Shown here: piece after piece, positions 1-64,000 of the stretch
Layout: every line of letters begins with the position of its first letter
How positions within the stretch are numbered: the stretch's first letter is position 1
Source: Chaetoderma sp. LZ-2023a
Lineage: Eukaryota > Mollusca > Caudofoveata > Chaetodermatida > Chaetodermatidae
Length of the DNA stretch: 64,000 bases
Direction: 5' to 3'
Assembly: GCA_034401795.1 (NCBI GenBank)
Contig: CM067367.1
Span: 56,548,206 to 56,612,205 of the forward strand
Position numbers and translations under genes: made by a program
The notes under the pieces: model-generated
Database searches by the model: none
Told to the model about the DNA's origin: nothing
The model's input: only the letters and a program-made list of their open reading frames with translations

Positions 1-164
1 CATTAAACATAGCGCTGAGTGATGGTTATTTTTTATACCAATTTTCGATTTTTTAAAGGTACGTTTTTTCTGAATTTAACAGGATCCTATACTTTTTGGG
101 CAGATTTTGGTCAAATTTGGGACAGCGTCCTATATTCGAGGGCGGCCTTTAGTCGAGAAATTAC
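1..164. other. unassigned flank of LINE-A copy 1
   Basis: No gene or repeat recognised. AT-rich sequence up to the 3' end of the first LINE-A copy. Confidence 0.5.
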
Positions 165-1842
165 GGTATGTATGATTACTGTATTCTGTGGCTGTAGTAG
201 TAGTAGTAATAGAAACATCATACAGCTGCAATCAGTCCTTCTTCGCTTTTGCCCACTGTGTCTTGTCCTCAGCCAAAATCCGTAGCTTCTTCAGGTCCAT
301 TCTTGACTTGAGTGTACCTAATCCTGCTTTCTTGAGGTCACCTCATAGCACGCTTAGCAGATTTATGCAATGACGTCCTCTCTTGGCTCTGTATTTGCTG
401 GCTCTGAGTCGGGCGAATTCCAAGGCTCTCTGTGCTGGTGTGTCTTCTGGCATCCTTAGCACATGGCCAAACATGGACCATCTTTGATAGGCGACTTTTA
501 CAGACAGCGGCGGCGTATTACACATCTTGTATAGTGCATCATTGGAAATTATGCTCTCTGGCCATCGGTGTCCAGTGATGGTGCGCAGGTGTTTGCAGTG
601 GCAGGCGTCAAGTTTATCTAGAGCTGCCCAGCTGTTACAGTTATACATCATGGATACACAGGTTGCATTGTATAAACATAGTCTTTTTACCAAGGGCATC
701 TTTGATCTATGAATCCATAGCTTCCAGAAGGACTGGAAAGCTATGTTCCCCATAATGCAGCGTGCAGTACTGCAAAGCAGTGAGCCCAGGATTTTACTTT
801 TCCTCCATGGTTCACCGCCACGGAGTGGATCGTCATTTTCTTTAGTTTCATGCTTTGTAGATAGGTATATGTGGGTGAACTTTGTTTTGGATTCATTCAT
901 AAAGAGATTCTCAATTTTTAGTTTGCTTGCAGCTATTGGGAGAAGTTCGTAAAGGGGTTTCTTTTCCTCACCTATAAAGTCCACATCATCGGCATATTCC
1001 ATCTCTAGCGGCATGCCCAGTATTGACAACGGGTGGTTTGGTCTTGTGGCGGTTTCCCGCACGGATTTCAATGCAGCAGCCAGGTAACAGATGAAGAGCA
1101 CAGGGGATAAACCATCGCCCTGTGGGGAGCCGATTGATGTCTCAAACTCTACAGACTTCATTGACTTGACTCGTACTCTCAGCTTGGTGTCTGCAAGCAG
1201 TAGTCTCACTAGTCGTAACTCATCTTCATTGCAACTGGCCTGTCATAGTACATCTAGGATCTTTGAGTGTTTAATTGTGTCGAAGGCTCGTGACATGTCA
1301 ATGCCCATTTTGTGGAAATCCCAGTGTTTGGACATGACTACCGACACAAGCATGCGTTGAGCCCATACAATGTCTGCGCAGCTGCGTCCACGTTTGAAGC
1401 CACTTTGACATGATCCGGTGAAGTCGTCGATCTTGTCTCGGATGCGGCAGAGTAACATTGGATAGGATTTTCTGCATGCTGTTAAGGAGCACAATGGGCC
1501 ACAGGTGGCTTCTTGGCCTTGGGTAGCACGATAAGGATGCCTTGGCCGACAGCGTCGATGGGAAGGTGGTGCATAAAAGCTGAATTGAATATGTGCGTGA
1601 CCTGTTTTGAGATAATGTCACTTGCATATTTGAATAGTTAATTGCTCATGCCATCAGGTCCAGATGCACGTCCATTTTTCAGGGCTTTAAGTGCCTTCTC
1701 AACCTCTGCTATATTAATTTGTGTTAGTAATGACCTGGGGTCTCCTGAGAATGGGTGCAAGGGCTCATCATCGTGGTCAGTGAACTGTTCCTTGAACCAT
1801 TCTCGAATTGCCTCGGCTTTGCCCTAGTCAGTCCCGATAAAA
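165..1842 (-). mobile_element. non-LTR retrotransposon LINE-A, copy 1 (5'-truncated)
   Basis: Read on the minus strand this is the reverse-transcriptase half and 3' tail of a LINE. The 3' end, near 165, reads CAGAATACAGTAATCATAC in reverse complement. The same end occurs at 21965, near 13965 and near 31409, so at least four copies of one family share it. A short TAG/TAGTAG tract lies just inside the tail, at about 195-210. The 5' end is truncated in the segment just before the RT palm. I do not assign a clade; an RTE-like or related clade is possible from the GSPQGDGLSPVLF and FGHVLRMPED motifs. Confidence 0.85.
343..1842 (-). pseudogene. LINE-A reverse transcriptase, broken
   Basis: The longest open stretch (1209 to 343) holds GSPQGDGLSP (RT motif B region), EYADDVDFIG (catalytic YADD, about 975-1005) and, near the C-terminus, WSMFGHVLRMPED. 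The preceding part is in other frames: DMSRAFDTIKHSKIL (motif A, about 1250-1300), FNSAFMHHLPIDAVG, and KNGRASGPDG (about 1650-1690). The protein therefore needs at least two frame changes and contains stops. In life the enzyme would copy LINE RNA at a nicked target. This copy cannot encode a full protein. No endonuclease domain is present, because the copy is 5'-truncated. Confidence 0.85.
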
Positions 1843-2130
1843 GTTGTGTACAGTTAGTGGTTATTGGACAGTAAAGGGATGTAAAGCTGAAGCTAATACT
1901 TACCTTTAACTACCTTGTTCCGTTGTTCAGTGGGAACAAATTCTCAATCCTTGTTCTACTGAAGATCAAAGAAATGATGAAAACACCATACAACCTCTAC
2001 CTACATACAGTAAATAAGTCAAACCAGGTCATTTTGGGTTTTATTAAATTGTTTATTCATTCACTTAAAGGTTTATGTCATTGTTATTGAATGCTGCCAT
2101 ATTGATATAATGCAGTTTGCTCAAACAATC
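1843..2130. other. intergenic or intronic, nothing recognised
   Basis: AT-rich sequence with no gene or known repeat end visible, between the LINE and a foldback element. Confidence 0.4.
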
Positions 2131-2360
2131 ACCAACACAGACAGTAGCGCAAACCACCACTGATTACCAGCATAAGCAATATTATATAGGAGCAAGATAG
2201 TTTACTTTACTGTTGATTTTGAGATTTGTATTGTTATCAATGATCAATAACAATACAAGTCCAGTCTCTAGAACAACAGTAAACTATCTTGGTCCTATAT
2301 AATATCGCCCACGCTGGTGATCAGCAGTGTTTTATGGTTATGCTACTGTCTGTGTTGTGT
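2131..2360. repeat. foldback (long inverted repeat) element
   Basis: Arms at about 2131-2206 and 2279-2360 are imperfect inverted copies: ACAGACAGTAGC on the left against GCTACTGTCTGTGT on the right, and ATTATATAGGA against TCCTATATAAT. The spacer contains a smaller palindrome built on ATTGTTATC...GATAACAAT. The structure looks like a foldback MITE. No target-site duplication was identified. Confidence 0.75.
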
Positions 2361-2572
2361 TGATGAATGATGTTGCACAGTGCTGGTTTTTACTGTAATT
2401 TCTACTGCTGGTCACATATTACTGATAGTGGTCTTTCAAATGTTTGTCCTACTGTTCCAGATTTTGTACGTTTATTTTTGCAACATGTGTTTGTGGTCTG
2501 GCGATGTTTCAACAGTAGCTGAAATAGAAAGTGAAACAAATATGATTACACAGGGAGTTATATGTATTACAT

Positions 2573-3143
2573 AATGGACCTTTCCATTTTATCCATCAAT
2601 CATGATGTCATAATCAACTACATGATGCATAAGGAGGACAACATAATCAATGACGTAATGAATGACGTAGATAAGTTCGTCAATTGTCACAGACACTTAA
2701 TTGATGACGGACTATATGTATTCTATTTAACCCTTAATGGTCAAATTTGGTGAAGAAAATTTTAATATCCACTTATTGAATGTCCAATTAGAGGCCAAGA
2801 GAATACCATTTTTGAAAATTTATGACAAATTACTGGCTCAGTCATTGAGATAGCCATTTGTGGTGAATTTTCAAAAATTCTATTCTCTTGGCCTGTAAAT
2901 GAGCATTCCACAAGGCCATAACAGAGGCCAGTTTTGGTTGGCATGACCATTAAAGGGTTAATAAAAATGATGTTGAATATTTTAAAACTAATTTGACTGG
3001 GAGCTGTTGCTGTCATATCAACAGCTTACATGTATAGTTTTCTGGAATTTGAGATTCAGAGAGTGCAGCGATCGATCTCAACGCAGGTAAAGCTTGGGTG
3101 GAGCTTAGCTAGAGATGGGTGGGGTATAGCTAAAACTGGATTC
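2573..3143. mobile_element. MITE-A copy, split by a MITE-B
   Basis: It starts with AATGGACCTTTCC and ends with the GGGCGGAGCTTAGCTA-like block and ACTGGATTCCT typical of this family. It carries TGACGTAATGAATGACGT. The AATTTGACTGGGAGCTGTTG half of the central palindrome is present, but the matching left arm has been replaced by the inserted MITE-B at 2731-2957. Confidence 0.75.
2731..2957. mobile_element. MITE-B (piggyBac-like, TTAA target)
   Basis: 227 bp, bounded by CCCTTAATGG and CCATTAAAGGG and flanked on both sides by TTAA (2727-2730, 2958-2961). The interior is an imperfect palindrome centred on ACTGGCTCAGTCATTGAG, with arms reading GGCCAAGAGAATA and TATTCTCTTGGCC. TTAA duplication with CCC/GGG ends is characteristic of the piggyBac superfamily. 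There is no coding capacity. Confidence 0.85.
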
Positions 3144-3157
3144 CTCCCTTATAAGTA

Positions 3158-3360
3158 AGACTGAGCGGTGGTCGTAAACACTTGACCTAGCACTGCAACA
3201 GTAGCATGACAAAATAGCATTCTATCTGTATTGGTACAAGTACATTATGTAATAAATTAGTTAAAAGTGTACCAACACAAATACTGATAGAATGCTATTT
3301 TGACATGATACTGGTGCGCTGCCCGGTCAGGTGTTTACTACCACCACTGTCTCACGCCAC
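3158..3360. repeat. foldback element with about 75 bp arms
   Basis: The left arm (about 3161-3235) contains CAAAATAGCATTCTATCTGT and the right arm (about 3279-3357) contains the reverse complement with ATAGAATGCTATTTTGACAT. The spacer is short. No coding capacity. Confidence 0.8.
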
Positions 3361-3478
3361 AATAATAAATTAGCTACTATAATCTGACTCTGTATGAGTA
3401 CAGCGTACAATGCTCATAGTGATATTCACTATACCACCAGGTACCTCACCGATAATATTTGTTAGAATAAACCAGATT

Positions 3479-3595
3479 ATAATCGTGCCGGTTTACTCAT
3501 TAATTTTGTTGGGTAACATGCATGGTGGTACAGTGGTACCTAATAATCGTGCTGGATTATTCATTAATTTTTCTGGGTGACATGCATGGTGGTTA
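3479..3595. repeat. two direct repeats of about 64 bp
   Basis: ATAATCGTGC...GGTAACATGCATGGTGGT occurs at about 3479-3533 and again at 3543-3593 with few differences. Confidence 0.8.
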
Positions 3596-3846
3596 CAACT
3601 CAGGTGATGTGAAGTTTGGAAAAAAATTCTATGGAAAATTAGTAAAAAAGATCTAAATTTCATAGACAACAAAACACCCCTTAGGCCTATTTATACCTGG
3701 AAACGCCTCATCTGCACTCGGAGAGCATCTAGACTTCAAAGTTTTTCGCTGGAGGGGTGGTGTTTCCAGGTGAGTGACCGCTGAGGACAGTGAATCGCAT
3801 ATGTCAGGAGAGTGAAAGACTGACTCAAGTCAGACCGCCAATGACT

Positions 3847-4030
3847 GATAGGAAAATATCCATTTGCAGAACAAGAGAAGACTATTTATGGAAATTTACG
3901 ACTGGAATGACTGGCTCGGTTATCGAGACAGTCATTAGTGGTAAATTTTAAAAATTAGCCTTCTCTTGGTATGCAAATAGTTATTTCTCAACACCACTGC
4001 AGAAGCTGTTTTGGGTGATATGAGCAGGGT
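3847..4030. mobile_element. MITE-B relic
   Basis: The GAATGACTGGCTCGGTTAT palindrome core and the AACAAGAGAAGACT / CCTTCTCTTGG arms are present. The TTAA ends are not clear. The flanks 3596-3846 and 4031-4204 show no other recognisable feature. Confidence 0.75.
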
Positions 4031-4204
4031 TCTGTTGATCCGGTTGCTTAGTGGGGTGAACTGGCCAACTTCTTCAAGAAATCATGGGTAATTTTGACAA
4101 ATGTTGGATCAAGTACATACATGGAAGATCTCTGTGTTTTAGAGTGCTAAATGGTGCAAGGGCCCTGCATCAGCAAAATCCTGCATGAGTGTTAAAGTGC
4201 TAAG

Positions 4205-4525
4205 TATATGATGTCATAATGAATTACATCATATGTAGGTTGATGTAGCTAAATCTTTTGAACTTTTAAGAGTCAGTTGTACGAATTGCATGTCTTTACT
4301 ATTTAGTAAACATTCTGTTGAATATTTAACAACAGACCCCAGTCAAATTACTTGAAATTAGTTTCGAAATATTCAACAGGTTAGCTGTATCTATAGTTAC
4401 CATAAATTTGGAATTCAAGATTCAAAGTACATACTGATCCCAACACATGCAGTCACAAAGCATCGACGGAGCCTACCTAGAGATGGCCGGGGAATAGCTA
4501 AAAGTGAAAATTTTCCATTAGAAAA
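4205..4525. mobile_element. MITE-A copy, diverged
   Basis: It keeps GATGTCATAATGAATTACATC, TACGAATTGCATGTCTTTAC, TTCTGTTGAATATT, CAGTCAAATTA and TATTCAACAGGTTAGCTGTA. It ends in the AGATGGCCGGGGAATAGCTA block. Confidence 0.7.
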
Positions 4526-5439
4526 TCTAAATTTCTGTTTTATCCTCTTGCCAATTCCAGTTTTTGCTATGTTTAACCCTTTCACCGACAAGTCCTGAAA
4601 ACAATATGGCATGGTAAATGATGGTGGGAGCCTAATTTCTCAATCCGAAAGAAAATGACATTTTAGTATGACGACGTTGAATTAATTAACTACCCACCTT
4701 TAAAATCTCCTCGAGTCCTTTCTATATCTCCATGTTTTAAAAAGATTAGGATATATTTGTCTCCGTCCATCCATCATGCTATCTCCTCCCAAACACGTGG
4801 GTGAAATTCAACCAAATTTGGTCTGTGGGTTATCCATATGATTGCGGATTGGCTGACAACATTTATTTTATGTAGTCAGAGATTGGGGTCTATCAGAGTT
4901 ATCTAGATTTCCCATAGTCCTGACCACACTCTCGCACATCATTTGACATGCTCTCCAGTTTTAAATTAAGCCAGATGAGCCACTACATTTAGATAGAAGG
5001 ACTGGTGATTACTAGATTCTACTATAAGGGACGACTATTTTTTTAATTTAACCACTTGAATGACTGGCTCAATTATCGAGCCAGTCATTCTACTGGTAAA
5101 TTTTCAAAAATAATCATCTTGCTCTGCAAATCGACATTTCTGAAGATCACAGCAGAGGAATTGTTTGACCACCTTGACCATTAAATAGTTGGCATATCAA
5201 ATTGTTACCATTGGGTTGGTCAGTTACAAGTTGTATTAGCCCTGGTCAATTTTCTGCTAACCTCGAGCTCATGTTAATTTTAACCCCTGCTCTCACAGAT
5301 CATTTCCCGTTATGACATCCAGATTTTTCACAGCGATCCATGCCAGTCTCTGTGTAATGCAACTCCTCCGAAACCGGTGGATGGAATTCAAACAAATGTT
5401 GTAGGTTACTATGGAGTGCAAGTGGCCATTTTTATCTCA
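4526..5439. other. repeat-rich intergenic or intronic DNA
   Basis: No gene seen. A MITE-B relic lies at about 5035-5190 (AATGACTGGCTCAATTATCG, with both arms of the palindrome). The flanking sequence at 4740-5010 and 5200-5439 contains blocks such as AAATTCAACCAAATTTGGTC that resemble R-type repeats but are too diverged to place. Confidence 0.5.
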
Positions 5440-6675
5440 ACTACGAAGTAAAACGAGCTATTGTGATACCATGCACGTCGCCCGGCGGCGTCTAATTTGT
5501 GTTTAGCTCAACTTTTCTGTTTATATCTCATGTTTGGTTAATCATACTGGTCACAAACTTGGACACATGCCTCCTTATAATGACACGGCATCACACAATG
5601 ATGTTCTCGCCAAAAGGTCAAAGTCACTGATACGCATGGCAACTATCTGTTGTCCGTCATCCATCCATCGACTTATGTTTAAAAACGCTACTCCACATTA
5701 ACAGCGTGGCGGATTTCACGCTAATTTGGCTAGAAGGACCATAATGCTTCCGAACATACATACAGAATTTTGATTGGTCAATTTCTGTGTGAAAATCTTC
5801 GATTTTATGAAAAAATTTGCGGAAATTGTAAAAACGCTACTCATTAACTGCTTGACAGATTGCAATCCTAGCTGGCTGGACATAAATTCCCAAAATGCAT
5901 ATTCTCCATAACCTCTTGGTGGATTATATCCAAATTTGGCTAGAAGGATTCTATAGAAGTTGGCTCTAGAACTTCTATTCAGAATTTTGTGTGGTTATTT
6001 TTGGTGGCCATTTGGATTTTTAGAAAACTCCAGAACCATTTAAAACCCTACTCCTTAATTAGTGTCCCAATTTCAACGAAACTTGGGTGGAATGATCATA
6101 TGGCTGTAGGCTTCAACATATCAAACAAGAACAACAATCAATATTGAATATGAATATCAAAATGATTTTTATATTTCTTTTTTTCTGCATCTACACTTTT
6201 CGACCCTTATCGAATGCAATTCAAACATTCAGTAGTTTTTCGCATGTTATAGCATGTGTTCACAATAGAAATAACTGACGAAATAAAGTGAAATTATTCA
6301 ACCAATTTATGTTATCCATGTTTGTTATAAAACGGTTTTATACAGAAACTTGAACATCATAAAATTACTTTTGTTAATGCTTATCCCCATTTATAAATCT
6401 GTGCTTAGCAACAACCATCGTCAGATGAGATATTTTGACAGTTCGCCTCTGTGTCCGCCTCATCTCAAAAGAAAAATAGGAAGTGGAAATTAGATAAGGG
6501 TATACAGGCAACCTGCTGAATATTTTGAAAATAGTTTTTATAGATAGATAGATAGGTATGTACATACTCAGTATATTATATAGGCAGCCTTTTTTGATAT
6601 AGTAGCGGCCTTCTCTGCTGGCAGCTCTTATTGCCATACGCTGTTCAGGGTAGCATTACAGGCCCTTGGGCCTCT
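5440..6675 (-). repeat. R5 plus R1 tandem-monomer element, minus orientation
   Basis: 5440-5640 is the reverse complement of the R5 block at 18831-19370 (TATCTCATGTTTGGTTAATC, GACACGGCATCACACAATGA). 5640-6130 holds inverted R1 monomers (GAATTTTGATTGGTCAATTT). At 6652-6675 lies AGGCCCTTGGGCCTCTT, the reverse complement of the shared 5' signature, so this may be one element read right to left. 6131-6650 is unassigned apart from a short TAGATAGATAGATAG run near 6541. Confidence 0.65.
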
Positions 6676-8533
6676 TATTGATAAGCCTTCTAAATTTATT
6701 TTGTTTGAGGTCAATCTCCATAGTTCATTGCTGTCATGAAGTCGAGATTCATGGTTGCATTGCAGCCACATTTCTGGTTTAGCCTACCCACCCTGGGGGT
6801 GGGGTAGGCTAAGGTCAAAGGAGTGAACGTGGCCGATTTGCTATGACACGTCATCGACCAAACAATCTAGTTATCACTTACTTTCCATCCATCAGATAGA
6901 TCCAAGTTATCAGAGATTGTAACCCACAGCCCAAAATTTTCTTTTGATCGCATCCAAGGTTGTTAAATCTTAATGTATGATCTCACAACCTCCTTTGTTA
7001 AAAGTTGAGCAAAATCTGACCAGTTTGATTCTGATATATCCAGACTAAAATTTTTATCCAATAAGGATCCTCCTGGGTTTTTGTCCACATCACAGCCAAA
7101 GTCTGGTAATCCTTGGTTAGGTTTGTTTTAAAATTTGAAATCAGATCAGTAGTTTTTGAGATGCAGTATAGTGCGCAAAACACCCATGCACTGTCGTCTA
7201 ACAGTACACAACTGTCAAAGTGTCATGACATTAGTTCAACCAATCAGATTTTCCATTGATGGCTTTTCCAACAATGTCCCTGCGAATCAAAGATAACGAG
7301 GTTAAATATATGACTTCATCAGAATGGAATGGTGTTCCAGTTCAAGACGATCAGCATTAGATATATCGGGATTTTCACTATAAAAACGTAGAAATTAAGA
7401 CGAATCCCGCGAAGAAACACAATTAAACACATTTTCTGATAAATCCAGCCACAAATTGACGTAAATAGCCTAAAATCCGCTGTACGAATCACTCAAAGTT
7501 TGCAAACCACGCGAGGAAAATGTGTATTGATAACCGGGTCTGTCTAGACTAGGAACCGAGTACCCGTTTGCCTCTACCCATAGGACTCGGTGAAAGAACT
7601 GGAGATCCGCGGTTGGAACTGATAGCGCGTTTAATTTATTGTAAAATTTTCAAACGCTACCAAACGCGTAGAGCAACGTCCTTCAAAATGTCAAACCCAT
7701 AGTGTCAAAATTTAAACACGTCTAGATAAAATTCAAGATGCATCTTGAGATTTGACGAAACGTGCTATGCCTATGTAGATCACTACGAGAAAATTACACC
7801 ATTTAAACGCATTTTATACGAGCTTTAGGATGCGTTTAAGTAAAGCTAACTATGATCTGTACTGTAGCTATAGCTAACTAGATTCAGAGTCAAACTTCAA
7901 ATAGTTAACTAGCTAGTCAACTATAGTCAACCGAGCGGTTCAGATGGTTAGTGCGATATTTGCGTAAATTTCAAAATGGCAAACACTGATCGCTTGCCAC
8001 GAATAAATGCATATAAAAGTGTAAATATTTCACTAAATAACTTAGGTTTGATGAAATTATACTTTCCCATTGTATGTCAATGTTCCGAAGACCCTATTCC
8101 TTCCCAATTTATGTCATAATATGGACGCTTTTTTACGTGTTAGTGGACAAAAATAACCCAGTTTCGTAGGCTATCAGAACACACGACAGAAAGGGTTAAT
8201 GTAGACTGGTACCCGGCTCCAAATTTTCAGCAATTGTAATCGGGAACCAACAAACTATAGTTAACTATCCAGTGTTCGGCTTGCCACAGCGACTGCGCAT
8301 GTTCAGTAAACCATGAAACTGACTATAGTTAGCGAGTCGAACTTGACACAGGTGGTTTTTGGTCGAGCTTTGCGGCATTTTTCTGATCTTAAAGTGTGTC
8401 ACAGTCCCTTTCTTGGCTTTACGATGCATAGCATATTCTATTGAATATTTTGAAATTAATATAACTGGACGGATTCCTGTTTGTTTGTTCTGATATTGAG
8501 ATCCGAGGAATTTATCGGAGAAATGGTTAATAC
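6676..8533. other. intergenic or 3' intronic DNA beyond exon 7
   Basis: No further cadherin exon was found here, although one must follow downstream of exon 7. A hairpin with TAGCCTACCCACCC and GGTGGGGTAGGCTA arms is at 6780-6811. Several CTATAGTTAACT-type short repeats occur at 7850-7930 and 8250-8270. No other feature recognised. Confidence 0.5.
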
Positions 8534-8664
8534 CTTTGTCAATGGCCAGAATGAAAACGACATGTTCTGTTTTCGTCTCGTAATCCAATTCACGAACTAG
8601 AGTTAGGCTCCCACCATCTATCTCAAACATGTATTCTGGATCCATTGTCTCATTGATAGACCAT
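8534..8664 (-). CDS. cadherin gene, exon 7 (partial EC repeat)
   Basis: 131 bp exon. The acceptor is a pyrimidine-rich tract ending CTCCAG before 8664; the donor is AAAG|GTATTAACC after 8534. The first base completes a GA+A codon left by exon 6, so the phase fits. The translation contains YMFEIDGGSLTLVRELDYET and FILAIDKG. These are the typical late strands of a cadherin repeat (F.ID...G.L.....LDYE...... A.D.G). Open reading continues past the donor, but that stretch loses cadherin character and is intronic. The exon ends in phase 1, so the gene continues to the left. Confidence 0.85.
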
Positions 8665-8707
8665 CTGGAGAAAAAAAATGTATTAGAATTAATATATGTT
8701 TAATGAT

Positions 8708-9090
8708 TTAACACTCCAGCTGGCCAAAAATACCTTCTGAAGTGATCTAGAGAAATGGCCATTTGCAATTGAAGAGGACTATTTATTTTAATTTTACAAC
8801 AGTAATGACTGGCTCAAAAATACAATTCAACAATAATCTCTTGGTCTGCTAATTGACATTTGCTATGAGAAAATTGAAATTTTATTATACAAATTTGAAG
8901 ATTAACCCTTTAACACTTGAGCTGGTCAAAAGTTGCTTCTGCAGTGGTCTTGAGAAATGTCTATTTGCAGACCAAGAGTAGACTATTTTTTTCTTAATTT
9001 ATCACTGGATTGACTCACTCACAAACCAAGCCAGTCATAACCTTTTAAAAATAATCTCTTTGTTTGCAAATGGACATTTTCTATGAGGGG
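8708..9090. mobile_element. two tandem MITE-B relics
   Basis: The first copy (8708-8905) and the second (8906-9090) share the start TTAACAC...AGCTGG and blocks such as AATGACTGGCTCA and TCTCTTGGTCTGC. TTAACCCTTTAACAC lies at the junction. The second copy ends in a poly-G tract instead of a clean inverted end. Confidence 0.7.
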
Positions 9091-9127
9091 GGAGGGGGGG
9101 GGGGGGTGGGTGGGGGGGGGGGGGGTG
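9087..9127 (+). repeat. poly-G tract
   Basis: About 40 bases almost entirely G, with two or three T or A interruptions. Potentially G-quadruplex forming. Confidence 0.9.
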
Positions 9128-9205
9128 GTACTTAGAAAACAGCATTTTATGCAAATATTATTATGTCATCAATTATATATGCATATAAAATGATCACACA
9201 AAATT

Positions 9206-9721
9206 TAATAAATGGCCCAGAGCCATAGTGCTCACCTCGCTGATGAGGAACTGTAAACATACTTAGAATAGTTAGTATACAACAAGAACCATTGGTCAAT
9301 GGACCTTTCCAGTTTTTGCTAAGCCCCCACCCATGGCTAGCTAAGCTCCAACCACAACTCACTCGTGTTGAGATCGATCGATGCCTGAACTCCCTGACTA
9401 TCACTTTCTAGAAAACTATACAGACAAGCTGTTCAATATTTTGAAACTAATTTGACTGGGTGCTGTTGCCGCCCATTTAAAAGTTTCAAAATATTCAACA
9501 GGATATTTATTAAATAGCAAAGACATACAATTCGTACAACAATGCATAGTCCGTCTACAACTATGCGTTCATGACGTACTTTATCTACGTCATTCATTAT
9601 ATACATAACGTAGTTAATTATGACATCATATGCTGGATGGATAGAGTGGACAGGTCTATTGGGCTAGCATAACTGTTCCCATAGACCAATGGCGCAATGA
9701 TCCTTATCATTATAAGCCAAT
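9206..9721 (+). repeat. R3 element, 5' part, split by MITE-A
   Basis: The start GGCCCAGAGCCATAGTGCTC and GATGAGGAACTGTAAACAT match R3 copies at 13182 and 38347. After the inserted MITE-A (9299-9660), the R3 text resumes with GCATAACTGTTCCCATAGAC. The R1 monomer array follows directly. Confidence 0.75.
9299..9660. mobile_element. MITE-A copy inserted in R3
   Basis: The ends are AATGGACCTTTCC and GGACAGGTCTATT. It has the central palindrome AATATTTTGAAACTAATTTG ... CAAAATATTCAACAG, the GATCGATCGATGCC block, and TCATGACGTAC with ACGTCATTC. It interrupts R3 sequence. Confidence 0.85.
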
Positions 9722-11235
9722 TATACAAAAATATTAGTGTTCTTGACACCACTGACCAACTTAATTTGCTTGAAATCGACCAAGTTGTTAATGAAGAGTA
9801 GGCTTGTAATTGATTTCAGCAAATTTTCAGAAAATCAAAAATGGTTGCTGGAAATATTGACCAATCAGAATTCTCGTTAGAAGCCTACCAGGATAGAATT
9901 AGGCCATTTATATTGGACGAGTAACGTTTTAAATCATTTCTGGGAAATTTTTTGAAAATTCAAGATGGCCACCAGAAAATTGACCAATCAAAATTCTGCA
10001 TAGAGGTTCTGGGACCTACCACCATAGGATACTTCCACCCAAATTTGGTTGAAATCGGTCAAAGCATAAATGAGAAGATGCGTTTTAGACAATTTCCCCC
10101 TATTATTTGGAATATTCAAGATGGTCAGCAAAAAAAAATTAGATCAATCAAAATTCTGTATACAGTTTTGAAGCATACCCACCTAGGGTCCTCACAACTG
10201 AATTTTCTTGAAATCGGCCATGTGAGTACACTTTTAATTGATTTCCCGAAACTTTTAGAAAATCTAAGATGGTCGCTGGAAATATTGACCAATCAGATTT
10301 CTCGTTAGAAGTGTTGAAGCATACCAGGATAGAATTAGGCCACCCAAGTTTTGTTGAAATCAGGCCATTTATATTGGAGGAGTAACGTTTTAAATTATTT
10401 CTGGGAAATTTTTGGAAAATCCAATATGGCCGCCAGAAACATTGACGAAACAAAATTCTGTATAAAAGTTCTGGGGGCCTACCAGTATAAGATGCTTCCA
10501 CCCAAATTTGGTTGAAATCGGTCAAAGCATAAATGAGGAGATGCGTTTTAGACAATTTGCCGCTATTTTTTTTAATACTCAAGATGGTGGCCGAAAAAAT
10601 AGATCAATCAAAATTCTGTACACAGGCTTAGAAGCATACCCATCTAGGGTCCTCCAAACCGAGTTTGCTTGAAATCGGCCAAGTGGTTAATGAGTAGTAG
10701 GCTTTTAATTGATTTCCAGAAAATCCAAGATGGCTGCTGGAAATAGTGACCAATCAGAATTCTCATTAGAAGTGTTGAAGCATACCAGGATGGATTTCAG
10801 TGAAGTTGGGCCATTTATGTTAGAGGTGTAGCATTCTAAATGATTTCCGGAACATTTTCGGAAAATCCAAATGGCTGCCAGAAAAATTGACCAATAAAAA
10901 TTCTCGTTAGAAGTGTTGAAGCAAACCAGGATAGAATTAGTCCACCCAAGTTCTGTTGAAGTTGGGACATTTATATTGGACATTTATATTGGAGGAATAG
11001 CATTTTAAATAATTTTCGGCAAATTTTCAGAAAATCCAAGATGGCCACCAGAAAAATTCATCAATCAAAATTCTGTATAGAAGTTCTGGAGCTTACCACC
11101 ACAGGATCCGTCCAGCAAATTTGGTTGAAATTCATCAAAGCATAAATGAGATGCGATTTGACGGACGAATGACAGACGGACGGACAATGGGCGGTCGCCA
11201 TGGCATTTAAGTTCACTGGGCCAGGTGAGCCAAAA
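9722..11235 (+). repeat. R1 element with higher-order monomer array
   Basis: About ten monomers of roughly 155 bp. Each contains AAGATGGCC..CCAGAAA, a CAATCAAAATTCTGTATAG-like stretch, ACCA.CATAGGATCC and TTGAAATCGG. Three monomer types recur in order: A (AAAGCATAAATGAG, near 10045, 10506 and 11119), B (AATTGATTTCC, near 9775, 10200 and 10662) and C (GGCCATTTATATTGG, near 9890, 10346, 10793 and 10948). The 3' end reads GGGCCAGGTGAGCCAAAAA at about 11217-11235, just after a GACGGACGGACAATGG stretch. Confidence 0.85.
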
Positions 11236-12083
11236 ATGGCCAAAATCCAAGATGGCCGACAGGCACATAGTGACTTCATTTGAGCAAACCTGTATCTCTA
11301 TGCCCTAAGGATGCTTTCTGCCAATTATACTTGAAATCAGACCAGTGGTTCCTAAGACATTTTAAATTTTCGATTACTTTAGTACATGAGAGTTTCTGTT
11401 TGAAAAATTATCCATGATGGCCACTAAACTTTATCAGAAAATTGAGGAAAATAGCAAATTTGAAATTAGAATAATCAAAAACCTATATAAAACCAATTTT
11501 GGCTTCAACAACTGTCAAAATAAATCCAATATGGCCCCCAAACACGCTACATTTTGATTGGCCGATAGCGGCCATGTTTTAGATGTATCAATTTCCCTTG
11601 AACAAACTTTTATCGGCCTTAGTCCCTAATAATATTTCCCAAACTTTGGCCCAACCCGTCCAGCGGTTCTGGAGTTGTTTTCGCGAAAAAAAGGTCATCC
11701 AAGAAGGACGCCAAACCATTTGGCCAATCAAGAACAAACTTGGTTCAGTTCTTACCCTAACTGATATTTCATGAGGTTGAAATCAACTCCCCAAACGGTT
11801 TTAGATGTTTAAAGACATTTATAAAAACCGGCCAAAATCTAAGATGGCCACCGGACAAATGACAAATTGGCCGATTGACTTCGCTTGGATAAACTTGAAT
11901 CTCTATGCCCTAAGGATGCATCCTGCCAACTATAATTGAAATAGGCCCATTAGTTCTTGAGGTGTTTAAAGAAAAAGTTGACGGAGAGATGTACGGGTGG
12001 ATGGATGGACAGACGGACAGACAGAGCATGGACGGTTGCCACGGCATAAGCTCACTTGGCCTTTCAGGCCAGGTGAGGTAATC
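11236..12083 (+). repeat. R2 element
   Basis: Contains CTCTATGCCCTAAGGATGC twice, CTTGAACAAACTTTTATCGG, and a 3' end CTCACTTGGCCTTTCAGGCC followed by AGGTGAGG. A run of GGACAGACGGACAGACAGA precedes the end. It abuts the R1 element directly. No protein is predicted; the open stretch at 11583-11774 is repeat text. Confidence 0.8.
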
Positions 12084-12104
12084 ATAATGACGTAGCTCCG
12101 TCAT

Positions 12105-12412
12105 GAAAATCGAAGTATGTCAGAAAATTGCACAAATTGCATGTCTTTGATGAATTTACAATTTCATAAATATTCTGTTGAATATTTCGAAACTAATTTC
12201 ACTGGGAGCTATTGCTGCCATAGGAAGCAACAACTTTAAGTCAAATTAGTTTGAAAATAATCAACACATTACGCACATAGCTACATTGAAATGTAGGTTT
12301 GGGGAATTCAGGTTTCAAAATTTCAAATCGATTCCAACACATGCAAAAGTGGGTGGAGCGTAGCTAGAAATGGGCAGGGCATAGCTAGGAATGGATTCCT
12401 CTATAATAATCT
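12105..12412. mobile_element. MITE-A copy
   Basis: TTCTGTTGAATATTTCGAAA, ACTGGGAGCTATTGCTGCC, GTGGGTGGAGCGTAGCTAG and the terminal AATGGATTCCTC are present. The palindrome is imperfect. Confidence 0.75.
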
Positions 12413-12683
12413 TCAAACATGCTAAAGGATTTCAAGTGGCGTTTATAAGCGTTAATAATTAACTACCTGACTGCTGCAAGACACCAACCAATAATTTCAA
12501 TGGGCAATAACATTAAACCTGATGAATGTTTTGAAAACAATTTGATGGAAAGTTGTTGATGCCTTAGCAACCAATAACTTTCAGTCAAATTGTATTCAAA
12601 GTATTCAGCATACCCAGAGCTAAAGTCCATGGAAAAAGTAGTCTGTAGAAATTCAGCAGGCATACAGTTCATGAATAGCTCAC
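12413..12683. other. intron 6 proximal region with MITE-A-like hairpin
   Basis: A diverged MITE-A-like core lies at about 12520-12615 (TGTTTTGAAAACAATTTGAT ... CAAATTGTATTCAAAGTATT). Nothing else recognised. Confidence 0.5.
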
Positions 12684-12925
12684 TCAAACTGGGCGTTTAT
12701 GCCTTCGTCATTATCCTTAGCACTAAAGTTTTGTAGAATTGTTCCGACTTGATTGTTTTCAGGAACAGTTATTAATTTATTAGATGGGTCAATGCTCGGC
12801 GCTTCATCATTAGAGTCTAGTACACGGATGACCACTCTCTTTGTAGCTGTATGACTAGGCTCTGGGTCTTCCACAGTCACTGTAAAGTCGAACAAACGTT
12901 GCGTCCGTTCCTCATAGTCAGGTGG
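12684..12925 (-). CDS. cadherin gene, exon 6 (EC linker and next repeat)
   Basis: 242 bp exon. The acceptor is CTTTTTCAG before 12925 and the donor TTTGA|GTGAGC after 12684. It begins in phase 0, matching exon 5, and ends with two bases (GA) completed by exon 7. The translation has YEERTQRLFDFTVTVEDPEP, the interdomain calcium motif as VLDSNDEAP, then ITVPENNQVGT and SAKDNDEGINAQFE. The latter gives the PE and (A)xDxDxGxN motifs of the following repeat. These bind calcium between cadherin repeats in the family. Confidence 0.92.
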
Positions 12926-13181
12926 CTGAAAAAGACGCACAACAAAATATTTATACAAGAATTCCACGAAATTAAATGTCTCGCATGTCCTCATTGCCCA
13001 ATCCTAAGAGTTCAGCAACCTTCAAATGACATTTGACCGTGTGATCTCAATCTCATCAGGCCGGTACCTAACAACATAGATATCCATGCATCCAAGTTTA
13101 ATTCCTATATGGTAAACCATTCCTGAAACATAAGCTGATAAGTTTTGCGAAACAGAAAAAATTAACATTGAAATAAATAGC

Positions 13182-14525
13182 CCAAGGGCCATAGTGCTAA
13201 TCTAGCCGATGAGGAACTCTAAACATGTTTATATTAATTAATGCACAACAAGCATCATTGGTTCATCAGGCAAGCATGAACCTTTGCCATAGACCACTGG
13301 TCCTTATCATTATTTACAAATGCGACAATCATCCTTACCACTAATACAACAAGAGCTCCACAAACAGTGCATAATACCATGACATGATGACAAATCAATG
13401 AATGAGAGCTATCAGACGCAGACTAGACACATCATCCTATGAAGTTTCAACGCGATCTGCTAAACAGTCATTGAGTTATCATCAGGAAATCACTTTTCAA
13501 GACAGCCACTGGTGGCTGGCAGACACATTGGATTTCAGATCATCTACAATTTCAAGAAGTTTTTCCTCCAGTCATCATATGAAATTTCGAAGCGATCCGC
13601 TAAACAGAAATGAATATATCAATTTTCAAAATTGCTGCCAGTCGCTGATGGACATCTCAGATTTAGGACCATCATCGATTTTGATAGGTTACTTCTCCAA
13701 AGCTAGTCCAACCACCCTATGAAATTTCAAAGCAATCCGATAAATGGTAATGGAGTTATCGTCTGGAAACCCTTTTTCTAGGTGGTTACCCTTGGCTCGG
13801 TACACTCAAGTCAAGAATGGACCTGAGGAAGCTAAGGATTTTGGCTGAGGAAGCTAAGGATTTTGGCTAAGGACAAGACACAGTGGGCAAAAGCGAAGAA
13901 GGACTGATTGCAGCTGTAGGATGTTTCTACTAGTACAGCCGCAGAATACAGTAATCATACAGACATTACCCTTGGCTGGCAGACATCTTGGATTCTGGAT
14001 TATCGTTGATTTCCATGAGTTTCTTCTACAGACCTAGTCCAACCACCATATATACCAGTGGCTGGCTGCCATTTTGGATTTAGGATTATTGTCAATTTTG
14101 AAAGGTTTCAAAGTTTGACATGTAGATACAACCTACTTAGGATGTCCAATTTCACAACTTCCTCTGAGTAATCTGATAATCAGCACAGTGATAGTTCCAC
14201 AAGAGCAGTAACCTATTCTGAATAATAGGACACACTTACGCATGTTAATGCGGTTCTCCTACAAAAGAGGCTATGATCTGTTACAAGCTACAGGATCCAA
14301 TAAATGGTAACAGTTATCATCCGGAAACAACTCTCCCAACAGCCTGCACATCCTCCCAGATGGCGCCATCCCATAATACCATGCCAAAATATTGGTGTCC
14401 TCGACACTATTGGCCAATCTCTGACATTATTGACCCAGTAGATGACATCTACCAACTGAACAATAGGAACACTAAAAAATTGGCTGAGGAAATGCAAGAA
14501 TATTGGTGTCATTGACATTAATGAA
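13182..14525 (+). repeat. R3 element, split by a LINE-A tail
   Basis: The 5' signature GCCCAAGGGCCATAGTGCT is followed by GATGAGGAACTCTAAACATG and monomers with ATCCTATGAAGTTTCAACGC / CACCCTATGAAATTTCAAAG and ..GGCTGGC.GACA..TTGGATT. Repeats of about 140 bp are visible at 13420-13780 and 13970-14110. 14110-14525 is diverged. Open stretches such as 13402-13722 are repeat text. Confidence 0.7.
13798..13965 (+). mobile_element. LINE-A 3' fragment with 12 bp target duplication
   Basis: 168 bp of LINE-A tail (GTCAAGAATGGACCTGAGGA ... CAGTAATCATACAGACA), flanked by TTACCCTTGGCT at 13786-13797 and 13966-13977. This is a severely 5'-truncated insertion into R3. A GGCTGAGGAAGCTAAGGATT segment is internally duplicated. 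Confidence 0.85.
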
Positions 14526-14529
14526 AAAG

Positions 14530-14656
14530 CGGCCCAAAGGGCCTGTGGCGCTCACATGGGCCATTAGCATTTGAACCATTTACATTTAAAGGCATGATGG
14601 ATAATTTTTGGAAAATCCAAGTTGGCCACCAAAAGAATTGACAAATCAAAATTATA

Positions 14657-14718
<62 letters not shown>

Positions 14719-15878
14719 CTGAAGCCTACCCACCTAGGGTCCTTCCAGCTGAGATTGATTGAAATCTGCCAAGTGGTTAATGAGGTGTAGGCCTTTAATT
14801 GATTTACCAAAAACCTTTGCAAAATCCAAGCTGGCCACCCAAAAACTGACCAATCAACATTCTGCATAGTAGATCTGAAGCTGCCACCATAGGGTCCTTC
14901 CATCCAAGTCTAATTCAAATCGTCCAAGCAGTTAATGAGTAGTAGTATTTTAAGCGATATCCGGTAAATTCTAATAAAATTCAAGATTTTCACAAGAAAA
15001 TTTAACAATCAAAAATCTGCATACAAGTTCTGAAACATACACCCATAGGGTCCTTTCAGCCATACTAGGTTGAAATCCACCAAGCGGTTAATGAGGAGTC
15101 ACGTTTTGACATTTTCCGGTAATTTTTTTTACAAAATCTAAGATTTTCATTCAAGAAATTGATCAATCAAAATTCTGAATAGACGTTCTAGAGCCTACCA
15201 CCATAGAATCCATCTAGTCAAATTTGGTTGAAATATGTCAGGAAGTTAAGGAGTAGCATTTTGACCATTTTCACCCAAAAAATTTATCAATCAAAATTCT
15301 GAAGACATTCTAGAGCGTACCACCATAGAATCCAAATTTGGTTGAAATATGTCATGCAGCTATGGAGGAGTAGCATTTTGACCAATTCCAGTAAATTATT
15401 CATAAAATCTAAGATTTTCACCAAAAGAATTGATCAATCAAAATTCTGTATAGAAGTTCTAGAATCTATGACCGTAGAATCCATCTAGTCAAATTTGGTT
15501 GAAATATGTCAAAAAAGCTGAGGCGTAACATTTTGACCATTTCCGGTAGATTTTTCATAAAATCTAAGATTTTCACCGCAAAAAATTGATCAATAAGAAT
15601 TCTGAATAGAAGATCTAGAACCAATTCATCTAGCCAAATTTGGTTGGAATTTGTCAAGCGGCTATGGAGGAGTAGCATTTTGACCATTTCCAGTAAACTT
15701 TTCACCCAAAAAAAATTGACCAATCAGAATTCAGAAGTCTGGAGGGTACCAGCATAGGATCCTCCCAGCCAAATTTGGTTGAAATCGGTCAAATCATTAA
15801 GAAGAAGCGATTTGATGGACAGATGAGAGACCGACGCCGGATGGCCGCTCACTTGGCCTTTTAGGCCAGGTGAGCAAA
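14530..15878 (+). repeat. R1 element
   Basis: The 5' signature GCGGCCCAAAGGGCCTGT leads into GCTCACATGGGCCATTAGC, CATTTGAACCATTTACATTT and about seven monomers (each with AATCAAAATTCTG and AAATTTGGTTGAAAT). The 3' end is CTCACTTGGCCTTTTAGGCC followed by AGGTGAGC. A TA microsatellite has expanded in the first monomer. Confidence 0.85.
14660..14715. repeat. (TA)n microsatellite
   Basis: About 28 TA units between ATTATATC and GTTCTGAAGCC, where other monomers read ATTCTGTATAGAAGTTCTG. Open frames across it on both strands are artefacts. Confidence 0.95.
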
Positions 15879-15884
15879 AAATGG

Positions 15885-16470
15885 GAAAGGTACTATTGAT
15901 TAATGGGGAAGCCATAACTATTGATCAATAGCTCAATTGTCACAACACTGACATTTACCAAAGGGGCAATTGGGAGGTCACAGTAACAAATTTGGATGGG
16001 GAAATGCAAGAATATTGGCATAATTTACCAACAGGAAGAGTACCATTAATCAATGGGGCAGTCATCCCTGACACTATTGTCAAATTATTAAAGTGTACTA
16101 AAGGAACATTTCTGACAAATCTTGTTTTAGTCCATTAACAATTTAAAAAACTTGACACAGATTATTTTCCCCATAGGGTTCAATATGTAAAATGATTTAA
16201 AGAGCCAACGTTATGACCCTTATTTTAAGGCGTGGCTTCTTCATATTCATAGGGAAAATAGATATTGCCTGAAGGAACACATCTGCTAAATTTGTTTTTA
16301 ATCCATCGATATTTGACAAAACAAATGTATTTTAACCAAAGGGTACATTAGTTTAAAGTCTTATGGAATTAGAATTATGGCCCGTGTTTAAAGGTGCACC
16401 CTCTTTATATTCAGTCCAAATAGATATTTGACTGAAGAAACGTCTGCTAAATTAGATAGGATTTTTTTAC
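15885..16470 (+). repeat. R4 tandem repeat block
   Basis: Shares ACCAACAGGAAGAGTACCAT, GGAACATTTCTGACAAATCT and ATTTGACAAAACAAATGTAT with 42925-43892. Monomers are of about 165-170 bp, with roughly two and a half units here. It sits between an R1 end and R2 text. Confidence 0.75.
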
Positions 16471-17390
16471 GGATCAACTTCCCCTGAACAAACTTTAATG
16501 GCCCTTAGTCCCTAATCAAATCTCCCAAATTTTGGCCCGATCCCTTCAGCGGTTCTGTAGACGTTGTTTTCGGGAAACCTAGGTCATCCAAGATGGCCAC
16601 CAACCCATTTGGTCAATCAAGTCTTCTTGAACAAACTTGGCTTACCTCTTTCCCTAGATGATGTTTCATGAGTTTGAATCGATTCCCCAAGCAGTTTTTA
16701 TAGACATTTCCTAAAATAGGCCGAAATCCAAGATGGCCACCGGGCAAGTTGACCAATCAGCTTCATTTGAACAAACTTGGATTCCTATGTCCTAAGGATG
16801 CTTCCCGCCCAATATACTTGAAATCGGCCAAGTGGTTCTTGAGAAGTCATTTAAAGGAAAAGTTGACGGATGGACGGATGACTGACGGCTGGACGATCGC
16901 CACAGCATAAGCTCACTAGGCCTTTCTGGTCAGGTGAGCTAAAAATCCAATTTCCCTTGAACACACTTTTAATGGCCCTTAATCCTTAAGCATATCTGCC
17001 CCATTTTGGCCTGATCTTTTTAGAGGTCTTGGAGAAGTAATTTTCACGAAATGTAGGTTATCCAAGATGGCCGCTCAACAGTTCAGCCAATCAAATTCCC
17101 TTGTACAAACTTGGTTCAGCTCTTACTCTAGATGATAGTTCATTTGTTTTGAATCGATCCCACAAGGGGTTTCTGAGATTTTTAAGGACGTTTCTAAAAA
17201 TAGGTTAAATTCCAAGATGGCCACCGGCCAAATTGGTGGACCCGGCTTTGTTTGAACAAAATTGTATCTCCATGGCCTCAGTCTGCTTCCTGGCAAATAA
17301 TTCATATTGAGCAAGTGGTTCTTGAGAAGTCGTTTAAAGAAAAAGTTGACGGACAAATGACAGACGGAGTCACCATGGCATAATACTGTG
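16471..17390 (+). repeat. R2 elements, two consecutive
   Basis: TCATCCAAGATGGCCACCAA, CTTGAACAAACTTGG and CCTAAGGATGC recur. One 3' end (CTCACTAGGCCTTTCTGGTC then AGGTGAGC) is at 16910-16943. A second copy follows and decays near CACCATGGCATAA at about 17371. 17391-17510 is unassigned. Confidence 0.75.
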
Positions 17391-17510
17391 ATTGAAAAAT
17401 ATTTTAACAGCAAAATTGTGTACAAACCAAGCGGTACATTTTGCATATTAATTTTGTAATGTCCAACCGACCAACATAAAATGATCCAAAACTGAATCAA
17501 GATATACGAC

Positions 17511-18830
17511 AACAAGAGGCCCAAGGGCCTGTGGTGCTTACCTGGACCATTAGCATTTGAACCATTTGCATTTAAATAGGTATGATGGATAATTCCCGGA
17601 AAATCCACAATGGACACCCAAAAATTTGACCAATCAAAATTCTGAATAGATGTTCTAGAGTCTAAAAAGATAGTCATTCTAGCCAAATTTGATTGAAATA
17701 TGTCAAGCAACAAAGACAAGCAGTATTTTGAAAATTTCAGGTAAATCTTTCATAAAATCTAAGATTTTCACCCAAAAAATTGATTGATAATCAAAATTCT
17801 GAATAGAAGTTCTAAAGCCTACCATTGAATCCATCTAATGAAATTTGGTTGACATATGTCAAACAGCTAAGGAGAAACAATTTGACAATTTTCACCCAAA
17901 ATCTTTATGAATCAAAATTCCAAATGGAAGTTCTAGAGCCTATGGCACTAGTATCCTTTCAGTCAAATTTGGTTGAAATCTGTCAAAATGGTAAAGAATG
18001 CAACCATGAAGCTCGACTTTACGCCTTTGCAATGAACTATGAAGATTGACTTCAAAGATGAAATAAATATAGAAAGAAGGCTTATCAATAGCCTTATCAG
18101 CAAGACGCCCAAGGACCTGTAACGCTCACCTGAACCAGTAGCATTTGAATCATTTGCATTTAAATACAGCGAGACATGATGGACCATTTTCGAAAACTTC
18201 AAGATGGCCACCAAAGAAATTGACCAATTAAAATTTGTGTATGTTATGTTGAAGCCAACTGCCACAGGATCATTCCACAAAAGGTTTCATTGAAATCGGG
18301 CCACTAATTAATGAGTAGCATTTTAAATCATAAAATGGTTCTGGAAAATTATTTTTAAAAATCAAAATGGCCACCAAAAAAATAAACCAACCAAAATTTG
18401 GAAAGGAAGTTCTAGAGCCTACCACTATAGAATGTTTCCAGCCAAATTTTCATAAAATGCACCATGCAGTTTTGGAGGAAATGCATTCTGACAATTCCCA
18501 GTAAATTTTTCATAAGATTTATGATTTTCACCAAACAAATGGACCCAGCAAAATTCTGAATAGATGTTCTGGGGTCTACTGAGATAGGGTCTGTCCAGTC
18601 AGCTAAGGTTGAAATCTGTCAAATGGTTAATGATGAGTAGCGTTTTGACAATTTCCTCTAAATTCTTCATAAAATCTCAGATTTTCACAAAATAAATCGA
18701 CCAATTAAAATTCTATATACACGTTCTGAGGCCTACCCACATATTGCCCTTCCAGCCAAATTACGTTGAAATCAGCCAATCGGTTAATGAGTAGTAGTGT
18801 TTTTAAACAAAAGTTGACGGATGGACGACG
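17511..18830 (+). repeat. R1 elements, two consecutive
   Basis: 5' signatures occur at 17513 (AACAAGAGGCCCAAGGGCCT) and 18102 (GCAAGACGCCCAAGGACCTG). Each is followed by CATTTGCATTTAAATA and ATGATGGA. Monomers of roughly 155 bp follow. The right end runs into the R5 block. Confidence 0.8.
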
Positions 18831-19370
18831 GATGCCATGCATCACAGTGACCTTGACCTTTAACCTTTTGACCATAACATCATTGTGTGAAGCTGTGTCA
18901 TTATAAGGAGGCATATGTCTAAGTTTTAGTACCAAACATGAGATATAAACAGAAAAGTTGAGCTAAATGGAAAATGTTAAAGTTGAAAAAAACGGGTTTT
19001 ACCAAGGTCACAGTGACCTTAACCATTGACCCCAAGGTCATTGTGTGATGCCGTGTCATTCTAAGGAGGCATGTGTCCAAGCTTGGATCCAGTATGATTA
19101 ACCAAACATGAGATGTTAACAGAAAAGTTGAGCAAAACGGAAAATGTTTTTTACCACGTTCACAGCTACCTTGACCTTTGACCTTTTGAGCCCACACATC
19201 ATTATGTGATGTCATGTCATTATAAGGAAGTATGTGCCCTAGTTTGGGTCCAGTATGATTAACCAAGCATGAGATATAAACAGAAAAGTTGAGCACAAAT
19301 TGGATGACGACACCGTCGCCGCCGGACGACGTGCAGGGTATCACAATAGCTTGTTTTACTTCGTAGATAG
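18831..19370 (+). repeat. R5 tandem repeat, about 160 bp units
   Basis: Three units align at ATTGTGTGAAGCTGTGTC (18881), ATTGTGTGATGCCGTGTC (19040) and ATTATGTGATGTCATGTC (19200), a spacing near 160 bp. Each has CAGTGACCTTGACC-like text and CATGAGATATAAACAGAAAA. It ends GTCGCCGCCGGACGACGTGC ... TCACAATAGC, matching 5455-5510 in reverse. Confidence 0.85.
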
Positions 19371-19924
19371 ACAGATCACTTCTTATGTTGGCGAGTCGCT
19401 GGTTCTTTTATGATTGGAGGTGCAGTGTTCTCACAAGATCTCATATGCGAATGGGAGTTTGAGATGGGGACGGGTAGATCACATCGATCTAACCCCTCAT
19501 GTCTAAAGCGATTCCTATCAACGTTCAATAAGTTATCACACAGGTACCCATTACACCATTATGCAATGATAAAATATAGCAATTTCTGAGTTCCGACTCC
19601 AGGATATTTATATCCGAGTACTCGCTCTAAATAAAGTTCTTTCATGATTGGACGCACATATTCATGTTCTCATTGATACTTCTTAACTTGATTTAACCAT
19701 GGCCGACTGCTAATATCACATGATTTATACTTTTCGCGACAAAATTTATGTCAATTTTATGATTAATTTGGTGATCTTTATTAAAGGATACGCAGTAATT
19801 TCACTTCTGCCATGTTTTCGAGGTACACAGGAAACAGTCGTAAGGCGGCATGAATTTGTACTGGGAAATTGAGTTCAATTTTCGTGGTATCAGTTTTAAC
19901 CGTTTGCGGTAATGGATTTCAATA
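19371..19924. other. intron 5/6 sequence, nothing recognised
   Basis: No gene, repeat end or inverted structure that I could support. Confidence 0.4.
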
Positions 19925-21159
19925 TTTTATTAACAAGAGGCCCAAGGGGCCTGTATCGCTCACCTGGACAATAGGCATTTCAACTAGAATGCTCTTTATC
20001 AACAACATAGCCAGGAAACCATTTATCCGACAGTTTCGAAAATTGCAAATTTGAGATGAGAATACCCAAAAACACATAAAAACAATTTCGGCCTCAAAAT
20101 CCATCAAATAAAAAAATCCAATATGGCCACCAAACATGCTATATTTTGATTGGCCCACGGCGGCCATGTTTTTTGACGGATCAACTTCTCTTGAACAAAC
20201 TTTAATGGCCCTTAGGCCCTAATCATATGTGCCAAATTTCGGCACGATCCCTTCAGCGCTTCTGGAGATTAAGTCATTTTCACTACAACTAGGTCAACCA
20301 AGATGGCCGCTGAACCATTTGACCAATCAAGTTCCCTTGCCATAAATCATATTTCATGAGGTTTGCATCAAGCCCCCAAGCCGTTTCGGAGAAGATTTTT
20401 AGACGTTTCCTAAAATCGGCCTAAATCCAAGCTGGCCGCCGGACAAATTGGCCGATCGGGTTCATTTGAACAAACTTAGATCTCTATGCCCTATGAATGC
20501 TTCCTCCCAAATATAATTGAAATCCGCCCAATGGTTCTTGAGAAGAAGTCGTTTAAAGAATTCCCCATTGCTTTACTATGGGCCCATTGCTTTACTATGG
20601 GAGCCTTTGGCGGGAAAACAAACCAAGATGGCAGCCAAAGCGTTTATCCGACAGTCTCGGAAGTGGCATATTTGAACTCCCCACACTGACAAGCATATAT
20701 AAAGCAATTTTCGCCATCAAAATACATCAAATACAAAAAAGCCAATATGACCTAGAAACGCTGAATTTTGATTGGTTGATGATGGTGGCCATGTTTTTTA
20801 ATGAACAAACTTCCCTTGAACAAACTTGAAAGGCGCTTGGTTCCTAAGCATATTTACCAAATTTCAGCTCTATCCCTTCAGCGGTTCGGGAGAAGTCGTT
20901 TTTGCAAAAACTAGGTCATCCAAGATGGCTGCCAAGCATATCGGCCAATCAGGTTGGCTTGAACAAACTTGGGTCTACCGCTACCACAGATGATGTGTTA
21001 TGAGGTTTGAATCAATTCCTCCAGCGGTTTCGGAGATTTTTTAGTGTTTCGAAAAATCAGCCATTTTGGCCGACGACCATCTTGGATTTTGACCGATCCG
21101 CTTCATTTGAACAAACTTAGATCTCTATGCCCTATGAATGCTTCACCAAAATATAACTG

Positions 21160-21190
<31 letters not shown>

Positions 21191-21868
21191 ATTTAGAGAA
21201 TTCCCCATTGCTTTACTATGGGCCCATTGCTTTACTATGGGAGCCTATGGCGGGAAAACAAACCAAGATGGCAGCCAAACCGTTTATCCGATAGTCTCGA
21301 AAGTGGCATATTTAACTCGCCACACTGATAAGAATATATATAAAGCAATTTTCGCCATCAAAATATATCAAATACAAAAAAGCCATTATGACCAACAAAC
21401 GCTAAATTTTGATTGGTTGATGGCGGCCATGTTTTTTAACGTAGAAACTTCCCTTGAACAAACTTGGATGGGCCTTGGTCCCTAAGCATATTTACCAAAT
21501 TTCAGACCTATCCCTTCAGCAAGATGGCCACAAGGCAAATAAGCCAATCAGGTTGCCTTGAACAAACTTGGGTCTACCATTGCAATAGATGATGTGTCAT
21601 GAGTTTTGAATCAATTCCTCTAACAGTTTCGGAGATTTCTTAGTGTTTCTAAAAACCGGCTATTTTGGCCGGTGGCCATCTTGGATTTTGGGCGATCGGC
21701 TTCATTTGAAAAAACTTGAATCTCTATGCCCTAGGTATGCTTCCTGCCAAATATAATTGAAATCGGCCCAGCGGTTCTTGAGAAGTCGTTTTAAAGGAAA
21801 AGCTGACGGACGGACGGTTGCCATTCCATAAGCTCACTTGGCCTTTCAGGCCAGGTGAGCTAAAAACT
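19925..21868 (+). repeat. R2 element with 643 bp direct duplication
   Basis: Starts ATTAACAAGAGGCCCAAGG and ends CTCACTTGGCCTTTCAGGCC then AGGTGAGCTAAAAA (21836-21868). Between about 20466 and 21530 a long unit is repeated with a shift of about 643 bp (CCATTGCTTTACTATGGG twice in each copy, GGCGGGAAAACAAACCAAGA, CATCAAATACAAAAAAGCCA). The open stretches at 20486-20689 and 21138-21485 are the two copies of this unit and are not genes. Confidence 0.85.
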
Positions 21869-22027
21869 ACCTAATATCACCCCACCTCCTTTCTCAGAGA
21901 TGTTTATTTGGATATTCAACACCTCTTGTGCTAATAGAAGCCTAGGTTTCAAACAGGAGGAATACGGTATGTATGTATGATTACTGTATTCAGCCGCTGT
22001 AGTAATAGAAACATCCTACAGCTGCAA

Positions 22028-24150
22028 TCAGTCCTTCTTCGTTTTTGTCCACTGTGTCTTGTCCTCAGCCGAAATCCTTAGCTTCCTCAGATCCATTCTT
22101 GACTTGACTGTACCGAGACCTACTTTCTTGAGGTCACCTGGTAGCACACATAGAAGATTTATACAATGACGTCCTCTACCGCCTTTGTATTTGCTGGTTC
22201 CTAGTAGGCGAATTCCAAGGCTCGCTGTGCTGGTGTCTCTTCTGACATTCTTAGCCAATGGCCAAACATCGACCATCTTTGCTGTGTGACGTTGTTTCAA
22301 CGTAGCCTTTTCTTCTTCTTTCCGTTCGCTGATCATACCGCCAGTCCTGTAAGTGACTATCGACATGATCATAAGCGTTAAGTGTGTGGATCCATGGTTT
22401 ATTAGAGTGCACCGTGCGGCCTGGAACCTCCGTCTTCAGCACTCGAGGTTTCTGTCAGGGTTACCTCACCCGTACCTCCTTTAGTCGCCTCTTATGACAC
22501 GCAAAGGATACGGAAGGTGTATTCTAAGCCCCACCTACAGGGCAAACAACGTAGCCTTTTTATCAAGGGCATCTTTGATCTACGAATCCATAGCTTCCAG
22601 AAGGACTGGAAAGCTATGTTCCCCATGACGCAGCGTGCAGCAATTTCAGCAGCACTGCAAAACAGTGAGCCCAGGACTTTACTTTTCCTCCATGGTTCGC
22701 CACCACGAAGTGGATCATCATTTTCTTTAGTTTCATGCTTTGAACTCTGTTTTGGATTCATTCATAGAGATTCTCAATTTTAAGTTTGATTGCAGAAATT
22801 GCTTGAAGTTCGTCAAGGGGTTTCTTTTCCTCGTCTATGAAGTCCACATCGTTGGCATATTCCATCTCTAGCAGCATACCCAGTATTGACACTGGGGGGG
22901 GGGGGGGCAGGGGGTGCGTTTGGTCTTGTGGGACTTTCCAGCACGGATTTCAATGCAGCAGCATGGTAACAGGTGAAAAGCACCGGAGATAGACCATCTT
23001 CCTGTGGGGAGCCGATTGATGTCTCAAACTCTACAGACTTCACTGACTTGACTCATACGCTCAGCTTGGTGTCTGCAAGCAGTAGTCTCACTAGTCACAG
23101 CTCATCTTCATTGCAACTGGCCTGTCATAGTACATCTAGGATCTTTGAGTGTTTAATTGTGTCTAAGGCTTGTGACATGTCAATGCCCATTTTGTGGAAA
23201 TCCGTGTTTGGACATGACTACTGACACAAGCATGCGTTTAGCCCATTCAATGTCTGCACAGCTGCGTCCACGTTTGAAGCCACTTTGACATGATCCGGTG
23301 AAGTCATCATTGTGGTCAGTGAACTGTTCCTTGAAACATTCTCGAATCACCTCGGCTTTTTCCTGGTCAGTCCCGATAACGTGTCCTTCGGAGTTGTGTT
23401 CAGTGAGTGGTGGTGTGTAGTCAGTAACTCTCAGGGCTCGGGCTGCCTGAAACATTTAGTGACAGTCATCCGTGGCAGTGATTTCATCTGCCAGCGAGTC
23501 TGCTTGTTGAATAGCAAGATCTTTTAAGCATTCACTAACGTGGTGCAGAATGTTAGTGCGCTCCCGGCGTAGTTTGGTGCGGTCCTCACTTTGGCCACTT
23601 TGATAGCTGCGCAGCCCTAACGCTTTCTACTCTGCTGACAGTTTTACTACTAAAGGGTCATCAGTATACCTAGTTTGGTTGTTTTTAAGAACACCTATGG
23701 TGCTGGTAACTGATGATTCCATAGATTTCAGTATTTTTTAGGGCTTCGTTTGGATCGGAGCTGACGTCGATGTTACCTATCTGCTACCGGAGGGCCTTTT
23801 TGTATGACATTTGAGTGTCAGTGTCACTGATGAGCTTGGGTAGGTTGTAGGTGACTCTACCCTCTTGCCTGGTATGGCGTTTATATATTAGGTAGAGATC
23901 ATTCATCTGGAGGCGTGTAATGACTGGCTTATGGGCAGAATTGAGGTCTGTACCTCCATCGGAACGAGCATTCCGAAATGGGGGTCTTGCATAGTATGAA
24001 GTCTATTTGGTTGAAGACAGCTGTTATAGCCTTAGAACCTTTTGAGGCTTTGCGATCAGCAATGTGTCTGCTCCATGTTGTCCGGTGATGGCATGGGTGT
24101 TTGAAAGCCGTATTTGTGGCAAATAGTTCATTGGAACTAAGGAATGCCAC
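22028..24150 (-). pseudogene. LINE-A ORF2 remnants, copy 2
   Basis: Reading from 24150 downward, an AP-endonuclease C-terminal half comes first (LFATNTAFKHPCHHRTTW, then NQIDFIL). Next is a connector with ARALRVTDYTPPLTEHNSEG and EVIRECFKEQFTDH, and then RT pieces (GFKRGRSCADIEWAKRMLVS, IGSPQEDGLSPVLF). The catalytic YADD segment is damaged (GICQRCG in the reading frame). Several stops and frame changes make it non-coding. Confidence 0.8.
22312..22546 (-). mobile_element. SINE-like insertion in LINE-A copy 2
   Basis: About 235 bp absent from copy 1, bounded by CAACGTAGCCTTTT at 22298-22311 and again at 22547-22560 (14 bp target-site duplication). On the minus strand it ends in an AAGAAGAAG tail and begins near GCCCTGTAGGTGGGGCTTAG. 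The block CGTGTCATAAGAGGCGACTA resembles, from memory, a conserved internal domain of invertebrate SINEs. I could not identify an A/B-box promoter with certainty. Confidence 0.7.
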
Positions 24151-24170
24151 TAGTGCATCTCCATTGCTGT

Positions 24171-24430
24171 TGCGTGTGCCCTATCCATACGATCCCATGC
24201 GATCCAAATACGGTAGCTTCAGCAAAATAGATATACTCACCAATTGGGCCAACTATAAGACATATTCCTAATATGTCAACTTGCTCAAATATACCTAATT
24301 TTACATGTCTTGAAACTGTGTCTAGACATGTCCGTAAAACTCTGACCCAGTCTGATGACCGGGACCCAGTCTAATGAATGGGACTCAGTCTGATGACATT
24401 GACCTGCCAAACTCAGCCTTGAAACGAACA
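24171..24430. other. unassigned, with short tandem motif
   Basis: CCCAGTCTGATGACCGGGA-like text repeats three times at about 24345-24402. No gene recognised. Confidence 0.5.
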
Positions 24431-24434
24431 CATC

Positions 24435-24597
24435 GCAGGTATTTGTGAAATTCCTCCTATTGGGATGTGGAAGTATGCATCTTTCGTGTCGAACGACGCT
24501 GTCCACATGCGGTTGAACAGCATGTGGACAGCGTCATTCCACACGAAAGATGCATACTTCCACATCCCAATAAAAGAGGAATTTCACAAATACCTAA
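24435..24597. repeat. palindrome of the RT catalytic segment
   Basis: About 70 bp arms (AGGTATTTGTGAAATTCCTC ... and its complement ending AATTTCACAAATACCT) flank an 11-15 base centre at about 24510-24522. A third, direct copy of CATGTGGACAGCGTCGTTCG follows at about 24601. Confidence 0.85.
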
Positions 24598-24798
24598 CCA
24601 CATGTGGACAGCGTCGTTCGACACGAAAGATGGGTTGTCTAACCCTTGCCATGACCATCTGTATTGTTTCCATTTTAAATTTTTATTGTCTCCACCCACT
24701 GGTGGTCTCACACTAAATGCACAATGCTCTTTAATTGAAGACTCGATTTATTCTTGGATGGCTAACAGCTGAACAGACCTCAGAGGAACTGGGGTCCA

Positions 24799-24988
24799 CA
24801 CTCGATCCGTGGCTAGAGACATTGCGGAGTTCCATTTGAGGACCATTCCTGTGCGTATCTGTAGGTTATCTAATCGATAACCATGGAATCACACACTCAA
24901 TCCGTGGCTAGAGACATTGCGGAGGTCCTTTTGAGGACCATTCTTGTGCGTATCTGTAGGTTATCTAATCGATAACCACGGAATCACG
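24799..24988. repeat. 95 bp tandem duplication
   Basis: Units at 24799-24893 and 24894-24988 differ at few positions. Each carries GGTTATCTAATCGATAACC, an internal palindrome, and TAGAGACATTGCGGAG. Confidence 0.9.
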
Positions 24989-25202
24989 TACCATGTCTGT
25001 CCACTGCCCTGCAAACATCTGCAATCTGCCTCCTACAGTATCCGCAGATTTTCGCACACCGGAGTAGTGCCAAAAAATAGAAGGCCAACAAGCACGCTAA
25101 GACCCAGTATTACCACTTTCATGGTCTCCTCTATCGGAACCGCCACCTCCTCCATGGCCACCATGATGACCAGATAAAGGAACAATGACCAACAGCGATT
25201 CT

Positions 25203-26745
25203 TCACTTGCTTAATATTTTGTGATGATTTTCCTTAGTTATACTTGGGCTTGGGTTTGGTGGCAGGGCAATTGGCTTAGCAAACAGGCATTTAACCTGCT
25301 TCTTCACATTCAGCTTTGAAGCAATCAGCCCAGACAGATAAACAGTCTTTAAAGCCATCTCCACCTGACGCACTTCTATGACTCCTTCGAAGGCATTCCA
25401 TGCTACCACACCAGATATCCGGACTTTGCATACAAGCACTAAGCAGGTGTGATTCAATGTCAGAACTCGGCTTAACCTGATCAATGACCATGCATCGCCA
25501 AAGCTGCAAGCCTTGAATAACCACCCGTGCTATACAATCCTAAGCCAAACAGTCCACAAGGGCTAACACCCCTAACTCAGGCCCGAAACGGTCATCCTTC
25601 GCAATCAAACACGTCGTAGCTTCCTCCACCAGCGTAACCTCCTCATATGGAAGATCATGCAAAGGATGGATGGGGACTGACTTTAGCCATTTTACCATCC
25701 TTCCCCATGGAGGCGAGACCAATCTCAAGAGTTTCACGCTCATCATGTGAAAGCTGGAGCGGCTTACTGTGTGCGCAATACCGTTCATGCGATGCGCGCA
25801 CACATTTCCAAACCTGCATGGGAGTCGCAGGCATGTTTCCTTTAGCAATCCTTTTGGCAGCCAGTTCCAACACATACGTTGAAGTGACATCCATGGCAAA
25901 GATGGGATTGCTAATTCCCGAGAATCCTCCATCTCACTGAAGAAATCCCAAAAGATGTGGATGACCTTGAGGTGAGTCGAAGAATATGCCTCTCTAACAA
26001 AAGACGTACCCTCCACCCCCTGTGCCTCCATCACCTGTGGCAAAAGGATGGAGTCCACGCCATGCAGCTCTTTCGTTTTATGGGCGGAAGTATCCGTAGC
26101 AACTTTGCTCCGACACAAACCAGTTCCAAAATTGGACTTGGTTCCATCAACTTCACTACCTGACTCTGACGGGTCTCGTTCAGCCGGTTCCGCAGAAGCT
26201 ACGGGGCCATAAAACATGGGATATCAGGCATAAATTAGAGATCTGCACAGGGGCCTTGCAGTATGACCGAAAACACAACAGCTGCACTGCGCTCGTAGCA
26301 GACTTTGAATTCCAGTGATGGCATCCGGTGCACCAGCGGTGACTGGTGCAGATTGAGCTGGATAGCTGATGGGTTGTCATACCGGGTTGACTTCCATTTG
26401 AGCATTGGACACCTGCTGGGTCCGACCTATAAGTTGGTTCTCATCCTCGGCCAACAAACAGTATTGATTTGTGGCTGGACCGGATCCAGTCGATGCCATC
26501 AGAGCCATAAATTGTGACATTGGCTTGTCCAAAATTGACTCCAATTGATACCTCATTTGATTGATGACAGACGAGAGTGAAGACTAGATCACGTCTAGAC
26601 AATGATGCATTACCTGCTGATTCTAGCTTTTGTTTCTTAAATTTTGTCCAGGTGGCATCAGACCAGGCCTGGCAAACCACACATCTATTGTCATCCACAT
26701 GGGCACTGCATCTCATACAGTCGTGACTATCAAAGCTAGTCGCGA
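25203..26745 (-). pseudogene. DIRS-like gag region, broken
   Basis: Read on the minus strand it starts with a Cys/His cluster (HDCMRCSAHVDDNRCVVCQ, about 26670-26735) and continues through the stretch 26217-25540, which has EMEDSRELAIPSLPWMSLQ. The later part is in other frames (25484-25203). The function is inferred only from the zinc motif shared with the copy at 41769-41874 and its position upstream of an RT piece. No intact frame spans the region. Confidence 0.55.
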
Positions 26746-26800
26746 TGTATTTATGGCACTTTTGATTTTTTGCACCTGGCGGACGATTTCTTTTCGATTA

Positions 26801-27519
26801 AAACTTCACCAACTAGCGTTGCCATACGAGAGGCATATGGAACCACACCCAAAATGCAGAGTATAATGGGCAGGTCATGAAAATGCTGCGCAGTATGGCA
26901 TAATGTCAAACCGGTGAGGATGTCAATTTTCAAACCGGTTTGAACTGTATATCGGTTTTATGGGGTGGGGAGGGGCCAAGGATGAGTGGATACACTTATT
27001 GTATGTAATATTTTTTCCCCGATAAGGATGTACTAAGTATACGTGTTGTCTGGAAATTTTGACCAGAAATACATGCTTACAACTTTTAATTTCTTTATAA
27101 GCATCAGGAATAAGGTACATAACGTTCATTTTTGATTGCGCCAATTGTTAAAACCAAGCTTCTTAACAATAATATGTGTTCCATTTACGATCAATTAAGT
27201 CTAATATGCAAGATTTATCATTTGTTTAATCATCACGCGTCAAACAACGAGATATATAACTTATTTTTTTGTTAATCAGTTAAATAATTTGCTATTATTT
27301 TTAGGCTGCTTGTTGAAAATTGTGTCACGGAACAGCAAAATCTTTCTATCAATTACATTCATTTTAACATTCTGATGACAAGTGGTCACCGTGTCATATC
27401 GTTGACATTGGTTAGTCATCCCAGTAATGATGATTTTTGTCCCTTTACAAGGAGTGGGTGTGATTAGAGCAAACCGTTATTGAATTATGGCTATTTATCT
27501 TGATATAATGCAAACTGAC
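26801..27519. other. intron sequence, nothing recognised
   Basis: AT-rich. CAAACCGGTTTGAACTG near 26930 is a short palindrome. No gene seen. Confidence 0.4.
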
Positions 27520-27637
27520 ACAACTGGCTACGGTTTTTTTACCACTGGAATGACTGGATCGATAACTGAGCCAGTCATAGCATCTTCTGAGAAAATTGAA
27601 TTTTTTTTTAGCAAATTTAAGTGTTAAAGGGTTAAAA
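27520..27637. mobile_element. MITE-B half copy
   Basis: Has TACCACTGGAATGACTGGAT, GAGCCAGTCAT and the right end AAGTGTTAAAGGG followed by TTAA. The left half is missing. 27638-27894 shows nothing recognisable. Confidence 0.75.
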
Positions 27638-27894
27638 AACTTATCTAAACATGAGGTGGGTTACTTAGCTTTGTTGTGATAACTCCCTCGCTCAAAAATA
27701 CAGTGCCAATAAACATGTTTATATTGTATCCGAATTGTGACAATGTAAAAGTCCCTCAGAACTTGCGATGTGAACTACCTGTATAGACTAGCAGAAGCTT
27801 AGATATAGGTAATCATGTGATTTTTAACGGATTGTGAGTGATAATTATTGCTCCTCAATAGCATACGGAAAACTGTATCCAATGTTACTTTATG

Positions 27895-28600
27895 ACGCAT
27901 CCGAGACGAGATCAATGACTTTACTGAATCATGTCAAAGTGGCATCAAACGTGGACACAGCTACGCAGACATCGTATGGGTTCAATGCATGCGTGTGTCA
28001 GTAGTCATGTGCAACCACTGGGATTTCCACAAAATGGGAATTGGTGTCAGAAGCGTTCTACACAATTAAACGCTCAAAGATCTTAGATGTACTACTCTAG
28101 GTCAAGGGCAACGAAGATGAGCTGGAACTAGTGCGACGACTACTTGCCGATACCAAGCTGAGAGTACGAGATAAGTCAGTGAAGACTGGAGAGTTTGAGA
28201 CATTAATCAGCTCCCCACAGGGAGATGGTCTATCCCATATGATTTTCACATGTTAACTTGCTGCTGCATTGAAATGTGTACAAGAAAATTCCACAAGACC
28301 AAATCCCCCAGTACCCATACTGGGTATGCTGGTGAAGATGGAATATACCAATGATGTGGACTTCATAGACAAGGAAACACCTTAATGAACTGCTCCACAT
28401 GTACCTATCGACAAAGCAGGAAATAAAAGAAAATGACGATCCCCCTTCATTGTGGGAGAACCAAGGAGGAAAAGTAAAAACCTTGGCTCACTGCCCTGCA
28501 GTACTGCTGACATTGCTGCACACTGTGTCATAGGGAACATAGCTTTCTAGTGCTTCTGGAAGTTATGAATTCATATATCAAAGAGGCTGTAGGTCTTTTT
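27895..28600 (+). mobile_element. LINE-A fragment (RT region), plus strand
   Basis: The plus-strand text matches copies 1 and 2 in reverse complement (CATGTCAAAGTGGCATCAAA, TGGGATTTCCACAAAATGGG, GCTGAGAGTACGAGA, CCCCACAGGGAGATGGTCTA, GGAATATACCAATGATGTGG). The last corresponds to the YADD region, here mutated. Multiple stops; non-coding. It ends in the RT thumb region without the usual 3' tail. Confidence 0.8.
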
Positions 28601-28720
28601 AGACACAGATACAATTTCTATGTCCACATCTGAGCTTTTCATCATACCCGGTCCCAGTCATCACACGAGTCAGAGGTTTTAGGGGTTCAAAACACGTGTA
28701 AAATTAGGTTTATTTGAATC

Positions 28721-29105
28721 AATGGACCGTCCAATTTTTAGACATGCCCCGCCCATCACTAGCTAAGCTCCACCCACACCTCGCCGTGTTGGGATTGATC
28801 GATCCCCAAATGCCCTCGCTATCAATTTACTGAAAGCTATACAGGGAAGCTGTTGAATATTTTGTAACTAATTTGAATGGGTGCTGTTGCTACCTATGGC
28901 AGCAACAGCGCCAGTCAAATTAGTTTCAAAATATTCAACATAAATTTATTAAATAGTAAAAGCAAACAATTTGTACAATGCATAGACCGTCTTCAAATAT
29001 GCGTTCGTGACGTACTTATCGAGGTCATTCATTATGATGTCATTGTACACATCATGTAGTTCATTATGATGTCATATGATGGGTGGGTACTCTGGAAAGG
29101 TGAAT
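28721..29105. mobile_element. MITE-A copy
   Basis: AATGGACCGTCC start, CTAAGCTCCACCCACACCTC, GATTGATCGATCC, the near-perfect palindrome at about 28850-28942 (TTGAATATTTTGTAACTAAT ... CAAAATATTCAACA), GTGACGTACTTATCG, and end CTCTGGAAAGGTGAATT. Confidence 0.85.
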
Positions 29106-29181
29106 TGGGCTGGCTATATGAGACATTGCTATTATGTCAACTTGATATATTAGCAATATATCATATAGCCAGCCCAATTGG
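29103..29181. repeat. foldback repeat
   Basis: AATTGGGCTGGCTATATGA and TCATATAGCCAGCCCAATT are exact inverse copies around a 40 base AT-rich centre that itself pairs (ATTGCTA/TAGCAAT). Confidence 0.9.
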
Positions 29182-30205
29182 TGAGCATATTGAAGCTGAA
29201 AACTAGGTCATCCAAGATGGCCACCATACAAATCGGCCAATCAAGTTCATGTGAACAATCTTGGCTTGGGTCTTACCTAAATTCTAAGATTTTACATCGC
29301 TATACGAATTATGTCAATAAAAATCCATCAATGAAAGAATATGGCCACCAATATGCTTAATTTAGATTAGACAATGATGCCCATAGATTTTAACATATTA
29401 ATTTCCCTTTTACAAACTTTAATGACACATGTCCTTGATCATATTTTGTCTTGAGTCCTTCTATGGCTCAGAAGTTGCTTTTTTGTGAAAACTAGGACAT
29501 TGGAGATGGTGGTTAGACAAATTGACCAATCAGCTTCTAATGAACAAACTTGGGTCAGCTCAGCTGCTCTTGGCCTAGATGAAGTTTCTTGAGTTTCATA
29601 TCAACGGACCTTTCCAGCTTTAGCTAGGCCCCACCCATCTCTAGCTAAACTCCACCCATACCACGCTCGAGTTGGAATCGATTGATCCCTGAACTACCTG
29701 ACTATCAATTTCCAGAAAACAATACAGGTAAGCTGTTGAATATATTTTGAAACTAATTTGACTGGGCGCCGAGTCAAATTAGTTTCAAAATATTCAACAG
29801 CATCTTTATTAAATTGTAGTTATACAATTTGTACAATGCTTAATCCATCACCAATTATGCATTCGTGACAGACTTATCTTCATCTTTCATGACATCATTG
29901 ATGTCATCATACACTTGTAGCTGATTATGACATCATGATGGATGGATAAATTGAAATGGTCCACTGGCCAACGGGTTTCGGAGACGTGTTTCTAAAAGTA
30001 GCACAAAATCCAAGATTTCCAACACCAAAATCTACCGATTACATGTAGCCCTATTTGAACAATCTTGGACCTCTATGCCCTAACATGCCTAAGGATGCTT
30101 CCTGCCAAATTTAATTGAAATCAGCCCACGGGTTCATTCAAAGGCAAAGTTGATGACAGCAAGACAGAACGATGATGGACGGTTGTCATGGCAAAAACTA
30201 CAACA
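29182..30205 (+). repeat. R2 element split by MITE-A
   Basis: TAGGTCATCCAAGATGGCCA, CTCTATGCCCTAACATGC, CTAAGGATGCTTCCTGCC and GGTTGTCATGGCA identify R2. The MITE-A at 29603-29963 divides it between GAGTTTCATATCAA and CCAACGGGTTTCGGAGACGT. Confidence 0.75.
29603..29963. mobile_element. MITE-A copy inside R2
   Basis: CGGACCTTTCCAGCTTTAGC start and TTGAAATGGTCCACT end. The central palindrome is shortened to AATTTGACTGGGCGCCGAGT then CAAATTAGTTTC, i.e. the hairpin tip has been deleted. Confidence 0.85.
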
Positions 30206-30351
30206 TTTTATCACCTAGCATAAAATTTATTGAGTTTTTATTTAAGTGCTATCACATTTGAGGCCTATTATTATTTGTAGATAGCACATGTAACATTGCA
30301 TGAATCTGTATATATAACTAGCATACAATTGCGAAAGAAGCTAAAACTTAC

Positions 30352-30842
30352 CTTGAACACTCGAATTACACCTTCATAATTATTCTCATCATTGTCAATT
30401 TCGAAATATGCGAGTGCAGATTCCTCCATGGTGAATGTTAGGAAGGCATTCCGTCCCAAATCGCTGTCAGAGACCGGCATACGAAGAACCGCGGTGCCAA
30501 CTGGTGTTGCCTCGGGCAAGGTTACATTATAATAACTATCTTTATCAAACGTTGGCACCTGATCATTTGTGTCTGTTAATGTTATCACCATCGTCGTGCT
30601 ACCAGACTGAGGTGGAACACCATGGTCAGTGGCTAGAATTATCAAAGAAAATGTGTTACGATCAGGAAGTTCCCTGTCCAATATTGTGTTGTCATTCGTG
30701 CTTACAGTAATAAGACCGGAGACTGAATCAATTTCAAATGGCTCTATGCCATTAACAGTTGTTTGCCTTGTGATAGAGTAGGTCATGACAGCATTATCAT
30801 CAATATCACGATCCGTAGCGGTTACTTGTTTGACTATGTCAT
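30352..30842 (-). CDS. cadherin gene, exon 5 (one EC repeat and half of the next)
   Basis: 491 bp, the largest exon. The acceptor is TATGTTGCAG before 30842 and the donor TTCAAG|GTAAGT after 30352. Two leading bases complete the codon begun by exon 4 and it ends in phase 0. Motifs in order: VTATDRDIDDNAVMTYSI (DRD/DxN), FEIDSVSGLITV, LDRELPDRNTFSLIILATD (LDRE and AxD), LTDTNDQVPTF (DxND linker), then LPEATPVGTAVLRMPVSDSD of the next repeat, and GVIRVFK. The protein is extracellular in this family and would mediate calcium-dependent adhesion. Without the cytoplasmic part I cannot name the subfamily. Confidence 0.95.
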
Positions 30843-30969
30843 CTGCAACATAAACAAACATAAGTCAGAGGCAGATGAAATCAATATTACATTGTAATTA
30901 ACATTCTTGATGGTCAGACATGCTTTCTATATTGAGTATATTTCTGATAGGGGACTTTCCCATATAGCC

Positions 30970-31810
30970 TGGAAGATAAAGGTGCATTTTTGACGGAAGG
31001 TTGTTTTGTGAGTATATACAGTTTTATTATTGTTTTTCTATCTCTGGCATATACAAATTAAAAATCTGCCAGGTGGCACCCTTGGGCTGAATTTTTTGTG
31101 GCTTTTTGAAAATTGTGTTTTCTTTTTAAAATGGCTAAGTAAAAGAGACACCAGCACAGGCAGCCTTGGAATTCGCTGTACTTGGAGCCAGCAAACGCAG
31201 AGCCAGGAGAGGATGTCATTGCATAAATCTGCTAATCATGTTACGAGGTGACCTCAAGAAAGCAGGTCTCGGTAGACTCCAAGTCAAGAAAGCTAAGGAT
31301 TTCGGCTGAGGACAAGACACAGTGGTCAAAAGCGAAGAAGGACTGATTGTAGCTGTAGGATGTTTTTACTACGACAGCCACAGAATACAGTAATCATACA
31401 AGTAAGAGAAAAATTCTGTCCTTAAAACAGACAATTTCGAGTCAAGTGTAATTCTCTTTATTTATTATATATAATGCTACTAGTATTTGATAGTTACTCA
31501 TGGTGACACAAACAGAGCTCATTTGGATGACCCTGATGTGAAGTTCAACTCTCGAAGAAAAGTGGGCATTTTTGCCTGAAGATTGTTTTGGAGTATATAC
31601 AAAGTTTTCTTGTTGTTTCGGTTTCTCTGAGATGTACTCATCACAAATCCACCGGGTGTTACTTTGGCACCCTAGGGCCTTTTGAGAAAAATGAACCCTT
31701 TTCATTATATGCAAAATTGTAGGTTTTATCTTTAACCTTAACAATATGCATATCAAATGAAAACATGTGACGAGTAGAAGACACCTAATCCCAAATGCAC
31801 TTTTCGCAGC
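30970..31810. repeat. diverged direct repeats around a LINE-A tail
   Basis: GCATTTTTGAC..GAAGGTTGTTTT..GAGTATATAC..AGTTTT..T at 30985-31060 resembles 31566-31640 (GCATTTTTGCCTGAAGATTG). Both are followed by a GGTG..AC..TGGCACCCT. block. A LINE-A 3' fragment lies between them. The minus-strand open stretch 31442-31813 is within this repeat and is not supported as a gene. Confidence 0.6.
31141..31409 (+). mobile_element. LINE-A 3' fragment
   Basis: CTTGGAATTCGCTGTACTTG, GGTGACCTCAAGAAAGCAGG, GCTAAGGATTTCGGCTGAGG and ACAGAATACAGTAATCATAC match the LINE-A 3' tail. AAGTAAAAGAGA upstream and AAGTAAGAGAAA downstream may be its target duplication. Confidence 0.8.
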
Positions 31811-32084
31811 CATTTCCTAGAGACTTTTTATATTCGCATTTTGCACATCATTGAAATGGGTATTGAAGCATTGACACCAGGGTTATGAAATGCAGCTTGC
31901 ATCAACCTCTAACCAGGGGGAATTCCCCTCTATTCCCCTTCTGTCCCCTGCCACCTCATCCCAACTCCTGTACACTCAATGCCTAATCATAATGATAATT
32001 GTGTGTTTTACATGCTATAATTATATTGACATACATTGACATTGCTATGATTGCGGATTGAATGCATTTAGCAAAATAAGTGCG

Positions 32085-33067
32085 TTTGATGTAAGTCCAC
32101 CCACTTTCCACTCTACCCCGACCCATGCTATATTATTGATGTTGGTGGGTGTAGAGGTTGGTTTGCTGTTGGGAAGTGATGCGTGGATGTGAAAATGATA
32201 ATGGAGAGGAATGGACAAGTAAGATATGGTAATGTGATGGTAGGTTGTGACAGTGATTAGGATGTGTATCAACCACAAGCCAGTGAGTCGACGTTTGGCT
32301 AGGAGCTGGGAGAGGCGAGACAGTGGTGAGGAGAGGGTGGGTGTGTGGTATGAGGAGGGATGTTGATGTGAGATGAGAAGAGATGTATGAGACAGGATGG
32401 GGATTCCATATGAAGATTTGGCTAGAAATGAGGTAGAATAGAATGGCATGGGTGGAGATGAGATACGGAAGGGGATGAGATGAGATGTGAAGGAAATTGG
32501 ATGAGATAAGGTGATGTGCTGTGGAATAAGATGATGCTGGATGGCATGTGGCAGGATGAGATGAGATGAAATGGAAATGGATGAGATGTAGTCATATTTA
32601 AAGAGAAGGGATATGATGAGATGGACTGGGGGCGATATGTTTGGTGTGAAAGAATTAATATAAAGTTGAGGTTAGTTGGTATGGGATAATGTGAATGGGA
32701 TGAGAGGCCGCATAAGATGAGATGAGTTATGATGTTAATAAGGTGTGATGGGATAACATTAGGTGAGGTGATGGGATAGAGTGGGATATGATATGGCGAG
32801 ATGGCGTGGGATGGGATGATATAACTTGGGGTGTGGTGAGGAGGAGGTGAGGTATGGAGAGATAAGATGATGTGGTCTGAGCTGAGGTGAGGAAAGGCGA
32901 GTTACAGTGATGTGGTGTAGTAGATGGGGCTGAGAAGGGGTGGCTTGGATGTGGTGACATAATTGGTGTTGTTGGTGGGTGTTGGATAGCGATGTTGGGA
33001 TTTGGAGATATTAATACGGTGTGATGGGATGAAATGAGATGAGGCACATTGTAGGATGTGTTAACAG
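32085..33067 (+). repeat. GATGAGATGG-type minisatellite, segment 1
   Basis: Degenerate GATGR and GGATGAGATG units with almost no C on the plus strand. Minus-strand open frames here (32045-32449, 32727-33167) read as Ser/His/Pro-rich text and are products of the repeat. Confidence 0.85.
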
Positions 33068-33075
33068 AGTAGAGG

Positions 33076-34546
33076 TAGGGCTGTGCGGTTATCCAGATTT
33101 TGAACCGTCTCCGGATTTTTAAGCATGACAGTTCGAAAACCGATGACATAATTTGACAACCGCACAACTGTGTATCTTTAAAATTCCGGTTTTATAATTA
33201 TTTTTTTAAGGATATATCATAATATATAACATTGATTGCATAAATTGGCTTTAATTTAATTTTATCTATTTGCAAAATAAAATCTGAAATAAAACCATAC
33301 CTACGCAGTATCGTAACAGGAGAATGTTGCTAGATCGTATTGCTACATACGTTCAGAAATTATAATCTGCTAGCGTTTTATTAAATCCTATAATACATGC
33401 TTCAAAGCATATCATAAGCGATCTAGTGTTTCTGATATCTATGTCTATTATGAATTCTGAACGCGCATCTGGGACTCTGAACCCGGGATGTGATCTAACC
33501 TGCCAAAGTAAGTTGAGATCGAATTTGTCTAATCGCTCGGGCGATCAAGAGTAATTTCTCGTGAATGTTCAGGAGCTGGCTCGACGTATGTTGGACGATA
33601 TAATTAACACTCGATGCAGGTCGATATATATTATTAGTGCCGGAAAACAACTTCTACAGCTTACAACTGATACAGTTTTAAAGCAAGTCCTTCCAAATCG
33701 CGCTTATGATCTATATTAAAATACGTATGAATTCCTTTTTGCGGAAACTGTATGCTAGTAAATAGTATAATATGGCCGAGTTTGATTACACATATCCGAT
33801 TAATTAGATCAATAAATTTGATTTACTACGCATGTTCAGGCATATACGATATGCAGATTTGTAACACGTGGCAGTATTACGACGTCTCTAAATTCGACAT
33901 AAGCATGTGTAAGCGTAGGCTATCGGGAACAAGTCTTTATATTATATACATTTGCATAATGCTTCTCATGAATCTCACTGGTCTCCAAAATGGAGGGTGT
34001 GTAACAGTCTAATTAGGTCTGCCATCTTTCAGAATTTATCACCGGCCCGATGTTTCCGAGACCTGAAATGACTAACTATCGAGTAGTATCTTTAGCGAAT
34101 GCTCTACAAATTTTCTAACTGTAGTTTAGTCATCCAAAAGTATTTTCTACTCCATGAACCGCCTGAATTGGCCACTAAAAGCCACAGTAAATTTGGCAAT
34201 GTATCTCTACACATTATCCCAGAGGTGGGTATATGAATTGCTAATTGTTTAGGAATCTATTATATAACAGATTGTGCAAGAACTCGAAATGACATATGGC
34301 GATGAATTTAAAAGCGCAAAATCTAATGTTTTAAAGCAATTTAAGTATTGATTTCACTATATCCTCTAAAATTGAATCGGATACTATACATGTAGCTACA
34401 GATTTAAGTCTACCACTAAAGACGTTCTATTTTCGCGGTATTGCAATTTTTTTTTCCACGAAAACTGAAAATATTTTCAGCCAATAAACCGGATTTATAG
34501 CCAACACCGTCACCGGTTGTGTTCTTACCAAAACTGCACAGCCCTA
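33076..34546. mobile_element. hAT-like non-autonomous transposon 1
   Basis: 1,471 bp. It begins TAGGGCTGTGCGGTT and ends AACTGCACAGCCCTA, which are inverse of each other, flanked by the 8 bp duplication AGTAGAGG (33068-33075, 34547-34554). An 8 bp duplication with a (C/T)AGGG-type end is typical of hAT elements. No transposase frame is visible. The interior (33180-34430) is AT-rich and unassigned. Confidence 0.85.
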
Positions 34547-34554
34547 AGTAGAGG

Positions 34555-34870
34555 GGGATGGGATGAGGTACAATTCATCGAGGTGAGATGGGATGAAATG
34601 AAGCTGAATGAGATGAAATGAGATTAGTTCAGATAATTAAGGAGGTGGGGCGGGGAGAGCTGCGATGAAGTGGTCTGATGTGAGATGATGAAAGGCGAGA
34701 TACAATGATGTGGTGTGAAAAGTGGGGGTGATGATGAAAGGCGAGTTACAATGATGTGGTGTGAAAAGTGGGGGTGGTGTGGAGTGGTTTTGGTGTGGTG
34801 GCATATTTTGTAGTGGGTGGGTTTTATGGTGTTTGGGGAGATGAGGCGATGTGAATTGGATAATGTAGAG
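34555..34870 (+). repeat. GATGAGATGG-type minisatellite, segment 2
   Basis: Resumes immediately after hAT-like element 1. Contains a short internal duplication, GATGATGAAAGGCGAG.TACA, at 34682-34770. Confidence 0.85.
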
Positions 34871-34925
34871 TAACTGAAAGGTACCATATGGCAATGTGAT
34901 GGAAGGCTGTGCTGATTATGATTAG

Positions 34926-35408
34926 AACAAGAGGCCCAAGCACGTGTGACACTCACCTGGACCATTAGCATTTGAAGCATTTGCATTTAAATATACATGC
35001 TTCGTTACATCAAACAACATGGGAAAAATCTACCAATCAAAATTCTGAATGGAAATTCTGATGCCTATGATCATAGGATCATTTTAGCCAAGTTTGGTTG
35101 AAATTGCTCTAAGTAGTAAGGAGATGAAGCAATTTGACAATTTCCAGTAAATTTGTAATAAAGTGTAAGATTTTCACACAAGAATTTTGATGAATCAAAA
35201 TTCTGAATGCAAGTTCTAGAGCCTATGATGATAGGATTCTTTTGGCCAAATTTGCTTGAAATCAGTTATGTTGACAAAAATAAGCAATTTGAAAATATCT
35301 AAGATTTTCAGTCAAAAAATTCATGAATCAAAATTCTGAATGGATGTTCTGGACCAAACCACCATAGAATCCATCTAACCAAATCTGGTTGAAATATGTC
35401 AAGCAGCA
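34926..35408 (+). repeat. R1 fragment inside the minisatellite
   Basis: 5' signature AACAAGAGGCCCAAGCACGT, ACCATTAGCATTTGAAGCAT and CATTTGCATTTAAATATA, then about three R1 monomers ending GAAATATGTCAAGCAG. No R1 3' end is present. Confidence 0.8.
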
Positions 35409-35600
35409 GTGCTGTTAGGATAGGCGAGACGGTGGTGAGGTGAAAAGGTGTGGGTGAGTGATATGAAGAGCGGCGCTGAGGTGAGATGGGAAGGAATGTG
35501 TGGGAAAAGATGAGGATGAGATAGGTTTGGTTGATGAGGTAGGATAGGATGTGAGGAGTTGGGATGGGGTGAGAGGAAATTAGATGAGATGGGATGGGAG
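35409..35600 (+). repeat. GATGAGATGG-type minisatellite, segment 3
   Basis: Same purine-rich composition (AGATGAGATGGGATGGGAG), ending at hAT-like element 2. Confidence 0.8.
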
Positions 35601-37102
35601 TAGGGCTTGGCCATTTGGCCTAAAAGAAACCAGTGACAGTATCACTAATTAAACCGGTTTAACCGAAATACCGGTCTAAGCAGCTTAATGATCGATAATA
35701 ATTTGAAATACTAGAATATCTTGTTTTTATTAGCCACAGTACATGTATTTTGCGATTTGACAACTGACGTAAATTGCCACAAAATTAGAACGGTACTACG
35801 TTCACTTCGACGCTAACCATCTCAAAATAGTAGTTAAAATAAATTAAATAAAAAGTCTGGTTCATGTGATGTCGTGAAATTAACACCCTAACTACTACAA
35901 TGTTGATTTTGAACACTGTTATTAGGTCACTATTTTCGAAAGCGTAGCAAAATATAATGCATGAGAATAGGAAGCCGGTTATTAGAGCGAGTTTAGGCCC
36001 CTAGTACAGTGGCGTCGATATGGATAGAGTTTGTATACCCACCTACAGTATGATCTAGTCTAGTAAGTAATGTGTTTGTATTCGAGTACTCGGTATTCAG
36101 TAATACTCTTCAATAAACTCGTTCACGCGGGTGAATGTCGTTCAGCACGTAACGAAAAGGGTAGCCATTTCCCGGAAATCGCATTTCAAGAATTCTTACA
36201 AAAAGATGTCTGTCTGACTATTTTTCGAGAGAATATGCCATAATAAAGAGACTATGACAATTTGGCCAAATAAACGCAATGATTCGCGGGAATCTAACTT
36301 AAATCAACCTCGGTAGTGTGGCAGATATACGATGTGATTCTAACTTTATCAACGAAAAAGTCACGTGATGAAAAATACTACGATTTACAGGAATTTCATT
36401 GATAAAATCAACAGTAGTGAATATCCCGATGGAAGAATTCGTTATCAACCAATCACATTACGCCTGCTCATATTTGAGAGGCGAAGAAGTTTATTTTACT
36501 TGTAACTGGTCCAGCAATGTATGAAGCAAACGTTTTCATTTCTCGGGTGTTCAAGCAATTTGTCTCATATGTCTTATTTCATCCTGGATCATTTTATGTT
36601 TATCAAATTCTAAGGGAAATAGTGACATTTTTGGATTGGGAGTTCATCGTATAGCGTTGTTGTTTTCATACCATATTTCTTAAATTTTTTTGTATCGTGT
36701 CACGTTTGGAAATCTAATTAAACATACTACAAACGCAAATTGACAAAAGGATTATTTGTTACAAATTAGAAATTCAGATTTTTAAATTATTCAATCTTAC
36801 TTTGAACTCACGTCAAGGAGTGTCTTCATCAGCCGATTTGTTGGGATTTCACCAACACCTTGCTTTCCCACGGCTAATAGTTACAGATACCTGTATTTTA
36901 TGGCACTAATAGCAAATGGTTACCCACTAGATGATAATAAACTCAAGTCAAGAACAATTGACTAGTTTATTACACTCACCAGATTTCGCGCAATGGTGAT
37001 CTTACGGACAGTTTTTCTTTTTTTTTTAATTTTGTAATAATTTTTAAACCGTCACCATTAAAACCATGAGACGGTGTGAAACTAGTATACCGCCCAGCCC
37101 TA
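35601..37102. mobile_element. hAT-like non-autonomous transposon 2
   Basis: 1,502 bp. It begins TAGGGCTTGGC and ends GCCCAGCCCTA. The flanking 8-mers GATGGGAG and GATATGAG are similar (6 of 8), consistent with an aged duplication. The interior has no transposase frame and does not visibly match element 1 beyond the ends. Confidence 0.7.
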
Positions 37103-37720
37103 GATATGAGGACATTGGATGGGATATGGTGATGTGATGTGGCATGAGCCGTGGTAGAATGATGTGAGATGAAATCGTTTGGATGAGAGGTCAGATGCAA
37201 AGAGCAGGGATGTGAGGAGATGGGATGGCACGGGGCGATATGGAATGGTATGAAATGAGCTGGTATATAAAGCTGAGGTGAAGTGGAGTGGGATGATAGG
37301 GTGGGACGGAGTGTCTTGAGGCTTAATGATATGAGATGAATTATGACGTGGATAAAGTGAATGGATACCATGAGATTAGGTAGGATGAGGTGATGGAATA
37401 AGGTAGGATAGGATAAGGTGGGCCTGGATGAGGTGGGTGAGATGAAGCGAGATGGGATTATATGAGAGAATAAGGAGATGAGGTAGGGGGAGCCGAGATC
37501 TGATGTGAGGTTAGGAAAGGTGAGTTATAGTGATGTGATGCAATAGTTTGGGCTGGGAAGGGCTGGCTTGGATATGGTGAGGCAGTTGCTATGGTTGATG
37601 GGTGTTGGATGGTGATGTTGGGGTTTGAATGAGGGGCAGAGTGGGATGGTCGGTGGGATACGATAAGATGATGATAGGAAGAGAATAATGGGGAGGAGAT
37701 GAGATGTAACATACTTTAAT
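37103..37720 (+). repeat. GATGAGATGG-type minisatellite, segment 4
   Basis: ATGGGATATGGTGATGTGAT, GAGATGAAGCGAGATGGGAT and similar. Minus-strand open frames (37458-37827) are repeat text. Confidence 0.8.
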
Positions 37721-38346
37721 GTGATGGTAGATTGCAGGGATTCACATAAGGGTTCTTCTGAGGCTATATACCCAAAGAGTGAAGCTTGGGACCCCCAAAA
37801 GTATGGTAAGTCGGTCCCATTGAACACCTGAAAATCTTGTATGATTGCTAAATATTAATTAGTTTCATAGGTTTTTGTATGAAAATAACGACAAGATCTA
37901 GCATGGGACGCCTATAATTCACAGTTCTGAGTACCTGGATGGGAAACATTAGATAGTAGATTGTGTTGAAGAAATAAGGGTGACTACGATGAGTATAACT
38001 ATTCGCCAACTCTGCCAACCAACAGGGTCATCTCAAGTGCATTTCAACTCAAGGTTAAGAATTTATATGGCACAGGTCATAGGTCTCCTCTTCAACCTCA
38101 CCCAAAGCCGCACACTACCACCACCCCACGACACACCTAAAATATGTGAAAATCAAGTCATCTGAAAAGCCATTTTGGGTAGTTTAAGAGAAAATTTCAT
38201 CATAAATTTTATAACATAACACATACTATAAGTCTTCGAATCTGAGTAGAATCTTGATGCACATAGAATTTCAAGAAACCTGTCTATAACAAACACGGTA
38301 TAGTCGGCAAGAGTCATGAAACACAGGTTTTCTCTCTCGCATAGAA
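37721..38346. other. intron 4 sequence, nothing recognised
   Basis: No exon, repeat end or hairpin that I could support. Confidence 0.4.
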
Positions 38347-38960
38347 AATAAATGGCCCAAGGGCCATAGTGCTCACCTAGCTGATGAGGAACTGTTAACA
38401 TGTTTAGATTAGTTAATGCACAACAAGCATCATTGGTCCATCAGGCAACCATAACTGTTGCCATAGACAGATGGCAATGGTCCACATCATTATTGATGAT
38501 TAATACAACATGAGCTCCGCAAACGGTGCATAATACCACAACATGATGACAAACCAATGAATGAGAGCTATCAGACATAGACCAGTCATCCTACGAAGTT
38601 TCAACGTGATCCGCTTAACAAATCAATTTGCAAGATGGCCGCAGGTGGCAGCCAAATTGGATTTCGGATCATCTAGTTTCAATAAGTTTTTTCCTCAGCC
38701 ATAGTCGGTCATCTTTGATTTAGGATCATCATTGACTTCAATAGTTTCTTTCTCCAGAGCTAGTCCTAGTTGAATCAAGTTTTGAAGAAATCAAATAAGC
38801 GGTAATGGAGTTATCATCCGGAAACCAATTTTCAAAATGGACGCTCTTTGCTGGCAGCCACTTTGGATTTTGGATTATCGTCGATTTCGATGAGTTTCTT
38901 CTCCAGACCTAGTCCAACCACCATATACCAGTGGCTGGCGACCATTGGGTCCACTGTGTC
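38347..38960 (+). repeat. R3 element
   Basis: The 5' signature AATGGCCCAAGGGCCATAGT, then GCTCACCTAGCTGATGAGGA and ACAACAAGCATCATTGGTCC, followed by monomers with CATCCTACGAAGTTTCAACG and ..GGCAGCCA.TTGGATTTCGG. It matches 13182-14110. 38961-39129 is unassigned. Confidence 0.8.
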
Positions 38961-39136
38961 ACGAGAAATAACTGAATAGGTCGTCGGCAAAAGGTCGCCT
39001 GTGGAATGACTGCTTCCAGTGAAACCATCAACCCCAGCATTTAGACCCGTGCCAGGACATGACTACTATTGCACACTGACTAAGATTCAGATGAGTATTT
39101 CTACTCTCTCTTGAGATAGGTAAACATAACCTATCT

Positions 39137-39760
39137 CTAGATCGAAGAACATGCCCAGGTAAACAACTTCTGGGATGGAGTTAGCTCTGATTTTTGAAAG
39201 TTGATTATCCAGGCTAGATCTGTCAAAGTTTTCAAAACTATTTCCAGATTTGCTGATAGACTTTCTTGATTGTGTGCTTTTAACGTGTTATTTACGTGTG
39301 GACTGCTATGTGTCTCCTGTGGAGGTATGACGTGATAGCTAGGACCACTGGAGTGAAGACCAGAGCAGCTGTCGAAATTCCAAAAGGAAGAACCCTGAAT
39401 TTCCATTGGCAGCCCCTGAAATGTTAATCTCAGGAACCGACGAAAGCTCTTCGCAATTGGAATGTCAAAATAAGCATGTTTCACATCTATTGATGCTGTC
39501 CACATTCCTTTCCTCAATCCAGCTGACACCATCCTTACTACAGTTTCCATTTTGAAACTTGGTGAGAGGATAAACCTGTTGAGAGGATTGAGGTTCAGAA
39601 TTGGTCTCCATCCTCCAATGCTTTTTGTCACTAGAAACACAGTTGAATAGTAACCCGGACAATTCTGTGTGGGTTGAATCACTTGTTTTAGTATGAGGGA
39701 TTGAATCTTTTCCTCTATACACAACCGTTGATCTGGATCGCTTGGATTTTGAGTCCAGAT
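39137..39760 (-). pseudogene. DIRS-like reverse transcriptase fragment
   Basis: Open stretch 39724 to 39137. YSTVFLVTKSIGGWRPILNL, LNRFILSPSFKMETV and MWTASIDVKHAYFDIPIAK (RT motif A with DVKHAYF) are seen. FLRLTFQG follows. The catalytic box that would come next is not recognisable; the text SSFWNFDSCSGLHSSG replaces it, perhaps after a frame change. The last part (LTDLAWIINFQKSELTPSQK) matches the conserved LGW.IN..KS.L.P.Q of DIRS and gypsy RTs. Confidence 0.75.
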
Positions 39761-39775
39761 CGGTACTAGAGACAG

Positions 39776-41890
39776 TTAGGATGGCGGATTTGCAATCAAG
39801 TCGGGATGGCATTCTTGCATGTGGAGGGCCAGACAGCTTCCCACGGGTCCACCTAGGGATAGAGGTGGACCTGAGAAGTGCAAGAGCGGCACTATCTCCG
39901 GTGCATGTCCCAGCAGCACTGGTGTGATCCCCGTGAGGACATCAGGATCACCTCTCCACCCCAACCCACCACATCCGGACCAGAGCCCCGCACTCGTCAC
40001 CAAGCGCACCTCACTACGTGGGCTGCCTGGCGGGCTACGCTGGAGGAGCGTGAGCTATCCTCCAACTGGCTTACGCTGGTGGTTGGCCCCTGGCCTGGCC
40101 ACCACCTCTAGCCTGCTGAGGGTGGAAGGCAGGGGGTGCTGCAAGAATGCGCTCCTACGGAGCACCTCGAACTGCTCACGCAACTCCCTCTGGTTGTTAA
40201 CCAGGTTTATGATCTTATGGAGGTGTGTGCATCTCTAACCTCCAAAAAGACCTGGCACTGACATCAATGCCTGCAAGGGGCACAAATTGTCTAGGACAAA
40301 AGTGTGCCTCGCTCCCAAACTTCTGGTCACCGATCTCATCAAACAATACAAAGCCAGGTTAATGCGATCCTGGATAGCTCTCTGGAATGTTAGCGGAGAT
40401 GGTTTGCTCACCACTGATGCTGCTATTATCCCCTTTAGCAGCTGGGAGACGTGCGAGAGGGCCAAAATGGCCACCCTCATACTCTCCTCTGTGCTGCACA
40501 ATGCGGAATTAGCACTGCGCAAAGCTAAAGCGCACAAGGGTCCCATATCAGAACGGGATCCAGGCCGCGTATCTTCACCCAAAGACGCATGGATGTGCAC
40601 GGCTTTGGGACGATGCTGTACCTCTGATACAAATCTGAGGAAATGTGGCAACACCGCACCACCTCGCGAGGGGCCTTCATGAGCTGCCTATTCGGCAGAA
40701 TGGACGCCTCTGCGCAGTGAACATATCAACGATATGTTCAACATATGGCAGTGATGACATGGTGCTCATTACCGGCTTACCCATCAACCACGGGCACTGG
40801 TCCTGAAGGGTAGCTAATGGGTCCACCTGAAATTCCGGCTTGATGCTTACCAGCCATTGGCAAGTGTCCAGTCAGTCCTCTTCAGTGGCCACGTGTGAAT
40901 GCTTGACTAGCCTAGGGCCCTCGTCCTCTATAGCATTCACAGGTGGAGTAGTGGCCAGAGCTGGTGATACTCCTGGAAAGCTAGGGAAGCCATACGGACC
41001 TGCAAGCACTGTCATGGCGTGCCGTTATGGCTTGCGTTGTGGCTAATCCAGGAGCCGGATCCACAGCATCATGAGGGGCTAAATACATGATGTCATGGTC
41101 CGGGCCTTCCGTAGCGTATCTCTCGGAAAGCCGAGGAGTAGTACGGTCAGCCATCATCTCCAACCCCGCCTAGCCATTGAGCCATGAAACCTACTCCTGA
41201 AGAAGTAGTCCCATGGAAAAGGTCACCCGTGCAACCCCCAAGGGCCATGGCCATCAGCAGGCCATAACAGTGTCCTCTTCTTCCTGCCCAGAAAGATTAG
41301 ATCCCAGGTTTGAAAAAGGATCAAACCAAGCCTGGGCAGGAGTGGTATCGCGAAAGGCACTGATCCCCCTAGGCTTTGGCTGCTCTAGAGCACCCAATAA
41401 GCGGACACCCAAGCCCATGACTTTCGCTCCTGGTCTACAGGCGAGGTAAGCCTCAGCGCCGGACCTACAGGAGCCATCTCTGGGTCAAACACAAAAAATG
41501 GTGGCCTAATGGATCAGAGTCCAGAGACGGGAACACTGCTCGGGAACAAACGAAAAAGACAGTAATGAACTCGGACCGGGAAGCATGCTGCGAAGCAACT
41601 CCGGCACAAGATCTGTTATCGTCTTCTTCATCTCTCCCATCATCTCAACCCGGAAGGCCTCCATGCCCGCCTTCCTCTTCTTACCACTTATACTTTCCTT
41701 TCCAATCTTCGCTTTTCATCCAGCCTTTAACTGTTGGTGAAGGAAATTGTTAAAAAAGTCACTAACCCATGGCTCACACACAGGACATTTTAACAAAGGC
41801 CTGCACGTACTGCACCTAGTGCAGTCATGAGGGTAGTAGCGGGCCTTCACAAAATGATGACAGGAAGGACACTTCATATCAATGACATTC
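39776..41890 (-). pseudogene. DIRS-like gag region
   Basis: On the minus strand, from 41874, a cysteine cluster CPSCHHFVKARYYPHDCTRC then LLKCPVCEPW, followed by GC-rich text in several frames. The stretch 40654-40235 has LCALALRSANSALCST and FQRAIQDRINLALYCLMRS. Placement just upstream of the RT and the shared zinc motif with 26670-26735 suggest gag. No single frame covers it. Confidence 0.5.
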
Positions 41891-41900
41891 TGAAAGACAC

Positions 41901-42924
41901 AACACGCAGATAATTAGTTTTTAGTCTTGGACATAGAAAACTACAAAACTAACTGAAAGAGGAAGCAACTAACGGATAATCGACTTTTAACCCTTGATAA
42001 GGGGAAGTTGCTACAAGAAAAGGCCAGGACTACTAGTTACTAAAATAACATGGCAGATTAAGACGTCAAATCTCTACTACTATCTCTCCCTTAATAAAAA
42101 TATTAAGACAAGGGAGATAATTAGAATTTGAACAATCATCCTCTAGAAAATGGATACGTCTCAACCCTCAATGGCATAGCTTCATTAGGACTCAACACTC
42201 AATGGCATAGCTTCATTAGAATTGAACTTAATCAATGAACCTAATAAGTATACATAACCATCATAGAAACAGAAGATAAATTTTGCAGTCAATAATAAAG
42301 AATATTTTCAAATAATTGCATGCACTTCTGCATATCTTCTCATATACTTGGACCAAAACGTATATGTTTACCACTGTAGAAGCCGGCGAGTGAAGACCAC
42401 TGGTCATCAACTACCATACCAAGTCTTTGTATCAACGATTGGGAAAAAGGGGCAGACAATGCGGGAAAAATTACTTCTTAGTTAATAGACGCCTCCATGT
42501 GTAACCGCGTATCACGGAAACACCATACAATACGAAAACTCAAATTAATTTCAATTTTTTTTACTAAAACACACCTGATGGCTAGTTCCAGGTCTATTCC
42601 CAGGTGACTTATTGATGTCAGACATCTAAAGCAATCAAATTTAAGTTCAAAGGAGACTTGAACACACTTCAAAAATGAGACAAAAAGTACGAGAAAATAT
42701 TTTTAGCAAAAAGGGTGTGTGCAATGGAGGTCAATAATTTGAGAAGAGGAAGTGACAGCACCACGCATGCACGAGTTTGGGCAGCGCATCCGCCGGACTG
42801 TCAGTTGCCTAACCTTCCCAGTAGGGGAAGTTTCTTTTTAATTCTGGGTCTAATTGAAGCTAGGTCAATATATGGGAAATATCATAAGAGCATCAGTGTG
42901 GTAAGTATACTCTTGATGTGAAAT
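41901..42924. other. flank of the DIRS-like element
   Basis: A 29 bp direct repeat (CTCAATGGCATAGCTTCATT core) occurs twice at 42161-42219. A hairpin TCTCCCTTAATA / TATTAAG...AGGGAGA lies at about 42085-42120. These may be terminal sequences of the DIRS-like element. No gene seen. Confidence 0.45.
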
Positions 42925-43892
42925 GCAGGAATATTGGTGTCATTGACATAACTTACCAATGGGAAAAGGATCAATAGTTCAATTGTCACAACACTAATAT
43001 TTACCAAAGGGGCAATGGTGAATAACAAATTTGGATAGGGAAATGTAAGAATATTGGCATGATTTACCAACAGGAAGAGTACCATTAATCAATGGGGCAG
43101 CCATCCGACACTATTGCCATTTGATTGAAGTCTACTAAAGGAACATTTCTGACAAATCTTGTTTCAGTCCATTACCAATTTACGAAACATGACACAGATT
43201 TTATTCCCCTTAGGGTTCAATACATAAAATGCTTTAAAGAGCCAGTTATGGCCCTTATTTCAAGTCATGCCTACTTCATATTCATAGGGTGAACAGATAT
43301 TGTCTGAAGGAACATATCTGCTAAATTTGTTTTCAATCCATCAACAATTGACAAAACAAATGTATTTTAACCAAAGGGTTCAATAGTTTCAAGTCTTAAT
43401 GAACCAGAGTTAAGGCCCTTGTTTAAAGGTGCAGCCTCTTTATATTCACAGTCCCAATAGATATTTGACTGAAGAAACATATCTGCTAAATTTGACTTTA
43501 ATCCATCAACAATTGAGGAAACAAATGGATTTTCCATATGTGGCTCAATACTTAAAACCACCTCAATGAACACGAGTTATGGCACTTGTTTAGGGCGTGG
43601 TCACTTCATATGCATAGCTACAATAGATGTTGCCTAAAGGAACATATAAATTACATTTAGTTGTAATCCATCAATAAATGACGAAATGTGCAACAAACAT
43701 ATTTTCCCCATAGACTTCAATACTTTGAAAATATAGCAACGGACATAACTCTGCTATTTGTGGGTGTGGTCACTTCATAACCGTAGCCCAAATAGATATT
43801 GCCTAAAGTAACATATCTGCCAAATTGGGTTTTAATTCATCGATAAATGACGAAACGTACCACAAATGTATTTTCCCCATATGCTTCAATAC
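42925..43892 (+). repeat. R4 tandem repeat block
   Basis: About five units spaced near 168 bp, aligned at GGAACATTTCTGACAAATCT (43140), GAACATATCTGCTAAATTTG (43310, 43477), and diverged forms at 43640 and 43810. It leads directly into an R1 5' signature. Confidence 0.85.
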
Positions 43893-45147
43893 TTAACAAG
43901 AGGCCCAAGGGCTTGTGGCGCTCAGCTCGACCATTGGCATTTAAACCATTTGCATTTAAATAGGCATGATGGATGATTTTCGGAAAATCCAAGATGACCA
44001 CCAAAAAATTGCCCAATCAAGACTCGTTTAATATGCTGAAGCCTACCATCATAGGATCGTTCCACCCAAGTTTTGTTGAAATCAGGTTTTTGATTGAAGG
44101 AAGGAGTACCGTTTTTAAATGGTTCCGGAAAACTTTCAGAAAATCAGAGATTTCTGCCCAAAACATTGACCTATCGAAATTCCCAATATAATTTCTAGAG
44201 GCTACCACAATAGGATCCTTCTAGCCAAAATTGGTTGAAATTGCCCAAGCCATTAATGAGTAGCATTTTATTTGAATTCCCATTTATCGGAAAACCTAAG
44301 ATGGCCACCATCAAAATCAAGCCGTTAAAATTCTGTACACAAGTTCTGAAGCGTACTGCCTAGGGCTCTTCCAGCTAAGTTTGGTTGAAATCGGCCAAGC
44401 GGTTAACCCCTAGTACACTGATGTCAATATTCTATCTTGTACAGTGTCAATAGCAAAGAAACTAGTGTACATTTTTCAAAATTTTTGGTGGAATATGTTG
44501 CTGTCTATGACAGCACCATCTTCCATCAAATTTGTCGAAAAATAAACACCAGTTCATCTTTTAACACTATAATTTGAAAATTAAAAATTTTGACATTAGT
44601 GGTAAGGGTTAATGAGGAGTAGCCTTTTAACTGATTTCCCAAAAATATTTAAAAAAATAAAAAATGGGCGGTGGAAAAAATTTACCAATTAAAATTCTAT
44701 ATGCAACTTCTAAAGCCTACTGCCCTAGGCGCATTCCAGCTAGTCTGGTTGAAATCGCCCAAGTAGTTAATGAGTAGACGATTTTCAGCCATTTTTTCGG
44801 AAAATTCAAGATGGCCACCAAATAAATTCACCAATCAAGCTCTGACGCATAGCACTTTAGGGGCCTTCCAGAGGAGTTTGCTTGAACTCGTTCAAGCAGT
44901 TAATGAGGAGTAGCCTTTTAACGGATTTCCCAAAATTTTCAGAAAATCCAAGATGGCCACCGGAACAATGGCCCAATCAAAATTCTGTATATAAGTTCTG
45001 AAGCCTATCCCCATAGGGTCCTTCCAGCCAAATTATGTTGATATCTGCCAAGTGGTTAATGAGATTTTAAGCAAAAGTTGATGGTCGGATGCCGGATGGA
45101 TGGACGGACAGTCACCATGCCATAAGCCCACGCCAGGTGAGCTAAAA
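43893..45147 (+). repeat. R1 element with nested TTAA insertion
   Basis: 5' signature AACAAGAGGCCCAAGGGCTT, CATTTGCATTTAAATAGGCA, about seven monomers, and 3' end CATAAGCCCACGCCAGGTGA then GCTAAAAA. One monomer is interrupted at GGTTAA by a 202 bp MITE (44407-44608). Confidence 0.85.
44407..44608. mobile_element. TTAA-flanked MITE inside R1
   Basis: 202 bp with ends CCCCTAGTACACTGATGTC and GACATTAGTGGTAAGGG, TTAA on both sides (44403-44406, 44609-44612). Removing it restores the usual R1 text GCGGTTAATGAGGAGTAG. The interior has inverted GTTGCTGTCTATGACAGCA. It differs from MITE-B in sequence but shares the TTAA habit. Confidence 0.9.
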
Positions 45148-45777
45148 ATGGATCAATTAAATTTCTGTATACAAGTCCTGAAATCTACCATCCTAGTATC
45201 CTTTCAGCTAGGGCTTCACGATATTAGAAAAATGAATATCAGTATCGATATCAATTTTCATACCGTTATACCTTTAATATCGGTATTATTCCGATGGGAA
45301 AAATGGAGTGAGGCTTGAGTAGTATGATTCGATATTCAACGTATATCGGTGCTGCTTAAATAGTCGCAGAAAATTTCCACACTAAAACCAAGAAATTACA
45401 CGAATCCTGATATTAAACGCTAAATTTTAACTGTCTTCAGTTAAATCATATTACAAAAAGGCTGAAACTTCCCCCAAATCGTCCCTACAAATAATTTGAA
45501 TTTGCCACGAAATTACAACTATTTCTGAGTGGAGATCGTGAGATACCCATAACCAGTGACCATCTCGTCCCGTATAAACTCACCCAGTAAAACTGCGAAC
45601 AGCTAAAGCTGTTGATATTTGACTGACAAATATCAATTTTATGCGTCAAATACGTTGGATATGAATGTAAACATACGTTTTACTAATTTTAACCCAGGTT
45701 TGAATGATTATTATATTATTGAAAGGTTCCATAGAGTGAATATTTTATAAATTTAATGTTTACAATCGATTCAAATT
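45148..45777. other. R1 monomer piece and hAT-like end
   Basis: 45148-45208 is a partial R1 monomer. TAGGGCTTCACGATATTAG at 45209 resembles a hAT-like end, but no matching CCCTA end was found to the right. The rest is unassigned. Confidence 0.4.
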
Positions 45778-46025
45778 CATAGCAAATTTCTAGCTATGCC
45801 CCTCAAATTTCTAGCTATGCCTCGCAAATTTCTAGCTAAACTCCACCCACCTATTTACTCAGTCAATTTGATACTTTGAAACCTAAATTCGCAGTATCTA
45901 TATTTCAACGTAACTATACAGGAAAGATATTGAGTATTAAGTCGTTACATTAATTTTTTTTAATATTCAACAGAATATATATTAAATTATAAATTCATCA
46001 AGGACATAAAATCCATACACTCGTA
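45778..46025. mobile_element. MITE-A relic
   Basis: A CAAATTTCTAGCTATGCC block appears three times in a row, then ACTCCACCCACC, AACTATACAGGAAAGATATT and AATATTCAACAGAATATATA. The palindrome is largely lost. 46026-46375 shows nothing recognisable. Confidence 0.65.
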
Positions 46026-46379
46026 AACGAGTGTTTTAATTTCAAGCCACAGCTATACATCCTAGATTCAGATTTTGAGTCGAAAAGATCTCAGTGTAAG
46101 GTCTATAGAAGAACTATCCATTCAGAGATAATATGTAGTTATTATCCTCCAAAGCTATATCATATTGATTGGGACGTCAGCTAACATGTGATACTTGAGT
46201 GGCAGATAGAATCCCTCCATAGTCTCTAAGAATGCGGGACTTAAATCAAATAGTGACAGGAGTGTGAGACCCTAACACAATAACACTTTCACCTCACAAA
46301 TTACATTAACACAAATTCAAGCTACCAACACAGTTAAGCTTTTGATTATTTTGAAATTATTTCGACTTGATGTTATTAA

Positions 46380-46606
46380 CCATTTAACCCGCATATCAGC
46401 CGAAAACGGCTTCTGCAGTGGTCTTGAGAAATGTCCATTTGCAGACCAAGAGAAGCCTTTTTTAATTTTACCAATGGAATTCCTGGCTCGATAACCGAGC
46501 CAGTCATTAGAGGTAAATTAAAAAAAATAGTCTTATCTTGGACTGTAAATGGACATTTTCTATTGGAAAATGGAAATTTTCGTGAACAAATTCGAGGGTT
46601 AAACGG
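46380..46606. mobile_element. MITE-B copy
   Basis: 227 bp between TTAA at 46376-46379 and 46607-46610. CTGCAGTGGTCTTGAGAAAT, GCAGACCAAGAGAAG, GGCTCGATAACCGAGCC centre. It lies 34 bp from the donor of cadherin exon 4. Confidence 0.85.
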
Positions 46607-46640
46607 TTAATGTCTGACATAACGAATCTAAGGGACTTAC

Positions 46641-46935
46641 TTCTTACACTGTGCTCGCGCACAGACCCTGTAGTCATTGTAGCTTGGTCAAATATTGGCT
46701 TATTATCATTGATATCAATCGGCCTAACTGTGATAGCAGCGATACCGATTAATTTGGTATCACTTGCAATTACGATAAATTCATAAGCTTGATATGTGTC
46801 TCTATCCAGTTTCTCATGGACACTGATAACACCTGTTCGCGGATGGATCTTGAATGCATTTGTTGCGTATACTGGTAGATTGAGGCTGTAGACTAACTCA
46901 ATATTTTGATCGACATCAGCATCCACAGCATGCAC
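46641..46935 (-). CDS. cadherin gene, exon 4 (one EC repeat)
   Basis: 295 bp. The acceptor is ACCTGCAG before 46935; I chose the donor AGAA|GTAAGT because it fits the consensus and the phase. It starts in phase 0 after exon 3 and ends with one base completed by exon 5. The translation has HAVDADVDQNIELVYSL (DADxDxN), FKIHPRTGVISV, LDRDTYQAYEFIVIASD and the linker PIDINDNKPIF. An alternative donor six bases upstream (CACAGT|GTAAGA) is possible and would shift the end by two codons. Confidence 0.95.
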
Positions 46936-47404
46936 CTGCAGGTTAGATCAGGGTTGAGGATTACATAGACTACATATGATAACAAACATGTTATATCTAC
47001 TCAGTTTTCATATTATTAAAGATGTTGTGAGGACTAGCTAGCCGATCGCTCAGATTAACTTGACAAATCATAATATATATTCTCCTTTATAAGAAAATGC
47101 AATTAAAATTGTTAACATCTCAGACAAAACTGAGATAAATGCATAGCAACTGCCTAAACAACCAAACATTTTAAGCTTTAAAGCTGGAGTTGTGATGTCA
47201 TGCCGAGAGACACTCAAGAATTCTTGTTAGTTTCTTATTCGAAATAATACTATAGGCACCTAGACTACTGTGTGTATTATGCACCAATTTTTGTATACAT
47301 TTCCACTATACATCGGTGCTGTATGACAATGCACATACATTGTATGAGTTGCCCAAAGATTCAGTAATAGCGGGAAAAAAATGGAGGATATCTTTGTCGA
47401 TTAA
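46936..47404. other. intron 3 sequence, nothing recognised
   Basis: No feature beyond AT-rich intronic DNA. Confidence 0.4.
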
Positions 47405-47630
47405 CCCTTTAACACCCAAATTTGTTCAAGAAAATTATAATTTTTCCGGATAAAATGTCCATTTGCATAACAAGAGACTATATTTGAAAATCTATCACTG
47501 GAATGACTGGCTCGGTTATCGAGCCAGTAATTCCCATGGTAAATTTTCAAAAATAGTCCTTTCTTGGTCTGCAAATGGACATTTTTCAAGACCAATGCAG
47601 GTGTTTTTGGCTGATATGAGGGTTAAATGG
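47405..47630. mobile_element. MITE-B copy
   Basis: CCCTTTAACACCCAAATTTG start, GGAATGACTGGCTCGGTTAT core, GGGTTAAATGG end. TTAA at 47401-47404 and 47631-47634. Confidence 0.9.
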
Positions 47631-47634
47631 TTAA

Positions 47635-48479
47635 AGGACCTGCATGGTGACTGACATTACAATGTGTTTCGTGTACACAAATTGGGCTCTTTATCATATT
47701 GAAGTGACAATCATATTGTGGCATTACAGCAATGTAGGATTTTTGTCCTGCGGCATTGCTGTGGTGGAAGCGTTTCTGGGCTATGATGCTTGCCGCTTTC
47801 GGCGATTGTGGGTTTCGATTCCCAGTCAATGCCAAATAGTGTATTGCCACAAATACTTGTATAACTAAGTATAATTCCTGTAAAATGTGGTCTCTGTGAT
47901 GTGTGCACAGGCTGGTACTGTGTGACCCTCTGTGCACATAATCACTACCTGCCAGTGGCGAAGGTTTAGCCTTTTAATCATTTAGAGACTTGGACCCCTC
48001 AAAGCAAAACTTAAGGGGCCCAGACAATTTTTCAAGGGTTGAATTTTATCGTTATGATGCCTCGGCGCATAGGGACCAACATTTAGAAAATACTGGATAA
48101 AATAATTTAGGATTTGCTAATGGAGTGTTAAAAACATTGTTTTCAAGCTTAATAATATGGCTCAACCTACAATACACTCATCAGATATATAAAATGATTT
48201 TCTGTTAGGAATATTAAAATATGGATTGAAAAATTTAGGTCGCTACCTGGGCTAGTGAGTAGCCACGGACTACCAGTCCCCTGCTAATCTTCGACGCTGC
48301 TGATGGGCAGGGCATAGCTAATTGGATTCATCCATTCAATGTACCCAGAGTAGGAATACAGTAGTCATAGGTGTGCTGTATTAGCCCCTGTTACAATGCA
48401 TAAATTTCAATGACTAACCTGTTGGTCATAATGGTTACACTTGTTTGAGAAAATGACCTTGTTGGTCCCCCAGTCAATA
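47635..48479. other. intron 3 sequence
   Basis: Short open stretches at 47623-47937 are not supported as genes. GTGTGCACAGGCTGG / CTCTGTGCACA pairs loosely. A MITE-A end fragment (GATGGGCAGGGCATAGCTAA) lies at 48301-48330. Confidence 0.45.
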
Positions 48480-48720
48480 GAGGGATCCATTTCTAGCTAT
48501 GCCCCGCCCATTTCTAGCCAAGCTCCACCCACCTTTTCCCATGTGTAACAATACAGGCAAGCTTTCTAATATTTTGAAACTAACTTTACTGGAGGCTGTT
48601 GCTGCATATTTAGTTTCAAAATATTAAACAGAATATTTATTAAATAGTAAATCCATCAGACATACAATTCGTACACTTGACCCATTCATGACGGAGATAG
48701 ATTCGGCACTATGTATTGTG
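48480..48720. mobile_element. MITE-A copy, shortened
   Basis: GGGATCCATTTCTAGCTATG start, CAAGCTCCACCCACC, AATATTTTGAAACTAACTTT and TTTCAAAATATTAAACAG. The hairpin tip is reduced to CTGTTGCTGC. Confidence 0.8.
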
Positions 48721-48741
48721 GTGTAATTCTACATGTGACAA

Positions 48742-48945
48742 AATGGACTTTTCCAGTTTTAGCTATGCCACACCCATCTTTATCTAAGCTCCGCCCACAA
48801 CTTGTCCGTGTTGGGATCGATCGATCTCTCAACTCCCTGACTATCAATTTCCAGAAAGCTACTGGTCTAATTTAACTGGGTGCTGTTGCTGCCTACAGGT
48901 TCCAGTTAAATTAGTTTCAAATTATTCAACAGCTTTCCTTTCCTG
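48742..48945. mobile_element. MITE-A copy, 3' truncated
   Basis: AATGGACTTTTCCAGTTTTA, GATCGATCGATC, then CTGGTCTAATTTAACTGGGT and AGTTAAATTAGTTTCAAATT. The sequence after the palindrome is missing. 48946-49222 shows nothing recognisable. Confidence 0.8.
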
Positions 48946-49222
48946 CATACTTGTCTTGAAATTGAGAAACTAATTTCAAGGGTTAGAGGTCTCACAAACA
49001 AAGGAGAGAAATCTCAAATTAGTTTTAGCACATTTGTGCACATAATTTTAGATTTCTTAAAATTAACTCCTAGAGAGTATAAATAAATACTGTCATGGAC
49101 ATTTTTTTCAGTTTTTAGCTCACCTTTTTGATGTAAAAAGAGCTTATAACCTACCCGGATATAGAAATATACGAAGATTTATGGAAGGCATATTATGATG
49201 TTATAATTGCCGAGGTTGTTAA

Positions 49223-49453
49223 CCGTTTAACCATCAAATTTATTTAAGAAAATTTTAATTTTCTCATAGAACATGTCCATTTGCAGACCAAAAGAAGTAT
49301 TTTTTGAAAATTTACCACTGGAATGACTGGCTCAGTTATCGAGCCAGTCATTCTAGTGGTAAATTGTCAAAAATACTCTTCTCTTGGTCTGCAAATGGAT
49401 ATTTTTCAAGACCACTGCAGAAGCTATTTTTGGCTGATATGAGTGGTAAAGGA
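49223..49453. mobile_element. MITE-B copy, near-complete palindrome
   Basis: 231 bp, TTAA at 49219-49222 and 49454-49457. The inner palindrome (TTTACCACTGGAATGACTGG ... TCATTCTAGTGGTAAA) pairs almost perfectly. The outer arms CTGCAGAAGC.. differ between sides. Confidence 0.9.
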
Positions 49454-49613
49454 TTAATGTCCAGTGTTAATATATGCCTACTACCACCACCAACAACCCC
49501 ATCCCACCAAAGTGCTCATTTTAATTATTGTCTGGTGGCTTGCATGCTCAGCGAGACAGCTAAAACCTCACCTGACGAGAAAGACATGACCTGATTATTA
49601 ATTTTCATCTCAC

Positions 49614-49802
49614 CTGAATCATATCAAACGGGACGTTTGTATCCTCCTCAGTAACATTTTCAACAGTGTAGTCGATCTGCGGGAAACTCGGTGGATTATC
49701 ATTGGCATCCAATACTTGGATCGTAAGCTCCATTGAAGCCGTTCTAAACCCGCCTTGCCTTTCATTGATTCCATCAATTACTTCAACCATTAATATATAA
49801 AG
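49614..49802 (-). CDS. cadherin gene, exon 3
   Basis: 189 bp, 63 codons, phase 0 at both ends. The acceptor is TTCTATTTCAG before 49802 and the donor ATTCAG|GTGAGA after 49614. The translation LYILMVEVIDG continues directly from the LDYEDENRR end of exon 2. SMELTIQVLDANDNPPSF is the calcium-binding linker, and TVENVTEEDTNVPFDMIQ starts the next repeat. The transposon at 49943 begins only 141 bp upstream of the acceptor in gene orientation. Confidence 0.95.
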
Positions 49803-49942
49803 CTGAAATAGAAGTTTGATCAGACATTTTATCATCTTAAATACAGTACCATTAGTCAGAAAAAACATTTCCAAAACAAAATCTGAAACATGTTAGGTAG
49901 GCTATCTCCCGAACCTGGCGGTTGGAGTAGGGTAGGTAGTTA

Positions 49943-50060
49943 TAGTCCAGTAAAACTACAAATTAACCTAGAACAAATTGCAACAGAATTTATTTCTTTT
50001 CTGCAGCATTCATGGGACTGCCAGGTGTCACATATCAAAAGTCCTCCAAAATCCCTCGAT
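49943..50060 (+). repeat. left terminal inverted repeat
   Basis: TAGTCCAGT at the tip, then two long blocks (49971-49991, 50030-50052) that reappear inverted at the right end. Confidence 0.9.
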
Positions 50061-50415
50061 GGGAAAGTAGGTAAATTCACATATTTAGCTACCGCCATTA
50101 TCCGAATAATGAAACTTCCCTTGCCTGCTTCATTCCGCAAATAAACGAAGTAGAAATGTTGTCTAAGCTCTGAATTTCATGGTCACGGAAGACAGTAAGC
50201 AATTGGCAATATTGCCTTGAACCACTTGTACAAATTCTCCAAACCACAGATTAAATATGGTTGTATGCACAGGGCCGGGGTAATTTAAAAAAATTATATT
50301 TAAAGTAAGTTTAATTTTGTTTTTCGCTTTTAAAATTGTATCTAAAATAAATTGCATTTTAATTTGCACTTTTATCTCACAATTTGAATAAATTTCTATA
50401 CAATTCAATCAGAAT

Positions 50416-53400
50416 ATGGACATGGATTTAGATACATGCGTTATTTGTAACCAGAGCCTAGAAAATGGCTCACAAACTGTTAAGCTTCGAGTTAAAGGCT
50501 GTGACGGTATTAACAATGCTAGCAGAGCCCGTGAAAGCGATGTCATAGCTGAAGTAGGACAGAGGGATCATGTAAAATGTCGACAGGAGTTCATTGATCC
50601 CAAGCGGATTGCCCGTGACGCAGAGAAAATTGAACAATCTCCATCACCCATGCGAACACTCCGTTCAGAAAGTCCAACATTCAATTTTAGTGAACATTGT
50701 TTGCTATGCGGATACCCTGCAAAAATTCAAGATGGAAAGAAACGTGGCTATGATATTTATCCAGTAAGTACTCATGACTTTCAATGTAGTATCGCTGAGG
50801 CCTGTGAACAGAGAAGACGAATGGGGCAAACTTGTAGCTGGGTGGCTTGCCTTCACGCCAGATTTATGCGTTGTCAATGCAGTATACCATCAAAGCTGCA
50901 GAGTAGATTTTCGAACCATGAAAAATATCCCTCAGCTGCACTCATCTTGCTCATCCCAAAAACATGGAAGGCCAGAAGACTTGGACAGAGTAAGAGCATT
51001 TAGTGCGACAATGGCATTTCTTGAAAATAATGATGATGAGCAGCTGACCCTGCACGACCTCGTTAATAAAATGCAAGAGTATCTCGATGATAAAGAGAAT
51101 AAAGCATACAGTACAAAATACATGCAGGATAAAATAAAAGATAATTATGGCGATGAAATATTTATTAGCACTGTGAATGGTAAGCCAAACGTTGTTACCT
51201 TTCGTTCTAAAGCATCTACTATTTTGACTGACTTCTATAAGGAACAGAAGAGAAAGGATTCCAAATCAGAGAGCATGCTAATCATCCAGACAGCTGCCAA
51301 ACTGCTTAGACACGATATTAAGTTAATTGATTCATGCACATCATCTGAAAGCTATCCATCAAGGGAGCAAATGAGCGACCCAGTAAAGGCATTGAATTAT
51401 TTACCACAGACACTGCGGGAATTATTGCGGATTTTGTTTACTGGAAAAGACACAGAAATGAAACAGGCATCAGTTGGACAGGCTATTATGCAAGGAACTC
51501 GTCCTAAAGTTATTTTGGCACCTTTGCAGTTCGGGCTGTCATGTGAGATGCACCATAAATTTGGATCTAGATTTATTGTTGACACCTTGTACAAGCACGG
51601 ATTTGGATGTTCATACGCGGAGATACAGAGGTTTGAGCGCAGTGCATCACTTCACGGTGGAGATCTACCACAGCCATTATCAGGCGAGTTCATTCAGTTT
51701 GTTGCCGACAATGTGGATCACAATATTTGCACAATAGATGGGCATAATACATTTCATGGAATGGGAATCATTGCATCTGTTACACCAGGAAACCTTTCGT
51801 GCAAACTTATTCCAAGGATAAATGTAACATCTGAAGATATCAAGCAAGTTGGCAAGATCTGTATCAGGAACTTTGAGTCTCAGCATACCAGGAACTTCCC
51901 ATTGACCTTTAAGGAGTTAACTGCGATCGAACAAACAGACCCAACAGCTGACATTGACATCCTCTGGGATTTCTCTTTGTTTCTGCGTTCAAGGAGACAG
52001 TCATGGTCTGGCATGATGCAAACTGTTCACCAAGGAGTTTATCCAGGTAAGTCGTCTGTTATTTTCCTTCCGATGATAGATCTAGAGCCAAGTAACATGA
52101 CCTGCATCTTTTCCACTTTGACTTATGTTTGTGAACAGGCAAACCGATACCATGTTGCACCCGTGATTACATTTGATCAGCCCTTATTTTGGAAAGCTAT
52201 GACCATCATAGAGATTGAGCCGAGCTGGAGTCCATTAAAGCAAATTATTCTAAGACTCGGAGGTCTTCATATGGAGATGAGCTTCCTTGGCTGCATTGGT
52301 CACTTAATGGCAGGAAGCGGTCTTGCGCCTATTCTAGAGGTAGTCTACGCTGAGAATGCTGTCAAACACATTCTTAGTGGAAAGGCAATTTCTCGAGCAG
52401 TTCGAGGACACCTCATGGTTTTTGCTTCTCTCAGTACAATCTTGATTGCAAATGATGATAATGTTGCAGGACATGAAACGATTGAAAGTTCCATAAATAA
52501 AAGTCTGGTTAAAGTTGGAGAGCTCTATGATGACATTATCAAAAATCTGTATGTAGCTACAAGATTGTCCTCGGAAAATGCATTACATGATGTCAAGGAC
52601 AAACTAGACTAGGTGGTCATGAAAGATAAGAGGACTGCACGACTCTGGCTTTTGTATATGGAGTTGGTTGACATTCTGCGCAAATTCATTAAGGCAGAAC
52701 GAACTGGTGATTGGAACATGCACCTTCAGACCGTTCGTGAGATGCTTCCATATTTTGCAGCCGCTGGGCATAATCTGTACGCCAAGTCTGCATATGTATA
52801 TTTACAAAAGATGTTAGAAATACCTGAAAGTCATCCAGATATACACACCAGCTTCCTCAATGGTCATCATGTCATTCATCGAAGTGATAGGTATTGGGCA
52901 GGGTTATCTACTGATCTAGTTATTGAGCAGGTCCTTATCAGAAGTGTAAAGTCAAGTGGTGGTCTAACACGAGGTCGTGGAATGACAGAACTTCAGCGTC
53001 TTGTTTGGTTGTTGTCTATGCCCGCATGTGCAGATGTGTGTAATGCAATGCAAGAGCTCTCTGGGGTAAACTGTGATTCAAGTGAACAACACAAAGATTC
53101 CACACAATCTCGAATAAAGCGTGATATGGATGATACTTACAAAATTCTCAAAATCCTTAGTGAACTGAATCCATTTGGACCAGACCCTTCTCTTAGAGGA
53201 CTTGTTAGTGGATTGTCTGCACATGAATCAGTCAATGTTGACGATGCTAAAGATATTGGAGAATCAATTATTAATTCGATGTGTGGCCAATGTGTATCAA
53301 GCATTTCGTTCCAGAGAAAGAGACAAGCTATTACCGTAGCATCCAAAACATCTCTCAGGATTGATGATGAATGTGTACAAATTGATCCACAACTCCTATT

Positions 53401-54769
53401 TCAAAGACTCAGTTTAATTGCTACAAATGGATCAAAAGGGAATCCAGCATCTTATTTTGAGTATGAGTTGTGCACTCATCCGCCCGCACTCTTTGATAAT
53501 TCATCTCTTCCATGGGAAGCAAATAAGCCGGCACTTGCTGATGCATTGTGGAAATTAATTCAAGATGAAGATGCAGTCCTTCCAGATTCTGTCCACTATG
53601 TGCTTGATGGAGGAGCTCTATTACACCGTGTTCCATGGCAGCGTGGAGAGACATTTGCAAATGTTTGTCAAAGATATGTAAAATATTGCATAAGCAAATA
53701 TGGAAAGGCTACAGTAGTTTTTGATGGTTATGACCAAGGCCCAGACATAAAAGATGTAACACATAAGAGGCGAACTCGTGGATCAGGCGCAACTGTTGTA
53801 CTGACTCCGCAAACAGTTGTAACTCTGAGTAAGCCTGATTTTCTTAGTAACAAGCAGAACAAACATCGGTTCATATCAATCTTAAGTTCATCTCTCGAAC
53901 AGGCTGGATGCTTAACGATAAAGGCAAGCGGTGATGCTGATGTCTTAATTACGCAAACGGCTATCTTGGCTTCAAAGTCAACAAATACTGCTCTTGTTGG
54001 AGACGATACCGACCTACTGGTGTTGCTTCTATACCATACTGATATGAATGGCTGTCAGCTATTTTTCAGACCAGAGCCAAAGCAAAATGCAAAGAAACCC
54101 CGACTGTGGAATATCAAAATGGCAAAGGAAAAACTCGGGTTCTGTTTGTGCTCACAGCTGTTATTTATCCATGCTATCCTTGGCTGTGACTCAACATCTA
54201 GGCTTTATGGAATTGGAAAATCTGCATCACTTAGCAAAATCCAGTGCTGCAAAGAACTCTCTCAAATTGCTGAAGTGTTTACAATGAGTAATGCGAATAA
54301 AGATGACGTGATAAAAGCAGGTGAGAAGGCAATGCTTATTCTATACAATGCCACGTCAATGGATAGTCTAGTTGCTTTGCGGTACAAGCGATTCAGGGAG
54401 AAGGTTGCAAAAAGTTCCAAGTATGTTGAAGCACGAGATTTACCACCAACACCCGCATCCGCAAAGTTTCACAGTCTTCGCGTGTACTACCAAATTCAAG
54501 TTTGGAGAGGAGATGCTTGAGATATGGATCCAACAGAATGGGGCTGGAAAGTTCTCAACCACCAAATGCTGCCTGTTAAGACTGACATGCTGGCAGCGCC
54601 TGACGATTTACTGTATTCATTTAGATGCAGCTGCAAAACTGGCTGTGAATCAAAGAGATGCACCTGTAGAAAACATGGGCTCAGCTGCACATCCGCCTGC
54701 AAAGACTGTAAGGGTCTCAGTTGCTCGAATTCAATAACGCTCATTGAGGAAGATGACTTGGATAATTGA
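50416..54769 (+). pseudogene. Academ-like transposase with XPG-like nuclease, broken
   Basis: Starts ATGGACATGGATTTAG at 50416. N-terminus: two CxxC...HxxxC pairs (CVICNQS/DHVKCRQEF; CLLCGYPA/VYHQSCRVDF). Core at about 51706-52330: ADNVDHNICTIDGHNTFHGM, VITFDQPLFWKA and LHMEMSFLGCIGHLM, candidate acidic catalytic residues. From about 53586: LDGGALLHR, ATVVFDGYDQGP, ASGDADVLIT, VGDDTDLLVLL and LGCDSTSRLYGIGK, the metal-binding acidic pattern of XPG/FEN nucleases. C-terminus (54623-54730): nine cysteines in a CXC-like pattern. Breaks: a one-base frameshift near 50805-50825, an in-frame TAG at 52610-52612 and an in-frame TGA at 54518-54520. Reading frame and homology-like text continue across both stops. 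About 1,450 codons in all. Confidence 0.85.
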
Positions 54770-55089
54770 TGCAAGATGAAATTAGTAGAAACCAGGTACC
54801 TATGCCATACTATTTCAGCTTAGAAACACACAATACCGTGACATAATAAAATATAATATGTATCAATATCAATGATGGTATTAGGTAAATTCATGCAAGT
54901 TGCATAACACAATACATTTAATTTGTGGAGAATATGTCAATCGTATTCATTTATTACTAAAAAAGTCCAAAAATACCCAGTCACACATATATTACATACC
55001 GGTTTTAAAGAAATAAAGAAAAATGGATTTTTCAGGTGAAATGGCCCAAATCTGGTAATAATTATGCAAATTTTACCCTTTCCCCTATT

Positions 55090-55211
55090 GGAATTTTGGA
55101 GGACTTTTGATATGTTGTATATGATGGCCCCGTATACACTGGGCGAGGTAAAAAAATTCTGTTGCAATTTGTTCCGGGTTAAAATATTTTTGGCCTAGAT
55201 TGACTGGACTA
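55090..55211 (-). repeat. right terminal inverted repeat
   Basis: Inverse of the left end: blocks at 55093-55115 and 55154-55174, tip ACTGGACTA. The blocks sit nine bases further from the tip than on the left, so one indel separates the two ends. Confidence 0.9.
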
Positions 55212-55214
55212 TTA

Positions 55215-56469
55215 GGGAAATTCTTTTTTTTTAACTGCTGAAATATAACATTAGAAAATTAAATTTAATGAACAAAACTTGAAGGTTTTTATTTGAACTT
55301 GAAACAGAAATATAAAGCAAACAGTTTCTCACGGTTATATGAGCCCATTTTGACGAAATGCGTCAATTCACACTACCAATAAACTTACATCAGAAAATAA
55401 AAATGTCTTCACAGAAAACTCCAAAAAAAGATTTTGAGTAGGCAGGATTTTTTTAGGGTTGGTAGGGAGAGGACAACCAAACTATTATTTAAGGATGGCC
55501 TTCGTAAGAATGGTCTGTTGAATATTTTGAACATGTCAGTTTCTGCCATGGTCTTGCAAAATTACCACTTGCAGACCAAGGGAAGTGTTTCTTCAAATTT
55601 ACCAAAGAAATGGCCGGCTTGATAACCAACGCAGTCATTCCAGAAATAAATTTAAACAAATACTACTCTTGGTCTACAAATGTACTGTTATGATACTCAC
55701 CAATAGAGTCTTCATTCTGATGACACACATCTATATGGTAAAGCGTGTCAACCATCACTGAAGTTAGTAGTAACATCTTAATGATCACATTCATCAAAAC
55801 ATGCCTTATTGACATCAGTGTGGTAATGGGATAAAAAAAATTTAACAAGAGCTTTGGTGCTGAAAATGATAGGATGGGTAGGTTAAGGATATTTATTACA
55901 CCTTCAGTGGTTCTTCTATACAGGTGAAAATTTACACACGTTATAAGGTAGATACTTTTGCAACCTATGTACATAGAAGGGTAACCTTCAGTACATACTT
56001 GAGTAGCTACGAGAGTGGGACCTACACCCACCAAATTAAAACAGTATCAATGTTTAGAGCGAGTACCTTTCTACGATTTATGGACCGAATATATTGGACT
56101 CGGGAATTCAGAAATTACTTTATATTATTATGTGATGACGATCGAGTATTATGCAATCGATCCAATCAGCATAATGGGAACACATTTGATAACATTTTTT
56201 TGTTAATACGAGTCAGTTCATACAAGGAAGTATTGTAAGTTAGATGATATTTCTGTGAAAAGTGATTGCAACGCGCCAGTAACCATTGATTTTTTTTCTC
56301 AGCATGATCACAAAGATGTGTCAAGATGTCTGACTTGGTTCATACACTATCGGTCATTGATAAGTTTCTCGGACAATATGACCATTTTGGGAGCTCACGA
56401 GCACAGGCACCCATGCACGCCTTTTGTTCCTTTGCTTGTATACATGCACACAAACATGTACGCACATAC
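55215..56469. other. intron 2 sequence
   Basis: A MITE-B relic lies at about 55530-55690 (GTTTCTGCCATGGTCTTGCA, CTTGCAGACCAAGG, ACTCTTGGTCTACAAATG). Apart from that nothing is recognised. An exon-like stretch at 55694-55765 was considered and rejected because it breaks the phase. Confidence 0.5.
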
Positions 56470-56582
56470 CCTTCTATTCTCATCTTCATAGTCCAATTTG
56501 TTATTAATCATGATCCATCCACTGTGCTGATCAATGCGGAAGTCTTGAGCATTACGGAGGTTGTACCGATGATCCAGCGCAG
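56470..56582 (-). CDS. cadherin gene, exon 2
   Basis: 113 bp. The acceptor is CTTTTCTTTTTTAG before 56582 and the donor AGAAGG|GTATGT after 56470. Two leading bases complete the ACT codon begun by exon 1, and it ends in phase 0 into exon 3. The translation gives ALDHRYNLRNAQDFRIDQHS, then GWIMINNKLDYEDENRR. FRID...G.I.....LDYE is the signature of the E-F strand part of a cadherin repeat. It is too short to appear as a long open frame. Confidence 0.92.
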
Positions 56583-56610
56583 CTAAAAAAGAAAAGTAAT
56601 TATAATAGAG

Positions 56611-56830
56611 GGATCCATTTATAGCTATGCCACCAATCTATAGCTAAGGTCCGCCAACACATTGGGCATGTTGGGATCAATTTATATACTTTGAACCCTG
56701 ATTTCAGAGAATCCCACTTTCAAGGTTACTATTTAGGTAAGCTGTTGAATATTTTGAAAGTAATTTGATGGTAATGCTTTGGTGCAATACCACCAGCCAA
56801 ATTAGTTTCAACATATTCAGCAAGTATTGA
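56611..56830. mobile_element. MITE-A copy, 3' truncated
   Basis: AGGGATCCATTTATAGCTAT start, TAAGGTCCGCCAACACATTG, GTAAGCTGTTGAATATTTTG, then CAAATTAGTTTCAACATATT. 29 bp upstream of the exon 2 acceptor in gene orientation. 56831-57020 shows nothing recognised. Confidence 0.8.
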
Positions 56831-57100
56831 TTTTCCAGGATTTCAAGGCCTTGATTTTAACATAAATTGAAACGTCATGATTTTCCAGGATTTCCATGCC
56901 CAGTGCAAACCCTGTATAAAGAAATAACCTCTCAGAACTGATCACATTTCTTAGTATACATTCAGTTCCTACATATGGAATTTAACCTCTGTAATCTGGA
57001 AACCTCTCCAGAGTGAACGAAATGGACATTTCCAAGTTTATCCATCCATCATAGGACGTCATAATCAGCTAAGCGACATGTAGGATGATGTCATAATCAT

Positions 57101-60100
57101 CCCCTGTTTAAGACTACAGAACACTTGATAAACGGGGAGAAGACATTGAAGCATGGCAAGATGAAAAGCACCTTTTACTTGTCAATGATCCCACAGATCA
57201 GCCTACATTCTACTCGCGCCGGTGGCACTCGACAACAATGCCGGACTTGGCATTTTGTACAGACGACATTTACAGAAACCTCTGTAGAGTAGAGTGGTCG
57301 GTTCGCAGTTAGGAGGAAGCGACCACCGCCCAGTCCTACTCTCTCTTTCTGTAAGTATTTCGACAAGTTCACCTCAACGTCCAAGGTGGAACCACAAAAA
57401 GGCAAATTGGAGTCTGTTCGGCATTCGTTCCAATGAGCTTACCCAAAATATAGCAGTAGAAGGGAGAAACATCGACAATGTGGTCAAGGAATTTAATTCA
57501 AGTATCCTCAGGGCTGCCAACTAAGCGATTCCGCGAGGGTTCAGGAAAAACTACGGCCCATACTGGACAACAGAACTGCAAGCAGCACATGATAAACTAG
57601 ACAAGGCCAAAGAAGATGCAGAGGGTAATCCCTGTCATGAAAACCACTTCACGCTACAACAAACTAAAGCCAGGTGTCTAAAGACCAAGCTGGAGGCCAA
57701 AAGAAGAAGCTGGAGGAAAAAGACGGTAGGGTTTAATTTAGAGACACACCACAAAGCTATGGAGACTGACTAAAGCACTGAATGATGAGGGTGTCAGGGG
57801 AGAGAAGATTACTCTTGAAGAAGATGGACAAACACTGACAGGAAAGATTGTTGCAGATGCCTTTGCGAAGGCATATGCAAAAGAAAGCAACATTTCTATA
57901 CCACGAATGCGTCAAATGGAGGTTAGAAAAGAGCAAAAGGAAAGAACAGACACCAACACTCATGATGCAATGAAAGTTGACATTAGTTTAGCAGAACTGA
58001 AGAAGGCTATTCGCCAATTGAAGAAGAAGAAATCTCCCAGGCCAGATGGCATTACGAATGAAATGATCCAACACCTTGGTAATGCATCTCTCTGCAAGTT
58101 GCTAGACATCTTTAATCTCAGTTGGACCAATGGAGAGGTTCCTCAGTGCTGGAAGGAAGCCAGAATGACTCCTATTCTGAAAAAAGGGAAGAACAAGACG
58201 AAAGTGCTGAGCTACCATCCTATCAGTCTTACAAGCTGCATACGCAAGACCATGGAGTGCATCATCAACCAGCGGTTGCAGCGGTACCTGGAGTCGGAGA
58301 ACATTATAGTTTCAGAGCAGGCTGGCTTCAGAAGATACAGGAGCACACAAGATCAAACAACACATCTTGCACAGGTCATAGAGGACACTTTTCAAGCCAA
58401 GAAGGTGATGCTAGCTACCTTTATCGATCTGTAGAAGGCATTTGACAAGGTGTGGAAGGATGGCCTCCTCGTGAAGCTCCGGCGGACAGGCATTGGTGGC
58501 AACATGTTCCGATGGACCAAGTCATACCTACACAATCGCAGAGCTAGGGTGCTGGTGGATGGGCAATCTAGGCAGAATGTATTGCTGAGACAAGGGGTGC
58601 CACAAGGCGGAGTATTATCACTGACTCTGTTCATACACTTCATTAATGACATTGTAGCAGAGCTGCCCAATGGGATCCAAGTAGCCCTCTATGCAGATGA
58701 CCTCGTACTCTGGTGCACCGAGTACACAACGACTGCCACGTACAGAATGCAGCTCGTCTTGGACAGAATTACAGCTTGGGCCAATCGCTGGTGTATTACC
58801 ATCAACAAAGAAAAATCATCAGCCATACTATTCTCACTGTCCACCAAAACCAAGGTTGGCAATCTGACACTGGGCGGTACTCCACTCGAGTACGAGGACC
58901 AGCAGACATACCTGGGAGTCACCTATGACAGAAGATTAACATGGAAGGAGCACATCCAGAACGCAGAGGCAAAGGCCAGAAGAAAGCTAAACATCATGAG
59001 GAAGCTGGCAGGAACAAAGTGAGGTGCCAATGAAAGGATCCTCAAGACCATCTACCTAGGTGCCGTACGACCACACCTTGAGTATGGGCTCATGGATGAC
59101 AGCAGCTAAATCTCATCCACAGAACCTCGACAGAGTACAAAACCAGGCACTGCGCATCATCACTGGTGGAATGAGATCAACACCAATAGAAAAAATGGAG
59201 CAGACAGCAGGCATCCCCCCCACTTAGCAAAGGAAGGGAATGCAAAGCACTGATCCAAGCTGCAAAGTTCAAATCGTTCAACAACCACCCGATGAAGATC
59301 AGGCAAGCACAGCTGTCATCAGGAAGACTTAAAAGATCAAGTTTTGTGAAAGAGACAAAAGCACTTCAAAGAAAACACCAAGAAATGTTGCCAGCACAAA
59401 TAGAAGACCCAAACCACACCCTTGATCCTCCACCCTGGGAAAACAAACTAGAGAGCATAGCTATTCGCACCACAGTACCTCATCTCACAACCAAAGATGA
59501 ACACAGTGAAGTGAGCAAGAAGGCGCTGACCCTAGCCATGCTGGAAGAAACGTACCCTTAGGAAACATGGATAAGGATTTACACAGATGGATCAGCCAAA
59601 GATGCAATTAGGAGCGGAGGTGCCGGACTGTACATACAGTATCCAAACGGACAACATGAGTCAGCTGCAATACCGACAGGCAAACACTGCACAAACTACA
59701 GAGCTGAAGTCGAAGCACTGGTTCATGCAGCTAATACCATCAGCAGAACAGCAGACCCTATCGCACAAATTGTCTTTTTATCTGATGCCCGCTCCGTCCT
59801 TGAGGCTATCACCAAAGGTAAGCTGCCACAACTTACAACTTGAAGAAGCACTACAAACCATCAAATGCTTTCGGATAGCATTGCAGTGGATCCCCTCACA
59901 CTGTGGAGTCCAAGGAAATGAGGAAGCAGACAAGATGGCAAAGGTGGGTGCAGAAGAGAATCAGACAGAAAACATGGTTACCCATACAGAGATGAAGACT
60001 ATCATCAAGTCACTCTATAGAACACCTCAATCAGAAGATGCCTACCATCATCTCTCGAGGCCAGAGCAAGTGACCATTTTTCGTCTCAGAACTGGACACA

Positions 60101-60345
60101 ACAGACTAAACCAACACATGTACAGGCGGTTCCACCATCGCCCGCTTGTCCTTGTGGAGAAGCAGAACAGACCACAGAGCACATACTTCAATGTTGCAGC
60201 ACGTATCAGCTGCTGAGAGAAGAGATCTGGTCTTTGTCAGCCTCTTTTCTTGAAAAGCTGTATGGGCCTGTGGAAGAACTGCAGAAAACCACAGATTTCA
60301 TCTTGAGAACGGCTCTCCAAGTGTGATACCACCGATCGAAAAGAA
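57101..60345 (+). mobile_element. I-superfamily (Nimb-like) LINE, 5'-truncated
   Basis: 3,245 bp, flanked by GATGTCATAATCAT (57087-57100 and 60346-60359), a 14 bp target-site duplication inside MITE-A. It carries the end of an APE endonuclease, an RT, an RNase H and a C-terminal Cys/His knuckle. RNase H downstream of RT points to the I superfamily. No poly-A tail is visible; the 3' end is CACCGATCGAAAAGAA. Confidence 0.92.
57140..60330 (+). pseudogene. I-type LINE ORF2, broken
   Basis: Endonuclease C-terminus: PDLAFCTDDI and GGSDHRPVLLSLS (57309-57350). RT: SPRPDGITNEMIQHL, YHPISLTSCI, SEQAGFRRYRSTQDQ, RQGVPQGGVLS and YADDLVLW (catalytic YADD at 58690-58701). A TAG at 58432-58434 interrupts motif A, between TFIDL and KAFDKVW. 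RNase H: IYTDGSAKDA (about 59574-59605) in one frame and LQWIPSHCGVQGNEEADKMA (about 59880-59940) in another, so a frameshift lies between. A CPCGEAEQTTEHILQCC knuckle is at about 60149-60199. Other stops are near 57522 and 59020. Inactive copy. Confidence 0.9.
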
Positions 60346-60671
60346 GATGTCATAATCATGACATCATGAATGATTTGAAATAGTCTGTCTTTAGCACTTA
60401 ATAGTCCGACACGTACGAATTGTATGTCTTTACCATTTAATAAACATTCTGTTGAATATTTTGAAACTAATTTGACTGGATGCTATTGTTGCCTATGGCA
60501 ACAACAGTGCCCAGTCAAATTAGTTTCAAAATATTTAACAGCTTAGCTGTATAGTTTTCTGGAAATTGATAGTCAGGGAGTTCAGAGATTGATCAATCCC
60601 AACACTGATGTGGTGTGGGTGGAGCTTAGATAGAGATGGGCAGGGCATATCAAAAACTGGAAAGGTTCATT

Positions 60672-60882
60672 GTTAGTTCCATTGAGATTCAGCTGTGAGA
60701 GGATTCAGCTGTGAGTTTCCAAATGTATTTACGACTGCAGCGATTGCCTACACAAAGAGTACTGGCTCAGTTGATTATACATAGAGTACTGGATCGGTCA
60801 GGCATACAAAGTCTCCAGACGTAACAATTTCACACTAACTTTATATCTTAGTCATTGTTAAGCTGTAGAATTATAAACTTAC
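60672..60882. other. intron 1 proximal region
   Basis: Short direct repeat GATTCAGCTGTGAG at 60688-60716. Otherwise unassigned. Confidence 0.45.
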
Positions 60883-61029
60883 TTGTAGTGTCTACATCAT
60901 TTGAATGGATCTGTACAACTTGGAATCCAATCGGCTTGTCCTCTAACACAGATATATTAGTGTAATTGCCTTCAAAGGTAGGATCATGGTCATTTGTATC
61001 CCAAATATCTACACGGACTCTAGAGTTAG
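60883..61029 (-). CDS. cadherin gene, exon 1 in this window (most 5')
   Basis: 147 bp. The acceptor is TTGTATTTTCAG before 61029 and the donor ACTACAA|GTAAGT after 60883. It begins with two bases completing a codon of an upstream exon, so it is not the first exon of the gene. The translation has SRVRVDIWDTNDHDPTF (linker DTND) and NYTNISVLEDKPIGFQVVQI with the E of the PE-like calcium site. It ends with one base completed by exon 2. It is not visible as a long open frame; it was found by motif and splice-site reading. Confidence 0.9.
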
Positions 61030-62635
61030 CTGAAAATACAAGATATTATACCCAAATATCTACACACACTACATGGGAAACTGCGGAAATACAAGATATA
61101 GCGTATTACAGCTCGGAAATAAGTTCACGTTTCCCCAAAAAATAAGACGTACATATTTCTCAAGAAATCAAGAGGGGATAACTCTGTTGATCACACCCAG
61201 ATTCTTACTGTAAACAATTGTATTACATGTACATGCAGACATTGGCAGTGTGTAACGTGTCAGGTGGAGGCATGTATTTCTAAAATTAGAAATGAATATA
61301 TTACTGAAGTTACAGTACAGATCTTAGTTAGCTTTACTGTTTGACGAAGCAAAAACGAAACAAAAACTTTTTTCGCGTCAAAACCTCGTAGCGTTTCCAG
61401 GCATGGCCAAACACATTTTATTTATTTTATAGGCGCGTCTAACGGAAAGTGTACCCCATCCTACAATATGTTAAACGTATCATGAAATATTTTAAACCCG
61501 TCACGGAGAAAGTCAAACGCACAATCAAATGTATTCATTAACGCTACAAAGATTCTTACTACGCGTCATTAAACTTAAAGTGGAATCGGTCTATAGTCTG
61601 TCAAGGACCCATACATGTAAATTTTAATTGCAATTGGAGCCGTATATGTGTTGAGTACATGCATCGCCTTTAGCTTGTTTTGTGGCTGTAAATGATAATT
61701 GTCGAAATGTCATCATCGTAATCAATCGTTATTTTGTATAAAATGGACGTGAGTGAACTCCGCACCTGGGTATTCTTTACTGAGTATGAAGCTAGTGTGA
61801 TGACTGTACGTATATTTTAATAAATTTTCAATCCACAATTTCTTTTGAAATCTGGATGAATAAACCAAGATATTCTCTGAAATGGGTTTATTACAATATA
61901 GTCTAATTTGAGCCGACGTAATAGGCATAACTTTTTAGAACAATAAATGAACCAGTTGCAGCTAGTGCTATGCCAAATTTGTCTTCTAACGGAAGGGGAA
62001 GCGATTTACAAAATCTGCAAACCTGACATTCGGTTGTTTTCGATTTCGCTATTTCATACATAATATGTAACCGAAAATCTCCGCTTTTACATAGACATGC
62101 ACATGCGTAAATAGTTGTTTTACCCGTGGCTGGGGTGCGTTCAGGACCGCGAAAAACGTTTTCCATTATTAACTGAACACTGTACCGCATAGAACGCGAA
62201 CGTTCGCCAAACATTCGCCTTCCTGAACTCACTCCAGGAGTATCCGAGTACATATCGTTATTACCCGTTTTCGGCAATGGGTATCACCGTCTGATTGGTC
62301 GAGAATACACGCATATTTAATCAGATCTAGCAAAGATGGTGTCAACTGTTTAGAAAATAACATTTTTGTGTGTGCAATTCATCAATCTATGCACATTTCG
62401 TGTACGCCAGACTAAAAAGTAGACAGATAACACGGAATAACAAAACTGCCAATCAGAAAGTGTGATGCCTATATACTTGACCGCTCCGCCATCTTAACTC
62501 AAGCTTATTACTGACAGTGCTTGAAGTTAGTTATCTCGAAAACTGTAAACAAAGATACGCGTTGATGATCGAGTTTATCGGATTGTTTATCTTCAACATT
62601 ATTGTTTTTTCATGACCAAAGATAAATGAAATGGA
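61030..62635. other. upstream intron or intergenic DNA
   Basis: No cadherin exon recognised. A minus-strand open stretch at 61903-62262, with several cysteines, lies in non-repetitive, CpG-richer sequence, but I recognise no domain and it has no clear start context. Otherwise unassigned. Confidence 0.4.
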
Positions 62636-62656
62636 TATATATATATATATATATAT
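62636..62656. repeat. (AT)n microsatellite
   Basis: About ten AT units. Confidence 0.95.
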
Positions 62657-62730
62657 TGTGTCTGCGGCTCTCTTGCGACAATCAATAACTTTCTCATTAT
62701 CGGTGACATCACATTTACTAAAACAAGAAT

Positions 62731-62778
62731 GATAATGCAGGTTACTGGGCCAATATTGGCCTAGTAACCTGCATTATC
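62731..62778. repeat. 48 bp near-perfect palindrome
   Basis: GATAATGCAGGTTACT and AGTAACCTGCATTATC flank GGCCAATATTGGCC. Confidence 0.95.
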
Positions 62779-62789
62779 AGGGAAGTAGG

Positions 62790-62960
62790 CCCCAAATCTA
62801 AACCAATGAATTATCACATTTTACCCATTTGAACCTGAAATCCCAGAATTCCACTTTTAGTCATTATATAAGTATGATGTTGAATATTTTGAAAGCAATT
62901 TGACTGGAAGCTGGCTTTCAGTCAAATTAGTTTCAAAATATTCACCAGAATTTAGACACA
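62790..62960. mobile_element. MITE-A core
   Basis: TATGATGTTGAATATTTTGA, GCAATTTGACTGGAAGCTGG and CAGTCAAATTAGTTTCAAAA. Outer parts are diverged or absent. Confidence 0.7.
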
Positions 62961-63899
62961 TTCGTAACAAAGTTATTATTTTCTCTTGTCATTTGAAATT
63001 GTTAATGCAATAGTAGAAGTACTCCCTTGTTGGAGTATTCCCACCCTGTATTATATTCATAGAATTACAATGACGTCATCACAATCAAATTTCCCATAAT
63101 ACCCTGGGAGATACGCCATTTTCAGAGGGGCTAATTTAACATTACGAGCAATGGGCCATTAAACCTTAATTACATTTTCTTTAATATATTGCGAAATTTA
63201 CTCATGATTTCATGTTTTCTGATACCTGACAGGGTTATTACAGATTCTCAGACACAGGATTTAATGGTTTGAACTTCAAGGAAAATGTAAACAATGAGTT
63301 TGTATGGGCAGTCCTCTTTAGCATGTAGTAAGTTTTCCCCGACTTTAATGGCGGCCGAATTCAAGATGCCCGGATGTGCGAAACTATGAATAATGTGTTT
63401 GATTTCTGCTCTAAAGTCTGAGGGCAGTGTATGACCATAACAGCCGCTGTCAGGTCATAGGCCCTAACAGTACATGTATATAGTATATTACTGGCTATAT
63501 ATTGTGCCATATATTTTAAACCAAATATCACTCATCGTGGCGTTGTAAACGTGGAATCAGACACTGATAGTAATGGTGAGACAGCTAATGAGTGGGACAG
63601 TGAATCTTCTGATGATGACATGTTTGACGATGAGGAAGCCACCACTACTGGAAAGACTTGAAGATGAACTTGAAGCTGGTACACTACCCATCGAGTGAAC
63701 TTCTCCAATCAGTGACAGAGAGTTTGCCCTGAAGTTTGGGCTATTTTGGTGCATTCACCATGATCATTTGTGCCGTTTGAATTTAATTAACTGTTAAAGT
63801 TTGTTATATTGAATTAGCTCTAACTAACATGATTAGATATACCAATAACATACCAAGAGTTAGTAGTTAGTCACTGTTATAAGAATTGTACATTTTAGC
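62961..63899. other. unassigned sequence
   Basis: AATGACGTCATCACAAT at about 63070 is a full CRE-like palindrome. GAATCAGACACTGATAGTAA ... GATGATGACATGTTTGACGA (63555-63640) would read as an Asp/Ser-rich peptide on the plus strand, reminiscent of a transposase N-terminus, but it is too short to call. No gene supported. Confidence 0.35.
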
Positions 63900-63903
63900 A
63901 ATT

Positions 63904-64000
63904 GACCCTTTAACACTCTAGCTGGTGAAAACATGTTCTGTGGTGGCGTTGAGAAATGGCCATATGCAGAACAAGAATTATGTTTTTACGGTGACTCAGT
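63904..64000. mobile_element. MITE-B, left part, cut by window end
   Basis: GACCCTTTAACACTCTAGCT, then TGGTGGCGTTGAGAAATGGC and CAGAACAAGAATTATG. It continues past the window. Confidence 0.75.

Follow-up and report, generated by a model that had tools for sequence, protein, structure and literature searches.

AcademX transposons carry a nuclease of the XPG type. The target-site duplication (TSD) of Kolobok elements is TTAA, CXC domains are found in KDZ elements, and in Tn7 the TnsA protein cuts the non-transferred 5′ strand beside TnsB. In the available part of the published scheme of the Academ superfamily, AcademX (described by Kojima) is characterized by a nuclease and TSDs of 3–4 bp, and AcademH, placed in the same superfamily, by a helicase and TSDs of 9–10 bp (PMC10045372). 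As far as the available parts of two further reports go, curated bivalve Academ elements have a mean length of 5,565 bp (PMC10294476), and the Kolobok lineages with accessory nucleases have enzymes of the lambda-exonuclease-like, DEDDh or His-Me finger type (PMC9587614). Among the matches listed in our literature search, which covered titles and abstract openings and had the 2020 Academ paper outside its scope, there was no study dedicated to the role of the nuclease in Academ-type transposition.

We analyzed a window of 64,000 nt, which is the whole stretch of DNA under study, from Chaetoderma sp. LZ-2023a (GCA_034401795.1, contig CM067367.1, 56,548,206–56,612,205, forward strand). It likely holds a decayed copy of a young family of DNA transposons of the AcademX kind, bearing terminal inverted repeats (TIRs), the placement being made by comparison with published descriptions. 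This family is referred to as family A, and a second, related family in the genome as family B. The parts are as follows.

49905..49942, no strand: left portion of an older interspersed repeat, the insertion target (most empty-site matches begin at query base 113)
49940..49942, no strand: left TSD, TTA (sequence and aligned empty sites)
49943..55211, + strand: full span of the transposon copy, 5,269 bp (from its tips, its TSD and the 38 related empty sites)
49943..50087, + strand: left TIR (70.3% identity across 155 blastn columns, E 1.4e-13)
50416..54769, + strand: transposase-nuclease gene, broken in the window copy (1,484 aa in intact sisters)
50437..50899, + strand: pair of Cys/His fingers at the N-terminus, CVIC...HVKC and CLLC...HQSC (seen as motifs only; family B has comparable pairs)
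51707..52927, + strand: presumed DDE transposase core, DUF6589 region (DNVD with D432/D435, FDQP with D588, and E871 of the intact protein)
53453..54493, + strand: FEN/XPG-like nuclease domain (acidic D1098, D1137, D1207, D1209, D1231, D1233 and D1292 of the intact protein)
54626..54724, + strand: cysteine-rich CXC-like tail (Pfam TCR E 0.42, below the cut-off; similar tail in family B)
55059..55211, − strand: right TIR (same blastn pairing as the left TIR)
55212..55214, no strand: right TSD, TTA (sequence and aligned empty sites)
55215..55364, no strand: right part of the older interspersed repeat, searched to 55364 (empty-site matches)

Ends of the element and its insertion site

The preliminary description had reported exact inverted tips, a TTA on each side and two longer inverted blocks, and all of these were found again. 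The tips read TAGTCCAGT from 49943 and ACTGGACTA to 55211, the TTA copies lie at 49940–49942 and 55212–55214, and the two blocks, I1 (38 nt, 87%) and I2 (33 nt, 91%), merge into a single gapped TIR of about 145 bp with 70% identity in the window by blastn, in which 49943–50087 pairs with 55211–55059. The sole partner of each TIR in the window (blastn, E ≤0.01) was the opposite end. As a control, random pairs of window stretches were scored, and one of the 2,918 pairs reached 132.5 compared with 131.5 for the TIR pair, probably owing to other repeats inside the window. Because the evidence within the window was thus beaten by a random pair, the deciding evidence is that from the genome, namely the empty sites and the sister copies, and with these a chance origin of the TIRs was rejected.

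When the joined flanks were searched against the animal's own genome, 40 places were scored, two of which were the window's own flanks, and the remaining 38 crossed the junction in one alignment; two of these 38 related empty sites were aligned letter by letter. The related empty sites agreed with ends at 49943 and 55211, a disagreement having been named beforehand as a possible refutation. The window element landed inside an older interspersed repeat. A search of the window against Rfam gave nothing at the gathering threshold.

Sister copies and a second family

We fetched 20 sister copies from the 69 best-scoring places, a sample that leans toward young and intact copies; the candidate tallies of a first look (959, 979 and 16,330) are not copy numbers. 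Both tips, each with its own short duplication, were present in 17 of the 20, the 5′ tip being absent from L033 and the 3′ tip from L034 and L043. When the window copy was included, the TSD was 3 bp in 17 and 4 bp in one of the 18 two-ended copies. The 18 copies differed from the majority sequence by 0.06–0.78%, three of them had 3 differences in 5,385 positions, and the C-terminal half was 97–100% identical at all 69 scored places. Family A is therefore young and recently multiplied.

Full-length sister copies are about 5,385 bp long, and the 1,484-aa gene was open in five of the 20 that were fetched. The preliminary description of the window copy as near-complete, with one gene filling its interior, accordingly holds in part: the tips and the TSD are present and a single gene does occupy the interior, but the copy is decayed, being 5,269 bp long, and its gene is broken: the frame shifts near 50.81 kb, a deletion near 52.45 kb keeps the frame, and stops lie at 52610–52612 and 54518–54520. 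Among the copies, the changes seen once comprised 206 replacement, 7 stop and 86 silent changes, and the shared ones 8 replacement and 3 silent changes, with L033, L034 and L043 omitted because they are truncated and their flanks misalign. Most of the changes probably arose after insertion, and these counts therefore say little about selection.

Family B is about 21% identical to family A and has the same layout, including Cys/His finger pairs and a cysteine-rich tail that resemble those of family A, and the two families share the tip TAGTC. Ends were read in two of its copies, one of which had a 3-bp duplication; in the other the 5′ tip was altered and a matching duplication was absent. The TIR of the family B copy around L052 extends over 140 columns at 77%.

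The presumed transposase core and the FEN/XPG-like nuclease domain

To describe the protein, we compared the intact 1,484-aa product with Pfam, in which DUF6589 and DUF3876 were the sole families at E values up to 10, and no helicase was detected in that range. The match to DUF6589 (PF20231) had an E of 0.0032 and 16.7 bits, below the cut-off of 27, and family B gave 37.7 to 55.4 bits in three pieces, above the cut-off; the two families are homologous across this region (tblastn E 3.5e-25). D432/D435, D588 and E871 were kept in all seven near-full-length family A copies, FDQP/FDMD and the E align between the families, and DNVD is also present in family B. A profile of the core matched no DDE structure in the PDB (best E 0.78). 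The DDE assignment is thus presumed from the conserved residues and DUF6589. No paper naming DUF6589 was found in the literature search.

The acidic pattern of the XPG/FEN type that had been noticed earlier was borne out, in that six of the acidic positions of the presumed active site aligned with host FEN1 (alignment A2); the first, D1098, was matched by eye only. The six aligned positions are conserved between families A and B at their approximately 21% identity, and all seven acidic residues were kept in six of the seven near-full-length family A copies, L041 being the one that lacks an aspartate. A check against Pfam XPG_I gave no match to the element in either direction, and the domain is therefore named FEN/XPG-like and not treated as a filed member.

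It is very improbable that the C-terminal half falls outside the PIN/FEN-type nucleases altogether, with an acidic pattern that arose by chance. Such a reading could draw on the result with XPG_I, on single-sequence PDB searches, which gave no FEN-type match to the nuclease (Pfam likewise gave no XPG), and on the alignment score with host FEN1, which some shuffled sequences also attained (4 of 2,000 under BLOSUM62, 8 of 2,000 under BLOSUM45); the direct comparison with host FEN1 gave a probability of 6% and an E of 0.0061 by hhalign and no match by phmmer. Against it, a two-family profile of the nuclease matched only Exonuclease 1, an XPG/FEN enzyme, among 177,635 PDB sequences, with whole-sequence E values of 0.0048, 0.0052 and 0.027 (0.062 for the best single stretch) and with EAD, DxD and GCD...G in register, although four of the five rows of the profile come from family B and are 91–93% alike, so that it amounts in effect to a profile of two sequences. 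Weak Pfam matches in two of the three family B nuclease pieces (5_3_exonuc_N at 0.037; NYN_YacP at 0.11 and 0.2) also speak against chance, as these families are of the PIN/FEN kind, and so does the co-linearity of the motifs with host FEN1. The domain shares with FEN1, EXO1 and XPG the co-linear motifs FD (in the FEN1 alignment only), (E/D)A(D/E), DxD and GCD...G, whereas it differs in being about 20% identical to host FEN1, below detection by Pfam XPG_I and fused to a transposase.

Placement of the family and a possible role of the nuclease

The earlier assignment to the AcademX type is supported by the TSDs of 3–4 bp, the transposase with a nuclease, the TIRs and the absence of a detected helicase, a likeness that is set by the published description; the available part of that description makes no mention of DUF6589 or a CXC-like tail (PMC10045372). 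At about 5,385 bp, the full-length element also comes close to the mean of the bivalve Academ elements (PMC10294476). AcademH, with its helicase and longer TSDs, was rejected because the TSDs here are 3–4 bp and no helicase was detected. Kolobok, which likewise includes DDE transposons carrying a nuclease, though of other types (PMC9587614, as far as available), was rejected because a TTAA duplication was found in none of the 18 two-ended copies. That a nuclease was acquired by some other superfamily, be it Kolobok, KDZ/Zisupton or a DUF6589 group without a name, is quite unlikely. The likeness to Academ comes from descriptions and not from reference sequences, nuclease-bearing Kolobok lineages exist (PMC9587614, in its available part), and the CXC-like tail recalls KDZ elements; however, neither the TSDs nor the Pfam result, with DUF6589 and DUF3876 as its sole families and no other transposase model, favors such an origin, and a nuclease together with a 3–4 bp TSD is the pair published for AcademX (PMC10045372). 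No relatives were found in prokaryote contigs (first 614-aa half; nuclease motif), viral contigs (second 635-aa half; motif patterns) or phages (first half of the protein).

As the favored mechanism, we tentatively propose that one chain may hold both chemistries, the DDE core joining only the 3′ ends and the flap endonuclease then releasing the element. The DDE core would cleave the 3′ ends of the element and join them to the target across a 3-bp stagger, so that the old flanking DNA would remain as 5′ flaps on the element 5′ ends; the fused FEN-like domain would cut these flaps at the junction, by which the element would be freed from the donor, and the gaps of 3 nt would be filled by host repair. 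A role in TIR binding or in keeping the complex together might fall to the zinc fingers and the CXC tail. The flap-removal step by the fused nuclease is itself put forward with reserve.

It is possible, though less likely than not, that the nuclease instead cuts the non-transferred 5′ strand at each end before integration, giving a fully excised linear intermediate, by analogy with TnsA. The fused one-protein layout in both families and the FEN-like active site are consistent with this, but enzymes of the FEN type work on flaps and on junctions of single- and double-stranded DNA, and not on plain duplex, a preference that suits flap removal after joining better. An accessory or regulatory nuclease (one that cleans up gaps after insertion, processes the donor break or binds DNA without cutting it) that is dispensable for transposition is unlikely. 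The occurrence of a helicase in AcademH and a nuclease in AcademX implies that the superfamily can manage without the nuclease (PMC10045372, in its available part), whereas the retention of the acidic positions, both between such distant families and in nearly all near-full-length family A copies, argues against dispensability.

The AcademX kind is already known, and family A adds naturally intact copies to it. Since the sampled copies are <1% from the majority and 1,484-aa genes are naturally open, the question of the nuclease role is testable, and the intact natural copies offer a way to test nuclease function. The combination of DUF6589 with the transposase-nuclease layout also gives this Pfam family of unknown function a likely identity as a conserved region of a transposase. 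If the proposed flap removal is true, it would represent a cut-and-paste route without hairpins, in which a repair-type nuclease is used.

Ends and insertion site of the element

The tips, TTA duplication and inverted blocks that the preliminary description had placed at 49943–55211 were all found in the sequence. The TIR pair, compared end against end, aligned over 155 columns (70.3%, E = 1.4e-13), and with a limit of E = 0.01 neither element end had a partner within the window other than its counterpart. Among 2,918 random pairs used as a control, one scored 132.5, compared with 131.5 for the TIR pair, and this higher score probably results from other repeats within the window. Two diverged 42-bp tandem units were also observed inside the transposon directly upstream of the gene, at 50290–50374.

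For the empty sites, 150 bp of the left flank, with one TTA at its end, was joined to 150 bp of the right flank and compared with the genome, and 40 matches were scored, 2 of which were the window's own flanks and 38 of which crossed the junction in a single alignment with 86–91% identity. Two of the 38 places were aligned letter by letter, giving a gap of 0 at the junction; both read ...GTAGGTAGGTAGGGAA..., compared with ...GTAGGTAGTTA[element]TTAGGGAA... in the window, and both carry GTA at the position of the window's TTA. These places are related repeats elsewhere and not the same locus. Because such related empty places span the junction, the element lies inside an older interspersed repeat, with 3 bp duplicated and with its ends at 49943 and 55211, in agreement with the ends first proposed.

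The element runs in the + direction and is flanked by cadherin-type coding segments on the − strand, so it is probably located, antisense, in an intron of a cadherin-like animal gene.

Neighbouring features in the window
46510–46947, − strand: cadherin-like exon (Pfam Cadherin, 2.6e-11)
30274–30864, − strand: cadherin-like exon (Pfam Cadherin, 4.6e-19)
8268–8699, − strand: cadherin-like exon (Pfam Cadherin, 6.8e-4, below cut-off)
49709 and 61000, − strand: cadherin-like motifs
49608–49892, − strand: nearest cadherin-type segment to the element, by motif (no Pfam match at E up to 0.01)
57742–60213, + strand: non-LTR retrotransposon remains (RVT_1, 1.8e-7 and 9.9e-22; RNase_H, 2.8e-7)
39140–39775, − strand: reverse transcriptase fragment, DIRS-like by eye (2.6e-4, below cut-off)
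346–1242, − strand: reverse transcriptase fragment (6.8e-8)

The window also shows a strong GC skew (0.26 to 0.41) across 6 kb at 32001–38000, and a perfect 2 × 19-bp array, CCCATTGCTTTACTATGGG, is present twice (20564–20601 and 21204–21241) with a spacing of 640 bp.

Sister copies of family A

The window corresponds to G000:C9:56548206–56612205 of the 2.44-Gb host genome. Identity to the element in every scored place was 98–100% for its left end (40 places), 99–100% for its right end (40 places) and 97–100% for the protein's C-terminal half (69 places); the respective first-look candidates (959, 979 and 16,330) were mostly unscored and do not represent copy numbers. Twenty sister copies were fetched from the places scored for the C-terminal half, and both tips were present in 17 of them, the 5' tip being absent from L033 and the 3' tip from L034 and L043. 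The TSDs of these 17 and the window copy were TTA in five, CTA in three and ten others once each, the only 4-bp one being TATA. Full-length copies were mostly ~5,385 bp long. The search for intact copies was successful, with an open 1,484-aa gene starting at element base 474 in 5 of the 20 sisters (L027, L035, L036, L038 and L041) and near-complete frames in L037 (1,482 aa) and L044 (1,474 aa). Divergence from the majority was 0.06–0.78% across 18 copies, with 3 differences per 5,385 in each of L025, L026 and L027. The window copy was at 0.70%, and a frameshift, two stops and small deletions disrupt its gene. Family A is a recent burst.

An internal piece was missing in 2 of the 20 sisters (L030 and L031), and since the breakpoints of L002, another shortened copy, lie only a few bases from those of L031, a shortened derivative has probably multiplied too. 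All three shortened copies have lost the zinc fingers and retain a long open frame across the nuclease (1,032 aa in L030 and 1,014 aa in L031). In L008 (1501–3178), a 5' fragment of the element, 865 bp long, is present, and ~250 bp beyond it another copy starts with the same orientation.

A second family and the transposase region

From 1,025 candidates, a DUF6589 search of the genome scored 102 places, and the lowest score listed was 37.7 bits (cut-off, 27). Seven of the eight places fetched (L052–L055 and L057–L059) belong to a distant family, B, with the same order of parts as family A, namely two Cys/His fingers, DNVD, FDMD, a D..E motif, the nuclease and a CXC-like tail; the family A protein aligned with L059 over 799 aa (20.9% identity, E = 3.5e-25). 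The ends of family B were read in two copies: that around L052 starts with TAGTCTGTC and ends with GACAGACTA, with TAC at both sides, whereas in the copy around L054 the 5' tip is altered and a matching duplication is absent. The left end of family B holds tandem units of ~190 bp, three in the copy at L060 (244–816). The eighth place, L056 (G000:C17:87176300–87179800), is a distinct DUF6589 relative (HMM positions 8–202) that adjoins frames resembling reverse transcriptase by eye; the same nuclease was not detected within the stretch read.

DUF6589 matched three pieces of family B with 37.7 to 55.4 bits, and its score in family A was only 16.7 bits (E = 0.0032), below the cut-off, in a region homologous to family B. 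D432/D435, D588 and E871 of the intact protein were conserved in all seven near-full-length family A copies, which is consistent with a predicted DDE enzyme. The transposase-region profile had no relevant match among solved structures (PDB; best E, 0.78).

The nuclease domain and its possible role

The preliminary description had also proposed an XPG-like nuclease, to be checked with Pfam XPG_I, and XPG_I did not detect the element. Profile A1, built from the C-terminal domains of both families (one A row and four B rows), returned three of 177,635 PDB sequences up to E = 10. All three were Exonuclease 1, with E values of 0.0048, 0.0052 and 0.027 over the whole sequence and 0.062 for the best individual segment, and with EAD, DxD and GCD...G in register; the like search with the transposase core, in which no E was lower than 0.78, served as its control. 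In a Pfam scan, two of three family B nuclease pieces were weakly matched by 5_3_exonuc_N (0.037) and NYN_YacP (0.11 and 0.2), two families of the PIN/FEN kind, and the third had no match. Host FEN1 was identified in the same genome via XPG_I. Its score against the nuclease was attained by 4 of 2,000 shuffles with BLOSUM62 and 8 of 2,000 with BLOSUM45, and a multiple alignment placed FD, (E/D)A(D/E), DxD and GCD in register; hhalign gave a probability of 6% (E = 0.0061), and phmmer with host FEN1 found no match. The XPG/FEN claim is favored by the exclusive return of Exonuclease 1 and the co-aligned FEN1 motifs, and XPG_I, phmmer and hhalign count against it.

According to PMC10045372, AcademX has a TSD of 3–4 bp and AcademH one of 9–10 bp, a difference that seems, per its author, to be tied to the encoded nuclease or helicase; the TSD of family A is likewise 3 bp in 17 of 18 copies and 4 bp in one. 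Curated bivalve Academ elements have a mean length of 5,565 bp according to PMC10294476. Compared with AcademX by published description, the element agreed on every feature tested and thus fits the AcademX kind originally suggested.

As a possible mechanism, the putative DDE core would join the 3' ends of the element to target DNA, which would leave the old flanks as 5' flaps next to a short gap. A 5' flap beside a short gap is the kind of substrate cut by FEN-type enzymes. The closest rival, drawn by analogy, is that the second strand would be cut before integration, in the manner of TnsA, which performs second-strand cutting in Tn7. In the flap-cutting mechanism that we propose, the fused nuclease would instead cut the flaps after 3'-end joining and may thereby finish the release of the element.
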